Positions 1 through 46,589 of a stretch of DNA of 46,589 nucleotides are shown in pieces; the stretch's first letter is position 1, and each line of letters begins with the position of its first letter. The notes beneath the pieces were generated by a model. That model was not told the origin of the DNA, did no database searches, and saw only the letters and a program-made list of their open reading frames with translations. Both the position numbers and the translations under genes were made by a program. Source of the stretch: Desulfobulbaceae bacterium (lineage in GTDB: Bacteria; Desulfobacterota; Desulfobulbia; Desulfobulbales; VMSU01); assembly GCA_013792005.1 (NCBI GenBank), contig VMSU01000084.1:1-46589 (forward strand), in the 5' to 3' direction.

Positions 1-273
1 CAGGGCAGCAATCGTCCCTTGGGTAAAAGTCAGGTTGGGGTGTTGATATTTACCTTGGGCTTGGCGCACGGCCTCGGGATCAATTTCAAGACCGTAGACC
101 TGCTTGGCTTTACGGGCCAGGAGTTCCGAGCCGTAGCCTTCCCCTGATGCGGCATCAAGCACCACCTTGTTAGTGATCAAGTCGCGAACAGCCTGATATC
201 GTTGGTAGTGCTCGATTTCGAGTTCGCCGTCGAGACCTGCGCCAGGGATGAATCGTTCGCCGGTAAAATCCAT
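1..273 (-). CDS. Class I SAM-dependent methyltransferase, 3' end outside the window
   Basis: The first 91 residues of a methyltransferase are present; the C-terminus lies beyond the left edge. The N-terminus has the ERFIPG segment followed by an EIEHYQRY stretch, which is common in methyltransferases of polysaccharide loci. Motif I of the Rossmann fold is seen as VLDAASGEGYGS at about residues 38-49, and the acidic end of strand beta-2 as VYGLEID near residue 60. The start ATG is supported by an AAAGGAAG ribosome-binding site six bases upstream. The gene is divergent from the glycosyltransferase at 374. The substrate cannot be read from the fragment; a sugar or lipid-linked glycan acceptor is an inference from context. 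Confidence 0.85.
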   Translation of the reverse strand, partial: MDFTGERFIPGAGLDGELEIEHYQRYQAVRDLITNKVVLDAASGEGYGSELLARKAKQVYGLEIDPEAVRQAQGKYQHPNLTFTQGTIAAL

Positions 274-305
274 TTTTTCTTCCTTTGTCAGCTGCTTTTA
301 GGCGA

Positions 306-334
306 TTGACCCTGATGTGCAAATCTGCTACCTT
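306..334 (+). promoter_or_regulatory. Candidate sigma-70 promoter for the plus-strand polysaccharide operon
   Basis: A TTGACC -35 box at 306-311 and a TACCTT -10 box at 329-334 are separated by 17 bases. Transcription would start near 341, just ahead of the ATG at 374. This placement also argues against translation from the in-frame ATG at 317, which would lie inside the promoter. Confidence 0.35.
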
Positions 335-373
335 GGATCGACCGTTTTACATACCAACCACCGAGGTTACACG

Positions 374-1987
374 ATGGGTTTGAAATCGATTGTGAATAGT
401 ATTTTTCGTACCGGACCGCTTTGGTCTATCCGTAGAAAATTAAATATTAAGGTAGATAATAAATTAAATGAATTCATCCAACCAGTAAATTCCGCCGTTT
501 GCGAAACCAAAGAGCTTCAGCATAATGCGATAAGGCTGATTCATGACTCATGGAATCTGGCCGTGGTCAATCATAATCAAGTCATTGCCAATCAGGATAA
601 CGCTTTTTATCATAGTTGGTTCTCCTTGGTGTATCCATCGTTTACGCAAACACTTGTTCGGATTGCCGGCGATGACTATCAGGACATCGTGCCATACTCC
701 CACCTCCTGCTGATGGAGATTGCCAGAAGTTATCTCCGTCAGGGAGGGCTGTGGCAGCTTGATTATGAAATCGCCAGGTTCAAAAGTACTGCAAATCCTC
801 AATCGGCTCAAAACCACCCATTAGGTAGTGAAAATCGGAATCGGATGAAGATTTTGGTGGTGTCCGGGATGTTTCCCAGCATTGACCACGGAGGTGGACT
901 GCGTCTTTTTGACATTATCTCCGAGTTAGGCGGGAATCACGATATCGATTTATTTTCAATTTATACACCCAAGATTGATGAGTATTCACGGACCCTTCTT
1001 GCAGGTCTTCTTGGTAAAATCAAATTGGTGGAAGAGCAGGCCTTTTCCTCAGAAGCGCTCATCCCCTGGCTTGCCGAAATTGGCAGGACTCCGGGGTACT
1101 ATGATGTTATCCAATGCGAATATCCGTTGAGCGTCAAGTTGGTTGATGTTGTACGACCTTTTGGCCGGAAGGTTGGGTTTACCTTCATGGAGTGTATCAC
1201 CAAGAGCTATCTGATTAAATTGCGTAATGCCATCTCTGACAAGGAGTTCAGTAATATGGGGCGATTGGTTCAATCGTTTTGGGAGTTTGCTGTCGAGGAG
1301 TTTAATGGCGCCCGCGATACTGATTTTCAGATCGCCGTGACTCCGGAGGACGCCGACTTTATCGAGGCGGTAAGCGGTATCAGGCCAGAGCTTGTCCCGA
1401 CCTGTCTGTCGCCTTCTCAGGTGCTTAGCCGAATTGAGGCGTGTCAGGATGTTGTGCCTGATGCCGACACGGTTGTGTTCTTGGGATATTTTAATCATTT
1501 TCCTAATATTGATGGGATGAAGTGGTATTTGCGCTATGTACATCCCGAGGTCAAAAAGAGGGTTCCCTCATGTCGCTTTTTGGTGGTTGGCGCGGGTGAT
1601 ATCAGTGTCTTGCAGGAGTTAACCTGTGGCGATGCGTCGGTTGTCTATACCGGTCGGGTAGATGATATTACCCCATACATTATGAAGGGCAAGGTTTGCG
1701 TACTGCCTTTAATTTCTGGGGCCGGGATCCGCGGTAAGCTCAATCAGTATTCTATCGCTGGACGTCCTTCGGTGAGTACCACTATCGGCAATCTCGGATT
1801 GAACTACCAAGATGGCGAGGCTGTAATAGTTGCCGATACCCCGGAGGCATTTGCGGATGCAGTTGTCCGTTTGTTGACTGATGATGCTGCAAATCGTTCC
1901 ATTGCAGTTAAGGCACAAGCCTATGCCCAGGCGAATTTTACCTGGGAGAGTCATATTGCCCATCTGCTCGAAATTTATCGGGCGTGA
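374..1987 (+). CDS. GT4-family glycosyltransferase with N-terminal extension
   Basis: A 537-residue protein if translation starts at the ATG at 374, which has a GAGG site nine bases upstream; the upstream in-frame ATG at 317 has none and falls in a likely promoter. The first ~155 residues resemble no family I recognise. From about residue 157 a GT-B fold begins (KILVVSGMFPSIDHGGG), and the C-terminal half carries the sugar-nucleotide-binding lobe: FLGYFNHFPNIDGMKW, then VVGAG, then PLISGAGIRGKLNQY and GRPSVSTTIG. This layout is typical of GT4 enzymes with the Glyco_trans_1_4 type C-terminal lobe. It is the first gene of the plus-strand polysaccharide cluster and presumably transfers a sugar from a nucleotide donor on the cytoplasmic side. 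Donor and acceptor are unknown. Confidence 0.85.
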   Translation: MGLKSIVNSIFRTGPLWSIRRKLNIKVDNKLNEFIQPVNSAVCETKELQHNAIRLIHDSWNLAVVNHNQVIANQDNAFYHSWFSLVYPSFTQTLVRIAGDDYQDIVPYSHLLLMEIARSYLRQGGLWQLDYEIARFKSTANPQSAQNHPLGSENRNRMKILVVSGMFPSIDHGGGLRLFDIISELGGNHDIDLFSIYTPKIDEYSRTLLAGLLGKIKLVEEQAFSSEALIPWLAEIGRTPGYYDVIQCEYPLSVKLVDVVRPFGRKVGFTFMECITKSYLIKLRNAISDKEFSNMGRLVQSFWEFAVEEFNGARDTDFQIAVTPEDADFIEAVSGIRPELVPTCLSPSQVLSRIEACQDVVPDADTVVFLGYFNHFPNIDGMKWYLRYVHPEVKKRVPSCRFLVVGAGDISVLQELTCGDASVVYTGRVDDITPYIMKGKVCVLPLISGAGIRGKLNQYSIAGRPSVSTTIGNLGLNYQDGEAVIVADTPEAFADAVVRLLTDDAANRSIAVKAQAYAQANFTWESHIAHLLEIYRA

Positions 1988-2057
1988 TTGATGTTCTATT
2001 GGTGTAGATGGGTTCGGCAAAGCATATTTCAATATCATGAGTTTTGGATGGATCGTC

Positions 2058-2459
2058 ATGGATGAACAATCAATTTCTCCCGCCCTTAGCCTCTGGCGTT
2101 ACTTTCGCAATAAGGGACGGAATGCTTGGTGGGTGCTGAAGACTAAGGGCTTTCGCGGGGTGTGGCGCAACGTGGCTAACGAACTTATGTGGCTGTCCGG
2201 TCGGTATACCATTCATCAGGCCAATGCCGAAGCGGCGCGTGGTGTCCAGGAGGGCAAGGTGCCGAAGGTTCCGGACTCTGCCTTTGTCAATAGACGTAAA
2301 GTGCTGCCGCCAAGCCCGAGGCCAACCCAATTACGAGTTGTTCCTGGCTTGGCTCCGGAAATGGATCGGACTGCCATCGGTCAGGCTATTTTCCGGATTA
2401 AAGAGGAACTCCGCAGTTCCAGTGCAATCAAAGGCAGACTGAGCCATGACGATCAATGA
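2058..2459 (+). CDS. Small basic, Trp-rich hypothetical protein before the GT2-GT4 fusion
   Basis: About 133 residues from the ATG at 2058; another in-frame ATG lies at 2037 and neither has a strong ribosome-binding site. The protein is basic with several tryptophans (WRYFRNKGRNAWWVLK, then GVWRNVANELMWL). I do not recognise a family. Such short basic Trp/Arg stretches also occur as N-terminal extensions of GT2 enzymes. Its last 14 bases overlap the start of the GT2-GT4 gene in another frame, which suggests translational coupling. It may be a detached N-terminal extension of that enzyme, or a peripheral membrane partner. Coding status is likely but not certain. Confidence 0.55.
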   Translation: MDEQSISPALSLWRYFRNKGRNAWWVLKTKGFRGVWRNVANELMWLSGRYTIHQANAEAARGVQEGKVPKVPDSAFVNRRKVLPPSPRPTQLRVVPGLAPEMDRTAIGQAIFRIKEELRSSSAIKGRLSHDDQ

Positions 2460-4548
2460 TACCGTAACGGTCATCACCGTTACCTACAACAGCAAGCCTT
2501 TTCTTCGCGACTACTTTGATTCCATTCTTGCCGCAGACCGTAGCGGTCTTGAGCTTGAAATCATCGTTGTTGATAATGGCTCTTCTGATGATTCCCCGGC
2601 ATGGATCAGGGCGCATTATCCTGCTATCCGGGTGTTAGGCAATGACAGCAATAATTACACCCGGGCGCTGAATCTAGCAATTCGTGAGGCATTGAGTGAT
2701 TTTATCCTGATTTCCAATAACGATGCCCAGGTGAAGGCTGGTTGGATCAAAGGACTGGTGGATATCGCGAAAAGTGACGCCAGAATCGGAGCGGTGCAAA
2801 GTAAGATCCTCTTCAGCGATGGGCTGAAGATAAACAGTGTTGGCGTGGCCGAGATTGAGCAATTCTATTTCAAGGACATTGGCTTTGAGGAGGTCGACAA
2901 CGGACAGTATGATCGCCCACGCCAAGTTGATTTTATCACCGGCGGTTCGATGCTCTTGAAGCGGGAGTGCCTAGATGATGTTGGTCTGTGGGATGAGGAG
3001 TTCATCATGTTTATGGAGGATGTGGACTACAGCCTCCGTTGCCGGGCCAAAGGCTGGCAGCTCTGGTGTGCGCCAACGAGTGTTATGCACCATCGGTATC
3101 ACGGATCATCTTCTCAGGAGCTGTGCGAGTATCTCTGTACCAGAAATCGGTTTTTGTTTATTGCTAAACATTATCCTCAACGCTTAGCCGATAGTATTAT
3201 CTCTTCGCATTTTTATAAAAAAGGGCATATGGATCTCCTCTATCGGAGCCTGCTTCATGCCATGCAGCGGTTATGTGTCTGTCAGCCGACGGCTGTGGTT
3301 CTTGCGGTGCTTGAGGCATTGAAAAAATCACTGGTTGAGGTTATGGGCGCAGTAAGCGCCCATAATTTTTTCTCTCACCTGGAATTGTTGCTGGGGTTGC
3401 GCAAGATCAGGGTTGGTATTTATGATCATGCCTGTCATTTCGCTGGTGGTGGTCAACGATATGTCGCTGAAATGGCCGCCATCATGCAGGATCGGTATGA
3501 TGTGACTTATATCGCCAACAAGGATATGGATTTGGCGAGTTACATGGAATGGTTTGGCCTTGATCTCTCCCGATGTGCCTTAAAGGTCATCAAAATTCCG
3601 TTCTTCGAGAAGCGGGAGCGGTTTGTGCCGGACGAAGGCATGGTCCTGGGTGAGTCGTACAATGTGTTTGATCTTATTGCAGAGGACAGCCTGTCTTATG
3701 ATATTTTCATCAATGCCAATATGCTGGGCAAGGTCAACCCTCTTTCCCTGACCTCACTCTTTGTCTGTCATTTCCCTGATCAGCCCAAAGCACCATTTTT
3801 TCAGGTGGATAAGTATGATCAGCTGATTACTAACGGCGATTACACTGGGTACTGGCTGGAAAAGAGGTGGGGGATGATAGCGACTCACAAGCTCTATCCC
3901 CCAGTGAACATGTATAACCCAGCCAGCTCCCCGGTGAAGAAAGAGAAAATTATTCTCTCAGTCTCGCGGTTTGAAGTGAGCGGCAGCAAGAAACAATACG
4001 AACTGGTCAAGGCCTATGCCGAGATGTATCGTAAAAACCTAGAGGCTATGGATGGCTGGAAATTTGTGTTGATCGGCGGCAGTTTTCCAGATAATCATTA
4101 TCTCGAGTTGATACGTGATGCGGTGGATAAGGCTGAATGTCCGATTGAAGTCAGGCCTAACGCTACGGTTGAGGAGACCCGGGATGCTTACCGTCAGGCA
4201 GCTATTTTCTGGCACGCCTGCGGACTCGAGGAGTCTCGACCGGAAAAGGTAGAGCATTTTGGCATGACCACGGTGGAATCGATGCAGAATTATTGCGTAC
4301 CCATCGTGATAGACGGGGGGGGGCAGCGTGAGATTGTTGAGCAGGGGGAATGTGGATTCCGCTTTTCTAACGTCGACGAACTACAGGAATTTACCCTACG
4401 TTGTGTTAATGATCCAGATTTACGACAACGGCTCGCTCAGCGGGCCTTTGAGCGAAGTCACCTTTTTGATTGTGATGTATTCAAGGATGGGGTTGAGATG
4501 ATTCTTGGTGAGATGGTGGCCGTACTCTTAGGGCAAGATGTCCTATGA
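2446..4548 (+). CDS. Bifunctional GT2-GT4 glycosyltransferase
   Basis: A 700-residue two-enzyme fusion. Residues 1 to about 240 form a GT-A (GT2) domain: VTVITVTYNSKPFLRDYF, the DNGSSDDS nucleotide-binding segment, NNDAQ in the DxD position, and a GGSMLLKRE...DEEFIMFMEDVDYSLR acceptor-side motif. From about residue 318 a GT-B (GT4) domain begins with VGIYDHACHFAGGGQRYV; its C-terminal lobe has ILSVSRFEVSGSKKQ and, near the end, EHFGMTTVESMQ, which resembles the E-x7-E motif of retaining GT4s. The fusion suggests addition of two successive sugars, one inverting and one retaining, to the same acceptor. An in-frame TGA lies directly before the ATG, fixing the start region. The family is related to rhamnosyl and related transferases of O-antigen loci; donors are not readable. 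Confidence 0.9.
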   Translation: MTINDTVTVITVTYNSKPFLRDYFDSILAADRSGLELEIIVVDNGSSDDSPAWIRAHYPAIRVLGNDSNNYTRALNLAIREALSDFILISNNDAQVKAGWIKGLVDIAKSDARIGAVQSKILFSDGLKINSVGVAEIEQFYFKDIGFEEVDNGQYDRPRQVDFITGGSMLLKRECLDDVGLWDEEFIMFMEDVDYSLRCRAKGWQLWCAPTSVMHHRYHGSSSQELCEYLCTRNRFLFIAKHYPQRLADSIISSHFYKKGHMDLLYRSLLHAMQRLCVCQPTAVVLAVLEALKKSLVEVMGAVSAHNFFSHLELLLGLRKIRVGIYDHACHFAGGGQRYVAEMAAIMQDRYDVTYIANKDMDLASYMEWFGLDLSRCALKVIKIPFFEKRERFVPDEGMVLGESYNVFDLIAEDSLSYDIFINANMLGKVNPLSLTSLFVCHFPDQPKAPFFQVDKYDQLITNGDYTGYWLEKRWGMIATHKLYPPVNMYNPASSPVKKEKIILSVSRFEVSGSKKQYELVKAYAEMYRKNLEAMDGWKFVLIGGSFPDNHYLELIRDAVDKAECPIEVRPNATVEETRDAYRQAAIFWHACGLEESRPEKVEHFGMTTVESMQNYCVPIVIDGGGQREIVEQGECGFRFSNVDELQEFTLRCVNDPDLRQRLAQRAFERSHLFDCDVFKDGVEMILGEMVAVLLGQDVL

Positions 4549-4597
4549 TAGCGGATGGGGAAACGTAATAGAGAATAATGTCCTTGGAGACAAAACT

Positions 4598-5713
4598 ATG
4601 CCCGGCATCAAAAATCAAACCCAATTTTGGCCATCCTATCTTATCCTTGAATTGACAACGCGGTGTAATTTGCGTTGCTTGATGTGTGCGATTAACCAAG
4701 ACCCTCGCATCCAAAAGGGAGGAGAATGGTATGGTGATTTAAGTCTCGATGCCTTTGACAATCTATCGAAGGTCATGTCAAAGATTAAGCGGATTGACTT
4801 GAATGGGCATGGCGAGTCGTTGCTCAGCCCTCATTTTTTGCCAGTATTAGAAAAGGTCAAACAGCATGGGGCCTATGTCGGCATCACCACAAACGCCTTG
4901 TTGATGGGGAAGGAGATTGTAGAGTCCATTGTTCGGAATAAAATGGATGAAATTATTGTCTCGATCCATGCCGCTACAGCGGAAAGCTATGCCAGTATCT
5001 CGCGCGGTGGGAAATTAGATGAGCTGATCGCTAACCTCAAAGCCCTCAATGCTTTTAAAGAAAAATATAATACGATGCTTCCGGCAGTACGATTTAATTT
5101 TGTCGGGATGAAGGGCAATATCGGTGAACTTAAAGGCTTAATTCGTTTAGCCGTTGATCTAAAGGTTGAGACCATTACTGTTCTGCCACTGGCGGAGTAT
5201 GATTCTGTCAGTGGCGAGGCCCTCCAGTCGAGCGATTTGGCTGCCTATATTCCCAATGCGCTTAAAACGGCAGATGAGTGTGGTGTGAAATTATATGTTC
5301 CCAAAATATATCTTGATCAAATAGGTCTGGTCCAACAGCATGAACCGGGAGGCGAGAAAAAGAGAAGTCCACTTAGGAATAAAATTAAATCGATATTCAA
5401 AGGACTGTTACCCAAACCAAAACCGCACGACGGCGATACCGAATTGATTAGAGATTGCACGGACCCATGGGACTTCTTTTTTGTCATGCAGAGCGGGAGG
5501 ATAAGACCCTGTTGTGTCATCGAAGAGAACATGGGGAACCTGTCAAAACAACAGTTTGAAGAAATATGGTTCGGTGAAAAATATCATAAATTACGGAATG
5601 ATATTCTTAATAATACCCCTCCTCCCCAATGCAAGACTTGTATCAACCGTCCTTTCACAACATTGGCGGAATTACGGGCCAAGGTGCAGGGAAAAGTTTC
5701 ACCGGCTACCTGA
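4598..5713 (+). CDS. Radical SAM protein with SPASM-like C-terminus
   Basis: A 371-residue radical SAM enzyme. The CX3CX2C motif (TTRCNLRCLMC) gives Cys23, Cys27 and Cys30 for the [4Fe-4S] cluster that cleaves S-adenosylmethionine. The C-terminal third has the cysteine pattern of a SPASM/twitch auxiliary-cluster domain: RDCTDPW, then IRPCCVIEENMGNL, then CKTCINRP, with the usual EIWFGEKYHKLR helix between. The ATG at 4598 has a GGAG site ten bases upstream; an in-frame ATG at 4538 would overlap the previous gene and is less likely. Placed among glycosyltransferases, it may modify a sugar, a lipid carrier or a peptide. The reaction is unknown. Confidence 0.85.
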   Translation: MPGIKNQTQFWPSYLILELTTRCNLRCLMCAINQDPRIQKGGEWYGDLSLDAFDNLSKVMSKIKRIDLNGHGESLLSPHFLPVLEKVKQHGAYVGITTNALLMGKEIVESIVRNKMDEIIVSIHAATAESYASISRGGKLDELIANLKALNAFKEKYNTMLPAVRFNFVGMKGNIGELKGLIRLAVDLKVETITVLPLAEYDSVSGEALQSSDLAAYIPNALKTADECGVKLYVPKIYLDQIGLVQQHEPGGEKKRSPLRNKIKSIFKGLLPKPKPHDGDTELIRDCTDPWDFFFVMQSGRIRPCCVIEENMGNLSKQQFEEIWFGEKYHKLRNDILNNTPPPQCKTCINRPFTTLAELRAKVQGKVSPAT

Positions 5714-5775
5714 TGGGCTGTGCAAGGGGACAAAAGGGAAAAATTGTACTATATAATCTTCTCATTAGAAAGTAG

Positions 5776-6849
5776 ATGAATCCCCCTGTTGATCGAAGGA
5801 TGGTCTCAGTCGCTAAGGCCATAGGCATTTTGTTTGTGGTTGCCGGCCATATACCCGGCATCGGTTTCTTTCCGTTTCTTCCCTATACCTTTCACATTCC
5901 ACTTTTTTATTTTCTCTCGGGATTAGTTTTTAATCCTAGTACTTATCTGGGGTACCCCATCATTTTTATTAGGTGCCGAATACGTTCTTTATTATTGCCT
6001 TATTTTGCTTATAACATCATCTTTGCGTCTATCACGGCAGGATGTAAAGTCTGGCCAGGGATATCATTTGAATCCCAACGATGGAATGTCGCTAGGATGC
6101 TATTCGTCGAGCCGTTTATCTCCGGGCACCAATACATGTTGTTTGCACCGGGGTGGTTCCTTTGCTCTCTTTTCTTGGTTGGTCTGGCCTATCTCTTTAT
6201 AGCTCGGATGTTGGAGCGTTTCTTAGTAAGGGAACCGTTGCGATTTTTTTTCTTTTGCACCCTTGCTGTGGTTGGTATGGAGTACGGGAGACTTGCACCC
6301 GAGTCCAAGTTCTTCAATCATTACCTCAATATGGTGATAGCAAAAAATCTGATAGGGTTGTTCTTTTTCTATCTTGGAGGGCGATTCAGAGAGGTTGCCA
6401 ATTTGGCATGTTTGCGCGACTCGAGGATCATGGTTCTTGCCATTGCTGTGCAGATATATTGCATTACCCATTATGCTGCCAATTTTTCAACGGCCATGAA
6501 TAATTATCCATCAATTCCTTCGTCTCTACTTACCTCTCTGTGTGGGATTACGTTTGTCATTTTTGTTTCCACACGGCTGGCTCATAGCGACCAAGCGAGA
6601 GATGGATGGTTAATTTCTATCGGCGAACAGAGCCTACATGTACTTGCCTGCCATTTATTCGTGTTTCACCTTTTAAATATCATGTTCCTCGCCTGGCACG
6701 GCGAGTCTCTCCAGATTCTCTCCCGCGAGTTTTATTATGTATACGATCCCCAACGTTTTTGGCTGGTTTATCTCTGTGCTGGTATTGGGGTACCGACTGT
6801 GCTGGCAATCTGGGCCAATCGCTTGCGTGGAGTATTGGTTCCCCGGTAG
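5776..6849 (+). CDS. Acyltransferase-3 family membrane protein (OafA/WecH type)
   Basis: A 357-residue polytopic membrane protein with about ten hydrophobic segments. The N-terminus has the family signature: a basic residue, then AIGILFVVAGHIPG with the conserved His, and PYTFHIPLFYFLSGLVF at the end of the second segment. Acyltransferase-3 proteins carry acetyl or other acyl groups across the inner membrane and place them on sugars of O-antigen, capsule or glycan chains. No C-terminal SGNH domain is fused. The gene lies 62 bases after the radical SAM gene, with AGAAAG before the ATG. It probably O-acylates the polysaccharide made by the adjacent transferases (inference). Confidence 0.88.
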   Translation: MNPPVDRRMVSVAKAIGILFVVAGHIPGIGFFPFLPYTFHIPLFYFLSGLVFNPSTYLGYPIIFIRCRIRSLLLPYFAYNIIFASITAGCKVWPGISFESQRWNVARMLFVEPFISGHQYMLFAPGWFLCSLFLVGLAYLFIARMLERFLVREPLRFFFFCTLAVVGMEYGRLAPESKFFNHYLNMVIAKNLIGLFFFYLGGRFREVANLACLRDSRIMVLAIAVQIYCITHYAANFSTAMNNYPSIPSSLLTSLCGITFVIFVSTRLAHSDQARDGWLISIGEQSLHVLACHLFVFHLLNIMFLAWHGESLQILSREFYYVYDPQRFWLVYLCAGIGVPTVLAIWANRLRGVLVPR

Positions 6850-6869
6850 TGACCGAGGCTTTTTCTTTT
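6841..6869 (+). terminator. Candidate intrinsic terminator after the acyltransferase
   Basis: The bases CCCCGGT (6841-6847) and ACCGAGG (6852-6858) form a seven-pair stem with one mismatch and an AGTG loop, followed by CTTTTTCTTTT. The stop codon lies inside the hairpin. It would separate the first five genes from the MBOAT/AlgJ-like pair. Confidence 0.4.
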
Positions 6870-7019
6870 GATAATTTTTCTTCTTCTCAATAAGTTATTT
6901 AAGAAAACCATCCTATTGCCACGCTGTCGGCCTTATGACTCAAGTTGCATGAAAAACTTATTCCGCCTGTCTTCTGATGAATAACGAACGAAGGCAAATC
7001 AAGGTGTTGTATTGAAACT

Positions 7020-8459
7020 ATGACCTTTGCCTCGCTTCCTTTTCTCTCTCTCTTTTTGCCGTTCAGCCTGGTGCTGGTTCTCATCCTCGGCAAACGACTT
7101 GCTAATCCTTCCTTGTTGCTGGCGAGCCTTCTTTTTTATGGCCTAAACGATATCCAGGGTCTTCCTGTGCTAATCGTTTCTATCCTCTGGAACTATGGAG
7201 TTGGTTTTGTCCTCAGCCAGGGAGGAACCCGGTGCCGGATATTTTCGTTATCCTTGGGGACAGGGGGGAATCTCCTGTTGCTTGGATTTTATAAGTATGC
7301 TGACTTTTTTTGGGAGTCACTTGGCCGATTTATGCCATTTGTTGCTCAGGAGTATACTCTCCCTGGGATTCATCAACCATTAGGTGTCTCTTTCTTTACC
7401 TTCCAGGCCATCTCTTATTTGATCGATCTTTATCGCAACACAATTAAATTTGATCGAAATCTCTTTCGCTTTGGCCTTTATTTAGCCATCTTCCCCCACC
7501 TCATTGCCGGACCAATTATCCGTTACGGCGAGATCGCCGGTCAATTGCTTAGTTGTCACATCACAGTTGAGCTCTTTGCCAGAGGGTTGCGTCGATTCAT
7601 AAAGGGATTAGGTAAAAAAATGCTGCTTGCAAACTTGTTTGCTGGTGTTGTTGATCGGATTTTTTCCTTGCCAGTAGATCAGTTGGGTCTGTCAACTGCC
7701 TGGTTTGGAGCTTTCCTCTATAGCCTGCAGATTTATTATGATTTTTCCGGATACACCGATATGGCGATCGGTATTGGCATGCTGTTCGGGTTTCAGTTTC
7801 CGGAGAATTTTAACTACCCATACGCCGCCTCATCCATCCGAGATTTTTGGCGGCGTTGGCACATTACCCTCTCTTCCTGGTTCCGAGACTATCTTTATAT
7901 CCCCTTGGGAGGAAGCCGTGGTAGCACGATACGCACCCACTTGAATCTGATCCTGGTTTTTGTTCTTTGTGGGCTCTGGCATGGGGCAAGTTGGAATTTT
8001 CTGATATGGGGTGGGCTGCATGGCATGTGTATGGTGGCGGAGCGTATAGGTCTTGAACAATTGCTGGCCCGCGGCTCTCGCCTTCTTCAACATAGTTATG
8101 TCCTGGCAGTCTTGATGGCTTCTTGGGTTTTGTTTCGAATGGAAAATATGTCAGAGGCCTTTCTCTATCTTCGCTGTATGTTCTGGCCGTCTGGGTCAAC
8201 CATGCTATCAGCCTATCCTCCCGGGTTTTTTATGAACATTGAACTCGGAATGGCCATCGCAGTTGGTGTCATGTTTTCTTTCCCCTGGTGGCGTGCCATA
8301 ACCCGAAAGGGTGGAATGGGGATGAGATGGATGAATGGTTGGGGCTTGGCACTGGGGGGTACTATGGCTGTCGACGGAGTGCTTATCCTTATTTTGGTTG
8401 CTGGTTTGATGGAGATTGCTGCCGGTGGCCATCATCCATTCATTTATTTTCAGTTCTGA
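7020..8459 (+). CDS. MBOAT-family O-acyltransferase (AlgI-like)
   Basis: A 479-residue polytopic membrane protein of the membrane-bound O-acyltransferase family. It shows the AlgI-type landmarks: LGFYKYADFF near residue 90, PLGVSFFTFQAISYLID at 120-136, FPHLIAGPIIRY at 158-169, YDFSGYTDMAIGIG at 240-253, FWRRWHITLSSWFRDYLYIPLG at 276-297 (split across the conserved RRWHI segment), and the catalytic His at 321 in GLWHGASW. The family length (about 460-500) is matched. It would carry acetyl groups through the membrane for surface-glycan O-acetylation, working with the AlgJ-like protein whose start codon overlaps its stop. Nothing around the ATG is a strong ribosome-binding site. Confidence 0.93.
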   Translation: MTFASLPFLSLFLPFSLVLVLILGKRLANPSLLLASLLFYGLNDIQGLPVLIVSILWNYGVGFVLSQGGTRCRIFSLSLGTGGNLLLLGFYKYADFFWESLGRFMPFVAQEYTLPGIHQPLGVSFFTFQAISYLIDLYRNTIKFDRNLFRFGLYLAIFPHLIAGPIIRYGEIAGQLLSCHITVELFARGLRRFIKGLGKKMLLANLFAGVVDRIFSLPVDQLGLSTAWFGAFLYSLQIYYDFSGYTDMAIGIGMLFGFQFPENFNYPYAASSIRDFWRRWHITLSSWFRDYLYIPLGGSRGSTIRTHLNLILVFVLCGLWHGASWNFLIWGGLHGMCMVAERIGLEQLLARGSRLLQHSYVLAVLMASWVLFRMENMSEAFLYLRCMFWPSGSTMLSAYPPGFFMNIELGMAIAVGVMFSFPWWRAITRKGGMGMRWMNGWGLALGGTMAVDGVLILILVAGLMEIAAGGHHPFIYFQF

Positions 8460-9595
8460 TGGACATGGGGCAAAAAAATAAAAATACCCTTTTTTGTATC
8501 TTCGTTATAGGTTTGCTGTTAGTCCCGGTGAGTGGGTTATTTTTTCAACAGGACAAGAAGATGGCTGAACAGGAGAGGCGTGTCCTCGCGGAGATGCCGG
8601 CACTGCCTAACTCATGGCAGGATGTGGCTAGGTTTTCTGCCGCCTTCTTGCGGTTCTTTAACGATAATTTCGCCTTTCGCCGACAGTTGATCGCTTGGCG
8701 CAGTGCGAGTAAGGTCTTGGCCCTTGGCGTAAGTTCTCATCCCGATGTCGTTCTCGGCAAAGAGGGATGGCTTTATTACGATGCGGAGCAGCAACTTGCC
8801 GATTATCGTGGACTCCATCCCTTGACTGATACGGATTTGCTGAAGACGGTGCGGGCTCTGGAAAATCGAGTTGAGCTTCTTGATCAGGTGAAAATTCCCT
8901 ACCTCCTTGTCCTGGTTCCGAGTAAGCACACCATCTACCCGGAATATCTTCCTGACCGATTTGCCAGGGTCAAGGCGAAAACCAGACTTGACCAAATTGT
9001 TGAGGCACTGAAAGTCTCAGGTCGTGTTCCTTTTATTGATCTCCGAGACTCCCTGCAAGGGGCTAAGTCAACGGGTCTTCTGTATTTTAAAGCCGATACC
9101 CACTGGAACCAACGCGGTGCCTTTCAGGGGTACAGGGAGGTGATGAAGGCTGCCCGCCAGTGGTTGCCAACCGTCCCCATCCTCGATATTAATGCGGTCC
9201 GATACGACATTGGCCCATTAAGGGAATATGATTTAGCCAATTTTCTTGTACTGAACTGGTATTTTCGGGAAAAGATGCCGCTGGTGTCTGTTCTCTCCCA
9301 TAAAGGGGCCAGAGATACGGAGTTTGATCCTCTGCTACAGGGAATGATTGACAACAGTCAACCTCCAGAGCGCCAACCTTTTGGTTATTCAAATCCAGAA
9401 GGAGAAGGGCGGGTCGTGGTTTTCAGGGACTCATTTGGTTCGGACATGGTACCCTATTTGGGGGAGAGTTTTAAAGAGAGCCTTTATATCTGGAATAAGA
9501 TGAGCCCTAACCTCCTTCTTCCAATCCTACGCGGAGGTTTCTGGCCCGACTTGGTAATCGAAGAGGTTCTCGAACGGCTTGCCGATTTTGATTGA
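8459..9595 (+). CDS. AlgJ/AlgX-like SGNH acetyltransferase
   Basis: A 378-residue protein with one N-terminal membrane segment (LFCIFVIGLLLVPVSGLFF) and a periplasmic SGNH-like domain. The AlgJ/AlgX pattern is visible: EGWLYY near residue 103, the catalytic DxH pair as Asp213-Thr-His215 in KADTHWN, and the nucleophile Ser325 in FRDSFG. The ATG at 8459 overlaps the preceding stop codon (TGATG), indicating translational coupling with the MBOAT protein; a further in-frame ATG two codons later is also possible. The pair is expected to move an acetyl group from the cytoplasm to a polysaccharide at the cell envelope. Which polysaccharide is inferred only from the neighbourhood. Confidence 0.88.
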   Translation: MDMGQKNKNTLFCIFVIGLLLVPVSGLFFQQDKKMAEQERRVLAEMPALPNSWQDVARFSAAFLRFFNDNFAFRRQLIAWRSASKVLALGVSSHPDVVLGKEGWLYYDAEQQLADYRGLHPLTDTDLLKTVRALENRVELLDQVKIPYLLVLVPSKHTIYPEYLPDRFARVKAKTRLDQIVEALKVSGRVPFIDLRDSLQGAKSTGLLYFKADTHWNQRGAFQGYREVMKAARQWLPTVPILDINAVRYDIGPLREYDLANFLVLNWYFREKMPLVSVLSHKGARDTEFDPLLQGMIDNSQPPERQPFGYSNPEGEGRVVVFRDSFGSDMVPYLGESFKESLYIWNKMSPNLLLPILRGGFWPDLVIEEVLERLADFD

Positions 9596-9918
9596 TGGGA
9601 CCGTCAAGGGTTTTCCGGGGGGAGATGTTGATAAGTCCGATTTCTTTAGATTGTGGCGAGATGTGTAAGGGGGCAGGGTCTTTGTCGGATGGTAGTGCTT
9701 TTCGTAGATTGATCAGGGGGTAAGGAGATCCTTGAGGTAATGACATTGACAACAATAGTCTGCCCTGCTAAATCATTGTTAATGAGGATAATATTATGGT
9801 TGCTGGGGGGCAGGTCCTGGATTCCTTAATTGCTCTTGGCACGGAAGGGGCGCGGGTTGGGTCTTTTAGTCGTTGTCAGTCACAGTTTTCATAGCCGTTG
9901 AGATAGAAGAGAGAAGAG
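9596..9918 (+). promoter_or_regulatory. Intergenic region before wzm with candidate promoter
   Basis: This 323-base gap holds no credible gene. A perfect TTGACA lies at 9746-9751, followed after 17 bases by TAAATC at 9769-9774, a weak -10 box. A transcript from here would have a leader of roughly 140 bases. An AGAGAAGAG stretch gives the ribosome-binding site just before the ATG at 9919. I see no hairpin or repeat of note in the rest. Confidence 0.35.
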
Positions 9919-10728
9919 ATGGGTTTAGCACGCGAAGGCTTAGAGTTCATCGGTGAGGTCTACGAACGCCGCAAGCAAATTTACGACCTCACTCGTCGAG
10001 ATTTTAAGGACCGCTATTCGGGATCTTTTCTCGGGATGATGTGGGCTTTCCTTGAGCCCTTGGCCATGATGAGTATCATGTGGGCGGTGTTCAGCCTGGG
10101 ATTGAAAGTTCAACCCAGTGGCGACATTCCTTTTGTGGCCTACCTCTTCACCGGGCAGGTGGCGTATAATTTCTTCTCTGATGCTGTTGGTGCTTCTGCT
10201 GGGGTGATCAGGGCCTATTCATTTCTGGTTAAGAAGGTTAAATTCCGGATTGCTATCCTGCCCATTGTCAAGATTAACTCTGCTATCATCATCCATGGCA
10301 TATTTCTTATGATTGTCATGGGGATCATTTGGGCAAGCGGTGTTAAGCCCAGTTGGTACTGGTTGCAGACTTTCTACTATATGTTTTCACTGCTTTTTTT
10401 ACTTCTGGGACTCAGTTGGCTGTTTTCGGCGCTTGGGGTCTTTGTTAAGGATATCGCTAACGTCATTCAGATTTTCATTACCTTCGGCTTCTGGTTGACC
10501 CCGATATTCTGGGAGAAAACCATGGTGCCTCCAGAGTATCAGGTCTATCTCTGTCTCAACCCGATGTTTTATATTGTTCAAGGCTACCGGGACAGTTTTC
10601 TCTACCATGTGCCGTTTTGGGAGCATCCGGTTAACACTCTCTATTTCTGGGGGGTGGCGTGGCTTGCCCTTTTATCCGGTATCCTGGCCTTCAAAAAACT
10701 AAGACCTCATTTTGCCGATATCTTGTAA
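9919..10728 (+). CDS. wzm: ABC-2 polysaccharide export permease (Wzm/KpsM type)
   Basis: A 269-residue inner-membrane protein with six hydrophobic segments. It opens with the amphipathic YDLTRRDFKDRYSGSFLGMM region and WAFLEPLAMM, which are hallmarks of Wzm/TagG/KpsM permeases, and has NPMFYIVQGYRDSFLY near the C-terminus. It would form the membrane channel for exporting a lipid-linked polysaccharide. The partner ATPase (Wzt), which normally follows directly, is absent: the next gene is convergent and overlaps the wzm 3' end by 22 bases. The ATPase must be encoded outside this window or have been lost. Confidence 0.9.
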   Translation: MGLAREGLEFIGEVYERRKQIYDLTRRDFKDRYSGSFLGMMWAFLEPLAMMSIMWAVFSLGLKVQPSGDIPFVAYLFTGQVAYNFFSDAVGASAGVIRAYSFLVKKVKFRIAILPIVKINSAIIIHGIFLMIVMGIIWASGVKPSWYWLQTFYYMFSLLFLLLGLSWLFSALGVFVKDIANVIQIFITFGFWLTPIFWEKTMVPPEYQVYLCLNPMFYIVQGYRDSFLYHVPFWEHPVNTLYFWGVAWLALLSGILAFKKLRPHFADIL

Positions 10729-11600
10729 TCGAGCAGTCCCTCCCAATATCCCTTCCAATAAGCTGATATCAGTTCCGGGCGGCGACGTAGCATCCCAAAG
10801 ACAATCACTGCGCCCGGCAGTTTGATCAGGGTATTGAAGGCCATGAAGACAAGATATTGATACCACGTGGCCCAGCGGCGCATGAACCAGACTCGGTTTC
10901 TGGAGAAGTAATAGACATAGTTCCGGCTCTGAAATCCGACAGTTGACGAGACCTCATGGATCAGTCTGGCTGCCGGGACATAGGCCAGGGTAAAGCCCTT
11001 TTCGATGAAACGCTGGCAATAATCTGTATCCTCGTAATAGAGGAAGTATCGTTCATCCATCATGCCCACCTCACGGATTGCCTGTGCTTTGATTAGCATG
11101 GCGCAACCAGAAAGGCACGGCACTGCAAGCGCAGGCCCATCTCCATCGTGGCGGGAGTCCATTACCTGACTCGGTCCGCCCTTCCACCAGTTCATTCGCG
11201 CCCCTCCATACCATACTGCATCTCCTTGACCGTTATCGCGCAGGATCTTGGGTCCTACCATGCCTAAGAGTGGATCATTTTCCAGTTCCTTCAGCAGGAT
11301 GTCGATGAAGTCATGTTCTGTCCAGGTGTCCGGGTTCAGGAGGAGGATATAGTCAAGCTCTTGCTCCATGGCCTGGGATATTCCTAGGTTGCATCCCCCG
11401 GCGAAGCCGGTGTTGGCGCGGGGAACTATGGCCGTGATCTCCGGGTGATCTTTGGTGATAAGGTCGGTTTCGGGAATAGGACTGTTGTCAACTACGATAA
11501 AATGAAGATCATTTTTGCAGTGCTGCTTGAGGCTTGTCAGGCAGCGATTAAGCATATCGTGCGCCATGAAGTTGACGCTGACGACTCCTATTGCGGCCAT
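10707..11600 (-). CDS. GT2 glycosyltransferase (rhamnosyltransferase-like)
   Basis: A 297-residue GT-A fold enzyme. It has IGVVSVNFMAHDML, the nucleotide-binding VVDNSP, the NTGFAGGCNLGI loop, LLLNPDTW in the DxD position, a GCAMLIKAQAI strand and DERYFLYYEDTDYCQR, which is typical of the RfbN/WbbL-like rhamnosyltransferases. A short hydrophobic C-terminal part may bind the membrane. It overlaps the upstream GT4 gene by 13 bases in the minus-strand operon and converges on wzm with a 22-base tail overlap. Rhamnose as donor is plausible since rfbABCD lies in the same window, but this is inference. Confidence 0.88.
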   Translation of the reverse strand: MAAIGVVSVNFMAHDMLNRCLTSLKQHCKNDLHFIVVDNSPIPETDLITKDHPEITAIVPRANTGFAGGCNLGISQAMEQELDYILLLNPDTWTEHDFIDILLKELENDPLLGMVGPKILRDNGQGDAVWYGGARMNWWKGGPSQVMDSRHDGDGPALAVPCLSGCAMLIKAQAIREVGMMDERYFLYYEDTDYCQRFIEKGFTLAYVPAARLIHEVSSTVGFQSRNYVYYFSRNRVWFMRRWATWYQYLVFMAFNTLIKLPGAVIVFGMLRRRPELISAYWKGYWEGLLDYKISAK

Positions 11601-12760
11601 GAGGTATCACCCTTCAGGAGTTGTTGAAGGGTCGCGGAATTTTTTGCCATGCAGAAGAGGTCGGCATTTTCCTGGCGAGCCGTTAATAGTGCGTGCTTGG
11701 CGGGTTCCGGGCCATTCAAGTAGTTAATCCACTCATGGGCCTCAGCAAGAATTTTGATGGCAGGGTCATCGTGGAGTGAAATCCCGCGGACAGCCAGTGG
11801 CGTGGCAATAATCGGCATCCGATTATAAAGTGATTCCGCTACCTTGATGTTGATCCCGGCCCCACAGCTGATTGGTTGGATCATCAGGTCCACCTCTTGC
11901 CATACCTGGTCTAAGTCACGGACAAAGCCGTGTCCGATAATGCGTGAATCATCGTGCATCACAGCACTGCCCTGCCCGTAGAGGTGTAGTTCGATATTAT
12001 TACCGATGTGTGGCCAGACTTCGTCAAGAAACCACTGCAGGCTGCGGCTATTGGGCCACCACTCGAGATTACCAAGAAAACCAAGGCGTAGCGGCCTGGT
12101 TTGACTCGGTCTCTGAGTGCTCATTTCTGAAGATTCTTCGTCGAGGGGAGTGATCAGCCTTGGGTGTGGTTTGTAATCGAAGGAGGGGAGGATGGTAGAT
12201 ATGCTGGCGCTGGGAGCGAATCGGCTCAGGATTTTTCGGTCATCATCAGCGATGGTGACGATCTTGTTCACCTGTCTGATGTGGTCGATCTCAAAATTTT
12301 TGAATTTTTCGGCGTCGGCCCGCAGCAGCCGCCCCAGCCAGAGAACGTTGTCGTAGCGTGCAACCTGCTGTTCGTAGAGGCGGTGTTCGATGTTGTGCGA
12401 GATGAAAAGAATTCTGGCCTTCGGCGGCAGAAGCTCAAGTGTCCACAGCATTTCAGCGCCGTTGATCACAAAGAGGGAATACGACTGTACCGACAAGGCG
12501 GCAAGTACCCTGAACCGGAAGCGCCGGGTCCGGAAATGGTTGACTTTGGCCGGGTACTTGGAAAACTGGGACGCCACAATGTCGAAAACCTGACGCCATT
12601 GCCGCCAGATCCGGCTGTGCTGGGGGTGGACAAAGATTTCGTCTACAATCAGTGACGGATCGTTGCGAGTGAGCATGTTCCTGATTGACTCCCGGTAGAT
12701 AGCCCCGCCATGAATGTAGCGGGTATTTTTCATGTGGGCGAGGATCAGGGCGTGGGACAT
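11588..12760 (-). CDS. GT4-family glycosyltransferase
   Basis: A 390-residue GT-B enzyme. The N-terminal lobe includes RILFISHNIEHRLYEQQ; the C-terminal lobe has LGFLGNLEWWPNSRSLQWFL, then ISCGAGINIKVAESLYNRMPII and ATPLAVRGI. The GAGIxxKxxE core matches the C-terminal lobe of the plus-strand GT4 at 374-1987, so the two are distant paralogues with the same fold subtype. It overlaps the upstream gene by 16 bases and the downstream one by 13, so the three transferases are probably translated as a coupled set. Donor and acceptor are not readable. Confidence 0.87.
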   Translation of the reverse strand: MSHALILAHMKNTRYIHGGAIYRESIRNMLTRNDPSLIVDEIFVHPQHSRIWRQWRQVFDIVASQFSKYPAKVNHFRTRRFRFRVLAALSVQSYSLFVINGAEMLWTLELLPPKARILFISHNIEHRLYEQQVARYDNVLWLGRLLRADAEKFKNFEIDHIRQVNKIVTIADDDRKILSRFAPSASISTILPSFDYKPHPRLITPLDEESSEMSTQRPSQTRPLRLGFLGNLEWWPNSRSLQWFLDEVWPHIGNNIELHLYGQGSAVMHDDSRIIGHGFVRDLDQVWQEVDLMIQPISCGAGINIKVAESLYNRMPIIATPLAVRGISLHDDPAIKILAEAHEWINYLNGPEPAKHALLTARQENADLFCMAKNSATLQQLLKGDTSWPQ

Positions 12761-14001
12761 CGATTTTTTAAAACTTCGTCAAAAAGAGCGGAAAATGATG
12801 CGGCGGACGATTGGCGAGAGAAGTTATTTGCGGCAAGAGTTTTGCCTTTTGTTATTAGTTGTTGGGTAAGGTTTTTGTCGGTGTGGATTCTTTCCATTGC
12901 TGCTGCAATCTCTTCCGGTGCGTTTTCATTAACAAGAAGCCCTGTTTCTTCGTGGTGGATGGAGTCAATGATTCCTCCAGAACGAGTTGCAATTACAGGA
13001 ATGCCAGCCATTAATGCTTCGATGAAGGTGAGACCTTGTGCTTCAATCCAGCCTTCAGGTGAGCGCTTGGATGGGCCTACGAAGATATCAGCGGCCTGGT
13101 ACCAAGAGGGAAGTTCTTCTGCTGTGACCCAACCAGGAAATGAAACCTGATTGGCAATACCGAGTTTTTCTGCGAGACTGCTGAAGAGAAGTTTGTCTTG
13201 CCCTTCGCCGATAATAATAGCGGTGATGTCTGGGAGTTTTGGGATGAGCAAGCCAATTGCCTTGAGGAGATCATCAACTCCTTTTTCCATGACCAATCGT
13301 CCCACAAAAATGATTAGGGGGCCATTGCCACGCCGGTAGCGATTACGTAGTTTGGCAGATGTACTGCGAGGGACTGCCAGAGTTTGTGCAACTCCCATGG
13401 GGATCCGCCGAAGAATCCGGAGGGGTTTACTTAAAAGTTCTTGGGTAGCGTGTTCAGCAACGGAACTGTTAACTGTTGTGGCATCAACATGTTTGAGGGT
13501 GAAGCGCTTACATAAAAGAAAAAGCGGGTTGCGGAGTGCAAAAATATCACTACCGTGAATTGTCGTGATGTGGGGTATTTTACAAATGAGGTTGGCAATG
13601 ACCCCCGTAAATCCTTGAGGAAGAAGGCAGTGGGTGTGGAGTAAACTATATTGTTGTGTCAGCAGTTCTCGAATGATGTTGAATGTCTCTAATAGTAGAA
13701 AAGGAAAGATCTTAATATAATCGAAAGGATTGTTTCGCAGATTGACAAGCATACCACCATGGTAACAAACAGTCTCGAGGCGTTCTGGCCAGAGGTACCG
13801 AAATCGTTTGATACGCACCCCATCCAAAGTTTCGTTGGATTGTGTTCCAGGAGCATGCGGAGCTAACACTGTAATTTCCCACCCTAATTTCTGTAGGTCT
13901 TGGGCAAGGTGCAAGACGAATGGAGTGGTACTGTCCCCTTTCCATCTGGGAAAGTTAGAGGCAACACATAGAATATGTCGGCGTTTAGTGGGGTCTTTCA
14001 C
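12745..14001 (-). CDS. GT4-family glycosyltransferase (WcaL/PimB-like)
   Basis: A 418-residue retaining GT-B enzyme. The N-terminus shows ILCVASNFPRWKGDSTTPFV and later TTIHGSDIFALRNP; the C-terminal lobe has IIFVGRLVMEKGVDDLL and the E-x7-E catalytic motif in EAQGLTFIEALMAGIPVIAT. The start codon is GTG, three bases after the stop codon of the upstream radical SAM gene. Base composition is visibly more A/T-rich than in the next two downstream transferase genes, a feature shared with the radical SAM gene, so this pair may have been acquired separately. It is predicted to act at the cytoplasmic membrane face. Confidence 0.9.
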   Translation of the reverse strand: MKDPTKRRHILCVASNFPRWKGDSTTPFVLHLAQDLQKLGWEITVLAPHAPGTQSNETLDGVRIKRFRYLWPERLETVCYHGGMLVNLRNNPFDYIKIFPFLLLETFNIIRELLTQQYSLLHTHCLLPQGFTGVIANLICKIPHITTIHGSDIFALRNPLFLLCKRFTLKHVDATTVNSSVAEHATQELLSKPLRILRRIPMGVAQTLAVPRSTSAKLRNRYRRGNGPLIIFVGRLVMEKGVDDLLKAIGLLIPKLPDITAIIIGEGQDKLLFSSLAEKLGIANQVSFPGWVTAEELPSWYQAADIFVGPSKRSPEGWIEAQGLTFIEALMAGIPVIATRSGGIIDSIHHEETGLLVNENAPEEIAAAMERIHTDKNLTQQLITKGKTLAANNFSRQSSAASFSALFDEVLKNRCPTP

Positions 14002-14004
14002 TGT

Positions 14005-15525
14005 TTACCGGATTACGCTCTGGAAAAATGCAACTCCGTTAAGGACGGCTGCTTTAAGTCCTGCTCGACGCACATTGTACCAGATGATTTTTGGTCGGAG
14101 ATAAAATTTTCGATAGGCCCATTTCTGTAGGGTTACGAGGTCATCTGCGGTGAGATCGTTCATTTCCATTACGGAGTTGCCATAGCGTCGATATTCTGCC
14201 CAATCTTCGGTGAGCAGTTTGATTCCGCCAAAGCCTTGACGCGCTAATTCCAGTAACTCGCTCCCAGGGTACGGCGTTGCGATATTAATATATGCTTGGT
14301 AACATTCGAGCTCGCATGCGAACTCAATTGTTTCTCGAACGGTTTTCTTGGTCTCGTAAGGGTGACCGATTATTATAGAGCAACGAGTCTCAATGTCATG
14401 CTTGCTGCAAAGTTTGTAAGCAGTATGGTAGGCTTCCTTTGGAATTCCTTTTTTTATTGCTTTTAGAATTTGTTCGTTTCCGGTCTCTACACCGAAGGAG
14501 AGGCGGTTTAGACCTATTTTTTTCATTTCAATGAGCAATTCTTCGTCCAGAGCGTTCGCTCGGGTATAGCCTTCCCAGGTAAATATGATGTTGTTTTTTT
14601 TGATGGCATTTACCATTTCCAGGATCTTTTCTCTGTTGATAGTTAGAGTGTCATCTTGGAAATGGAGATGTTTGATGCCAAGATTCTTTGTTATGTAGGT
14701 GAGTTCGTCGATGATTCGTGCAATGCTGTGGTAACGCATTCCTGGGAACATGGTTTGCGCTCCGCAGAAGATGCATTGGAATGGGCATCCTCTTTGTGTA
14801 GTGATAGCAGTGACTGGAACAAAGCCTTTTTGGGGAACGCTCCAAATATATTTTTCGTTGCGTAAGAGGTCGCGTGCGGGGAATGGGATACGGTCGAGAT
14901 CTTTGATCAGTGCACGTTTGGGGTTAATGATGACTTCTCCCTGGTGTCGAAAGAGGAGACCGTTGATGACTTTCAGTTGCTCGAAGTCTGGATCGCTGAT
15001 CGAGACTGCGAGAAGATTTGCGAGTTCCACGACTGTGGCTTCTGCTTCTCCGTAGAAACCATAATCAACCATGGATTGATGCATGGTTTGTACCGGGAGG
15101 GCAGTGATATGGTACCCACCTAACCATGTGATTATGTTAGTTTTTTGTTTTACTTGGTGGATAATTTCAAAAGCGGAAGAGATAATAGGTGTTGTGGCTG
15201 TTAATCCTACAATATCAGGTTTTCTGCTAATGATTTCATCAACGATCGAAAAGGCATCAAATCCATCAATGTCGCAGTCGATAACTTCAACGTAATGACC
15301 AGTGGCCCGGAGGACTCCCGCAATGTAAAGAATGCCCAAGGGCATTTGAGGAGATGCTGCGGCCTTGGCTGCGGCCTTGAAGCTACCGTAGGCAACGGTG
15401 GCAGGAGGATTGATAAGTAATATCTTCAGTGGCACCGTGGTTTTTTGTTCCCAAGGGTACATATCTTCTTGGGCTGTTTGCCGGCGTCTGTCCTGAATTG
15501 ACTCGTGGTCTGATGGGAAAATCAT
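14005..15525 (-). CDS. B12-binding radical SAM protein
   Basis: A 506-residue protein. A cobalamin-binding-like domain covers about residues 33-170 (KILLINPPATVAYG, MPLGILYIAGVL, IVGLTATTP, WLGGYH), and the radical SAM domain follows with CX3CX2C at Cys247, Cys251 and Cys254 (RGCPFQCIFC). The later FQDDTL, EGYTRANALDEELL and LSFGVETGNEQILK segments are typical of the BchE/HpnJ-like class. The ATG at 15525 has an AGGGG site upstream; an internal ATG at 15462 is possible. These enzymes commonly methylate or rearrange unactivated carbons, including in lipids and antibiotics. Here it may modify a sugar or a polyprenyl/lipid anchor of the glycan; the substrate is unknown. Confidence 0.88.
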   Translation of the reverse strand: MIFPSDHESIQDRRRQTAQEDMYPWEQKTTVPLKILLINPPATVAYGSFKAAAKAAASPQMPLGILYIAGVLRATGHYVEVIDCDIDGFDAFSIVDEIISRKPDIVGLTATTPIISSAFEIIHQVKQKTNIITWLGGYHITALPVQTMHQSMVDYGFYGEAEATVVELANLLAVSISDPDFEQLKVINGLLFRHQGEVIINPKRALIKDLDRIPFPARDLLRNEKYIWSVPQKGFVPVTAITTQRGCPFQCIFCGAQTMFPGMRYHSIARIIDELTYITKNLGIKHLHFQDDTLTINREKILEMVNAIKKNNIIFTWEGYTRANALDEELLIEMKKIGLNRLSFGVETGNEQILKAIKKGIPKEAYHTAYKLCSKHDIETRCSIIIGHPYETKKTVRETIEFACELECYQAYINIATPYPGSELLELARQGFGGIKLLTEDWAEYRRYGNSVMEMNDLTADDLVTLQKWAYRKFYLRPKIIWYNVRRAGLKAAVLNGVAFFQSVIR

Positions 15526-15601
15526 TATAGGCCCCTAGCGGGTTTGATGGTTGGGATAATTTCAAAACCCCTTATAACTTGTGATGTCATGGGTTAAGGA
15601 T

Positions 15602-16609
15602 TTAGTGGCTCTTGGTTTTGTGCGATTGGAAATGAGTTTTGAGCTGACTAACTTGGGTGCCTTTGCCCAGATGGTCAATTTCAATCCGTTTAATTCTGAT
15701 CAAGGCCTCTTCTATCAGGCGGCGATTAAAAGAGATGACATCACCAATAAAACCCATAACTAGAACTTGAAAGCCAATCATAAGGAGAACACTCCCCAGG
15801 ATCAAAGATTGGATGTGACCATCACCAAGTCCTTTAATGTAAAAGAAAAAGTATCTAACCATTGGCACTAATCCGCCCACCATAATGATCAGACTCATGA
15901 TGAAAAAGTATCGCAGCGGCTGGTGCATGGCGTACATGCGGGTCATAGTGTTGAACTGGTTGATGACGAAGCTCGGAATGTTTTTAACCAATCTTGATTC
16001 GCGGGTTTTGGGGTTGGTGCCAATGCCTACGCTGGCTACCGCCAGATTGCGTTTACCGGCCTGGAGGATGGTCTCCACCGTGTAGGAGTAATGGGTCAGG
16101 ATATTGAGCTGCATGGCGGCGTCGCGGGAGAAGGCCCGGAAGCCGCTGACAGCGTCCGGGATGTTGGCTCCGGAGAGGATGCGGACAATGGCGCTGCCGA
16201 ATTTCTGTAACAGTTTCTTGTGGAGGTCAAAGTGGGGGATGGTGTCGGTCTGGCGGTCGCCGATGACAATGTCGGCTGTGCCATTGACAATTGGGGCGAC
16301 CAGCTTGGCGATGTCTTTGCCCTGGTACTGGTTATCTCCATCAGTATTGACGATGATATCCGCCCCTAGGCGCAGGCAGGCATCAAGGCCGATGCGGAAG
16401 GAGGCGGCAAGCCCCTTATTGTTGAGGTTGCAGACGATATGATCCACGCCGATCTCTCGGGCTACCTCGACGGTGCGGTCGGTGCTGCCGTCATCGATAA
16501 TCAGGATCTCGACCTGGTCGATGCCCTCGATCTGGCGAGGAATATCGGCCACAGTCTGAGGCAGGGTATGTTCTTCATTGAGGCAGGGGATCTGGACGAT
16601 GAGTTTCAT
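15602..16609 (-). CDS. GT2 polyprenyl-phosphate glycosyltransferase, membrane-anchored (DPM1-like)
   Basis: A 335-residue protein from the ATG at 16609; the open frame runs further upstream to 16735, but the GT2 fold begins exactly here (MKLIVQIPCLNEEHTLPQTV). It shows IIDDGSTDRT, then NTDGDNQYQ in the DxD position, DIVIGDRQ, and a DAVSGFRAFSRDAA acceptor loop, all as in dolichyl/undecaprenyl-phosphate mannose synthases. Two hydrophobic segments close the C-terminus (FFIMSLIIMVGGLV and ILGSVLLMIGFQVLVMGF). It probably loads a hexose onto undecaprenyl phosphate for later transfer in the periplasm. It is the first gene of the minus-strand transferase set. Confidence 0.9.
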   Translation of the reverse strand: MKLIVQIPCLNEEHTLPQTVADIPRQIEGIDQVEILIIDDGSTDRTVEVAREIGVDHIVCNLNNKGLAASFRIGLDACLRLGADIIVNTDGDNQYQGKDIAKLVAPIVNGTADIVIGDRQTDTIPHFDLHKKLLQKFGSAIVRILSGANIPDAVSGFRAFSRDAAMQLNILTHYSYTVETILQAGKRNLAVASVGIGTNPKTRESRLVKNIPSFVINQFNTMTRMYAMHQPLRYFFIMSLIIMVGGLVPMVRYFFFYIKGLGDGHIQSLILGSVLLMIGFQVLVMGFIGDVISFNRRLIEEALIRIKRIEIDHLGKGTQVSQLKTHFQSHKTKSH

Positions 16610-16814
16610 GATGGCGTGCCTGAGCGTTTGAAGTTGTTGTAGCCCTCTGTCCTGGCGGGTATCGATTGCCAAGGAAGGGAAATTGTAGCTAATAGTTGGC
16701 AGTCTCGTTGTCTGGTGCCTTGACAGCCATTGCAAGGAGATGCGACGCCACTGGGGAAGAAATTTTGGTTCGTCTTCATTCGGTTTACTCCCCGTTCACC
16801 AATCAAGAGGCGAT

Positions 16815-18035
16815 TCATCTCCTGAAGCCCTCAAAACACCAGCGGATCGCTTCTTGGTCACTTTTACTTACCGCTGCTTGAGTCATCTCTGACTCCCAAT
16901 CCTGGACGGTATTTTCGATCTGGTCGATAATCTCATGAGCCTGTTCCTGGCTCAAGCTGAACCGTTCACACTGGCTGAGGAGATTTTTTGCCGACGCCAT
17001 CGAGCCCTGATCTCCGATGTTTAACGCCAGGTGGAAGGTATCCTGTGCTCTCCTGCGGGCAGGAATCGGTACGATATCGTACGCCGGAGAGAGCCGCCAG
17101 TCATTGTGATAGATGAATCCGTGATTGCGGAGATGGTCGTCCTCGTTTCTGACAAATATATTGAAGACCATCCTTCGAAAAAGTTGATGGTGATCTTCCT
17201 GGACGTGGCTGACAAATTTACGCATGTGGCTGGCGATCTCAGGATATGAGCCGCGTTCAAGTTCATCAAGATCGAGATTGCTCAGGGCAAAGGCGCTCAT
17301 GAATGGTAGGCGTCGTCCACGCTCCCGGTCGAAACGCTTGATCAGGTAGATTGATCGTCCTGCTACTGACTCAAGGCGGATCTCCGGGACCTTGATCCCT
17401 GCTTTTTTGGCCAGGGTCATGGTGGCGTATTCAATGCCTGGATATTTTACCGCGGTCTTACTGCTCTCAAATTTGGCGATCCACTCTTCGTTATCAATGG
17501 TCACCGTGCATTTCGGTTGCGCGCCGCCAAGAGAAGTCCCCTGACGGAGCAGGTGCAGGATTTCCGGGGGCAGTTCCTGGTCGTCGAGGGCCTGGTCAAT
17601 AATCGTGGCCACCTTGGCTAGATCGGATAAGGAAATGGCCTCTTCTTCCATGGTCGTGGCTTTTTCCGGGGTCGCACCAAAGGAGATCGCCCCTACTGCA
17701 TTGGTGGAAATCAGATCGATAAACTCATAATCCTTCAAGGTCCCGAAGGGCAGGCCAAGGTGTTTAGCCATGATGTACTTGCCCCAGCTGTCTGGGAGGA
17801 CATCACGAAGGATGCCAAAGATGCCGCCGTTTATCCGGGTAATGTACTTATTGCCGGTCAGGGGCAGATTGATCGGATCGATGGCAATGGCGTTCGGGCG
17901 TTGGACGTAGCGTCGTCCGTATTGGAAAGAGCCCACACCAAGCTCGATATCCAAGGTAAACAGTCCGGCAGGAACCGATTCTTTTTCTTCCGGAAGATCG
18001 ATAAAAACGATCCTCTCGAAGACATTAGAAGTCAA
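16815..18035 (-). CDS. hipA: HipA-family toxin, Ser/Thr kinase
   Basis: A 406-residue protein when read from a TTG start at 18035, which has an AAGGA site eight bases upstream and overlaps the end of hipB by 11 bases; the longer frame to 18203 would run inside hipB. The N-terminal HipA subdomain is seen (VGSFQYGRRYVQRP, FGILRDVLPDSWGKYIM), then SLGGAQPKC of the P-loop/phosphorylated Ser region, WIAKFE with the ATP-binding Lys, the catalytic RNEDDHLRNHGF and the metal-binding AYDIVP. HipA kinases halt growth by phosphorylating targets such as aminoacyl-tRNA synthetases. All key residues appear intact, so it should be active and held in check by HipB. Confidence 0.92.
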   Translation of the reverse strand: MTSNVFERIVFIDLPEEKESVPAGLFTLDIELGVGSFQYGRRYVQRPNAIAIDPINLPLTGNKYITRINGGIFGILRDVLPDSWGKYIMAKHLGLPFGTLKDYEFIDLISTNAVGAISFGATPEKATTMEEEAISLSDLAKVATIIDQALDDQELPPEILHLLRQGTSLGGAQPKCTVTIDNEEWIAKFESSKTAVKYPGIEYATMTLAKKAGIKVPEIRLESVAGRSIYLIKRFDRERGRRLPFMSAFALSNLDLDELERGSYPEIASHMRKFVSHVQEDHHQLFRRMVFNIFVRNEDDHLRNHGFIYHNDWRLSPAYDIVPIPARRRAQDTFHLALNIGDQGSMASAKNLLSQCERFSLSQEQAHEIIDQIENTVQDWESEMTQAAVSKSDQEAIRWCFEGFRR

Positions 18036-18339
18036 GACGCTTTTCCTTTTTTTCACGGACCCGATGCGGGAGCCGCTGCTTTTCCAGGGCTTGGCCGATG
18101 TGGTCGTCTTCTGGATCAGCAAAGCGTAAGGTGTAGTTAAGTTGGTAAACTTCAAGCGCGGCAAGATAGGTCTCGAATCTGACTGACGGGTCTCCTGCCT
18201 CAATTCGGCGCACTGAGGATACCGATGTGCCCATCATCTCCGCAGCTTGTTTGACACTCTTTTTCCGTCGTTTTCGAGCAATTTGCAGATTATTGCCGAT
18301 TTGGTGAAGTCTGGACTGCATCTCATGAGAAAGGACCAC
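18025..18339 (-). CDS. hipB: HipB-like antitoxin, XRE-type DNA-binding protein
   Basis: A 104-residue protein with an XRE helix-turn-helix: IGNNLQIARKRRKKSVKQAAE, then MGTSVSSVRRIEAGDPSVRFET. The start codon is GTG with a strong AGGAG site eight bases upstream. It precedes hipA with an 11-base overlap, the standard antitoxin-first order. The product should neutralise HipA and repress the operon by binding the operator. The C-terminal tail is strongly basic and disordered-looking (REKKEKR), which differs from the short E. coli HipB tail. Confidence 0.9.
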   Translation of the reverse strand: MVLSHEMQSRLHQIGNNLQIARKRRKKSVKQAAEMMGTSVSSVRRIEAGDPSVRFETYLAALEVYQLNYTLRFADPEDDHIGQALEKQRLPHRVREKKEKRLDF

Positions 18340-18350
18340 AGGAAAAACTC

Positions 18351-18392
18351 CTCATATTTGAACAGTAAAATACCTTTAAGCGCTCATATGTG
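18351..18392. promoter_or_regulatory. Candidate HipB operator: two direct repeats around the hipBA start
   Basis: CTCATATTTG at 18351-18360 and CTCATATGTG at 18383-18392 are direct repeats offset by 32 bases, about three helical turns. The second sits at the expected transcription start and the first just upstream of the hipB ribosome-binding site. Each has a near-palindromic CATATG-like core. Autoregulation by HipB at these sites is an inference. Confidence 0.35.
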
Positions 18393-18395
18393 ATT

Positions 18396-18424
18396 ATTAT
18401 GGCCCAGGGTTTGAAAAATGTAAA
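18396..18424 (-). promoter_or_regulatory. hipBA promoter candidate
   Basis: On the minus strand TTTACA (18424-18419) and CATAAT (18401-18396) are separated by 17 bases; each box differs from the sigma-70 consensus at one position. The start site would fall at about 18388, overlapping one of the putative HipB repeats. Confidence 0.55.
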
Positions 18425-18459
18425 GGGTGATGTGACGGTTTTGAATAATCGTTATGTTA

Positions 18460-18678
18460 TTAATGACAATCTCGCAAAAAGTCCGGGGATGGCTAAGCAA
18501 AAGGGCCGATATACAGGTAAGCGATCGAAGAGAGACTCCGAGGCGCGGGGTGTGTTTTGTGAGTGAGGCCATACAGATGGTATGCCGAACGAGCAAAACC
18601 GCCACGCAATTCAGTTCAATCCCCGCTGGTGTTGGACGGGGACGCAGTAGATCGGACTTTTTGCGACGCCATCATTAA
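18460..18678. mobile_element. 219-bp MITE-like element with 26-bp terminal inverted repeats
   Basis: The left end (18460-18485) and the reverse complement of the right end (18653-18678) are each 26 bases long and agree at 21 or more positions: the same TTAATGA at the outer tip, five differing bases, then a perfect 14-base TCGCAAAAAGTCCG. No transposase is encoded inside. The right tip abuts the stop codon of rfbB exactly. No target-site duplication is evident. The structure fits a miniature inverted-repeat transposable element or another dispersed intergenic repeat. Together with the hipBA promoter region it fills the 339-base gap between hipB and rfbB. Confidence 0.5.
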
Positions 18679-19785
18679 TCAGTCGCCATACTGTCGATCC
18701 AGCCACTCCCGGTAGGAGCCGTCCATCACGGCCCGCCACCATGACTCATGGTCGAACATCCAGGCGATGGTCTTGCGGATGCCGGTCTCAAAGGATTCCC
18801 GGGGTTCGTAACCTAATTCGGCGCGGCATTTGGCGGCATCGATGGCGTAGCGGCGGTCGTGGCCTAAGCGATCTTTGACAAAAGTAATCAATGATTCTGC
18901 TGAGTTTCCCTGACTGGCCGGGGCTGAGGGAAATCTGCCGGGGAGATCCTGATTTGTGGCAAAGGCCTCATCTACCAAGCGACAGATCAGGCGGACGATG
19001 TCGATGTTGGTCCATTCGTTATTGCCGCCGATATTGTAGACCTCACCGATCCTGCCCTTGTTCAGCACCAGGTCGATTCCCCGGCAATGGTCATCCACAT
19101 AGAGCCAGTCTCGGATATTCAAGCCGTCGCCGTAGATCGGCAGGGGTTTACCGTGGAGGATGTTGACGGTCACCAGCGGAATCAGTTTTTCGGGGAATTG
19201 ATAGGGGCCATAATTGTTTGAGCAGTTACTGGTGGAGATATTTAGGCCATAGGTGTGATGGTAGGCGCGGACCAAGTGGTCGGAGCTCGCCTTGCTGGCC
19301 GAGTAGGGTGAGTTAGGGGCATAGGCTGTTGTTTCGGTAAAGGCCGGATCGTAAGATCCGAGGGAGCCGTAAACCTCGTCGGTAGAGACGTGGTGAAATC
19401 GGTGGTCACAGCCGGAGCCGTTGTCAAGCCATACCGACTTTGCTGCCTTGAGTAGAGTGTGGGTGCCGATGACGTTGGTCTCGATAAAGGCATCGGGCCC
19501 GTGGATGGAGCGGTCGACATGGGATTCGGCGGCAAAATGGACGATGGTGTTGATTTCCTCTTCTTTGAGCAGGCGCGTTGCCAGCTCAAGATCAAGGATA
19601 TTGCCGTGGACAAAACGATAGTTAGGGTTTTCCTCGGCAGGGGTAAGATTTGCGAGGTTCCCGGCATAGGTCAGTGCATCCAGCACCATCACCCGGTCGG
19701 TTGGGTGGGTTGCCAGCCAGTAGTGAACAAAGTTTGCGCCAATAAAACCGGCTCCACCGGTAACAAGGATATGGGATGAGGGCAT
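18679..19785 (-). CDS. rfbB: dTDP-glucose 4,6-dehydratase
   Basis: A 368-residue extended short-chain dehydrogenase. It has the NAD-binding GGAGFIG at residues 10-16, AAESHVDRSI, the active-site STDEVYG and the YSASKA motif holding the catalytic Tyr and Lys. It converts dTDP-D-glucose to dTDP-4-keto-6-deoxy-D-glucose, the second step of dTDP-L-rhamnose synthesis. The ATG has a TAAGGT site upstream. It is last in the rfbA-rfbC-rfbD-rfbB set, 80 bases after rfbD, with a hairpin repeat in that gap. The length is slightly over the usual ~355 because of an insertion near residue 295 (PSAPASQGNSAE). Confidence 0.96.
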   Translation of the reverse strand: MPSSHILVTGGAGFIGANFVHYWLATHPTDRVMVLDALTYAGNLANLTPAEENPNYRFVHGNILDLELATRLLKEEEINTIVHFAAESHVDRSIHGPDAFIETNVIGTHTLLKAAKSVWLDNGSGCDHRFHHVSTDEVYGSLGSYDPAFTETTAYAPNSPYSASKASSDHLVRAYHHTYGLNISTSNCSNNYGPYQFPEKLIPLVTVNILHGKPLPIYGDGLNIRDWLYVDDHCRGIDLVLNKGRIGEVYNIGGNNEWTNIDIVRLICRLVDEAFATNQDLPGRFPSAPASQGNSAESLITFVKDRLGHDRRYAIDAAKCRAELGYEPRESFETGIRKTIAWMFDHESWWRAVMDGSYREWLDRQYGD

Positions 19786-19832
19786 GAGCGTACCTTATTG
19801 GGGGGTAAATATAACGTATTGTAATATGGTAG

Positions 19833-19858
19833 GTCGGGTTAGCGTAGCGTAACCCGAC
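19833..19858. repeat. REP-like palindromic hairpin between rfbD and rfbB
   Basis: GTCGGGTTA (19833-19841) and TAACCCGAC (19850-19858) form a perfect nine-pair stem around a GCGTAGCG loop. The flanks and the core match, from memory, a palindromic intergenic repeat widespread in proteobacterial genomes. Only one copy is present in this window. As RNA it could stabilise the rfbACD part of the message or reduce read-through into rfbB. Confidence 0.6.
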
Positions 19859-19865
19859 AAAGGTC

Positions 19866-20756
19866 TTACAATTCCTTAAGCATCTTTCTCAGCGCCACCC
19901 GCCAGTGGCTTGGCTGCCAACCCAAGGCTGTCCACAGACTGGTCTTATCGAGCACCGAGTAGGGAGGGCGTTGGGCCGGAAGGGGGTAGTCGCTGGTGTT
20001 GATGGCCCGAACTGTTGGCTGGGTGGTGATGAGATGTAAGGCCAAGGCCTCTTCCATGATTGCCACACTGAAATCATACCAGGAGGCTACCCCGGCATGG
20101 GTCCAGTGATGGACGCCGTTGATCCCCTCAATCGCTACAGACCATATTGCCAGAGCCAAGTCGTGAGCCCAGGTGGGGGTGCCGATTTGATCGGCAATGA
20201 TCGAGACCGAATCTCGTTCCTGCAAGAGACGGAGCATGGTCTTGACAAAGTTGTGTCCGTGGCTGGAATAGACCCAGGCCGTGCGGATGATCGTCGTGTT
20301 CTCCCCCCCTGTAATTGCCATGATCTTCGATTCGCCGAGGCGCTTGCTTTGGCCATAGACACCGATGGGATTGGGCGGGTCATTGGGCAGATAGGGTGAT
20401 GATTTTTGGCCGTCGAAGATGAAGTCAGTGGAGATATGGATAAGGTGAATTCCTCTCTCGTGGGCTACTTGGGCCAGAAACTCCGGCCCCTCACTGTTGA
20501 CCTGGAAGGCCCGCGCCGAATCTTCTTCTGCCTTGTCGACCGCGGTATAAGCGGCAGCGTTGATGATTACGTCCGGGGCAAGGGTTGCGATTGCAGCAGC
20601 TACTTTACGTGAGTCGGTGATGTCAAGGTCTGCCGAAGATAGAGGGGTGAGGAGCACCCCAGGCGGCATCGTGCGTTGCAGTTCCCAGCCCAACTGGCCG
20701 CCGGCGCCGGTAAGCATGATTTTTTTTGGGAGAGCTTCTCCGCTGATTTTAGTCAT
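19866..20756 (-). CDS. rfbD: dTDP-4-dehydrorhamnose reductase
   Basis: A 296-residue protein from the ATG at 20756, which overlaps the last eight bases of rfbC; the open frame extends upstream but the fold starts here. It shows the nucleotide-binding GAGGQLGWEL, then INAAAYTAVDKAEED, STDFIFDG and the YGQSKRLGE motif with catalytic Tyr and Lys. It reduces dTDP-4-keto-L-rhamnose to dTDP-L-rhamnose with NAD(P)H, the last step of the pathway. The product would feed rhamnosyltransferases of the adjacent glycan loci. Confidence 0.95.
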   Translation of the reverse strand: MTKISGEALPKKIMLTGAGGQLGWELQRTMPPGVLLTPLSSADLDITDSRKVAAAIATLAPDVIINAAAYTAVDKAEEDSARAFQVNSEGPEFLAQVAHERGIHLIHISTDFIFDGQKSSPYLPNDPPNPIGVYGQSKRLGESKIMAITGGENTTIIRTAWVYSSHGHNFVKTMLRLLQERDSVSIIADQIGTPTWAHDLALAIWSVAIEGINGVHHWTHAGVASWYDFSVAIMEEALALHLITTQPTVRAINTSDYPLPAQRPPYSVLDKTSLWTALGWQPSHWRVALRKMLKEL

Positions 20757-21297
20757 AAATTTCGGCCTCGGTGAACAAGACCCCCTCTGCATCTTTGGTG
20801 GAGAGCACTGGGGCCGCGCCATTCACCAGGGGCCAGTTGATCCCAAGCGCCGGGTCGTTCCAAAGGATGGTACGTTCGTGGGGCGGAGTGTAGAAGTCGG
20901 TGCATTTGTAGAGGAACTCGGCGGATTCGCTCATTACGTAAAATCCGTGCGCGAATCCGGGGGGCACCCAGAGCATTTTGCGGTTGTCGGCGGATAATGT
21001 TTCCCCCACCCATTGGCCAAAGGTCGGGGAGTTTTTTCGGATGTCCACGGCCACGTCAAATACTTCGCCGCTGATTACTCGGACCAACTTGCCTTGGGGG
21101 TGTTTGATTTGATAGTGCAGGCCGCGGAGGATTCCTTGGCTTGAGCGGCTGTGGTTGTCCTGGACAAATGGGTGCGAGATGCCTGCCTCGGTAAAGACTT
21201 GCTGCTGCCAGGTCTCCATGAAAAAACCGCGGTGGTCGCCGAAGACCTTGGGCTCAATTACGATTACGTCTGGGATCCGGGTCGGCAAAAACTTCAT
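20749..21297 (-). CDS. rfbC: dTDP-4-dehydrorhamnose 3,5-epimerase
   Basis: A 182-residue cupin-fold epimerase, the family's usual length. Key segments are [27 protein letters not shown] with the catalytic His, [18 protein letters not shown], and [13 protein letters not shown]. It epimerises C3 and C5 of dTDP-4-keto-6-deoxyglucose. Its ATG overlaps the rfbA stop (ATGA) and its stop overlaps the rfbD start, so the three genes are translationally coupled. Confidence 0.96.
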
Positions 21298-22205
21298 TGG
21301 CGTGTCTCCCCGTCCGAAGGCAGCGGGGATTGAACAGAGTCTTCATCAATAATTCTGAGCAGGTATTGGCCGTAGCCGTTTTTTTTCAGTGGTTCGGCTA
21401 AGCTGGCCAACTGTTTTCGGTCGATGTAGCCCATGCGATAGGCGATCTCTTCGAGGCAGGCGAGCTTAAGCCCTTGGCGGTCTTCCACAACCTTGATGAA
21501 GTTGGCGGCGTCGAGCAGTGAAGCATGAGTGCCGGTGTCCAGCCAGGCGGAACCGCGCCCCAGTCGGACTACAGTCAAGTCGCCACGCTTGAGATAGGCA
21601 TTGTTGATGTCGGTGATCTCCAGTTCGCCGCGGGGTGATGGCTTGATCTGTTTGGCAATGGAGACGACATCGTTGTCGTAAAAGTAGAGACCGGTAACCG
21701 CGTAGTTGGATCTGGGGTGTTCCGGTTTCTCCTCAATGGAGGTTACCCGTCCCTGCTCATCAAAGCTGACCACGCCGTATCGTTCAGGATCTTTGACATA
21801 ATAGCCGTAGACCGTTGCTCCACGGGTCAGTTTGGCGTTTTCTTGCAGGATCTCGGAAAAGCCGTGGCCATAGAAGATATTATCGCCCAGGATCAGGCAG
21901 ACAGTGCTCGTGCCGATAAATTCCTCACCGATCAGAAAGGCCTGGGCCAGGCCGCCCGGTTCAGGCTGGATGGCGTACTGGATATCGATTCCCCACTGGC
22001 TGCCGTCGCCAAGGAGTTTCTTGAACTGGGCGTTGTCTTCCGGGGTGGTGATGATCAGGACTTCACGGATACCAGCCAGCATCAGGATAGCGAGCGGATA
22101 GTAGATCATCGGTTTGTCGTAGATCGGCATCAACTGCTTGCTGACCGATTTGGTCAGAGGGTAGAGCCGGGTGCCTGAGCCACCGGCGAGGATGATTCCT
22201 TTCAT
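21294..22205 (-). CDS. rfbA: Glucose-1-phosphate thymidylyltransferase
   Basis: A 303-residue nucleotidyltransferase. The [11 protein letters not shown] signature lies at residues 8-18, followed by [16 protein letters not shown], then [11 protein letters not shown] with the metal-binding Asp, and [20 protein letters not shown]. It makes dTDP-glucose from dTTP and glucose-1-phosphate and commits flux to dTDP-rhamnose. It is the first gene of the rfbA-C-D-B set. Confidence 0.97.
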
Positions 22206-22231
22206 GGGTGATACCTGTTTTTTAGTGAGTT

Positions 22232-22259
22232 ACAGTAGGCCCAGCACGTTTTTTATCAA
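22232..22259 (-). promoter_or_regulatory. Candidate promoter for rfbACDB
   Basis: On the minus strand TTGATA (22259-22254) and TACTGT (22237-22232) are spaced by 16 bases, about 27 bases ahead of the rfbA start. The match is moderate and there is no other clear candidate in the 243-base gap before rfbA. Confidence 0.35.
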
Positions 22260-22448
22260 GAATAGCATCACTAAGCTGGTTATTGAAGTAATAACGAGTT
22301 CCTATGAATGGATAAATCATAGCAAATCAAATGGCTCATGGCATTAAGAATATGACAAAGAAACAAGGGTGGTACTTTGTGACTCAGGGGGGCTGGTAGG
22401 GAAATTTATGCTTACCCTGAGAGTGGACAGTAACTCTCCGCCACGGCT

Positions 22449-23669
22449 TTACTCCTTCAGCTTTTCACACTTCAGGGTAGCAAGGATGGCCAGCCCGTCC
22501 GGGGTGAATTTGCCGCCTGTCTCTGCCATGATGGCCTTCGTGGTCATGAACTTACCGCTTTCCACCTCCGTTTCTTGCAGGATGAACGGTCCTTCGTGGC
22601 GGCAGCGGAAGACTCGGCCCCATACCTTGTTTCCTTCGTCAGCGAAGTAGGTATCGATAAGGTGTTCCATATCTCCGTTGATCCCTAGCTCCTCGGCCAG
22701 CTCACGCTGCGCCGATTCCTCGTAGGTTTCTCCGGCAAGGACTACTCCGCCGGCAGCGATATCGAAATATCCGGGATAGATATCCTTAGTGGGAGTACGT
22801 TTCTGGACGAAGATCTCCCCGTAGTGATTAGTGACCAGAATATAACACGCTCGATGAATGAGTCGGTGGCGGCGCATCTCAGAGCGGGGGGCTTGGCCGG
22901 TGACCTGGTTCTCTTCGTCGACAATGGCCACAATTTCGTCTCTGGAGGCGGTGCTTGGCTTTGGTTGTGGGATGTTGAGGCAGGACAGCAGTGTGTGCCA
23001 AAGCAGGGTGGCGATCTCATGTTGTTCCGACACAGAAGAGAGAAGCTTCTGGTTGATCTCCACTTCAATCCCTAGATAATTGTTTTGGGTGTGATGTTTT
23101 CGCAGCGTGGTGGCCAGGCCGTCGCTTGCTCCGCGGTAGGGGGCGTTACGGTGGATACATAGATCAGGGCGGCGTGCGGTTAAGGCATGTTGCCAACGGT
23201 GACACACTTCCTGTTCTTTAGGTCGTCGGCTGTCGTAAAGCAGGCCGAGATCGGTTTTTCTTATCGTGTTGCCAAGTACCGGGGTGAAGCTGTGGATGGC
23301 CAGATGGATAACCTGCTCTCTTTGCTCTAGAGCAGTACCGATTACGGTATTGACCAGTTCGCGGTGGGGGAGATAGTGCTTTTGAATGACTCTCTCCCGT
23401 TCCATAGGGTGCAGGGTGCGGCTGAAGTTGGAAAAAAGGTCTTTGTGGCTCGGAGATCTGTTGGTGTCAATCAACAGCCTGCTGGTGGTGGTGAAAAAGA
23501 GTGGGGCGCGCAGTGCTGATGCTAGTATTTCAGCTACTTGCAGGGCGCCAAGGTCAGAGCCGCGATGGCTATCAAGTACCTCTTCCTGCCCGATAAAAAG
23601 CGAGGTGTATGGCGCAGGTACTATGTTGCCGCCATGTTCGCAGCTGATGACAATAAACGGTCGGATCAT
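22449..23669 (-). CDS. N-formylglutamate amidohydrolase-like domain fused to a YfcD-like Nudix hydrolase
   Basis: A 406-residue two-domain protein. Residues 1 to about 235 match the N-formylglutamate amidohydrolase family, zinc amidases of the peptidase-like phosphorylase/hydrolase fold: ISCEHGGN (9-15), DSHRGSDLGA (33-42), AIHSFTP (124-130), LLYDSRRP and GIEVEINQ (200-207). Residues 244-400 form a Nudix domain that resembles E. coli YfcD (DEENQVTGQAPRSEM, KDIYPGYFDIAAGG). The Nudix box is perfect: Gly308, Glu314, Arg322-Glu323, Glu326-Glu327, Gly329. The linker is short. It is last in a four-gene set, overlapping the upstream ligase gene by four bases. The amidase probably cleaves an acyl-glutamate or similar amide; the Nudix part would cleave a diphosphate. 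Substrates are unknown. Confidence 0.88.
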   Translation of the reverse strand: MIRPFIVISCEHGGNIVPAPYTSLFIGQEEVLDSHRGSDLGALQVAEILASALRAPLFFTTTSRLLIDTNRSPSHKDLFSNFSRTLHPMERERVIQKHYLPHRELVNTVIGTALEQREQVIHLAIHSFTPVLGNTIRKTDLGLLYDSRRPKEQEVCHRWQHALTARRPDLCIHRNAPYRGASDGLATTLRKHHTQNNYLGIEVEINQKLLSSVSEQHEIATLLWHTLLSCLNIPQPKPSTASRDEIVAIVDEENQVTGQAPRSEMRRHRLIHRACYILVTNHYGEIFVQKRTPTKDIYPGYFDIAAGGVVLAGETYEESAQRELAEELGINGDMEHLIDTYFADEGNKVWGRVFRCRHEGPFILQETEVESGKFMTTKAIMAETGGKFTPDGLAILATLKCEKLKE

Positions 23670-24895
23670 GCGAACATTTCGCCCTTGGCCAGGCAGTTGC
23701 GGAGCTGCTCGTAGAGAGTGGAGAGGCTCGCGCGGTCAGGGTTTTCGCCTGCCGCTTTCAGTATGCGGCGGGCCAGTGGTCCGTGTGTCAGAAGGTGGTC
23801 GAGCGCGACCCTGGTGTCGATTTCGGCAGGCACGGTTTCTTCGGCCAGATGCTGCCATAGTTCGCCTGCGGTTATTGTAGGGGCATTGATGCCGAAGAGA
23901 CGGAGGTAGTCAGCGTTCTTGATCCGAGCCTGATCGGCATCACGGATGGTGGTGAGCAGGATATCTGAAAGGGGCGTAACCGGCACTGCTTTTTGTGTTT
24001 CAAAGGAGTTCCAGCGTTCAGCTGCCAGGGCGCGTAGCACAAAGACGATGGCAGTGATGATCGCCAGATCTGCGGCCGGGCACTCCTGGATGTCGAGGGT
24101 TCGGATTTCGATGGCTGAGCGCTCAAAGCGAGCGATGGCCCCTCGGGAGTTCAGCCACTCGTTCTGGAGGATGCCATCAGGGTCGTGGGGTGCAATATCT
24201 CGGTAATTTCGTTGAAGAATGGTCTCCTCGTATTGATGGCGCGTGTACACCGTCTCCGGGATTATCGCCCCGGTGAGCGAGGGGATGCGTTGCTGGTTGT
24301 GACGGTAAAACTCAAGTCGGTTGTCTAGCAGGCCGGTGGCCCGACCTTCAACAAAGGGAGAACTGGCGGCCAAGGCGGGCAGGATAGGCAAGAGGAGGCG
24401 GATGGCGGCGTGCAGCCTGCCAAATTCATCATCACCGTTAAAGGCCAGGTTGAGGTGGACGGATTGGAGGTTCGACCAGCCATGTCCCTGGCAGTTGAAG
24501 ATGCGGTTGTAAGCCTTGTACACTGCCCGGTAGCCATGGGGCCAGAGCTTGGTCTCTCGGTAGGGGTCCATCCACGGGTGCATGGCGGATGGCAGGAGTG
24601 TGGCATTCATCGGCGCCAGCAGGCGGTTCATGGCTGTCACTTCTCCTTGGAGCCCGAGGGCAAGGCCTGCAAGATTTACTGCCGGGCCTGCGGTCTTCAT
24701 CTCGATCACGTGCAGGGCCAGTTCGTTTGACCACTCGAAGGCGCCCCGTTCCACGTCGTTGGTCAACTCACCTGCCGCAGCAGTTAGCAGTTGATCGGCG
24801 ATGGGTAGGACATCGAGCGTGTCCTGATGCACAATCATATATTCGAGTTCGATGCCGAAACCTGCAAAAATGTGGGGAGTTTCAGGAGTTACCAT
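23666..24895 (-). CDS. GCS2-family carboxylate-amine ligase (YbdK-like)
   Basis: A 409-residue member of the glutamate-cysteine ligase type 2 family, of the glutamine-synthetase-like fold. It begins FGIELEYMIV (residues 13-22) with the metal-binding Glu pair, then FEWSNELALHVIEMKT, LLPSAMHPW, QSVHLNLAF and FERSAIEIRTLDIQECP near residue 260. These enzymes use ATP to join a carboxylate (often the gamma-carboxyl of glutamate) to an amine. The ATG has a GGGAGGGA site and overlaps the RimK-like gene by seven bases. Being next to a second, unrelated amide ligase suggests that two amide bonds are made on one product. Glutathione synthesis is unlikely given the neighbours, but cannot be excluded. 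Confidence 0.9.
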   Translation of the reverse strand: MVTPETPHIFAGFGIELEYMIVHQDTLDVLPIADQLLTAAAGELTNDVERGAFEWSNELALHVIEMKTAGPAVNLAGLALGLQGEVTAMNRLLAPMNATLLPSAMHPWMDPYRETKLWPHGYRAVYKAYNRIFNCQGHGWSNLQSVHLNLAFNGDDEFGRLHAAIRLLLPILPALAASSPFVEGRATGLLDNRLEFYRHNQQRIPSLTGAIIPETVYTRHQYEETILQRNYRDIAPHDPDGILQNEWLNSRGAIARFERSAIEIRTLDIQECPAADLAIITAIVFVLRALAAERWNSFETQKAVPVTPLSDILLTTIRDADQARIKNADYLRLFGINAPTITAGELWQHLAEETVPAEIDTRVALDHLLTHGPLARRILKAAGENPDRASLSTLYEQLRNCLAKGEMFA

Positions 24896-26367
24896 GTCCC
24901 TCCCCGATCATTGCGGTGTTCGATGCGCCGCAGAAAGACCCGCATGATCCTGAGGTAGAGTTCCTCTTTAAGGATAGCGTCTTCGACTCCGGCGTCAATG
25001 TTGGGGTTGTCATTGATCTCGATGACATAGAATTTTTTTCCCACCTCTTTGATGTCAACACCGTACAAGCCGTCACCAATGAGATTAGCGGCTTTGAGCG
25101 CGGTGCGGATCAGTTGGTCCGGGGCGTGTTCCACCGGCATGGTGGCGTAGGTGCCGTCAGCAGTTTTGGTTCCGCTATCGTCCCGTTTGATGATCTGCCA
25201 GTGTTTCTTGGCCATGAAATACTTGCAGACGAACAGCGGCTGGCGGTCGAAGATGCCGACCCGCCAGTCAAAGGAGGTGGGTAGGAACTCCTGGGCAATG
25301 ATGAGGTCCGATTTGGTCAGCAGTTTAGCCACTTGGGATCTGAGTTCTTCAGGGGTCTCCACCTTGACCACGCCTTGCGAGAATGACGAGTCCGGCTGTT
25401 TCAGGATACAGGGCAAGCCTAAGCGCTCAACCACTTCGGTGGTATCCTTATGAACGATTACCGTTTTGGGGATCAGGATCTTGTTGCGTTCCAGGACTTC
25501 GGCCTGGAAGACCTTGTTGGTGCATTTGAGGATCGATTCAGGGTCATCGACCACCACCATCTTCTTGGCTAAAGCACGGCGAGCGAAGCGGTAGGTATGA
25601 TGATTGACGCTGGTGGTCTCTCTGATGAAGAGGGCATCAAATTCAGCCAGGCGACCGTAATCGTTCTTGTCAATGAACTCGGCATCCATGCCTAACGATG
25701 ATGCCGCTTGGGCAAAGTGATGCAGAGCCCGTTCTCCTGATGGTGGTTCCGGGTCCTTGGGATCTTGGAGGATGGCAAGGTCGTAGCGGTTCTGGGCCCG
25801 GCGCTTGACGATCCGGCGGCGGCCCATGAAGTATTCGCGGGCGACAGTCACCACGAAATCATGGTGTTCAGGCGGGATCTCGCTGGTGGGGATGGGGGTG
25901 ATGTGCTGCAGATACCACTTGGCGTTCTTGTCGTTGTGGACAAAAAAGGCACGAAAGAAAGGCGCTTGGAATTGGCGGAACAGGTGCTGGCTTAAGCGGT
26001 CGTGCTGCTTGGCTACGTTATGGCCGAAGTAAACGCTTAACGTGAAGTCCTTGGAACGAATATGGGACAGGCTCTTCTGGATGAGTTGGTCCGCCTCATC
26101 GGAGACGATGCGAATAATGGTCTGGCTCTTAAAGTCCTGAATGGTGGTGATGTCGGGCAGGGGCTTGTGGCCACGGGCGGCGGCCAGGAGCGAGACGTAA
26201 TAGCCGGTGGTTTGGTAGCGGTAGTACCGGCAGAGGTTGAAGACCTTGGCGCTTTTCAGCTTGGCAAAGGAGGGGTCGGTCAGATAGGAGCGGGCCGCGA
26301 CCAGTTCGATCCCTTCAATTTCCAGGGGCCAGTCGCTGGGGTCATTGACAACGATGAGAGTTAGCAC
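24889..26367 (-). CDS. RimK-like ATP-grasp ligase with N-terminal RLAN domain
   Basis: A 492-residue protein. The GTG at 26367 is chosen because AAGAAGG lies six bases upstream and the domain begins there (LTLIVVNDPSDWPLEIEG); an ATG at 26421 would overlap the previous gene by 80 bases. Residues 1-165 match the RLAN domain, an uncharacterised module found in front of RimK-type enzymes. From about residue 205 an ATP-grasp fold follows: PCILKQPDSSFSQGVVKV, IIAQEFLPTSFDWRVGI and the metal site VIEINDNPNID near residues 448-458. RimK enzymes add glutamate or other amino acids to a carboxyl end of a protein or small molecule. It overlaps its neighbours by 26 and seven bases. Confidence 0.92.
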   Translation of the reverse strand: MLTLIVVNDPSDWPLEIEGIELVAARSYLTDPSFAKLKSAKVFNLCRYYRYQTTGYYVSLLAAARGHKPLPDITTIQDFKSQTIIRIVSDEADQLIQKSLSHIRSKDFTLSVYFGHNVAKQHDRLSQHLFRQFQAPFFRAFFVHNDKNAKWYLQHITPIPTSEIPPEHHDFVVTVAREYFMGRRRIVKRRAQNRYDLAILQDPKDPEPPSGERALHHFAQAASSLGMDAEFIDKNDYGRLAEFDALFIRETTSVNHHTYRFARRALAKKMVVVDDPESILKCTNKVFQAEVLERNKILIPKTVIVHKDTTEVVERLGLPCILKQPDSSFSQGVVKVETPEELRSQVAKLLTKSDLIIAQEFLPTSFDWRVGIFDRQPLFVCKYFMAKKHWQIIKRDDSGTKTADGTYATMPVEHAPDQLIRTALKAANLIGDGLYGVDIKEVGKKFYVIEINDNPNIDAGVEDAILKEELYLRIMRVFLRRIEHRNDRGGTW

Positions 26368-27091
26368 GATGGGCCTTCTTAAGGTGTTTTGGCGGTTGAA
26401 GGATGAGGAAATTAGCGTCATGGGTCAGGACGCCAAGGAGAATGGCGCTGATGACCCGGTCGATGTGGATACTGTAATGATGGTCGGATGAGACCGGATT
26501 TTTGTGGTACGGATCGGCGACATCGATGGTCCGCTCATCGGTGTCGTAGCCGGAGAGGACCACAAAATGCCCGGTCGGTTCTCCTCGCAGGTCGTCGTCC
26601 TGGCCGTGAGGCCCATACTCCCGCATGGCACGGTAGAGGTAGGTCGAGCTTAAGCCGGTGATGATTGGCAGGGATTTCCGCAATGGGGTGCGGATCAGGC
26701 TACGGCTCAAATCCTCAAAGTGAAGCATGCCGCCGAGGGCGAGGAAGTCGATATAGCCGCGAGCCACGGCAAGAAGACGGTCGTCGTCCTTTTTTAAGGT
26801 GGCTTGAGCCAGGAGTTTGGCCCGCAGATCGTGGAGTGGCAGAGTGAACCATGTCGGATCAAAAAAATGGAGATTATAGGTAAAGAGGCTGGCGCTATAT
26901 CCTCGTCGCAAGGCATGACAGGCCAGGTAAACGGCGAGTGTGCCTCCGGTGCCAAGGGTGGTGACCTCATTGATGACTTCGTCAAGATCCACGATGTCTC
27001 CAAAATAGTGATACACGGCATGCAGGCAGGTCGGGCCGCAGGTGGTGTCATTCGGTTGGGGCAGGATGGAAAGCTTGAGGTCTGATTTCAT
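26342..27091 (-). CDS. C39-like papain-fold cysteine peptidase
   Basis: A 249-residue protein with a peptidase-C39-like catalytic layout: Cys18 in QPNDTTCGPTCL, His175 in GHFVVLSGYD and Asp193 in VADPY. There is no signal peptide, no ABC-transporter domain and no adjacent transporter, so it is not a typical bacteriocin exporter peptidase and probably acts in the cytoplasm. It heads the four-gene overlapping set with the RLAN/RimK ligase, GCS2 ligase and amidohydrolase-Nudix protein. It could trim a precursor peptide, act as a transpeptidase, or hydrolyse the amide product. It lies 26 bases after the beta-glucan synthase gene, so it may share its transcript. Confidence 0.85.
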   Translation of the reverse strand: MKSDLKLSILPQPNDTTCGPTCLHAVYHYFGDIVDLDEVINEVTTLGTGGTLAVYLACHALRRGYSASLFTYNLHFFDPTWFTLPLHDLRAKLLAQATLKKDDDRLLAVARGYIDFLALGGMLHFEDLSRSLIRTPLRKSLPIITGLSSTYLYRAMREYGPHGQDDDLRGEPTGHFVVLSGYDTDERTIDVADPYHKNPVSSDHHYSIHIDRVISAILLGVLTHDANFLILQPPKHLKKAHRANSHRCQ

Positions 27092-27117
27092 CGTTTCGTA
27101 GGGTTAGCCGTTATATC

Positions 27118-29757
27118 TTAGGTGGTCGAGGGTATTGTCGGCTCAGTCGCGATGTTTTTTTTCTCCTGCGGTGGCAGAGTCGTGATCAGGGAGACTACGA
27201 TTGCTGCCAAGTAGGGAAGTGATTGAATGAAGAGTACAGTCGCCCAGAGTGTTAAGCTCTGCCTGTCCTCACCCTGACGGAATAAGATGCCCAAAACTCC
27301 GATCCAGAGGGCGACGGCGATCACGATCTCTTCGGTGACCGCAGCCAAGGCCCGAACCACAGCCGGGCTGTCTTCACATTTCGGAGTCCGAAAGAAGGGC
27401 AGGTTCTTGGTAACAAAACCGGTGAGCACGGCCTTGGCAATGGTGTGAGAAAGGGCGAGACCGGTTAGGGCTGCGGCCATGGTTAATTTTATCGAGGTCC
27501 GCATGTGGAAGCGGTAGAGATAGGCCAGCTTAACCAGTTTAAAGACAAAGAGCAGGATCGGCGGCAGCATGAAGAAGGCAAGCGGAGGATCAACATGGAG
27601 GGGGTCGATGATCATCGCGCCTGACCAGATGATGGCGGCAAAGGTGTAGAAGAGGTTGATGCCGTCGGCTATCCACGGCAGCCAGCCAGCCAGAAAATGA
27701 TAGCGTTGACCTCGGTCGAGTTTGGTCTCCACGCTGCCGAACAGTTCCCGATAATGGCGTTTTATGATTTGAATCGCGCCATAGGCCCAACGGGCGCGCT
27801 GTTTCTTGTAGTCGAGGAAGGTGTCGGGCATCAGGCCTTTACCGTAGCTCTCTTCGACATAGGCGCCCTCATACCCATGTTCGAAGATCTTCAGGCCGAG
27901 TTCCGCATCTTCAGTAATGCACCACTCTGCCCAAGCGTCCACCGCCAAGAGCACGGATTTTCTGACCATGGTCATGGTTCCATGCTCGATGATGGCGTTA
28001 CGATCATTACGGGTGACCATGCCGATATGGAAAAATCCTTCGTACTCGGCTTTGCACATGGTCTTGAAGACGCTTTCGTCACCATCGCGATAGTCCTGGG
28101 GCGCTTGGACAAAGCCGATGTTCGGGTTGGCGAAGTGGGGGATCAGGTCCTTGAGCCAGTTTGGGCTGACCTGGTAATCACTGTCAATGACGGCGATGAT
28201 CTCGGCGTCAGGGGCGGTATTGGCGAGGGCAAAATTCAAGGCCCCAGCCTTGTATCCGGCTAAGGGATCGACATGGAAGAAGCGGAAGCGTGGCCCCAAC
28301 TTAGCGCAATGGGCCTCTACCGGTTGCCAGACTGCCGGATCCTTGGTGTTATTGTCCATGACCACGACTTCAAAATTGGTGTATTCAAGTCGTGACAGGG
28401 CATCTAGTGTCTCATTCAGCATCTCCGGGGGTTCATTATAGGCGGGAACGTGTACGGAGACCTTGGGGAGGAAGGCTTTTCCGTCCGGCCCTGGCACATG
28501 GGTGGCAAGAGAAAAGGGGCGTCTTCGTTTGGTGGACCACGAGGCCTCGGCCATCTCATGGGCTTCGGCCAGGAGGACCAGGGTGATGCCGAGATAGCCA
28601 AAGGCCAGAATGATGCCGACGATAACAGCCATTGGGGTAAGGTACTGGTTGGCGTAATCGTAGCCGGCCCATACCAGCCCGACTCCGATGCCGTTGGCGA
28701 TGGCGGCCAGGAAGCTGCGGCCTCGACTGCGTAGGGTGGAGCTGTCGATTAAAAGCATCCACAGGGTGGCAATGGCCACCGCGATGGAGATGGCAGCGAG
28801 TATCCGCCACTGAGGGATTTTGACGACCGCTTGGGTGAAGTTGAATTTGGGGGTGCGGAAGATGTTGTACACTCCCCAATAAGCGCCGACAGAGCCTTCG
28901 TTGTCAGCTTTCCAGGTCTGGTCGAAGGCCTCCATGATGAAGTAGTCGTAATTCTCTTTTTCGGCCAGAGCCAGGAAACGGCGTAAAAATGAAGCTTCGT
29001 TGGCCTCGCTGGCAATGGCCTGGTTTCTGGGGCGCCCGTTGCTGGGCCAGCCAACCTCGGCAATTAAAATCGGACTATTGGGAAAGGTATCTTTGACAAT
29101 CTGATAGCAGTTTTTTATGTAACCGATTGCGTTGTCGAGGCCGATTCCCTCCCAATAAGGCAGGAGGTGGATGGAGATGAAGTCGGCATGATCGCCGAGT
29201 TCGGGATTGGCAATCCAGACATGCCACGGTTCGCCGGTGCTGACCGGCACCGAAACCTGGGATTTGACTCGGTCGATGTAGTTGCCAACCTCTTCCGCAT
29301 TAAGTTCGCCGGTGAGGATAGTCTCATTGCCGACCATTACCCGGGTGACCTTGTCGGGATAGGCGTTGGCAATATCAATCATTTTCTTGATCCGTTCCTC
29401 ATTTTTGGCCAAGTCATGGGTGATCCAGACTCCTAAGGTGATCTTGACATCGTGCTTGCTGGCCAGTTCCGGGATGTCAGCTAAGGTGCCGATGATGTCG
29501 TAAGTGCGGAGATTCTTCACCTTGCCGTCCAATAGGGCGATATCCTGTTCAATCTCTTCCCGGGTGGGGAATAGTCCTTTGTTTGGATTGTTCCCTGGGC
29601 GAATGGGTGAGAAGGACATTCCGACCACCGATGTTGGCCATGGTGGCTCCTGCAGAGGCCGATTGGTGAGGCCCCACACCGAAAAGGTGACCACGGCAAA
29701 GGCTGCTGCCACCAGGAGGTTAGTCAGGTTGAGCTGTATTTTCATAGGGTTACGCAT
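27118..29757 (-). CDS. GH17-GT2 fusion, beta-glucan synthase (NdvB/BglS-like)
   Basis: An 879-residue inner-membrane protein. After a membrane segment (residues 11-30) comes a GH17-like domain with both acids in place: Asn144-Glu145 in MVGNETIL and Glu234 in ILIAEVGWPSNG. Three hydrophobic segments (320-400) lead to a processive GT2 domain with VHVPAYNEP, Asp468, Asp525-Ser-Asp527, Thr-Glu-Asp at 615-617 and QRARW at 653-657. Several more membrane helices close the protein. This order matches the cyclic/linear beta-(1,3)-glucan synthases of rhizobia and pseudomonads, where the GH17 part remodels or cyclises the chain made by the GT2 part. Neither candidate ATG (29757, 29745) has a good ribosome-binding site. 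Confidence 0.92.
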   Translation of the reverse strand: MRNPMKIQLNLTNLLVAAAFAVVTFSVWGLTNRPLQEPPWPTSVVGMSFSPIRPGNNPNKGLFPTREEIEQDIALLDGKVKNLRTYDIIGTLADIPELASKHDVKITLGVWITHDLAKNEERIKKMIDIANAYPDKVTRVMVGNETILTGELNAEEVGNYIDRVKSQVSVPVSTGEPWHVWIANPELGDHADFISIHLLPYWEGIGLDNAIGYIKNCYQIVKDTFPNSPILIAEVGWPSNGRPRNQAIASEANEASFLRRFLALAEKENYDYFIMEAFDQTWKADNEGSVGAYWGVYNIFRTPKFNFTQAVVKIPQWRILAAISIAVAIATLWMLLIDSSTLRSRGRSFLAAIANGIGVGLVWAGYDYANQYLTPMAVIVGIILAFGYLGITLVLLAEAHEMAEASWSTKRRRPFSLATHVPGPDGKAFLPKVSVHVPAYNEPPEMLNETLDALSRLEYTNFEVVVMDNNTKDPAVWQPVEAHCAKLGPRFRFFHVDPLAGYKAGALNFALANTAPDAEIIAVIDSDYQVSPNWLKDLIPHFANPNIGFVQAPQDYRDGDESVFKTMCKAEYEGFFHIGMVTRNDRNAIIEHGTMTMVRKSVLLAVDAWAEWCITEDAELGLKIFEHGYEGAYVEESYGKGLMPDTFLDYKKQRARWAYGAIQIIKRHYRELFGSVETKLDRGQRYHFLAGWLPWIADGINLFYTFAAIIWSGAMIIDPLHVDPPLAFFMLPPILLFVFKLVKLAYLYRFHMRTSIKLTMAAALTGLALSHTIAKAVLTGFVTKNLPFFRTPKCEDSPAVVRALAAVTEEIVIAVALWIGVLGILFRQGEDRQSLTLWATVLFIQSLPYLAAIVVSLITTLPPQEKKNIATEPTIPSTT

Positions 29758-30110
29758 GTGTGTTTGATGTGGTTGTATGGCTTCCCCAAGGCGGGTACGC
29801 CGTAGAGTGTGGTTGATTTAAGAAAAACACGTCTTCTTTGGAGTGACATGGCAAGGGATTCAATAATAGCATTGCCGGAGATGGGGGGAGACACGCGTCG
29901 GCAAGGTTCGTCGTTGGAATCGAGGGGTGAGATGGAAAGTAGATAAATGTTGCGGTTTCGGGTTGGGTGAGTAACGCATCTGTCGTGAAGGAGCCCTCCA
30001 CTATCTGACCCAAATGGTCTGTCGGTTAAGCTGCCATGAAACATAATAGCTCAACCGAAACTTCATAGTCAGAAAAAATATTATATATCGTTATCAGGGG
30101 GTGTTGTCAA
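29758..30110 (-). promoter_or_regulatory. Strong promoter and ~320-base leader of the glucan-synthase operon
   Basis: On the minus strand a perfect TTGACA (30110-30105) is followed after 17 bases by TATATA (30087-30082), with an overlapping TATAAT two bases further on. Transcription would start near 30075, leaving a leader of about 318 bases before the glucan-synthase ATG. The leader contains short inverted repeats such as GGCAA/TTGCC near 29850-29878, but I recognise no riboswitch class. A 100-codon open frame crosses it and is probably not translated. The rest of the gap up to 30429 holds the palindrome at 30269 and no gene. Confidence 0.55.
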
Positions 30111-30268
30111 GTAAAGCAGGAACTCTGAAACGAACTTGTATTACGCCGCTTCTTCCTGTTCTCCCTTGCCAGCGAGATGGGAACGCTTGGAACGTAGTCG
30201 TCGAGGCACTTTACTAATCGAACTAATGCTGAAAAAAATAAATCTGTGCTCATTTATTTTGAATGTTT

Positions 30269-30312
30269 ATACTGTGGTTTGATCTGGACATATCCAGATC
30301 AAACCACAGTAT
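30269..30312. repeat. Perfect 20-bp inverted repeat with a 4-base loop
   Basis: Positions 30269-30288 are the exact reverse complement of 30293-30312, with CATA between. The arms start ATACTGTGG and end ATCTGGA. No T-tract follows on either strand, so it is not an ordinary intrinsic terminator. It lies about 118 bases ahead of the secreted GH-A-like gene and in the divergent control region with the glucan synthase. It could be an operator, an RNA hairpin in the leader of the plus-strand gene, or a transposon footprint. Confidence 0.85.
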
Positions 30313-30429
30313 GTCGGAAAGCCATTGACATCTCAGAGGTGGTCGGCTAATGATTTGCTTCTCCCTATCTCTACCTTAGCCCAATGTCAGGTTGTAGATT
30401 TCCTTAGAAATTTCCTCAATAATACCCCT

Positions 30430-31665
30430 ATGATTACCAGATTATCAGTATTACTCCTTTCCTGGGCGATGTGCTTGTTTGCCAGCTATGCACAGGCCTC
30501 CGGCAAAACGGCCCTAATTCACCTCAATACCCCCCAGCCGCGCCGTTTCGTTGTTCAGGGGAGTCAGATTGTCGATCAGGTGAGCGATAAGCCGGTCTTT
30601 TTCCGTGGCATGGGGTACTCGCCTTATCTGAAGGGTGAAACCCCGCAACAAGGCGCAGGGCCGGGCAACGATGGGCGTTATCCGGGGCACCTCTCCCTGC
30701 TCAAGGAGATGGGGGTGAATTACCTCCATGTTTTTCCCTTGCGGATGCCGGCCAATTTCTTTGCCGCTCTCGACGCAACCGATTTGGTGTATGGTCAGGA
30801 CATTTGGATCGACCCTTTCGCTCCTGATATCCTGGATGAGAAATATTTGGCCACCACCCTCACCAACATCAAGCAGGTCATTGATCATACTTACGCAGTC
30901 GGTCGGCCGGAGCGTTTGGTGCTGTTCTCCATTGGCGATGAGTTGCAGGCCGCCACGGTGGAACGCACCAATATGCTCCATCCCCAGGTGCGTGATTATA
31001 AGGGCAAGCATCTGACCGTCACGGGACGCAGTCCCAGTGAGGTCGCTTTGGCACGCCTCATCGACGAAGCCATGGACTATGAGTTGACGCGTTACGGCCA
31101 GCGCCATCTCTATACTCACACCAGTTGGACCCATATCGGTCCTATTGCCAACCGTCCCGACTTGGATATCGCGCGCGAGCATGTGCTGGTGCCGGATATG
31201 GGTGATATCATCTGCATGAATGTGTACACCTATGCCCATGGAGTGATGAGTTCACCGCCCGGTTCGGTTACGGGGACCAGCTTTCAGGGCTATCTGGAGG
31301 AGCTGGCGGCAACGACCACCTTGCCGATATTGGTGACCCAGGTGGGGCTGTCGACTTCCCCCATCATGCCTAGGCCAGAGGTGATTGATTATGGGGGCCA
31401 CAAGCCGGATAGGGTCGCCAAGGTGTTCCGCTCGGTCTGGAAGGATATCCGTACCGCGCGCCTTCGTGAACATTTCAGCGGGCTGGTCTTTTTTGAATTT
31501 CAGGACGAGTGGTGGAAGATTGGCTGGGCTCCTGATGACGAGAATCAGCATGAGCCGGGCGATCCCGAAGAGTGGTTCGGCATTTATGAGGTGGGCGAGG
31601 AAAACCGGCTGATTCCGAAAGGGGATCTCCCAGGGGTGGTGCGGAAGCTTTTTACCGAACCCTGA
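30430..31665 (+). CDS. Secreted clan GH-A-like TIM-barrel protein with altered catalytic residue
   Basis: A 411-residue protein from the ATG at 30430, which begins a signal peptide (ITRLSVLLLSWAMCLFASYAQAS); a TTG at 30325 would extend it without sense. The body reads like a GH5/GH17/GH72-type barrel: FFRGMGYSPY after strand 1, MGVNYLHVFPLR, LVLFSIGDELQA at the acid/base position (Glu171), YTHTSWTH, ICMNVYTYAHG, and ILVTQVGLST at the nucleophile strand. In the neighbouring GH17 domain the matching segment is ILIAEVGWPS, so the expected Glu is Gln304 here. The FEFQDEWWK segment near the C-terminus supplies other acids. It may be a glucan transferase, hydrolase or non-catalytic glucan-binding partner of the synthase. 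Confidence 0.65.
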   Translation: MITRLSVLLLSWAMCLFASYAQASGKTALIHLNTPQPRRFVVQGSQIVDQVSDKPVFFRGMGYSPYLKGETPQQGAGPGNDGRYPGHLSLLKEMGVNYLHVFPLRMPANFFAALDATDLVYGQDIWIDPFAPDILDEKYLATTLTNIKQVIDHTYAVGRPERLVLFSIGDELQAATVERTNMLHPQVRDYKGKHLTVTGRSPSEVALARLIDEAMDYELTRYGQRHLYTHTSWTHIGPIANRPDLDIAREHVLVPDMGDIICMNVYTYAHGVMSSPPGSVTGTSFQGYLEELAATTTLPILVTQVGLSTSPIMPRPEVIDYGGHKPDRVAKVFRSVWKDIRTARLREHFSGLVFFEFQDEWWKIGWAPDDENQHEPGDPEEWFGIYEVGEENRLIPKGDLPGVVRKLFTEP

Positions 31666-31712
31666 TCTTTCTAGAAAGCCTTACTCTTTTCAGTCGGCTG
31701 GAGTCCGCTCCC

Positions 31713-33824
31713 ATGCAATTGATACTTGCCCTCATCTCCCTCGGTGTTCTGACCATGACTCCGCTCATTTGGCGCTTCGCGCACAAGGGTGGCGGAGAAT
31801 TCATCGGGCTCTTGTCAGATGGCGGAGTGGGCATCCTGCTCTTTGTTCTGCTTCTCTGGATCCCCCGTTGGCTGCGGGTGGTTCTGGCATTGATCTGGAC
31901 TGGCTTTGTGATCGGCGCGGGGGAGTTGGTGACGGCAATGAGTCGTCTGCCTTCTTGGCAAGACCTGCACTACCTGGCCAATGCCGATTTTGTCAAGAAT
32001 ACCACGGCCAATTTTAACCTCTCGTCACCCGCCCTGGTCTGGGCGATGTCTCTTTCCGCCCTGCTGGTCTTTTTCCTGCCCTTGGCCAGACCAAAATGGC
32101 GATATGCCTTCCCTCTTCTTGTTTCAGGCATTGCCGTCCTGCTGTTCCATAATCACTTGAGCCTCCAGAACGATGATCAGAGCGTGGTCGCTCGCCACAA
32201 TGCCGTGCACTGGTTTATTATCGATGCCTTTATTACGCCGTCGCCATTTACCGCCGAGGATCTGGCTGACTACCATCTTCCCCAAGGACTGAATCAGTTC
32301 GATCTCGATGGCGCTCCCTTGCTGGTCAAGGGAACGGCCAAGAATGTCCTGATCATTACCCTTGAGGGGATCCCGGGCCTCTATTATCCTGAAATCAGCA
32401 AGGCCATGGGGGTTGATTCCTACAAGGTCTCCATGGACCGGCTGGCTGAGAGCACTCAAGGGGCTATGCTGATCCCCGACTTCACCGCCCATAGCCATCA
32501 GACCATCCGTGGCCTCTACGCCTTGCTGTGCGGCGACTTCAGCAAACAATCCTGGGATACGCCCAAGGCGGTGGAGTTGACCGGCAACCTGGATCGGGCC
32601 AAGGAGTGTCTGCCCGCTCAAATGGCCGAGCATGGTTGGGATACCCACTATCTGCAAGGGGCCGGGCTCTCCTTTATGGGCAAGGACCGCTTCATGCCCT
32701 TGGTTGGATTCCAAGAGGTCCATGGCAATGAGTGGTTTCAGGAGGCCAACCCTTATCCCTTTGAATGGGGGGTGATCGACTCGGTTTTCTTTCGTGGCGC
32801 ACGGGACTATATCGCCGGCCTTCAGAAGAAGGATCGGCCCTGGATGTTGACTCTGCTGACGGTCGGTACCCACCAACCGTACGCCGTGCCTGACGATATC
32901 GTTGCCAACTATCCTGACCGTCGGGCTGCCACCGTGGACCTGCTGGATCAGGCAGTAGCCGAATTTATCGAAGGTCTGCGCCAGGATGGGGTACTCAAGG
33001 ACACAGTGGTCATCATCACCTCCGACGAGTCTCATGGCTCGGAACTGGCCGATTGGGTCAGCAGTTGGGTGGTAGGGATCGTCCTTGCCCCGGAGGCAAG
33101 AGCGCTCCCGCGCCTTAAACAGGGGGGGTATGGTTTGGTGGACACCGAAGTCTCCATCCTTGATTACCTGGGGCTGCCAATCCCACGGGGAGTGGTCGGC
33201 CGAAGTCTTTTTCGTGACTACGCCACGCCGAGGGAGATGGTCTCCTACACCGCCTCCAAGCGTCGCTGGCACACGGTTGACAACTTTCGTTATGAGTGTT
33301 CTGACGATGGCCGTTGCCGGGTGGGTAAGGCAGACAGTCTGTTGGGGCCGCCACCGGCTGAGTTTCTGCGGGATAAGGAGGGGAGGAGGAATCCGATCTT
33401 TCTCATCGCCGCAACTCTGGACCACAAGCTTATTCCCCAACAGGGGGTACGGGTGCTGAAGTTCGCCAGTGGAGAGATTCGTCACCTGCCTGAGAAGATC
33501 AAGAATGAGTGGTCCGACAATCTGGTGGGTGCGCAATATCTCGATTTTCCGGCCGATTCCACGGTGCGTGTTTCAATTAGAGTGAAGGTGATTCAGGCGC
33601 CTGCGGAGGGGGTGCAGCTTAGGCTAGGATTTAAACAGTGGGAGGGGACCATCAAAAGCATTCAGCATCCCGGTTTTCCTCTCCTCCACGCCCAGGAGGA
33701 AGGAAAGCTTGATTTCTCCTTTGACAACCAGGAGGCCCGTCAGTCTTTTTCCTTTCATCTCCTGGGGGAGGGCAAGGGCGCGAGCATTCAGATGGAGAGG
33801 TTTGACGTTACCATTGAAAACTGA
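31713..33824 (+). CDS. LTA-synthase/OpgB-like membrane phosphotransferase (sulfatase superfamily)
   Basis: A 703-residue protein with four to five N-terminal membrane helices (residues 1-150) and an alkaline-phosphatase-superfamily domain (about 205-530). Metal and catalytic residues are visible: Glu218 in ITLEGIPG, Thr264 in HSHQTIRG as the expected nucleophile, Asp438 and His441 in TSDESHG. The C-terminal ~150 residues form an extra beta-rich region I cannot assign. Relatives transfer phosphoglycerol or phosphoethanolamine from phospholipids to glycans (MdoB/OpgB, LtaS, EptA). Lying next to a glucan synthase, phosphoglycerol transfer to beta-glucan is a fair inference. It starts 48 bases after the GH-A-like gene in the same direction. 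Confidence 0.85.
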   Translation: MQLILALISLGVLTMTPLIWRFAHKGGGEFIGLLSDGGVGILLFVLLLWIPRWLRVVLALIWTGFVIGAGELVTAMSRLPSWQDLHYLANADFVKNTTANFNLSSPALVWAMSLSALLVFFLPLARPKWRYAFPLLVSGIAVLLFHNHLSLQNDDQSVVARHNAVHWFIIDAFITPSPFTAEDLADYHLPQGLNQFDLDGAPLLVKGTAKNVLIITLEGIPGLYYPEISKAMGVDSYKVSMDRLAESTQGAMLIPDFTAHSHQTIRGLYALLCGDFSKQSWDTPKAVELTGNLDRAKECLPAQMAEHGWDTHYLQGAGLSFMGKDRFMPLVGFQEVHGNEWFQEANPYPFEWGVIDSVFFRGARDYIAGLQKKDRPWMLTLLTVGTHQPYAVPDDIVANYPDRRAATVDLLDQAVAEFIEGLRQDGVLKDTVVIITSDESHGSELADWVSSWVVGIVLAPEARALPRLKQGGYGLVDTEVSILDYLGLPIPRGVVGRSLFRDYATPREMVSYTASKRRWHTVDNFRYECSDDGRCRVGKADSLLGPPPAEFLRDKEGRRNPIFLIAATLDHKLIPQQGVRVLKFASGEIRHLPEKIKNEWSDNLVGAQYLDFPADSTVRVSIRVKVIQAPAEGVQLRLGFKQWEGTIKSIQHPGFPLLHAQEEGKLDFSFDNQEARQSFSFHLLGEGKGASIQMERFDVTIEN

Positions 33825-33836
33825 AGTGGCGTGGCG

Positions 33837-35597
33837 TTACTCGGAGGCATGGGCCATTAGCCGCAGATAATCGTCATGTCGAGCCATCCGGTCGTCGAGG
33901 AGCTTGTTTTCCACAAAGCCGCAGGTGTGTTCCTGGCAGTATGCCCCATTGGTGACATAGTTCATCACCATGGCTGGTACATCGTAATGATGGATGGTGG
34001 CATGTTTTTTTGCTTTGCCGTCTTCGATGATCAGGATGCGGTTCATCTGGAGGCTCTCGTCCGTATTGTCGAGATAGTGCAGTTTCTTATAACTCTTGCG
34101 GCCAAACTGTCCAGGAGGGATATGGTCGCTGATCAGAATGATTAAGCTCTGTTCATCAAGTTCAATCAGTTGGCTGACGTAATCGGCAACCGCTTTGGAG
34201 CGGTAAAAGATCTGGTTGGCTGCTCGTTCCAACTGCGGGTCTTTGAAAGGGGAGAGCATTTTTAACACCGGAGGCCGTTTCTGTTCGTTCAATAGATGTG
34301 GGAAATGGCCGTAGACGGTCAAGACATAGTTAAACAGCGGCGGTCTGTCCTTATCCAGGAGCAATGGGGTAATAAATTCCAGGTTCTGAGAGAATAACTC
34401 ACTGTCAAACATATATTCCATCTCGTCTTTGGTGTCGCCGCGCGACAGATACGTGTCACTGCCGTTGACATATTCGCGGGGGAAATATATTTCGTCAAAA
34501 CCAATGCCCTGATAGGCATTGGGCGTGTTGAAGAAACTTGGATTATAGGCGTTTGAGGCTATCGTTTGATAGCCGGCAAGCCGCAACTGTCCTGGCAGAC
34601 AATAGGCCTGTGCCCCGGTGAACCCATTGAATTCCACCCCGGTCAATTCTTCAAAGGCGGGGACACCGCACAGCACTTCGAATTCCGCCTGGGATGTTTT
34701 GCCGCCGACAACCGGAGAAATGGAAAATCCCATTTTGTTGCCTGCTAGTTTCTTGAAACTCGGGTGGAAGGGGTCCTTGGTATACTTGGCGTTTTTAAAC
34801 AGGGTTGGGTCGATAAAACCTTCCAGAACCACTAGATGCACATTGCGATTGTTGCTGTTGGTGTGTATCCAGGTGGCTAGTTGCTGGGCCTGCCGGTCGT
34901 ACTGGGGACGATCCCGGAAGGCTTTGGTTTTGGCCTGGGCAATCTTGCGTTCCGCCTCCCTGTACAGCAGCATCATAAAGCGGCCGTTGTTTTCCGCGCT
35001 GACCGCATCCGACCAGAAAACGATTTCCCGTCCGATCTTTCGATACGTAGTTGTGTAGTGTTCCGGATAGAATTCGGCCACACCGATCAGTAAGGTAATG
35101 GGCAAAGCTCCTACCATAATAGGCCAAAACCTCCGGTAATTAATAAACCAGAGAAAGAAACTTAAGGGGGCAGCTACGGTAGTGATCAGCAGCGCGATAT
35201 GCTTAAGTGTCAGCACCTTGAGCAGTTCCGGGAGTTCGGCCTGCTCGGAAAGGCGAAGGACATTACTGTACATCAGGTAATAGAGATCCTGTCCTACATA
35301 AGCGAGCAGGATCGGGATGGCCGCCAGCAACGGTTGCCAGCGGGATGGCCGTAAAATCATATTGCAGTAGCAGTAGAGGTAGACTAGACAGGCCAATTCA
35401 AGATACTGCTTGCTCAGGGCGAGGTCTCCTTCCCTGTTAATAAACACCAGGCCACGCAGACTTCCCAAGGACTTGGCCAGTAGAGAGTAGATGAACACGC
35501 CCAGGAGAAAGGCGGTATAGCGGTTGATAAACAGGTACGCGGCTTTGCCTTGAATGAGGCGTGCATTGAGCGCAATTGTTGTGGAAAAATCATTCAT
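33837..35597 (-). CDS. Second LTA-synthase-like membrane phosphotransferase
   Basis: A 586-residue protein with about five N-terminal membrane helices and a sulfatase-fold catalytic domain. It shows the LtaS-type sites: Glu259 in VVLEGFIDP, Thr301 in GGKTSQAEFEVLCG (the nucleophile motif of lipoteichoic-acid synthases) and Asp491-His492 in ISDHIPPG. It is only distantly similar to the convergent protein at 31713-33824, whose stop lies 12 bases away, so the two are not a recent duplication. It probably transfers a phospho-alcohol head group at the periplasmic face. Acceptor and donor are inferred from the glucan-synthase context. Confidence 0.85.
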   Translation of the reverse strand: MNDFSTTIALNARLIQGKAAYLFINRYTAFLLGVFIYSLLAKSLGSLRGLVFINREGDLALSKQYLELACLVYLYCYCNMILRPSRWQPLLAAIPILLAYVGQDLYYLMYSNVLRLSEQAELPELLKVLTLKHIALLITTVAAPLSFFLWFINYRRFWPIMVGALPITLLIGVAEFYPEHYTTTYRKIGREIVFWSDAVSAENNGRFMMLLYREAERKIAQAKTKAFRDRPQYDRQAQQLATWIHTNSNNRNVHLVVLEGFIDPTLFKNAKYTKDPFHPSFKKLAGNKMGFSISPVVGGKTSQAEFEVLCGVPAFEELTGVEFNGFTGAQAYCLPGQLRLAGYQTIASNAYNPSFFNTPNAYQGIGFDEIYFPREYVNGSDTYLSRGDTKDEMEYMFDSELFSQNLEFITPLLLDKDRPPLFNYVLTVYGHFPHLLNEQKRPPVLKMLSPFKDPQLERAANQIFYRSKAVADYVSQLIELDEQSLIILISDHIPPGQFGRKSYKKLHYLDNTDESLQMNRILIIEDGKAKKHATIHHYDVPAMVMNYVTNGAYCQEHTCGFVENKLLDDRMARHDDYLRLMAHASE

Positions 35598-35977
35598 CGT
35601 TGCTGGTGTGCTAATGTTTGGTGAAGTGAGTTAGAAGTACGGGAGAATAATCCCGGAAGAGGGCGATGATGATAGGTAATCGCATTTCAGGGGGAAAGAT
35701 TCGGATTGGCGGTTAGTGAAGGAGATGGCGTCTGCAAAGAATCGACATCGAGACTGCTAGAGCCGGCATTTAGAGTGACTCGTTATTTCGCTCCCTCTCT
35801 TTTTATGTGTGACCAGTGATGATCTTAAAGGAAAGCGTAAAAAGGTTAGCCGAATCCATCATGGAAATCAATCTCTTTCTGGTGTGTCGGTTTGGATGTG
35901 TATAGTTTCAGAGGAAACGGTCGTACGGCAATCTTTGGCAGCATATATTACCCTATAGTTGAGTGGATCAAGACCAT
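35598..35977. other. Divergent intergenic region, no gene seen
   Basis: About 380 bases separate the minus-strand phosphotransferase from the plus-strand acyltransferase. A 28-codon frame begins at 35819 but lacks a ribosome-binding site. I see no convincing promoter pair, repeat or structured RNA; promoters for both genes are expected here. Confidence 0.5.
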
Positions 35978-37051
35978 ATGATAGACCATGATTCGTCACG
36001 ACGGATTAAGCTGCTTCGTTTTCCCCCGATAATCGGGATTCTCTATATCCATGCCTATAACACGACCATTGCATTCGCCGGTGTGACTCTCGGTAGATCC
36101 GACACCAATGCTGTGACTAACTTTATTAGGGTCTTGATCTCACAGTGTCTCGCGCGGATAGCGGTGCCCATCTTTTTTTTACTGGCAGGTTATCTCTTTT
36201 TCACCTATTTCAAGTGGTCGCGACAGGTATACCTACACAAGCTCAGAACCAGATTTCGGAGCTTGTTCATCCCTTTTTTTCTTTGGAATTTAGTCGTGCT
36301 GACCATTGTTGTGCTGAGCCAGACCCTCCCGGCGGTCCAGCCCTATTTCCCTGAGGGAGCCCCTTTGGCAGCGACCCATAATGCCTTTTCGTATCTTGAT
36401 GCCATGCTGGGCCTCACCAGATACCCCATCGCTTATCATATGTGGTTCATCCGCGATCTTATATTTTTGGCTCTGCTGGCGCCTGTCATCGTCGTTGTGT
36501 TACGATTTGCCGCCCTGCCGTTTTTTGGGGTGATGTATCTTTGTTGGGTTACTGAAAGCTGGCCAGTTATTGCTCCGGGTGCGGTGGGAGTGTTGTTTTT
36601 TTCCGGTGGGGCGTTTTTGGGCATCAAGGGGAAAAGCCTGTTCGCCCTTGATCGGTTTGGGCCTCTAGCTCTGTTTGCCTCTCTACCGATCATGGTGGCC
36701 GATACCATCTGGAACTCGGCCTGGTTCAATATTTACCTTCATCGTACCGGGCTGATTATCGAGGTTGTTGCGACTCTCTATGCCACCAAGTTGGTAGCTC
36801 GTCATGAAGGTTTGAGTAATTTTATAATCACGCTCGGTGGTACCAGTTTTTTCGTGTATGCAGCCCATGAACCGCTGCTGGGGATTGTACGGACGCTGGC
36901 CTATCAATATGTGCCGTTGACCGGTCCCTACACTATGCTGTTGCTCTACCTGGTAATTCCGTTGATGGTAGTGGTGGCGCTTGTTTTGTTACACCGGGGA
37001 CTGGCCACTATCTGTCCACAGGCTCTCAATCTTATCACTGGAGGGAGATAG
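35978..37051 (+). CDS. Acyltransferase-3 family membrane protein (OpgC-like possibility)
   Basis: A 357-residue polytopic membrane protein of the acyltransferase-3 family. The family pattern is present: IIGILYIHAYN with the conserved His, ARIAVPIFFLLAGYLFF, the RFRSLFIPFFLWN segment and MWFIRDLIFLALLAPV. The ATG at 35978 is preferred; a GTG at 35963 is also in frame and neither has a clear ribosome-binding site. OpgC, which succinylates periplasmic glucans, belongs to this family, so with the glucan synthase and two phosphotransferases nearby this may be a glucan acylase. That role is inference; other sugar acceptors are possible. Confidence 0.85.
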   Translation: MIDHDSSRRIKLLRFPPIIGILYIHAYNTTIAFAGVTLGRSDTNAVTNFIRVLISQCLARIAVPIFFLLAGYLFFTYFKWSRQVYLHKLRTRFRSLFIPFFLWNLVVLTIVVLSQTLPAVQPYFPEGAPLAATHNAFSYLDAMLGLTRYPIAYHMWFIRDLIFLALLAPVIVVVLRFAALPFFGVMYLCWVTESWPVIAPGAVGVLFFSGGAFLGIKGKSLFALDRFGPLALFASLPIMVADTIWNSAWFNIYLHRTGLIIEVVATLYATKLVARHEGLSNFIITLGGTSFFVYAAHEPLLGIVRTLAYQYVPLTGPYTMLLLYLVIPLMVVVALVLLHRGLATICPQALNLITGGR

Positions 37052-37077
37052 TTGGCGTAGTCCGGGGCGGGGCAACC

Positions 37078-38424
37078 TTATTTGCTCGCAGGATGTTTTC
37101 GATCATAATCTCTCGGCCTGTGACAGGCCACCACACAAGTGCCACCAGTGGCGGTTTTGGTATATTTGATCTTGATCATCATCGCGCCTTTGCCAAAAGC
37201 AACGGATTGTTTGATGAGTTTTTTCTGGCGCGCGCCATGCGGTTCATGACAGACTTTGCAGCTTCTGCCATTGGTTGGTTTGACAACATGCGAGTAGTGG
37301 AGATTGGTATCGCCATCTCTGAATTGGGTCTCTTCCTTAGTGGCACGTTGGTTGGCCATCATCGTTTTGTTGTGGCAGCCGAAACAGAGTTGATAAAGAT
37401 CTTCTTGGTATCGACTGGAGAATTTGTCCGAGAATTTTTGGGTTAGCAGTTTTGGTCTTGTTGAACCATGGACTTCATGGCAGACAGTGCAGCCTTGAGT
37501 TTTCACCGGGTCATGTATTGAAACAGTGTTGGTAAGTTCTTTTTTTATCTCTTCATGACAGTCTAAACAGATGGTCTGGGGTTTGTCCGAAAGTAGTTTG
37601 GCCGATTCGCTGGCATGGGGATCATGGCAGGCCGTACAGGGCTCGTCGGAGACCGGTGTATGTGGATACTTTGCACTTTTGGCCATCTTGACCAATTCAG
37701 GATTGATCTCTTGATGACACTCGAAACAGAGTTCGGCTTGCGAGTCGTTTTTTAACAGGGATTTTGCTGTTGAGCTGTGAGGGGCATGACAGGCCAGGCA
37801 GCCTTCATCCTGAAGCGGTGGGTGTACGACCGGTTTGCTCAGAAGTTCCTTCTTGTCATCATGGCAGTCAAAACAGAGAGTGTTAGCCGGGGTCTTCAGT
37901 AAGGATTTATTGTTTGACGAGTGAGGATTGTGACAGGCCGTGCATTCACCATCGGCCACTGGACTGTGTTGGAAGGTCTTGGTCATCTCAGCGGTTTCGT
38001 GACACTCAAAGCAGAGTTCGGACACCTGTTTACTTTTGAGGAAGACTTTATTGGCGCCGCCGTGAGGTGAATGGCAGGCCAAGCACTCTCCTTCCTGGAC
38101 CGGGGGGTGAATCGCGCTGCCATTATTTACTTTGTCATGACACTCATAGCAGAAGGGTCCCTTTGATTCAGGGAGGTGGAAGGCCTTGAAGCTGGCCGGT
38201 TTAGCTTGGTGTCGGGCGACATCCTCCTCCTTGGCCAGATGACACGCCTCACACTCTCCGGATTCTACCGGGTTGTGCAGTTTGGCAAACCCGATGATGT
38301 TGGCATGACAGCTGCCATTGGCGCAGCCGCCGGCCTGAGCCTCAATGCCACCCCTCCCCAGTAAGATCAGTAAGCAGCAAATCAAGGAGACAAAAACTGG
38401 ACGAGGAGAGAAAAGTGATTGCAT
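37078..38424 (-). CDS. Periplasmic multihaem c-type cytochrome, 13 CXXCH motifs plus two variant motifs
   Basis: A 448-residue exported protein (signal peptide FVSLICCLLILLGRGGIEAQA). It contains 13 CXXCH haem-attachment sites, arranged mostly as doubled motifs: a PVxxGECxACHxPH unit followed about 25 residues later by LCFxCH, repeated five times. This is the doubled-CXXCH (cytochrome c3/c7-like) family. Two further sites have unusual spacing: CANGSCH (CX4CH) just after the signal peptide and CVVACH (CX3CH) near the C-terminus, so up to 15 haems may be bound. Numerous extra His residues could be distal ligands. It is likely an electron carrier between inner-membrane and outer-membrane redox systems. 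It has its own promoter and no cytochrome partner nearby. Confidence 0.93.
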   Translation of the reverse strand: MQSLFSPRPVFVSLICCLLILLGRGGIEAQAGGCANGSCHANIIGFAKLHNPVESGECEACHLAKEEDVARHQAKPASFKAFHLPESKGPFCYECHDKVNNGSAIHPPVQEGECLACHSPHGGANKVFLKSKQVSELCFECHETAEMTKTFQHSPVADGECTACHNPHSSNNKSLLKTPANTLCFDCHDDKKELLSKPVVHPPLQDEGCLACHAPHSSTAKSLLKNDSQAELCFECHQEINPELVKMAKSAKYPHTPVSDEPCTACHDPHASESAKLLSDKPQTICLDCHEEIKKELTNTVSIHDPVKTQGCTVCHEVHGSTRPKLLTQKFSDKFSSRYQEDLYQLCFGCHNKTMMANQRATKEETQFRDGDTNLHYSHVVKPTNGRSCKVCHEPHGARQKKLIKQSVAFGKGAMMIKIKYTKTATGGTCVVACHRPRDYDRKHPASK

Positions 38425-38578
38425 AAGAGGGTCTCTGGGAAATTTAATGATTTAAGCTATTGTTAGTTCACCGCGCATTGAGTTGCGCGCTAGGTGAGTT
38501 TAGGGGCTGTCACGATATGGCGTGTGCAATGCTGATCGCTCCTTTCCGGCTCTTACTGTGAAGTATGACATTGGGTAA

Positions 38579-38607
38579 ATGATATATAGAATTATTGTTG
38601 AAGTCAA
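38579..38607 (-). promoter_or_regulatory. Promoter candidate for the multihaem cytochrome
   Basis: On the minus strand TTGACT (38607-38602) and TATCAT (38584-38579) are separated by 17 bases. The start would be near 38572, giving a leader of about 147 bases. That leader contains an imperfect hairpin near 38467-38493 (GCGCA/TGCGC core). I looked for a cyclic-dinucleotide riboswitch and saw no match to its conserved core. Confidence 0.5.
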
Positions 38608-38639
38608 ATTTTTCCCCGTGAGTTCTGTCAAAGATAACG

Positions 38640-41225
38640 TTATGATTTTTTTCTCGGTTGTGCTCGGGCAGTGGCTTTTGCCTCCCATGGGTCATCTGGC
38701 CAGACGTGTTTGGGGTAGCGGCCTTTCAGTTCTTTCTTGACCTCGGGGTAGGTGGTGTTCCAGAAGCCACTCAGGTCTTGAGTGATCTGGATCGGTCGCT
38801 GGGCAGGAGAGAGCAAGTGGAGAGTTACCGCAATCTGTCCCCTGGCTACTTTCGGTGTTTCAGAGAGTCCGAACATCTCCTGGAGGCGGACGGCCAAGAT
38901 CGGCGCTTCGCCGGGGATGTATCGCAAGGGCAGACGAGAGCCGCTGGGGGCTTCGATATGGGTGGGGGCCTCGGCGTTTAGTCGCTGGAGTTGATTCCAG
39001 TCGAGTAATCCTTGGAATATCGTCAAAAGATTCAGTCGGGCCAGATGTTGCTTGCGGCTCATGTGGTCAAGGTAGGGGCTGAGCCAGTAGAGGTCAGCGA
39101 TCAGGGTGTCGTCAGACAGGTTAGGCCATCCTTGGTCTGGCTGCCAGTAGCGCAGAGATTCGACTCTGGCCCGGAAGGTAATCGCCTCTTTGGTCCAGGG
39201 CAGGACTGAGAGCCCCAGTTTTCTGATCCCTTCGCTCAGGGCCGAACGGGTAGCCTCACGGGGAGAAGATGATAAGGGGCGCTCGTCGAGTACCAGAGAC
39301 AGTAGGCGTTCTTGATGGCAGCTTACCACGGCCTCTTGCGCGACATCCCAGTAGACCGCATCGTCAGTGGTGATGTGATCGTTCAAGCGCTGCCTGATAG
39401 CATCAATGCTTACTTGTGCCGCTAGATAGACCCGTCCCTCGGTTTGACCGGCATCCAGGGTTGCGGCGACCAGATACGGGCTACCGCAGAGGGAGTCGTC
39501 TTCCGGTAAACGCACCCCGCGGCCAGTTGCTAGCCGGTAGTGAGTATGACCGCCGGGTCGAAGTTGAGCAATTCGGTCGGGATAGGCTAAGGTGAGAAGT
39601 TCCCCGGCAGTGGTGTGATCATTAGGTTGACGGTTTGGTCGTTGAGGATCGGGAAGCAGACGATGCAGTTGTTTTGCCGCCGCATCGACCCTGGCGCAGG
39701 CCCCGAGGTCTGCACCAAGCGCTAGTGCGGTCGTTTTGTCTCGTAGCCTGAAGGTGGCCAAGGCCTGTATTCTGGTGTCGATGTCAATTGACCGAGGCGT
39801 CATTGTTGATATTGAGCGGTTTCTTGGGAGAATGTCCCGTTCGGTGAGCAGGGCGGCGATATCACAGGCCATAGACACCGAGTTGCCGGCGGCAAGGATC
39901 ATTCGGGCCAAACGCGGGTGGACCGGCAGTCGAGACATTCGGTGTCCTAAAGGAGTGATTCGTCTTTGGTTGTCTAGACCGTCCAAAAGGATCAGCAGGT
40001 CTGCTGCCGCAGCATAATGGCCAGAAGGTGGCGGGTCAAGCCAGCGTAGGGATGTCGGCGAGGCGACTCCCCAGGCTGCGAGGTCAAGGGTCAGGGGGGC
40101 GAGGTCGGCATCAAGGATCTCCGGGCGGCCATGGGTGGGCAGAGTGCTATTTTCACTCTCATTCCACAGTCGGTAGCAGATCCCTTCACATACACGTCCG
40201 GCCCGGCCCCGCCGCTGTTCCGCTGCTGCTTGTGAGACGCGGACAGTGACGAGTTTGGACAAGCCGCTGTTGGGATCAAAGCGAGAGATTCGGCTCCATC
40301 CGGAATCGATCACCACCCGCACGCCTTCGATGGTCAGACTGGTCTCGGCGATGGCGGTCGAGAGGATTAATCGACGCTCACCGCCAGGGAGATAGCGAAC
40401 GGTTTGGTCTTGCACGGTTTTGGGCAGGTCGCCGGAGAGAGGGAGGATATTGATGGCGTTGTGTTTCAACTCTTCCTTGATGTGGGCGGTGCAACGGCGG
40501 ATCTCTTCTGTGCCGGGGAGGAAGGCCAGGATATCGCCATGTTCGTTTTCGATGGCGTGATAGATGGCTGCGGTTACGGCATCAAGCAGGCGATGGATGC
40601 TGTATTCGTTCCCAGGCCCGGATGTCTGGCCGCGGCGGAGTGGACCATGAGTGGGCCGGTAGTGGACTGTGACCGGGTAGGACTGGCCTGCTCCTGTAAC
40701 TATTGCCGGATTATGTAAAAAGGTGGTTAGCCCTTCGATGTCCAGGGTAGCAGACATGATCAGAACTTTCAGGTCGTTGCGCAGGCTGTCGATGACGTCG
40801 AGGCACAGGGACAAGGCCAGGTCTGCGTGGATGCTTCGTTCGTGAAATTCATCGAAGACAACAAGTTTGACCCCGGTAAGTTCCGGGTCACTCTGTAGGC
40901 GGCGGGTAAGGATTCCCTCGGTGACCACCTCGATACGGGTCGCAGCCGAGACTTGGCTGTCGAAACGGACCCGGTAGCCTATGGTTTGTCCGACCGCTTC
41001 ATTCAGCATTTCAGCCATGCGGGATGCTGCCATGCGGGCGGCAAGACGGCGGGGTTCGAGGATCAGGATGGATTCGTCGCCGAGCCACTTTGCTCCTAGT
41101 AGGGCCAGGGGGACGCCAGTGGTCTTGCCGGAACCGGGTGGGGCGGCGAGGATTACTGTCTGATTGTGCTCAAGCGCCGCAAACAATTGTGGCAGGCAGG
41201 AGAGGATGGGGAGTTTTTGGGGCAT
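38640..41225 (-). CDS. hrpB: ATP-dependent helicase HrpB
   Basis: An 861-residue DEAH-box-type helicase. Walker A is APPGSGKTTGVP (residues 29-40), Walker B is VVFDEFHERS, motif III is MSATLD, and motif VI is QRRGRAGRV. The C-terminal region carries the HrpB-specific end, including GRYPKHVWPDDPWEA. Family members are about 800-850 residues, so this is full length. HrpB's cellular substrate is poorly known; it is a putative RNA helicase. It follows the Rieske gene by 38 bases in the same direction and may share its transcript. Confidence 0.96.
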   Translation of the reverse strand: MPQKLPILSCLPQLFAALEHNQTVILAAPPGSGKTTGVPLALLGAKWLGDESILILEPRRLAARMAASRMAEMLNEAVGQTIGYRVRFDSQVSAATRIEVVTEGILTRRLQSDPELTGVKLVVFDEFHERSIHADLALSLCLDVIDSLRNDLKVLIMSATLDIEGLTTFLHNPAIVTGAGQSYPVTVHYRPTHGPLRRGQTSGPGNEYSIHRLLDAVTAAIYHAIENEHGDILAFLPGTEEIRRCTAHIKEELKHNAINILPLSGDLPKTVQDQTVRYLPGGERRLILSTAIAETSLTIEGVRVVIDSGWSRISRFDPNSGLSKLVTVRVSQAAAEQRRGRAGRVCEGICYRLWNESENSTLPTHGRPEILDADLAPLTLDLAAWGVASPTSLRWLDPPPSGHYAAAADLLILLDGLDNQRRITPLGHRMSRLPVHPRLARMILAAGNSVSMACDIAALLTERDILPRNRSISTMTPRSIDIDTRIQALATFRLRDKTTALALGADLGACARVDAAAKQLHRLLPDPQRPNRQPNDHTTAGELLTLAYPDRIAQLRPGGHTHYRLATGRGVRLPEDDSLCGSPYLVAATLDAGQTEGRVYLAAQVSIDAIRQRLNDHITTDDAVYWDVAQEAVVSCHQERLLSLVLDERPLSSSPREATRSALSEGIRKLGLSVLPWTKEAITFRARVESLRYWQPDQGWPNLSDDTLIADLYWLSPYLDHMSRKQHLARLNLLTIFQGLLDWNQLQRLNAEAPTHIEAPSGSRLPLRYIPGEAPILAVRLQEMFGLSETPKVARGQIAVTLHLLSPAQRPIQITQDLSGFWNTTYPEVKKELKGRYPKHVWPDDPWEAKATARAQPRKKS

Positions 41226-41263
41226 GGTTGGGCCGGGTGGAGGAGTTGATTCGTCCTCGGGGT

Positions 41264-41701
41264 TTAGAGGGTGACGATATAGCCTTTACTGCCCTCTGGC
41301 GCTTTTTCGACGGGATAGATGCTCAAGTCACGTTGAGCTGGACCTGCCAGGCGTTTACCCTCGGTGTCGAAGCGGCTGTGATGACAGGGGCAGACTAACT
41401 GGTGGGCGGTTTCATCGTACGAGAGGGTGCAGCCCAGATGGGTGCAGCGGCGGGAGACGGCCCACGCCGTATCCTCGCCACGAAAGAGAATGAAGTCACG
41501 CTCTATGGCAAATCCCCGTAGACTTAAGTCTTTGTCGATCTTGATCTGAATGGGTTTTTTGGGCAGACGAAAATTCAGGAAGCGGAACAGGGGATAGGTC
41601 ATGGCGGTGAGGATCAGCCAACCGAGTCCTTGGCGCAGAAAACGCCGACGTGAAGTTGCAAAGATCTTTGACCCGGAGGTGACTGGGGGGGGCTGGGGCA
41701 T
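41264..41701 (-). CDS. Rieske [2Fe-2S] protein, Tat-type signal
   Basis: A 145-residue protein with a twin-arginine-like leader (SRRRFLRQGLGWLILTAM) that also acts as a membrane anchor, and a Rieske fold: CTHLGC and CPCHHS supply the two Cys and two His cluster ligands, and the short GPAQRDL loop follows. It resembles the iron-sulfur subunit of cytochrome bc complexes, but no cytochrome b or c1 gene is adjacent, so the partner must be elsewhere. It lies 11 bases after coaD in the same direction. Confidence 0.93.
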   Translation of the reverse strand: MPQPPPVTSGSKIFATSRRRFLRQGLGWLILTAMTYPLFRFLNFRLPKKPIQIKIDKDLSLRGFAIERDFILFRGEDTAWAVSRRCTHLGCTLSYDETAHQLVCPCHHSRFDTEGKRLAGPAQRDLSIYPVEKAPEGSKGYIVTL

Positions 41702-41712
41702 GGATTTTGGCG

Positions 41713-42234
41713 CTATTTCATAAATTTTTCGCGCAGTTGTTCACAGACGTGGTCTGGGACCAGGCCGCTGACATCACCGCCATGCCGGGCGACGTCCTTG
41801 ATAATGCTTGAGCTGATGTAGATCCAGCGAAAGGCGGTCATCAAGAAGACCGTCTCCACTTCCCGTTCAAGGCGGCGGTTCATTAGTGCTAATTGGAACT
41901 CGAACTCGAAATCGGAGACCGCGCGCATCCCACGGACGAGGGCTTTGGCCCCTCGCCGGTAGGCATAATCAACCAACAGGCCTTCAACTGAAGCAACTTC
42001 GATTCGCGGGTCGTCGTCGGGAAAACAGTTGCGGATCATCTGCAATCGTTCGTCAATAGTGAAGGTTGGAGTCTTGGTGGGGTTTTTTGCCACCGCCACG
42101 ATCACCCGGTCAAAGAGGTGCAGAGCCCGCTGAATGATGTCGAGGTGTCCCATGGTGATCGGGTCGAAGGTGCCAGGATACACAGCTACCCGGTCAGCCG
42201 TTTTTTCGGCCAGAAATGGCTCATAGGCTGTCAT
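41713..42234 (-). CDS. coaD: Phosphopantetheine adenylyltransferase
   Basis: A 173-residue nucleotidyltransferase of the usual length. It has YPGTFDPITMGHLDII with the T/HxGH motif, then AVAKNPTKTPTF, VRGMRAVSDFEFEFQLALMNRRL, and the ISSSIIKDVARHGGDVSG signature near the end. It makes dephospho-CoA from 4'-phosphopantetheine and ATP. An AAGAAGGA site precedes the ATG. The order rsmD-coaD is conserved in many bacteria. Confidence 0.97.
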   Translation of the reverse strand: MTAYEPFLAEKTADRVAVYPGTFDPITMGHLDIIQRALHLFDRVIVAVAKNPTKTPTFTIDERLQMIRNCFPDDDPRIEVASVEGLLVDYAYRRGAKALVRGMRAVSDFEFEFQLALMNRRLEREVETVFLMTAFRWIYISSSIIKDVARHGGDVSGLVPDHVCEQLREKFMK

Positions 42235-42271
42235 TGGTTAGTCCTTCTTGGGGGTGTGTTTTGAGGAGGTG

Positions 42272-42862
42272 TCAAGGAAGTTCGTTGGTGTATTGGTTTT
42301 CATAGAGCCAGAAACCGGTGTCTCCATAGGTCCGATGATCATACAGCCTCAGTTTGCCAAAGGCCTCCGGCAGTGTTTCAGAGCTATCGTCTTCGACAAT
42401 GACTACCCCTGCTTCACTGACCAGCCCGTGTTCAAGGAGTAAGGGCAGGAGGTGGCTACCTGTGCCTTGTTTGTAAGGTGGATCGATAAAGATAATATCG
42501 AATGGTTGAGGCTGTAGGCGGTTCTTCGTCCAAAAGGCAAGGCCCTTCATCAGGTTATGATGGGCAACATGGGATCGGTCAGCAAAACCACAAATTGTAA
42601 TATTTTGCAGAATCAGATCAATGGCTAATGGGTTGTTGTCGACAAAGACCGCCTTGTTTGCCCCGCGACTTAATGCCTCAAGGCCCAGAGCCCCAGTCCC
42701 GGCAAAAAGGTCAAGGACTGCTGCCTCACGCATCAAATCCCAGCCCAGGATACTGAATAGAGCCTCTCGTGCCCGGTCGGCGGTGGGGCGGATGGTCTTG
42801 CCGCTCCGTTCACCTGGAGCTGCTAGCCGACGCCCCTTGGCTTGTCCGGCGATGATTCGCAA
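42272..42862 (-). CDS. rsmD: 16S rRNA (guanine-966-N2)-methyltransferase
   Basis: A 196-residue class I methyltransferase. It starts MRIIAGQAKGRRL when TTG at 42862 is used; this TTG lies one base after the asd stop codon with AAGGA about eleven bases upstream, and no ATG is available near the conserved N-terminus. Motif I is LDLFAGTGALGLEALSRGA and the catalytic motif is FIDPPY. It methylates G966 of 16S rRNA in the 30S subunit. The TTG start suggests modest translation coupled to asd. Confidence 0.95.
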   Translation of the reverse strand: MRIIAGQAKGRRLAAPGERSGKTIRPTADRAREALFSILGWDLMREAAVLDLFAGTGALGLEALSRGANKAVFVDNNPLAIDLILQNITICGFADRSHVAHHNLMKGLAFWTKNRLQPQPFDIIFIDPPYKQGTGSHLLPLLLEHGLVSEAGVVIVEDDSSETLPEAFGKLRLYDHRTYGDTGFWLYENQYTNELP

Positions 42863-42863
42863 A

Positions 42864-43892
42864 TTATAGGTAGTCCTTGATCAGGACTTCGGCAATCTGG
42901 ACAGCGTTTAAGGCGGCGCCTTTTAAGATATTGTCCGCTACTACCCACATGTTGATGCCATTGTCGATGGTCTCATCTTCGCGGATGCGACCGACCAGGG
43001 TTTCGAATTTGCCTGCGCAATCAATAGCCAGCGGATAGACCGAGTTTGCCGGATCATCAACCAGTTTTACTCCTGGAGCCTTGGCGAGCAGGGCCTTGAC
43101 TTCAGCTGCGGTAATTTTTCTTCTGGTCTCAATATTGACAGACTCCGAGTGGCCATAGAATACCGGCACTCGAACCGTGGTTGCTGTAACCTTAACTTCA
43201 GGGTCTTCAAAGATCTTGACGGTTTCGTTGACCATCTTCATCTCTTCCTTGGTGTAGCCATTGTCAATGAAGCTGTCAATCTGGGGCAGGCAGTTGAAGG
43301 CGATCTGGTGAGGATAGACATTATTGGTGATGGCGTTACCTGCCACCCAGTCTTTAACCTGTTGCTCTAGCTCCTCGATGGCTTTGGCTCCGGTCCCTGA
43401 GACCGCCTGGTAGGTTGAAACCACGATGCGTTTGATGCCGACGGCATCGTAAATGGGTTTCAAGGCCACCAGCATTTGGATGGTTGAGCAGTTCGGATTG
43501 GCAATGATACCGCGTTTGGTATATTGAGCAATGGCGTGAGGGTTGACCTCAGGAACAACCAGAGGAATTTCTTGGTCCATGCGGAAGGCGCTGGAGTTGT
43601 CAACCACTACTGCGCCTGCGGCTGCTGCTGCGGGTGTAAATTCAAGAGAGCGTGAGCCCCCGGCGGAAAAAAGAGCGATGTCAATTCCGGCGAAGGAATC
43701 CTTTGTCATCTCCTGGACCTCGATCTCTTTGCCCTGAAAGGTAAATTTTTTACCGACCGACCGTGCCGAAGCCAGCAGTCTCAATTCGTTAATAGGGAAC
43801 TGACGTCGAGCCAGGGTTTCCAGCATTGCCCCGCCAACAGCGCCGGTGGCGCCGGCCACCGCAATATTAAATGTTGTCTTCTTTGCTGCCAT
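42864..43892 (-). CDS. asd: Aspartate-semialdehyde dehydrogenase
   Basis: A 342-residue enzyme. It has the NADP-binding VAGATGAVGGAMLETL, the SAGGSRSLEF loop, the active-site Cys in NPNCSTIQM, and the YQAVSGTGAKAIEEL and YPHQIAFNCLPQID segments. It reduces aspartyl phosphate to aspartate semialdehyde on the way to lysine, methionine and threonine. An AAAGGA site lies two bases upstream of the ATG. The gap to leuA (109 bases) has no obvious terminator. Confidence 0.97.
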   Translation of the reverse strand: MAAKKTTFNIAVAGATGAVGGAMLETLARRQFPINELRLLASARSVGKKFTFQGKEIEVQEMTKDSFAGIDIALFSAGGSRSLEFTPAAAAAGAVVVDNSSAFRMDQEIPLVVPEVNPHAIAQYTKRGIIANPNCSTIQMLVALKPIYDAVGIKRIVVSTYQAVSGTGAKAIEELEQQVKDWVAGNAITNNVYPHQIAFNCLPQIDSFIDNGYTKEEMKMVNETVKIFEDPEVKVTATTVRVPVFYGHSESVNIETRRKITAAEVKALLAKAPGVKLVDDPANSVYPLAIDCAGKFETLVGRIREDETIDNGINMWVVADNILKGAALNAVQIAEVLIKDYL

Positions 43893-44001
43893 TGTCCTTT
43901 ACTCCAAAAAAATAGATATTATGTCGATGAGTAGACTCTCGTCCGATGGTGTTTGAATGTGAGTTGTGACACCTTCATTTAAAAAGACTACAGATTAATT
44001 G

Positions 44002-45546
44002 TCATCCTTTGAGCTTTAGATATTCAAGGCGATTGAGTCCGTTGAGGTAGGCTTTGGCCGCGGCGGTGACGATATCAGGATCAGCGCCCTGGCCCAACAC
44101 TACCTTGCCGTTATCGCCCTCGATTCGAACCATGACCTCCCCTTGGGCATCGGTGCCGCCGGTGATGGAACTCACGGCGAAATAGAGTAATTTACTCTGG
44201 GTGCCGGTAAGGTTGGCGATGGCTCGGAAGGTGGCGTCAATAGGGCCAACCCCGAGGGCCGCACCTTTGACCTCTTCTCCGTTGACCCTCATCAGCACCG
44301 CCGAGGTCGGCAGGGTCTTACTGCCGCTCATCGCGCCAAGTGATAGAAGCTCATACGACTCTGGGACTCGGAAGATCTCATCCATCATGATTGCCTCCAG
44401 GTCTTCGTCAAACATATCTTTTTTGAGGTCGGCGACGGCTTTGAAGCGGGTGAAGACTCGGTCCAGCTCGTCGTCCTTAAGGGTGTATCCCATTGAGGTG
44501 ATGCGGTCTTTTAATGCGTGACGACCGGAGTGTTTTCCCAGGACCAGGGTGCCTTTGGAGAGACCGATGTCACAGGGGTTCATGATCTCGTAGGTGCTGC
44601 GTTCCTTGAGCATCCCGTCCTGATGGATTCCGGACTCATGGGCAAAGGCGTTGGCCCCGACGATGGCTTTGTTTGGTTGGACCATAATTCCGGTGATGGT
44701 GCTGGCCATGCGACTTGTGGGGTGGATATGCTCGGTGACGATATCGGTTCGGACGTTCATCTGGTCGGCTCGGGTACGGATGGCCATAACCACCTCTTCG
44801 AGAGCGGTGTTGCCTGCTCGTTCACCAAGTCCGTTGATGGTGCATTCAATCTGACGGGCGCCTGCTTTTACAGCGGCTAGTGAGTTGGCGACTGCAAGGC
44901 CGAGGTCATTATGACAGTGCACGCTGATGATCGCTTTGTGGATGCTGGGGATATTATTCATCAGGTACGCGATCTTGGCGCCGAATTCATCGGGCACGGC
45001 GTAACCGGTGGTGTCGGGAAAGTTCAGGACTCGGGCTCCAGCCTGGATGACAGCCTCAAAGACAGAGCAGACAAAGTCAAGATCGCTGCGCGAGGCATCT
45101 TCGGCGGAGAACTCGACATTTGAGGTGTACTTGGCGGCGTGCTTAACCGAGGCCACAGCCAGTTCCATCACTTGATCCCGGCTCATTTTGAGTTTGTAGC
45201 GCAGGTGAATGTCAGAGGTGGCCAGAAAGGTATGAATTCTTGGGTTTTCTCCGTTCTTCAGCGATTCCCATGCTGTGTCGATATCGCGTTGATTGCAACG
45301 GGCGAGCGCTGCGACCTGGATGCCACGAATATTATCGGCGATGTTTTTAACGCAACTAAAATCTCCTTTAGACGCAATCGGAAATCCGGCTTCAATGATA
45401 TCGATGTTGAGTTTGACAAATTGCTGGGCCAGGCGAAATTTTTCCTGCATGTTCATGCTGGCGCCTGGTGATTGTTCTCCATCGCGGAGGGTCGTGTCAA
45501 AAATGAAGATCTTGTCATGACCCAGGGGCTGGTCAAAAGCGCTCAT
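44002..45546 (-). CDS. leuA: 2-isopropylmalate synthase
   Basis: A 514-residue enzyme with DTTLRDGEQSPGASM at the N-terminus, HCHNDLGLAVANSLAAVKAG and INGLGERAGNTALEEVVMAI, the two signatures of the family, and a HESGIHQDGMLK segment. The C-terminal ~120 residues form the leucine-sensing regulatory domain. It condenses acetyl-CoA and 2-ketoisovalerate in leucine synthesis. A GGAGGAA ribosome-binding site precedes the ATG and a small hairpin (CCCAG/CTGGG at 45559-45575) sits directly before it. A citramalate synthase cannot be ruled out by motifs alone but is less likely given the ilvN neighbour. Confidence 0.93.
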   Translation of the reverse strand: MSAFDQPLGHDKIFIFDTTLRDGEQSPGASMNMQEKFRLAQQFVKLNIDIIEAGFPIASKGDFSCVKNIADNIRGIQVAALARCNQRDIDTAWESLKNGENPRIHTFLATSDIHLRYKLKMSRDQVMELAVASVKHAAKYTSNVEFSAEDASRSDLDFVCSVFEAVIQAGARVLNFPDTTGYAVPDEFGAKIAYLMNNIPSIHKAIISVHCHNDLGLAVANSLAAVKAGARQIECTINGLGERAGNTALEEVVMAIRTRADQMNVRTDIVTEHIHPTSRMASTITGIMVQPNKAIVGANAFAHESGIHQDGMLKERSTYEIMNPCDIGLSKGTLVLGKHSGRHALKDRITSMGYTLKDDELDRVFTRFKAVADLKKDMFDEDLEAIMMDEIFRVPESYELLSLGAMSGSKTLPTSAVLMRVNGEEVKGAALGVGPIDATFRAIANLTGTQSKLLYFAVSSITGGTDAQGEVMVRIEGDNGKVVLGQGADPDIVTAAAKAYLNGLNRLEYLKLKG

Positions 45547-45660
45547 GGTTGTTCCTCCCCCAGCTAGTGACTGGGATGTATTAATGCCCCGCTAAGGGGT
45601 GAGTTTGATAACTGTGTCTGTTTGGCCGTTGACTTGCAAAACGGACCGTATGGTTACTGG

Positions 45661-45691
45661 AAAAAAAGGAATCAGCAGGGCGCTCTGTTCC
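45661..45691 (-). terminator. Intrinsic terminator after psd
   Basis: On the minus strand GGAACAG (45691-45685) pairs with CTGATTCC (45675-45668), with one bulged A, and is followed by seven T residues (45667-45661). It begins inside the psd stop codon and separates psd from leuA. Confidence 0.55.
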
Positions 45692-46341
45692 TATAGGGGG
45701 AATCGTCCGAGAATTGTTTCTCCAGCTTTTACCCTCTGGCCATTTTTTACTTCAATGCGGAGTTCTGCGGGAAGGTAAAGATCTACCCTGGAGCCAAAGC
45801 GGATCATGCCAAAACGTGACCCTTTGGTTAAAGTATCTCCTTTTTCAGCCCAGCAAACGATTCGTCGGGCAATCAGGCCGGCCATCTGGACACAGGCTAG
45901 TCGACGATTACCAATGGTGCTAAGGATTAATGCGCAGGTTTCGTTCTCCAGGCCGGCCCGCATCGAGTCGGCGGAGTAAAATTTTCCGGAAGAGTATATG
46001 ATCTGCTCAACAGTTCCCGTGATTGGTGTCCGGTTGACGTGGACATCAAAAACGTTCATAAAAATGCTGATTTTCTGGACATCTGCCATCAGGAAACGAT
46101 CATCGTGAACTTTGGGGTCAATCACGATGATTCGCCCGTCTGCCGGGGATATCAGCGCCAAGTCGTCATTGGGAACAATTCGAGAGGGGTCACGGAAAAA
46201 ATAGAGGACAAAGGCGGTGACTGCCAGGCCGGTCAAAGTCGCAACTTGCTGATTGAGCAGGGCCATGATTACTGTGGCAAAGGCGGCAAACAGGATGAAT
46301 GGAACGCCCTCATTCGCAACTGGAATGCGTATTGATTTCAT
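45691..46341 (-). CDS. psd: Phosphatidylserine decarboxylase proenzyme (short, PSD-A type)
   Basis: A 216-residue proenzyme of the short type. Two hydrophobic segments (about residues 12-48) anchor it, and the C-terminal FGSRVDLYLPAEL holds the Gly-Ser pair where self-cleavage yields the pyruvoyl cofactor. MNVFDVHVNRTPITG is also typical. It makes phosphatidylethanolamine from phosphatidylserine. The synthase gene pssA, which often follows psd, is not in the 145-base gap to leuA, so it lies elsewhere. Confidence 0.95.
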   Translation of the reverse strand: MKSIRIPVANEGVPFILFAAFATVIMALLNQQVATLTGLAVTAFVLYFFRDPSRIVPNDDLALISPADGRIIVIDPKVHDDRFLMADVQKISIFMNVFDVHVNRTPITGTVEQIIYSSGKFYSADSMRAGLENETCALILSTIGNRRLACVQMAGLIARRIVCWAEKGDTLTKGSRFGMIRFGSRVDLYLPAELRIEVKNGQRVKAGETILGRFPL

Positions 46342-46462
46342 AAGGTTACTTGATAGACTCGCAACAAGGTGTGATGGTTAAGCAACAGTGCTTTGCAACC
46401 CAGGAGATCGAACTTTTCGAAGTCTGCGCTCATCTGCGATGCAGCAGTTACTTTGTTGACAG

Positions 46463-46497
46463 AAAAAACAAAGCACTACCTGGAGAAGTAGTGCTTT
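46463..46497 (-). terminator. Intrinsic terminator after ilvN
   Basis: AAAGCACTAC (46470-46479) and GTAGTGCTTT (46488-46497) make a perfect ten-pair stem with an eight-base loop; on the minus strand it is followed by GTTTTTTCT. It lies 37 bases beyond the ilvN stop codon. Confidence 0.85.
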
Positions 46498-46533
46498 GGG
46501 GGGTATGTTGAAAATTTGGCAGGATTAATGTGC

Positions 46534-46589
46534 TTATTTGGCTGCCCTGGTCATTGCAACCGCCCCTGTTCTGACAATCTCCTGAATGC
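46534..46589 (-). CDS. ilvN: Acetolactate synthase small subunit, C-terminal end only
   Basis: Only the last 17 codons and the stop are inside the window. The reading IQEIVRTGAVAMTRAAK matches the conserved end of acetolactate synthase regulatory subunits (a GIxEIARTGKxAL-like pattern). The catalytic subunit and the rest of ilvN should lie to the right. Its place before psd and leuA fits a branched-chain amino-acid region. The fragment is short, so the call rests on this one motif and the context. Confidence 0.6.
   Translation of the reverse strand, partial: IQEIVRTGAVAMTRAAK

Follow-up and report, generated by a model that had tools for sequence, protein, structure and literature searches.

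Four overlapping genes on the minus strand of a Desulfobulbaceae genome raise the question of what two ATP-dependent amide ligases make in the company of a papain-fold enzyme and an N-formylglutamate amidohydrolase (FGase). The genes lie in a stretch of 46,589 nucleotides, the whole of which is called the window here. It is contig 84 of a source genome of 4.0 Mb that is 97.6% complete, and its nearest named relative is a Desulfobulbaceae metagenome-assembled genome (MAG).

The window contains a member of a known but uncharacterised gene set. The Pfam text for the RLAN domain (PF14401) reportedly records an association with GCS2 ligases and a papain-like peptidase and predicts peptide-derived metabolites. 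Iyer et al., in 2009, reportedly described the neighbourhood of RLAN, GCS2 and papain-like peptidase genes and predicted the synthesis of a peptide-like metabolite. The window displays the same three families and adds an FGase-Nudix fusion. Literature searches on RLAN, on DUF3335 and on the pairing of GCS2 with RimK or FGase found no functional or biochemical study. With the association reportedly predicted in 2009, the set is less unfamiliar than was first claimed.

Gene layout and enzyme families

The four open reading frames are arranged head to tail in the order C39 peptidase, RLAN/RimK ligase, GCS2 ligase and FGase-Nudix fusion, and all of their Pfam domains exceed curated cut-offs, in agreement with the overlapping minus-strand genes first described from the letters. 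Overlaps of 7 bases between the RLAN and GCS2 genes and of 4 bases between the GCS2 and FGase-Nudix genes are also as predicted. The predicted overlap of 26 bases between the C39 and RLAN genes depends on a GTG start at 26367, and becomes 80 bases with the first ATG at 26421 (open reading frame 24889-26421). The GTG is the likely start, because RLAN relatives begin where it would place the start and an AAGAAGG ribosome-binding site lies six bases 5' of it. The overlaps suggest that the four products are made together. The C39 gene is separated from the next upstream gene in the window by 26 bases, and an Rfam scan of the window and four loci found no riboswitch, the sole match being a tRNA-Sec elsewhere.

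The first gene (26342-27091, minus strand) encodes a C39/papain-fold cysteine peptidase or amidase of 249 residues (Pfam Peptidase_C39_2, 38.7 bits). Its papain-type residues Q12, C18, H175 and D193 are invariant among 29 aligned homologues, and it has no fused ABC transporter. The second (24889-26367, minus strand) encodes an amide ligase in which an RLAN domain (PF14401, 156.3 bits) is N-terminal to a RimK-like ATP-grasp domain (PF08443, 41.4 bits) within one 510-residue protein. Its AF2 model has a pLDDT of 90, with residues 211-508, the ATP-grasp part, matching ArgX, LysX and RimK at Z 25-27. ATP-grasp residues K303, K341, R387, D456, E468 and N470 are invariant in the homologue alignment.

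The third gene (23666-24895, minus strand) encodes a carboxylate-amine ligase of the glutamate-cysteine ligase family 2 (GCS2, 103 bits), which has a glutamine-synthetase-like fold. The AF2 model (pLDDT 95) matches YbdK at Z 38 over about 345 of 409 residues and plant glutamate-cysteine ligase (GCL) at Z 34, and E16, E18, E58, E65, H106, N142, Q144, R256, E263 and R265 are invariant across 40 homologues. The fourth gene (22449-23669, minus strand) encodes a fusion in which an FGase domain (residues 6-209) is followed by a Nudix domain of the YfcD type (residues 241-398; 55 bits). The FGase profile score of 84.4 bits against a cut-off of 28.9 places the first half in its family, nearest to Atu2144 and with E11, H12, R64, N70, R71, H122, H126 and E204 invariant in 21 homologues. 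The Nudix half is closest to Escherichia coli YfcD and exceeds the YfcD equivalog cut-off. From family knowledge and position, we take the invariant residues of the C39, GCS2, ATP-grasp and FGase domains to be catalytic.

The folds of the two ligases are familiar, yet their scores against characterised families are low. The RLAN ligase reaches 22.6 bits with the RimK model NF007764 (cut-off 331), 59 bits with rimK_fam (cut-off 143.4) and 59 bits with LysX_arch (cut-off 275.6). LysX, ArgX and RimK are the nearest solved folds of its ligase half; it differs from them in the extra N-terminal RLAN domain, and no small gene that could encode a carrier such as LysW, the amino-group carrier of the LysX/ArgX pathway, recurs among the open reading frames near the cluster. 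The GCS2 protein forms a subfamily of its own with about 15% identity to solved members, and its best curated equivalog or subfamily score is 51.8 bits against the 176.4 of the YbdK subfamily, despite the same fold. An ordinary glutathione, EgtA or YbdK-type identity was considered for it and rejected, because it falls under every glutathione-type cut-off in NCBIfam. Taken together, scores and folds suggest that both proteins act like amide ligases and that neither belongs to a characterised equivalog. The original prediction had named ordinary glutathione or ribosomal S6 ligases as the finding that would count against it, and these scores point away from both.

Co-inheritance of the cluster

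The evidence that the genes form a unit comes from their distribution. Independent whole-genome searches of 58 related genomes detected RLAN in 19 and the GCS2 and C39 subfamilies in 18 each, the same 18. Presence and absence of the three are thus identical in 57 of the 58 (Fisher p about 4e-14, a description more than a probability given that the genomes are related), and neither GCS2 nor C39 occurs in a genome that lacks RLAN. The GCS2 and papain-fold peptidase genes are adjacent in all 18 of the GCS2-bearing relatives. The single exception, genome G046, has RLAN with a GNAT acetyltransferase gene ten bases downstream of it.

When 84,980 species genomes were scanned, at least 593 relatives came up. 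The best 80 loci, many of them from MAGs and a few with titles carrying legacy names, were taken for comparison. These 80 loci span about 15 named phyla, including Planctomycetota, Pseudomonadota, Bacteroidota, Nitrospirota and Spirochaetota, and the order C39-RLAN-GCS2-(FGase) and its strand are kept almost throughout. C39 is present at 92 of 98 GCS2-type loci. Distances among RLAN, GCS2 and C39 sequences correlate across loci at r 0.71-0.80, compared with permutation maxima of 0.14-0.34, as expected for genes travelling together. An order kept across about 15 phyla, along with matching presence in 57 of 58 relatives, is an arrangement beyond chance, and it is nearly certain that the four genes are one co-inherited unit. 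Recurrence far outside close relatives is the outcome that the original prediction had proposed to look for.

The unit appears to have no regular companions. Among clustered genes within 10 kb of the best 80 of the at least 593 loci, no fifth family recurs: the clusters comprise the four genes themselves, an arginine operon seen in Pontibacter alone, small clusters restricted to near relatives, and probable antisense open reading frames (clusters 4-6, at 12, 8 and 6 loci, excluded on that ground by strand and position). The same clustering shows no recurring transporter, secretion partner, NRPS or redox gene, and a search of the 80 loci for a conserved small open reading frame of 18-80 residues within 700 bases, as for a carrier or precursor, found none. 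The lack of a transporter, NRPS or precursor-peptide gene noted in the window extends to these loci.

Graspetide-like maturation of a ribosomal peptide, with C39 as leader peptidase, is accordingly highly improbable: ATP-grasp and C39 proteins are both found in clusters of that kind, but these loci have neither the conserved small open reading frame nor an ABC exporter, and in the window just 26 bases separate C39 from its upstream neighbour.

The FGase gene is an optional member of the system. Profiles detect it at 49 of 98 GCS2-type loci, an undercount in that some contigs and loci end early, and at none of the GNAT-type loci described below. The set of four genes that was first put forward holds as one recurring unit, but with its amidohydrolase dispensable. 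The Nudix half fares less well. Its fusion to FGase occurs only in the window's genus (loci L188 and L189) and at none of the other FGase loci, which marks it as a local addition. Nudix was therefore rejected as part of the mechanism, and the earlier inclusion of an amidohydrolase-Nudix protein in the cluster is corrected on this point.

GCS2 and GNAT beside the same ligase

The exception in G046 is the rule in another class. RLAN was found in 63 of 274 sampled gammaproteobacterial genomes, and most of the 38 loci examined from these genomes lack GCS2. In its place a RimI-like GNAT domain sits beside RLAN, in most cases joined in one protein to a C39-like DUF3335 domain. Of the 145 RLAN loci pooled from every source, GCS2 is present at 98 and GNAT at 38; the two never occur together, and 9 loci lack both. 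The absences are upper limits, as several loci are short or stop at a contig end. A GNAT match of at least 20 bits occurs at only one GCS2 locus (25 bits). The GCS2 subfamily is also missing from the rest of the genome in 39 RLAN genomes, searched whole, that lack it at the locus, compared with 18 positives among the 58 relatives for the same profile as a control. DUF3335, for its part, did not turn up in any of five GCS2-type genomes searched for it.

The GNAT gene is closely tied to the ligase. At loci L101, L103, L020, L027, L028 and L175, the gap between it and RLAN is 0-23 bases or gives way to an overlap of a few bases, and at L184 (7704-9650) a single in-frame protein consists of GNAT, RLAN and ATP-grasp domains. 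The GNAT partners score closest to RimI, and one exceeds the RimI cut-off. In an RLAN tree, most GNAT-type loci fall in one strongly supported group, with L101/L103, L106 and L029 placed among GCS2 types. Monophyly of all GNAT types is rejected marginally (AU p 0.04), and the GNAT outliers either have long branches or join the tree at forks with weak support. The tree is consistent with one main exchange of GCS2 and GNAT and a few separate ones, which is likely but not proven.

Mutual exclusion beside the same ligase suggests that GCS2 probably has the job of an acyl cap, and GCS2 and GNAT are probably functional alternatives. Alternatively, the exclusion could reflect two different products that share one ligase. 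Some GNAT-type loci adjoin zinc or M20 hydrolase genes (ArgE-like at 7, M14 at 3 and DUF2817 at 3). These would be in keeping with later hydrolysis of the product, but may be lineage-specific neighbours.

The 2009 description of the neighbourhood is not known to include the mutual exclusion of GNAT and GCS2 or the fusion of GNAT, RLAN and ATP-grasp domains. A DUF3335-GNAT fusion is noted in a 2023 review that cites Iyer et al. 2009 (PMC10318531). The mutual exclusion, the whole-genome co-inheritance and the fusion protein may be new results.

A candidate pathway and its rivals

The favoured reading, to which we assign somewhat less than an even chance, is that the cluster encodes a complete pathway, operating in the cytoplasm, to a small, N-capped, dipeptide-like amide. 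Such a pathway would build its amide from amino acids at the expense of two ATP. In a first step, GCS2 would join a carboxylate to an amine to give a capped amino acid; the carboxylate might be glutamate's gamma-carboxyl. The RLAN/RimK ATP-grasp ligase would then activate a carboxyl of this intermediate as an acyl phosphate and couple it to a second amine. The C39 papain-fold enzyme might hydrolyse or transfer the new amide, and FGase might strip an acyl group from a glutamate-like amine, enabling turnover of the product. In other lineages, the cap would be acetyl, attached by the RimI-like GNAT that stands in for GCS2. GNAT uses acetyl-CoA and GCS2 a carboxylate and ATP, yet both form an amide on an amine and they exclude each other, suggesting that each provides the RLAN ligase with a capped building block to extend. 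This would be the simplest account of the exclusion. We infer the order of the steps, the equivalence of GCS2 and GNAT and the small intracellular product; the product is placed inside the cell because no exporter recurs beside the cluster.

The characterised pathway with a similar logic is that of the osmolyte NAGGN, where one protein with GNAT and ATP-grasp parts both acetylates glutamine and links it to another glutamine, with a peptidase gene alongside (PMC8070244). That trio (Ngg, AsnO and an aminopeptidase; PMC8070244, Sagot et al. 2010) combines a GNAT cap, ATP-grasp ligation and a peptidase in one operon to yield an N-capped dipeptide, and the L184 fusion resembles it. The window's cluster differs in having no asparagine-synthetase (AsnO-like) gene, and in having an RLAN domain and C39 rather than an aminopeptidase. 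The Ngg model TIGR03103 is not among the matches of the RLAN ligase at E values up to 0.01; the ligase appears to lie outside the Ngg family and is likened to it only in the way it may work.

The two systems can share one genome. NAGGN synthase occurs in 7 of 63 RLAN-bearing and 4 of 211 other gammaproteobacterial genomes (p 0.004), and ectoine synthase in 18 of 63 and 20 of 211 (p 0.0003), both comparisons being confounded by ancestry, lifestyle and genome size. This co-occurrence with osmolyte genes is no more than a hint towards osmotic stress, and many RLAN carriers are freshwater or groundwater bacteria. A fuller version of the favoured reading is more tentative, and we hold it as possible: a new intracellular metabolite shared across phyla, a capped dipeptide and perhaps an osmolyte or stress protectant, would come from a modular pathway whose cap enzyme has been swapped repeatedly between GCS2, which spends ATP on an acid cap, and a RimI-like GNAT, which takes an acetyl cap from acetyl-CoA; the GNAT-RLAN-ATP-grasp fusion would be a version of the synthase in a single protein.

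Protein tagging is the rival that survives best, although it is unlikely. The RLAN/RimK ligase would add amino acids to a protein end, much as RimK extends ribosomal protein S6, GCS2 or GNAT would cap or extend them and the peptidase would remove them. RimK, LysX and ArgX, the closest ATP-grasp folds, act on protein C-termini; RimI, to which the GNAT partners are nearest (one above its cut-off), is a ribosomal-protein acetyltransferase; and the GCS2 fold is common to the Pup ligase PafA. However, the RLAN ligase scores far under the RimK and LysX cut-offs, no gene for a target or carrier protein recurs near the cluster, and a patchy presence in 19 of 58 relatives is not what would be expected if a universal protein were modified.

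Conjugation of a polyamine or an arginine-derived amine has a lower probability again. The model here is glutathionylspermidine synthetase/amidase, in which an ATP-grasp ligase is opposed by an amidase assigned to the papain fold (PMC10318531), as the papain-fold enzyme would be the matching amidase in the window. In the model the two are fused and act on spermidine, whereas the window has separate proteins of other subfamilies. The RLAN and GNAT genes of G046 come after speB, speA and carboxynorspermidine genes, and the Pontibacter arginine operon is upstream of the cluster, but the first link is confined to one genome and the second to one genus, and none of the match lists obtained with the RLAN ligase contains the spermidine ligase.

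A thiol or redox cofactor related to glutathione, gamma-glutamylcysteine or ergothioneine, with GCS2 as the first step, is very unlikely. The GCS2 family does include gamma-glutamylcysteine and EgtA ligases, and the fold matches plant GCL, but this member scores below the glutathione-type cut-offs, no redox gene recurs near the cluster, and a gamma-glutamyl thiol could no longer form where an acetyltransferase stands in for GCS2.

The genes occur in roughly one in three of the relatives sampled, in nearly a quarter of the gammaproteobacteria and in many other phyla, and their product is absent from the literature searched. If the capped-amide reading is true, a common bacterial metabolite would be missing from metabolic charts. 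Comparison of the products of the GCS2 and GNAT versions would then reveal their shared core, making the swap itself an experimental handle.

Neighbours of the cluster in the window

Upstream of the four overlapping genes, and separated from the C39 peptidase gene by 26 bases, lies a minus-strand gene (27118-29757) for a glycosyltransferase of family GT2 whose N-terminal domain is GH17-like, resembling beta-glucan synthases. This glycosyltransferase also adjoins the cluster in three relatives of the same genus (loci L010, L012, and L015), and is therefore probably a genus-level neighbour rather than part of the RLAN system.

The immediate downstream neighbours are four minus-strand genes resembling rmlA, rmlC, rmlD, and rmlB (18679-22205), a putative dTDP-rhamnose set by inspection of their translations. 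Together with the many glycosyltransferases and acyltransferases at 317-16735, this set makes up a polysaccharide locus. Adjoining the polysaccharide genes is a minus-strand HipA-type kinase gene with an overlapping small helix-turn-helix-like gene (16815-18339, the small gene at 18025-18339), a probable hipBA toxin-antitoxin pair.

Elsewhere in the window, two sulfatase-family genes (31713-33824, plus strand; 33837-35597, minus strand) converge with 12 bases between them. A minus-strand multihaem cytochrome gene with repeated CXXCH motifs (37078-38424; Paired_CXXCH_1, 245 bits) encodes a protein resembling outer-membrane MtrC-type domains.

RLAN loci in other genomes

At one GCS2-type locus (L187:7184-8691), the RLAN gene is split into two overlapping frames, with GCS2 and FGase otherwise retained; the split gene is a pseudogene or an assembly error.

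Some GNAT-type loci, in which a RimI-like acetyltransferase takes the place of GCS2, are flanked by hydrolases, much as FGase accompanies GCS2-type loci. The kind of zinc or M20 hydrolase varies with gammaproteobacterial lineage: DUF2817 (L144, L149, and L164), M14 (L146, L148, and L158), or M20 ArgE-like (L145, L155, L157, L161, L162, L178, and L181).

Fusion and polyamine genes at GNAT-type loci

A single 649-aa protein in L184 (7704-9650) combines GNAT, RLAN, and ATP-grasp domains, and its predicted architecture is that of a natural single-protein form of the GNAT-type system. In L185 (1197-10670), genes for agmatinase, arginine decarboxylase, carboxynorspermidine synthase and decarboxylase, citrate synthase, the RLAN ligase, GNAT, and a SET-domain protein all run in one direction. 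These neighbours, found in just one genome, suggest a possible link of the RLAN ligase and GNAT to polyamines.
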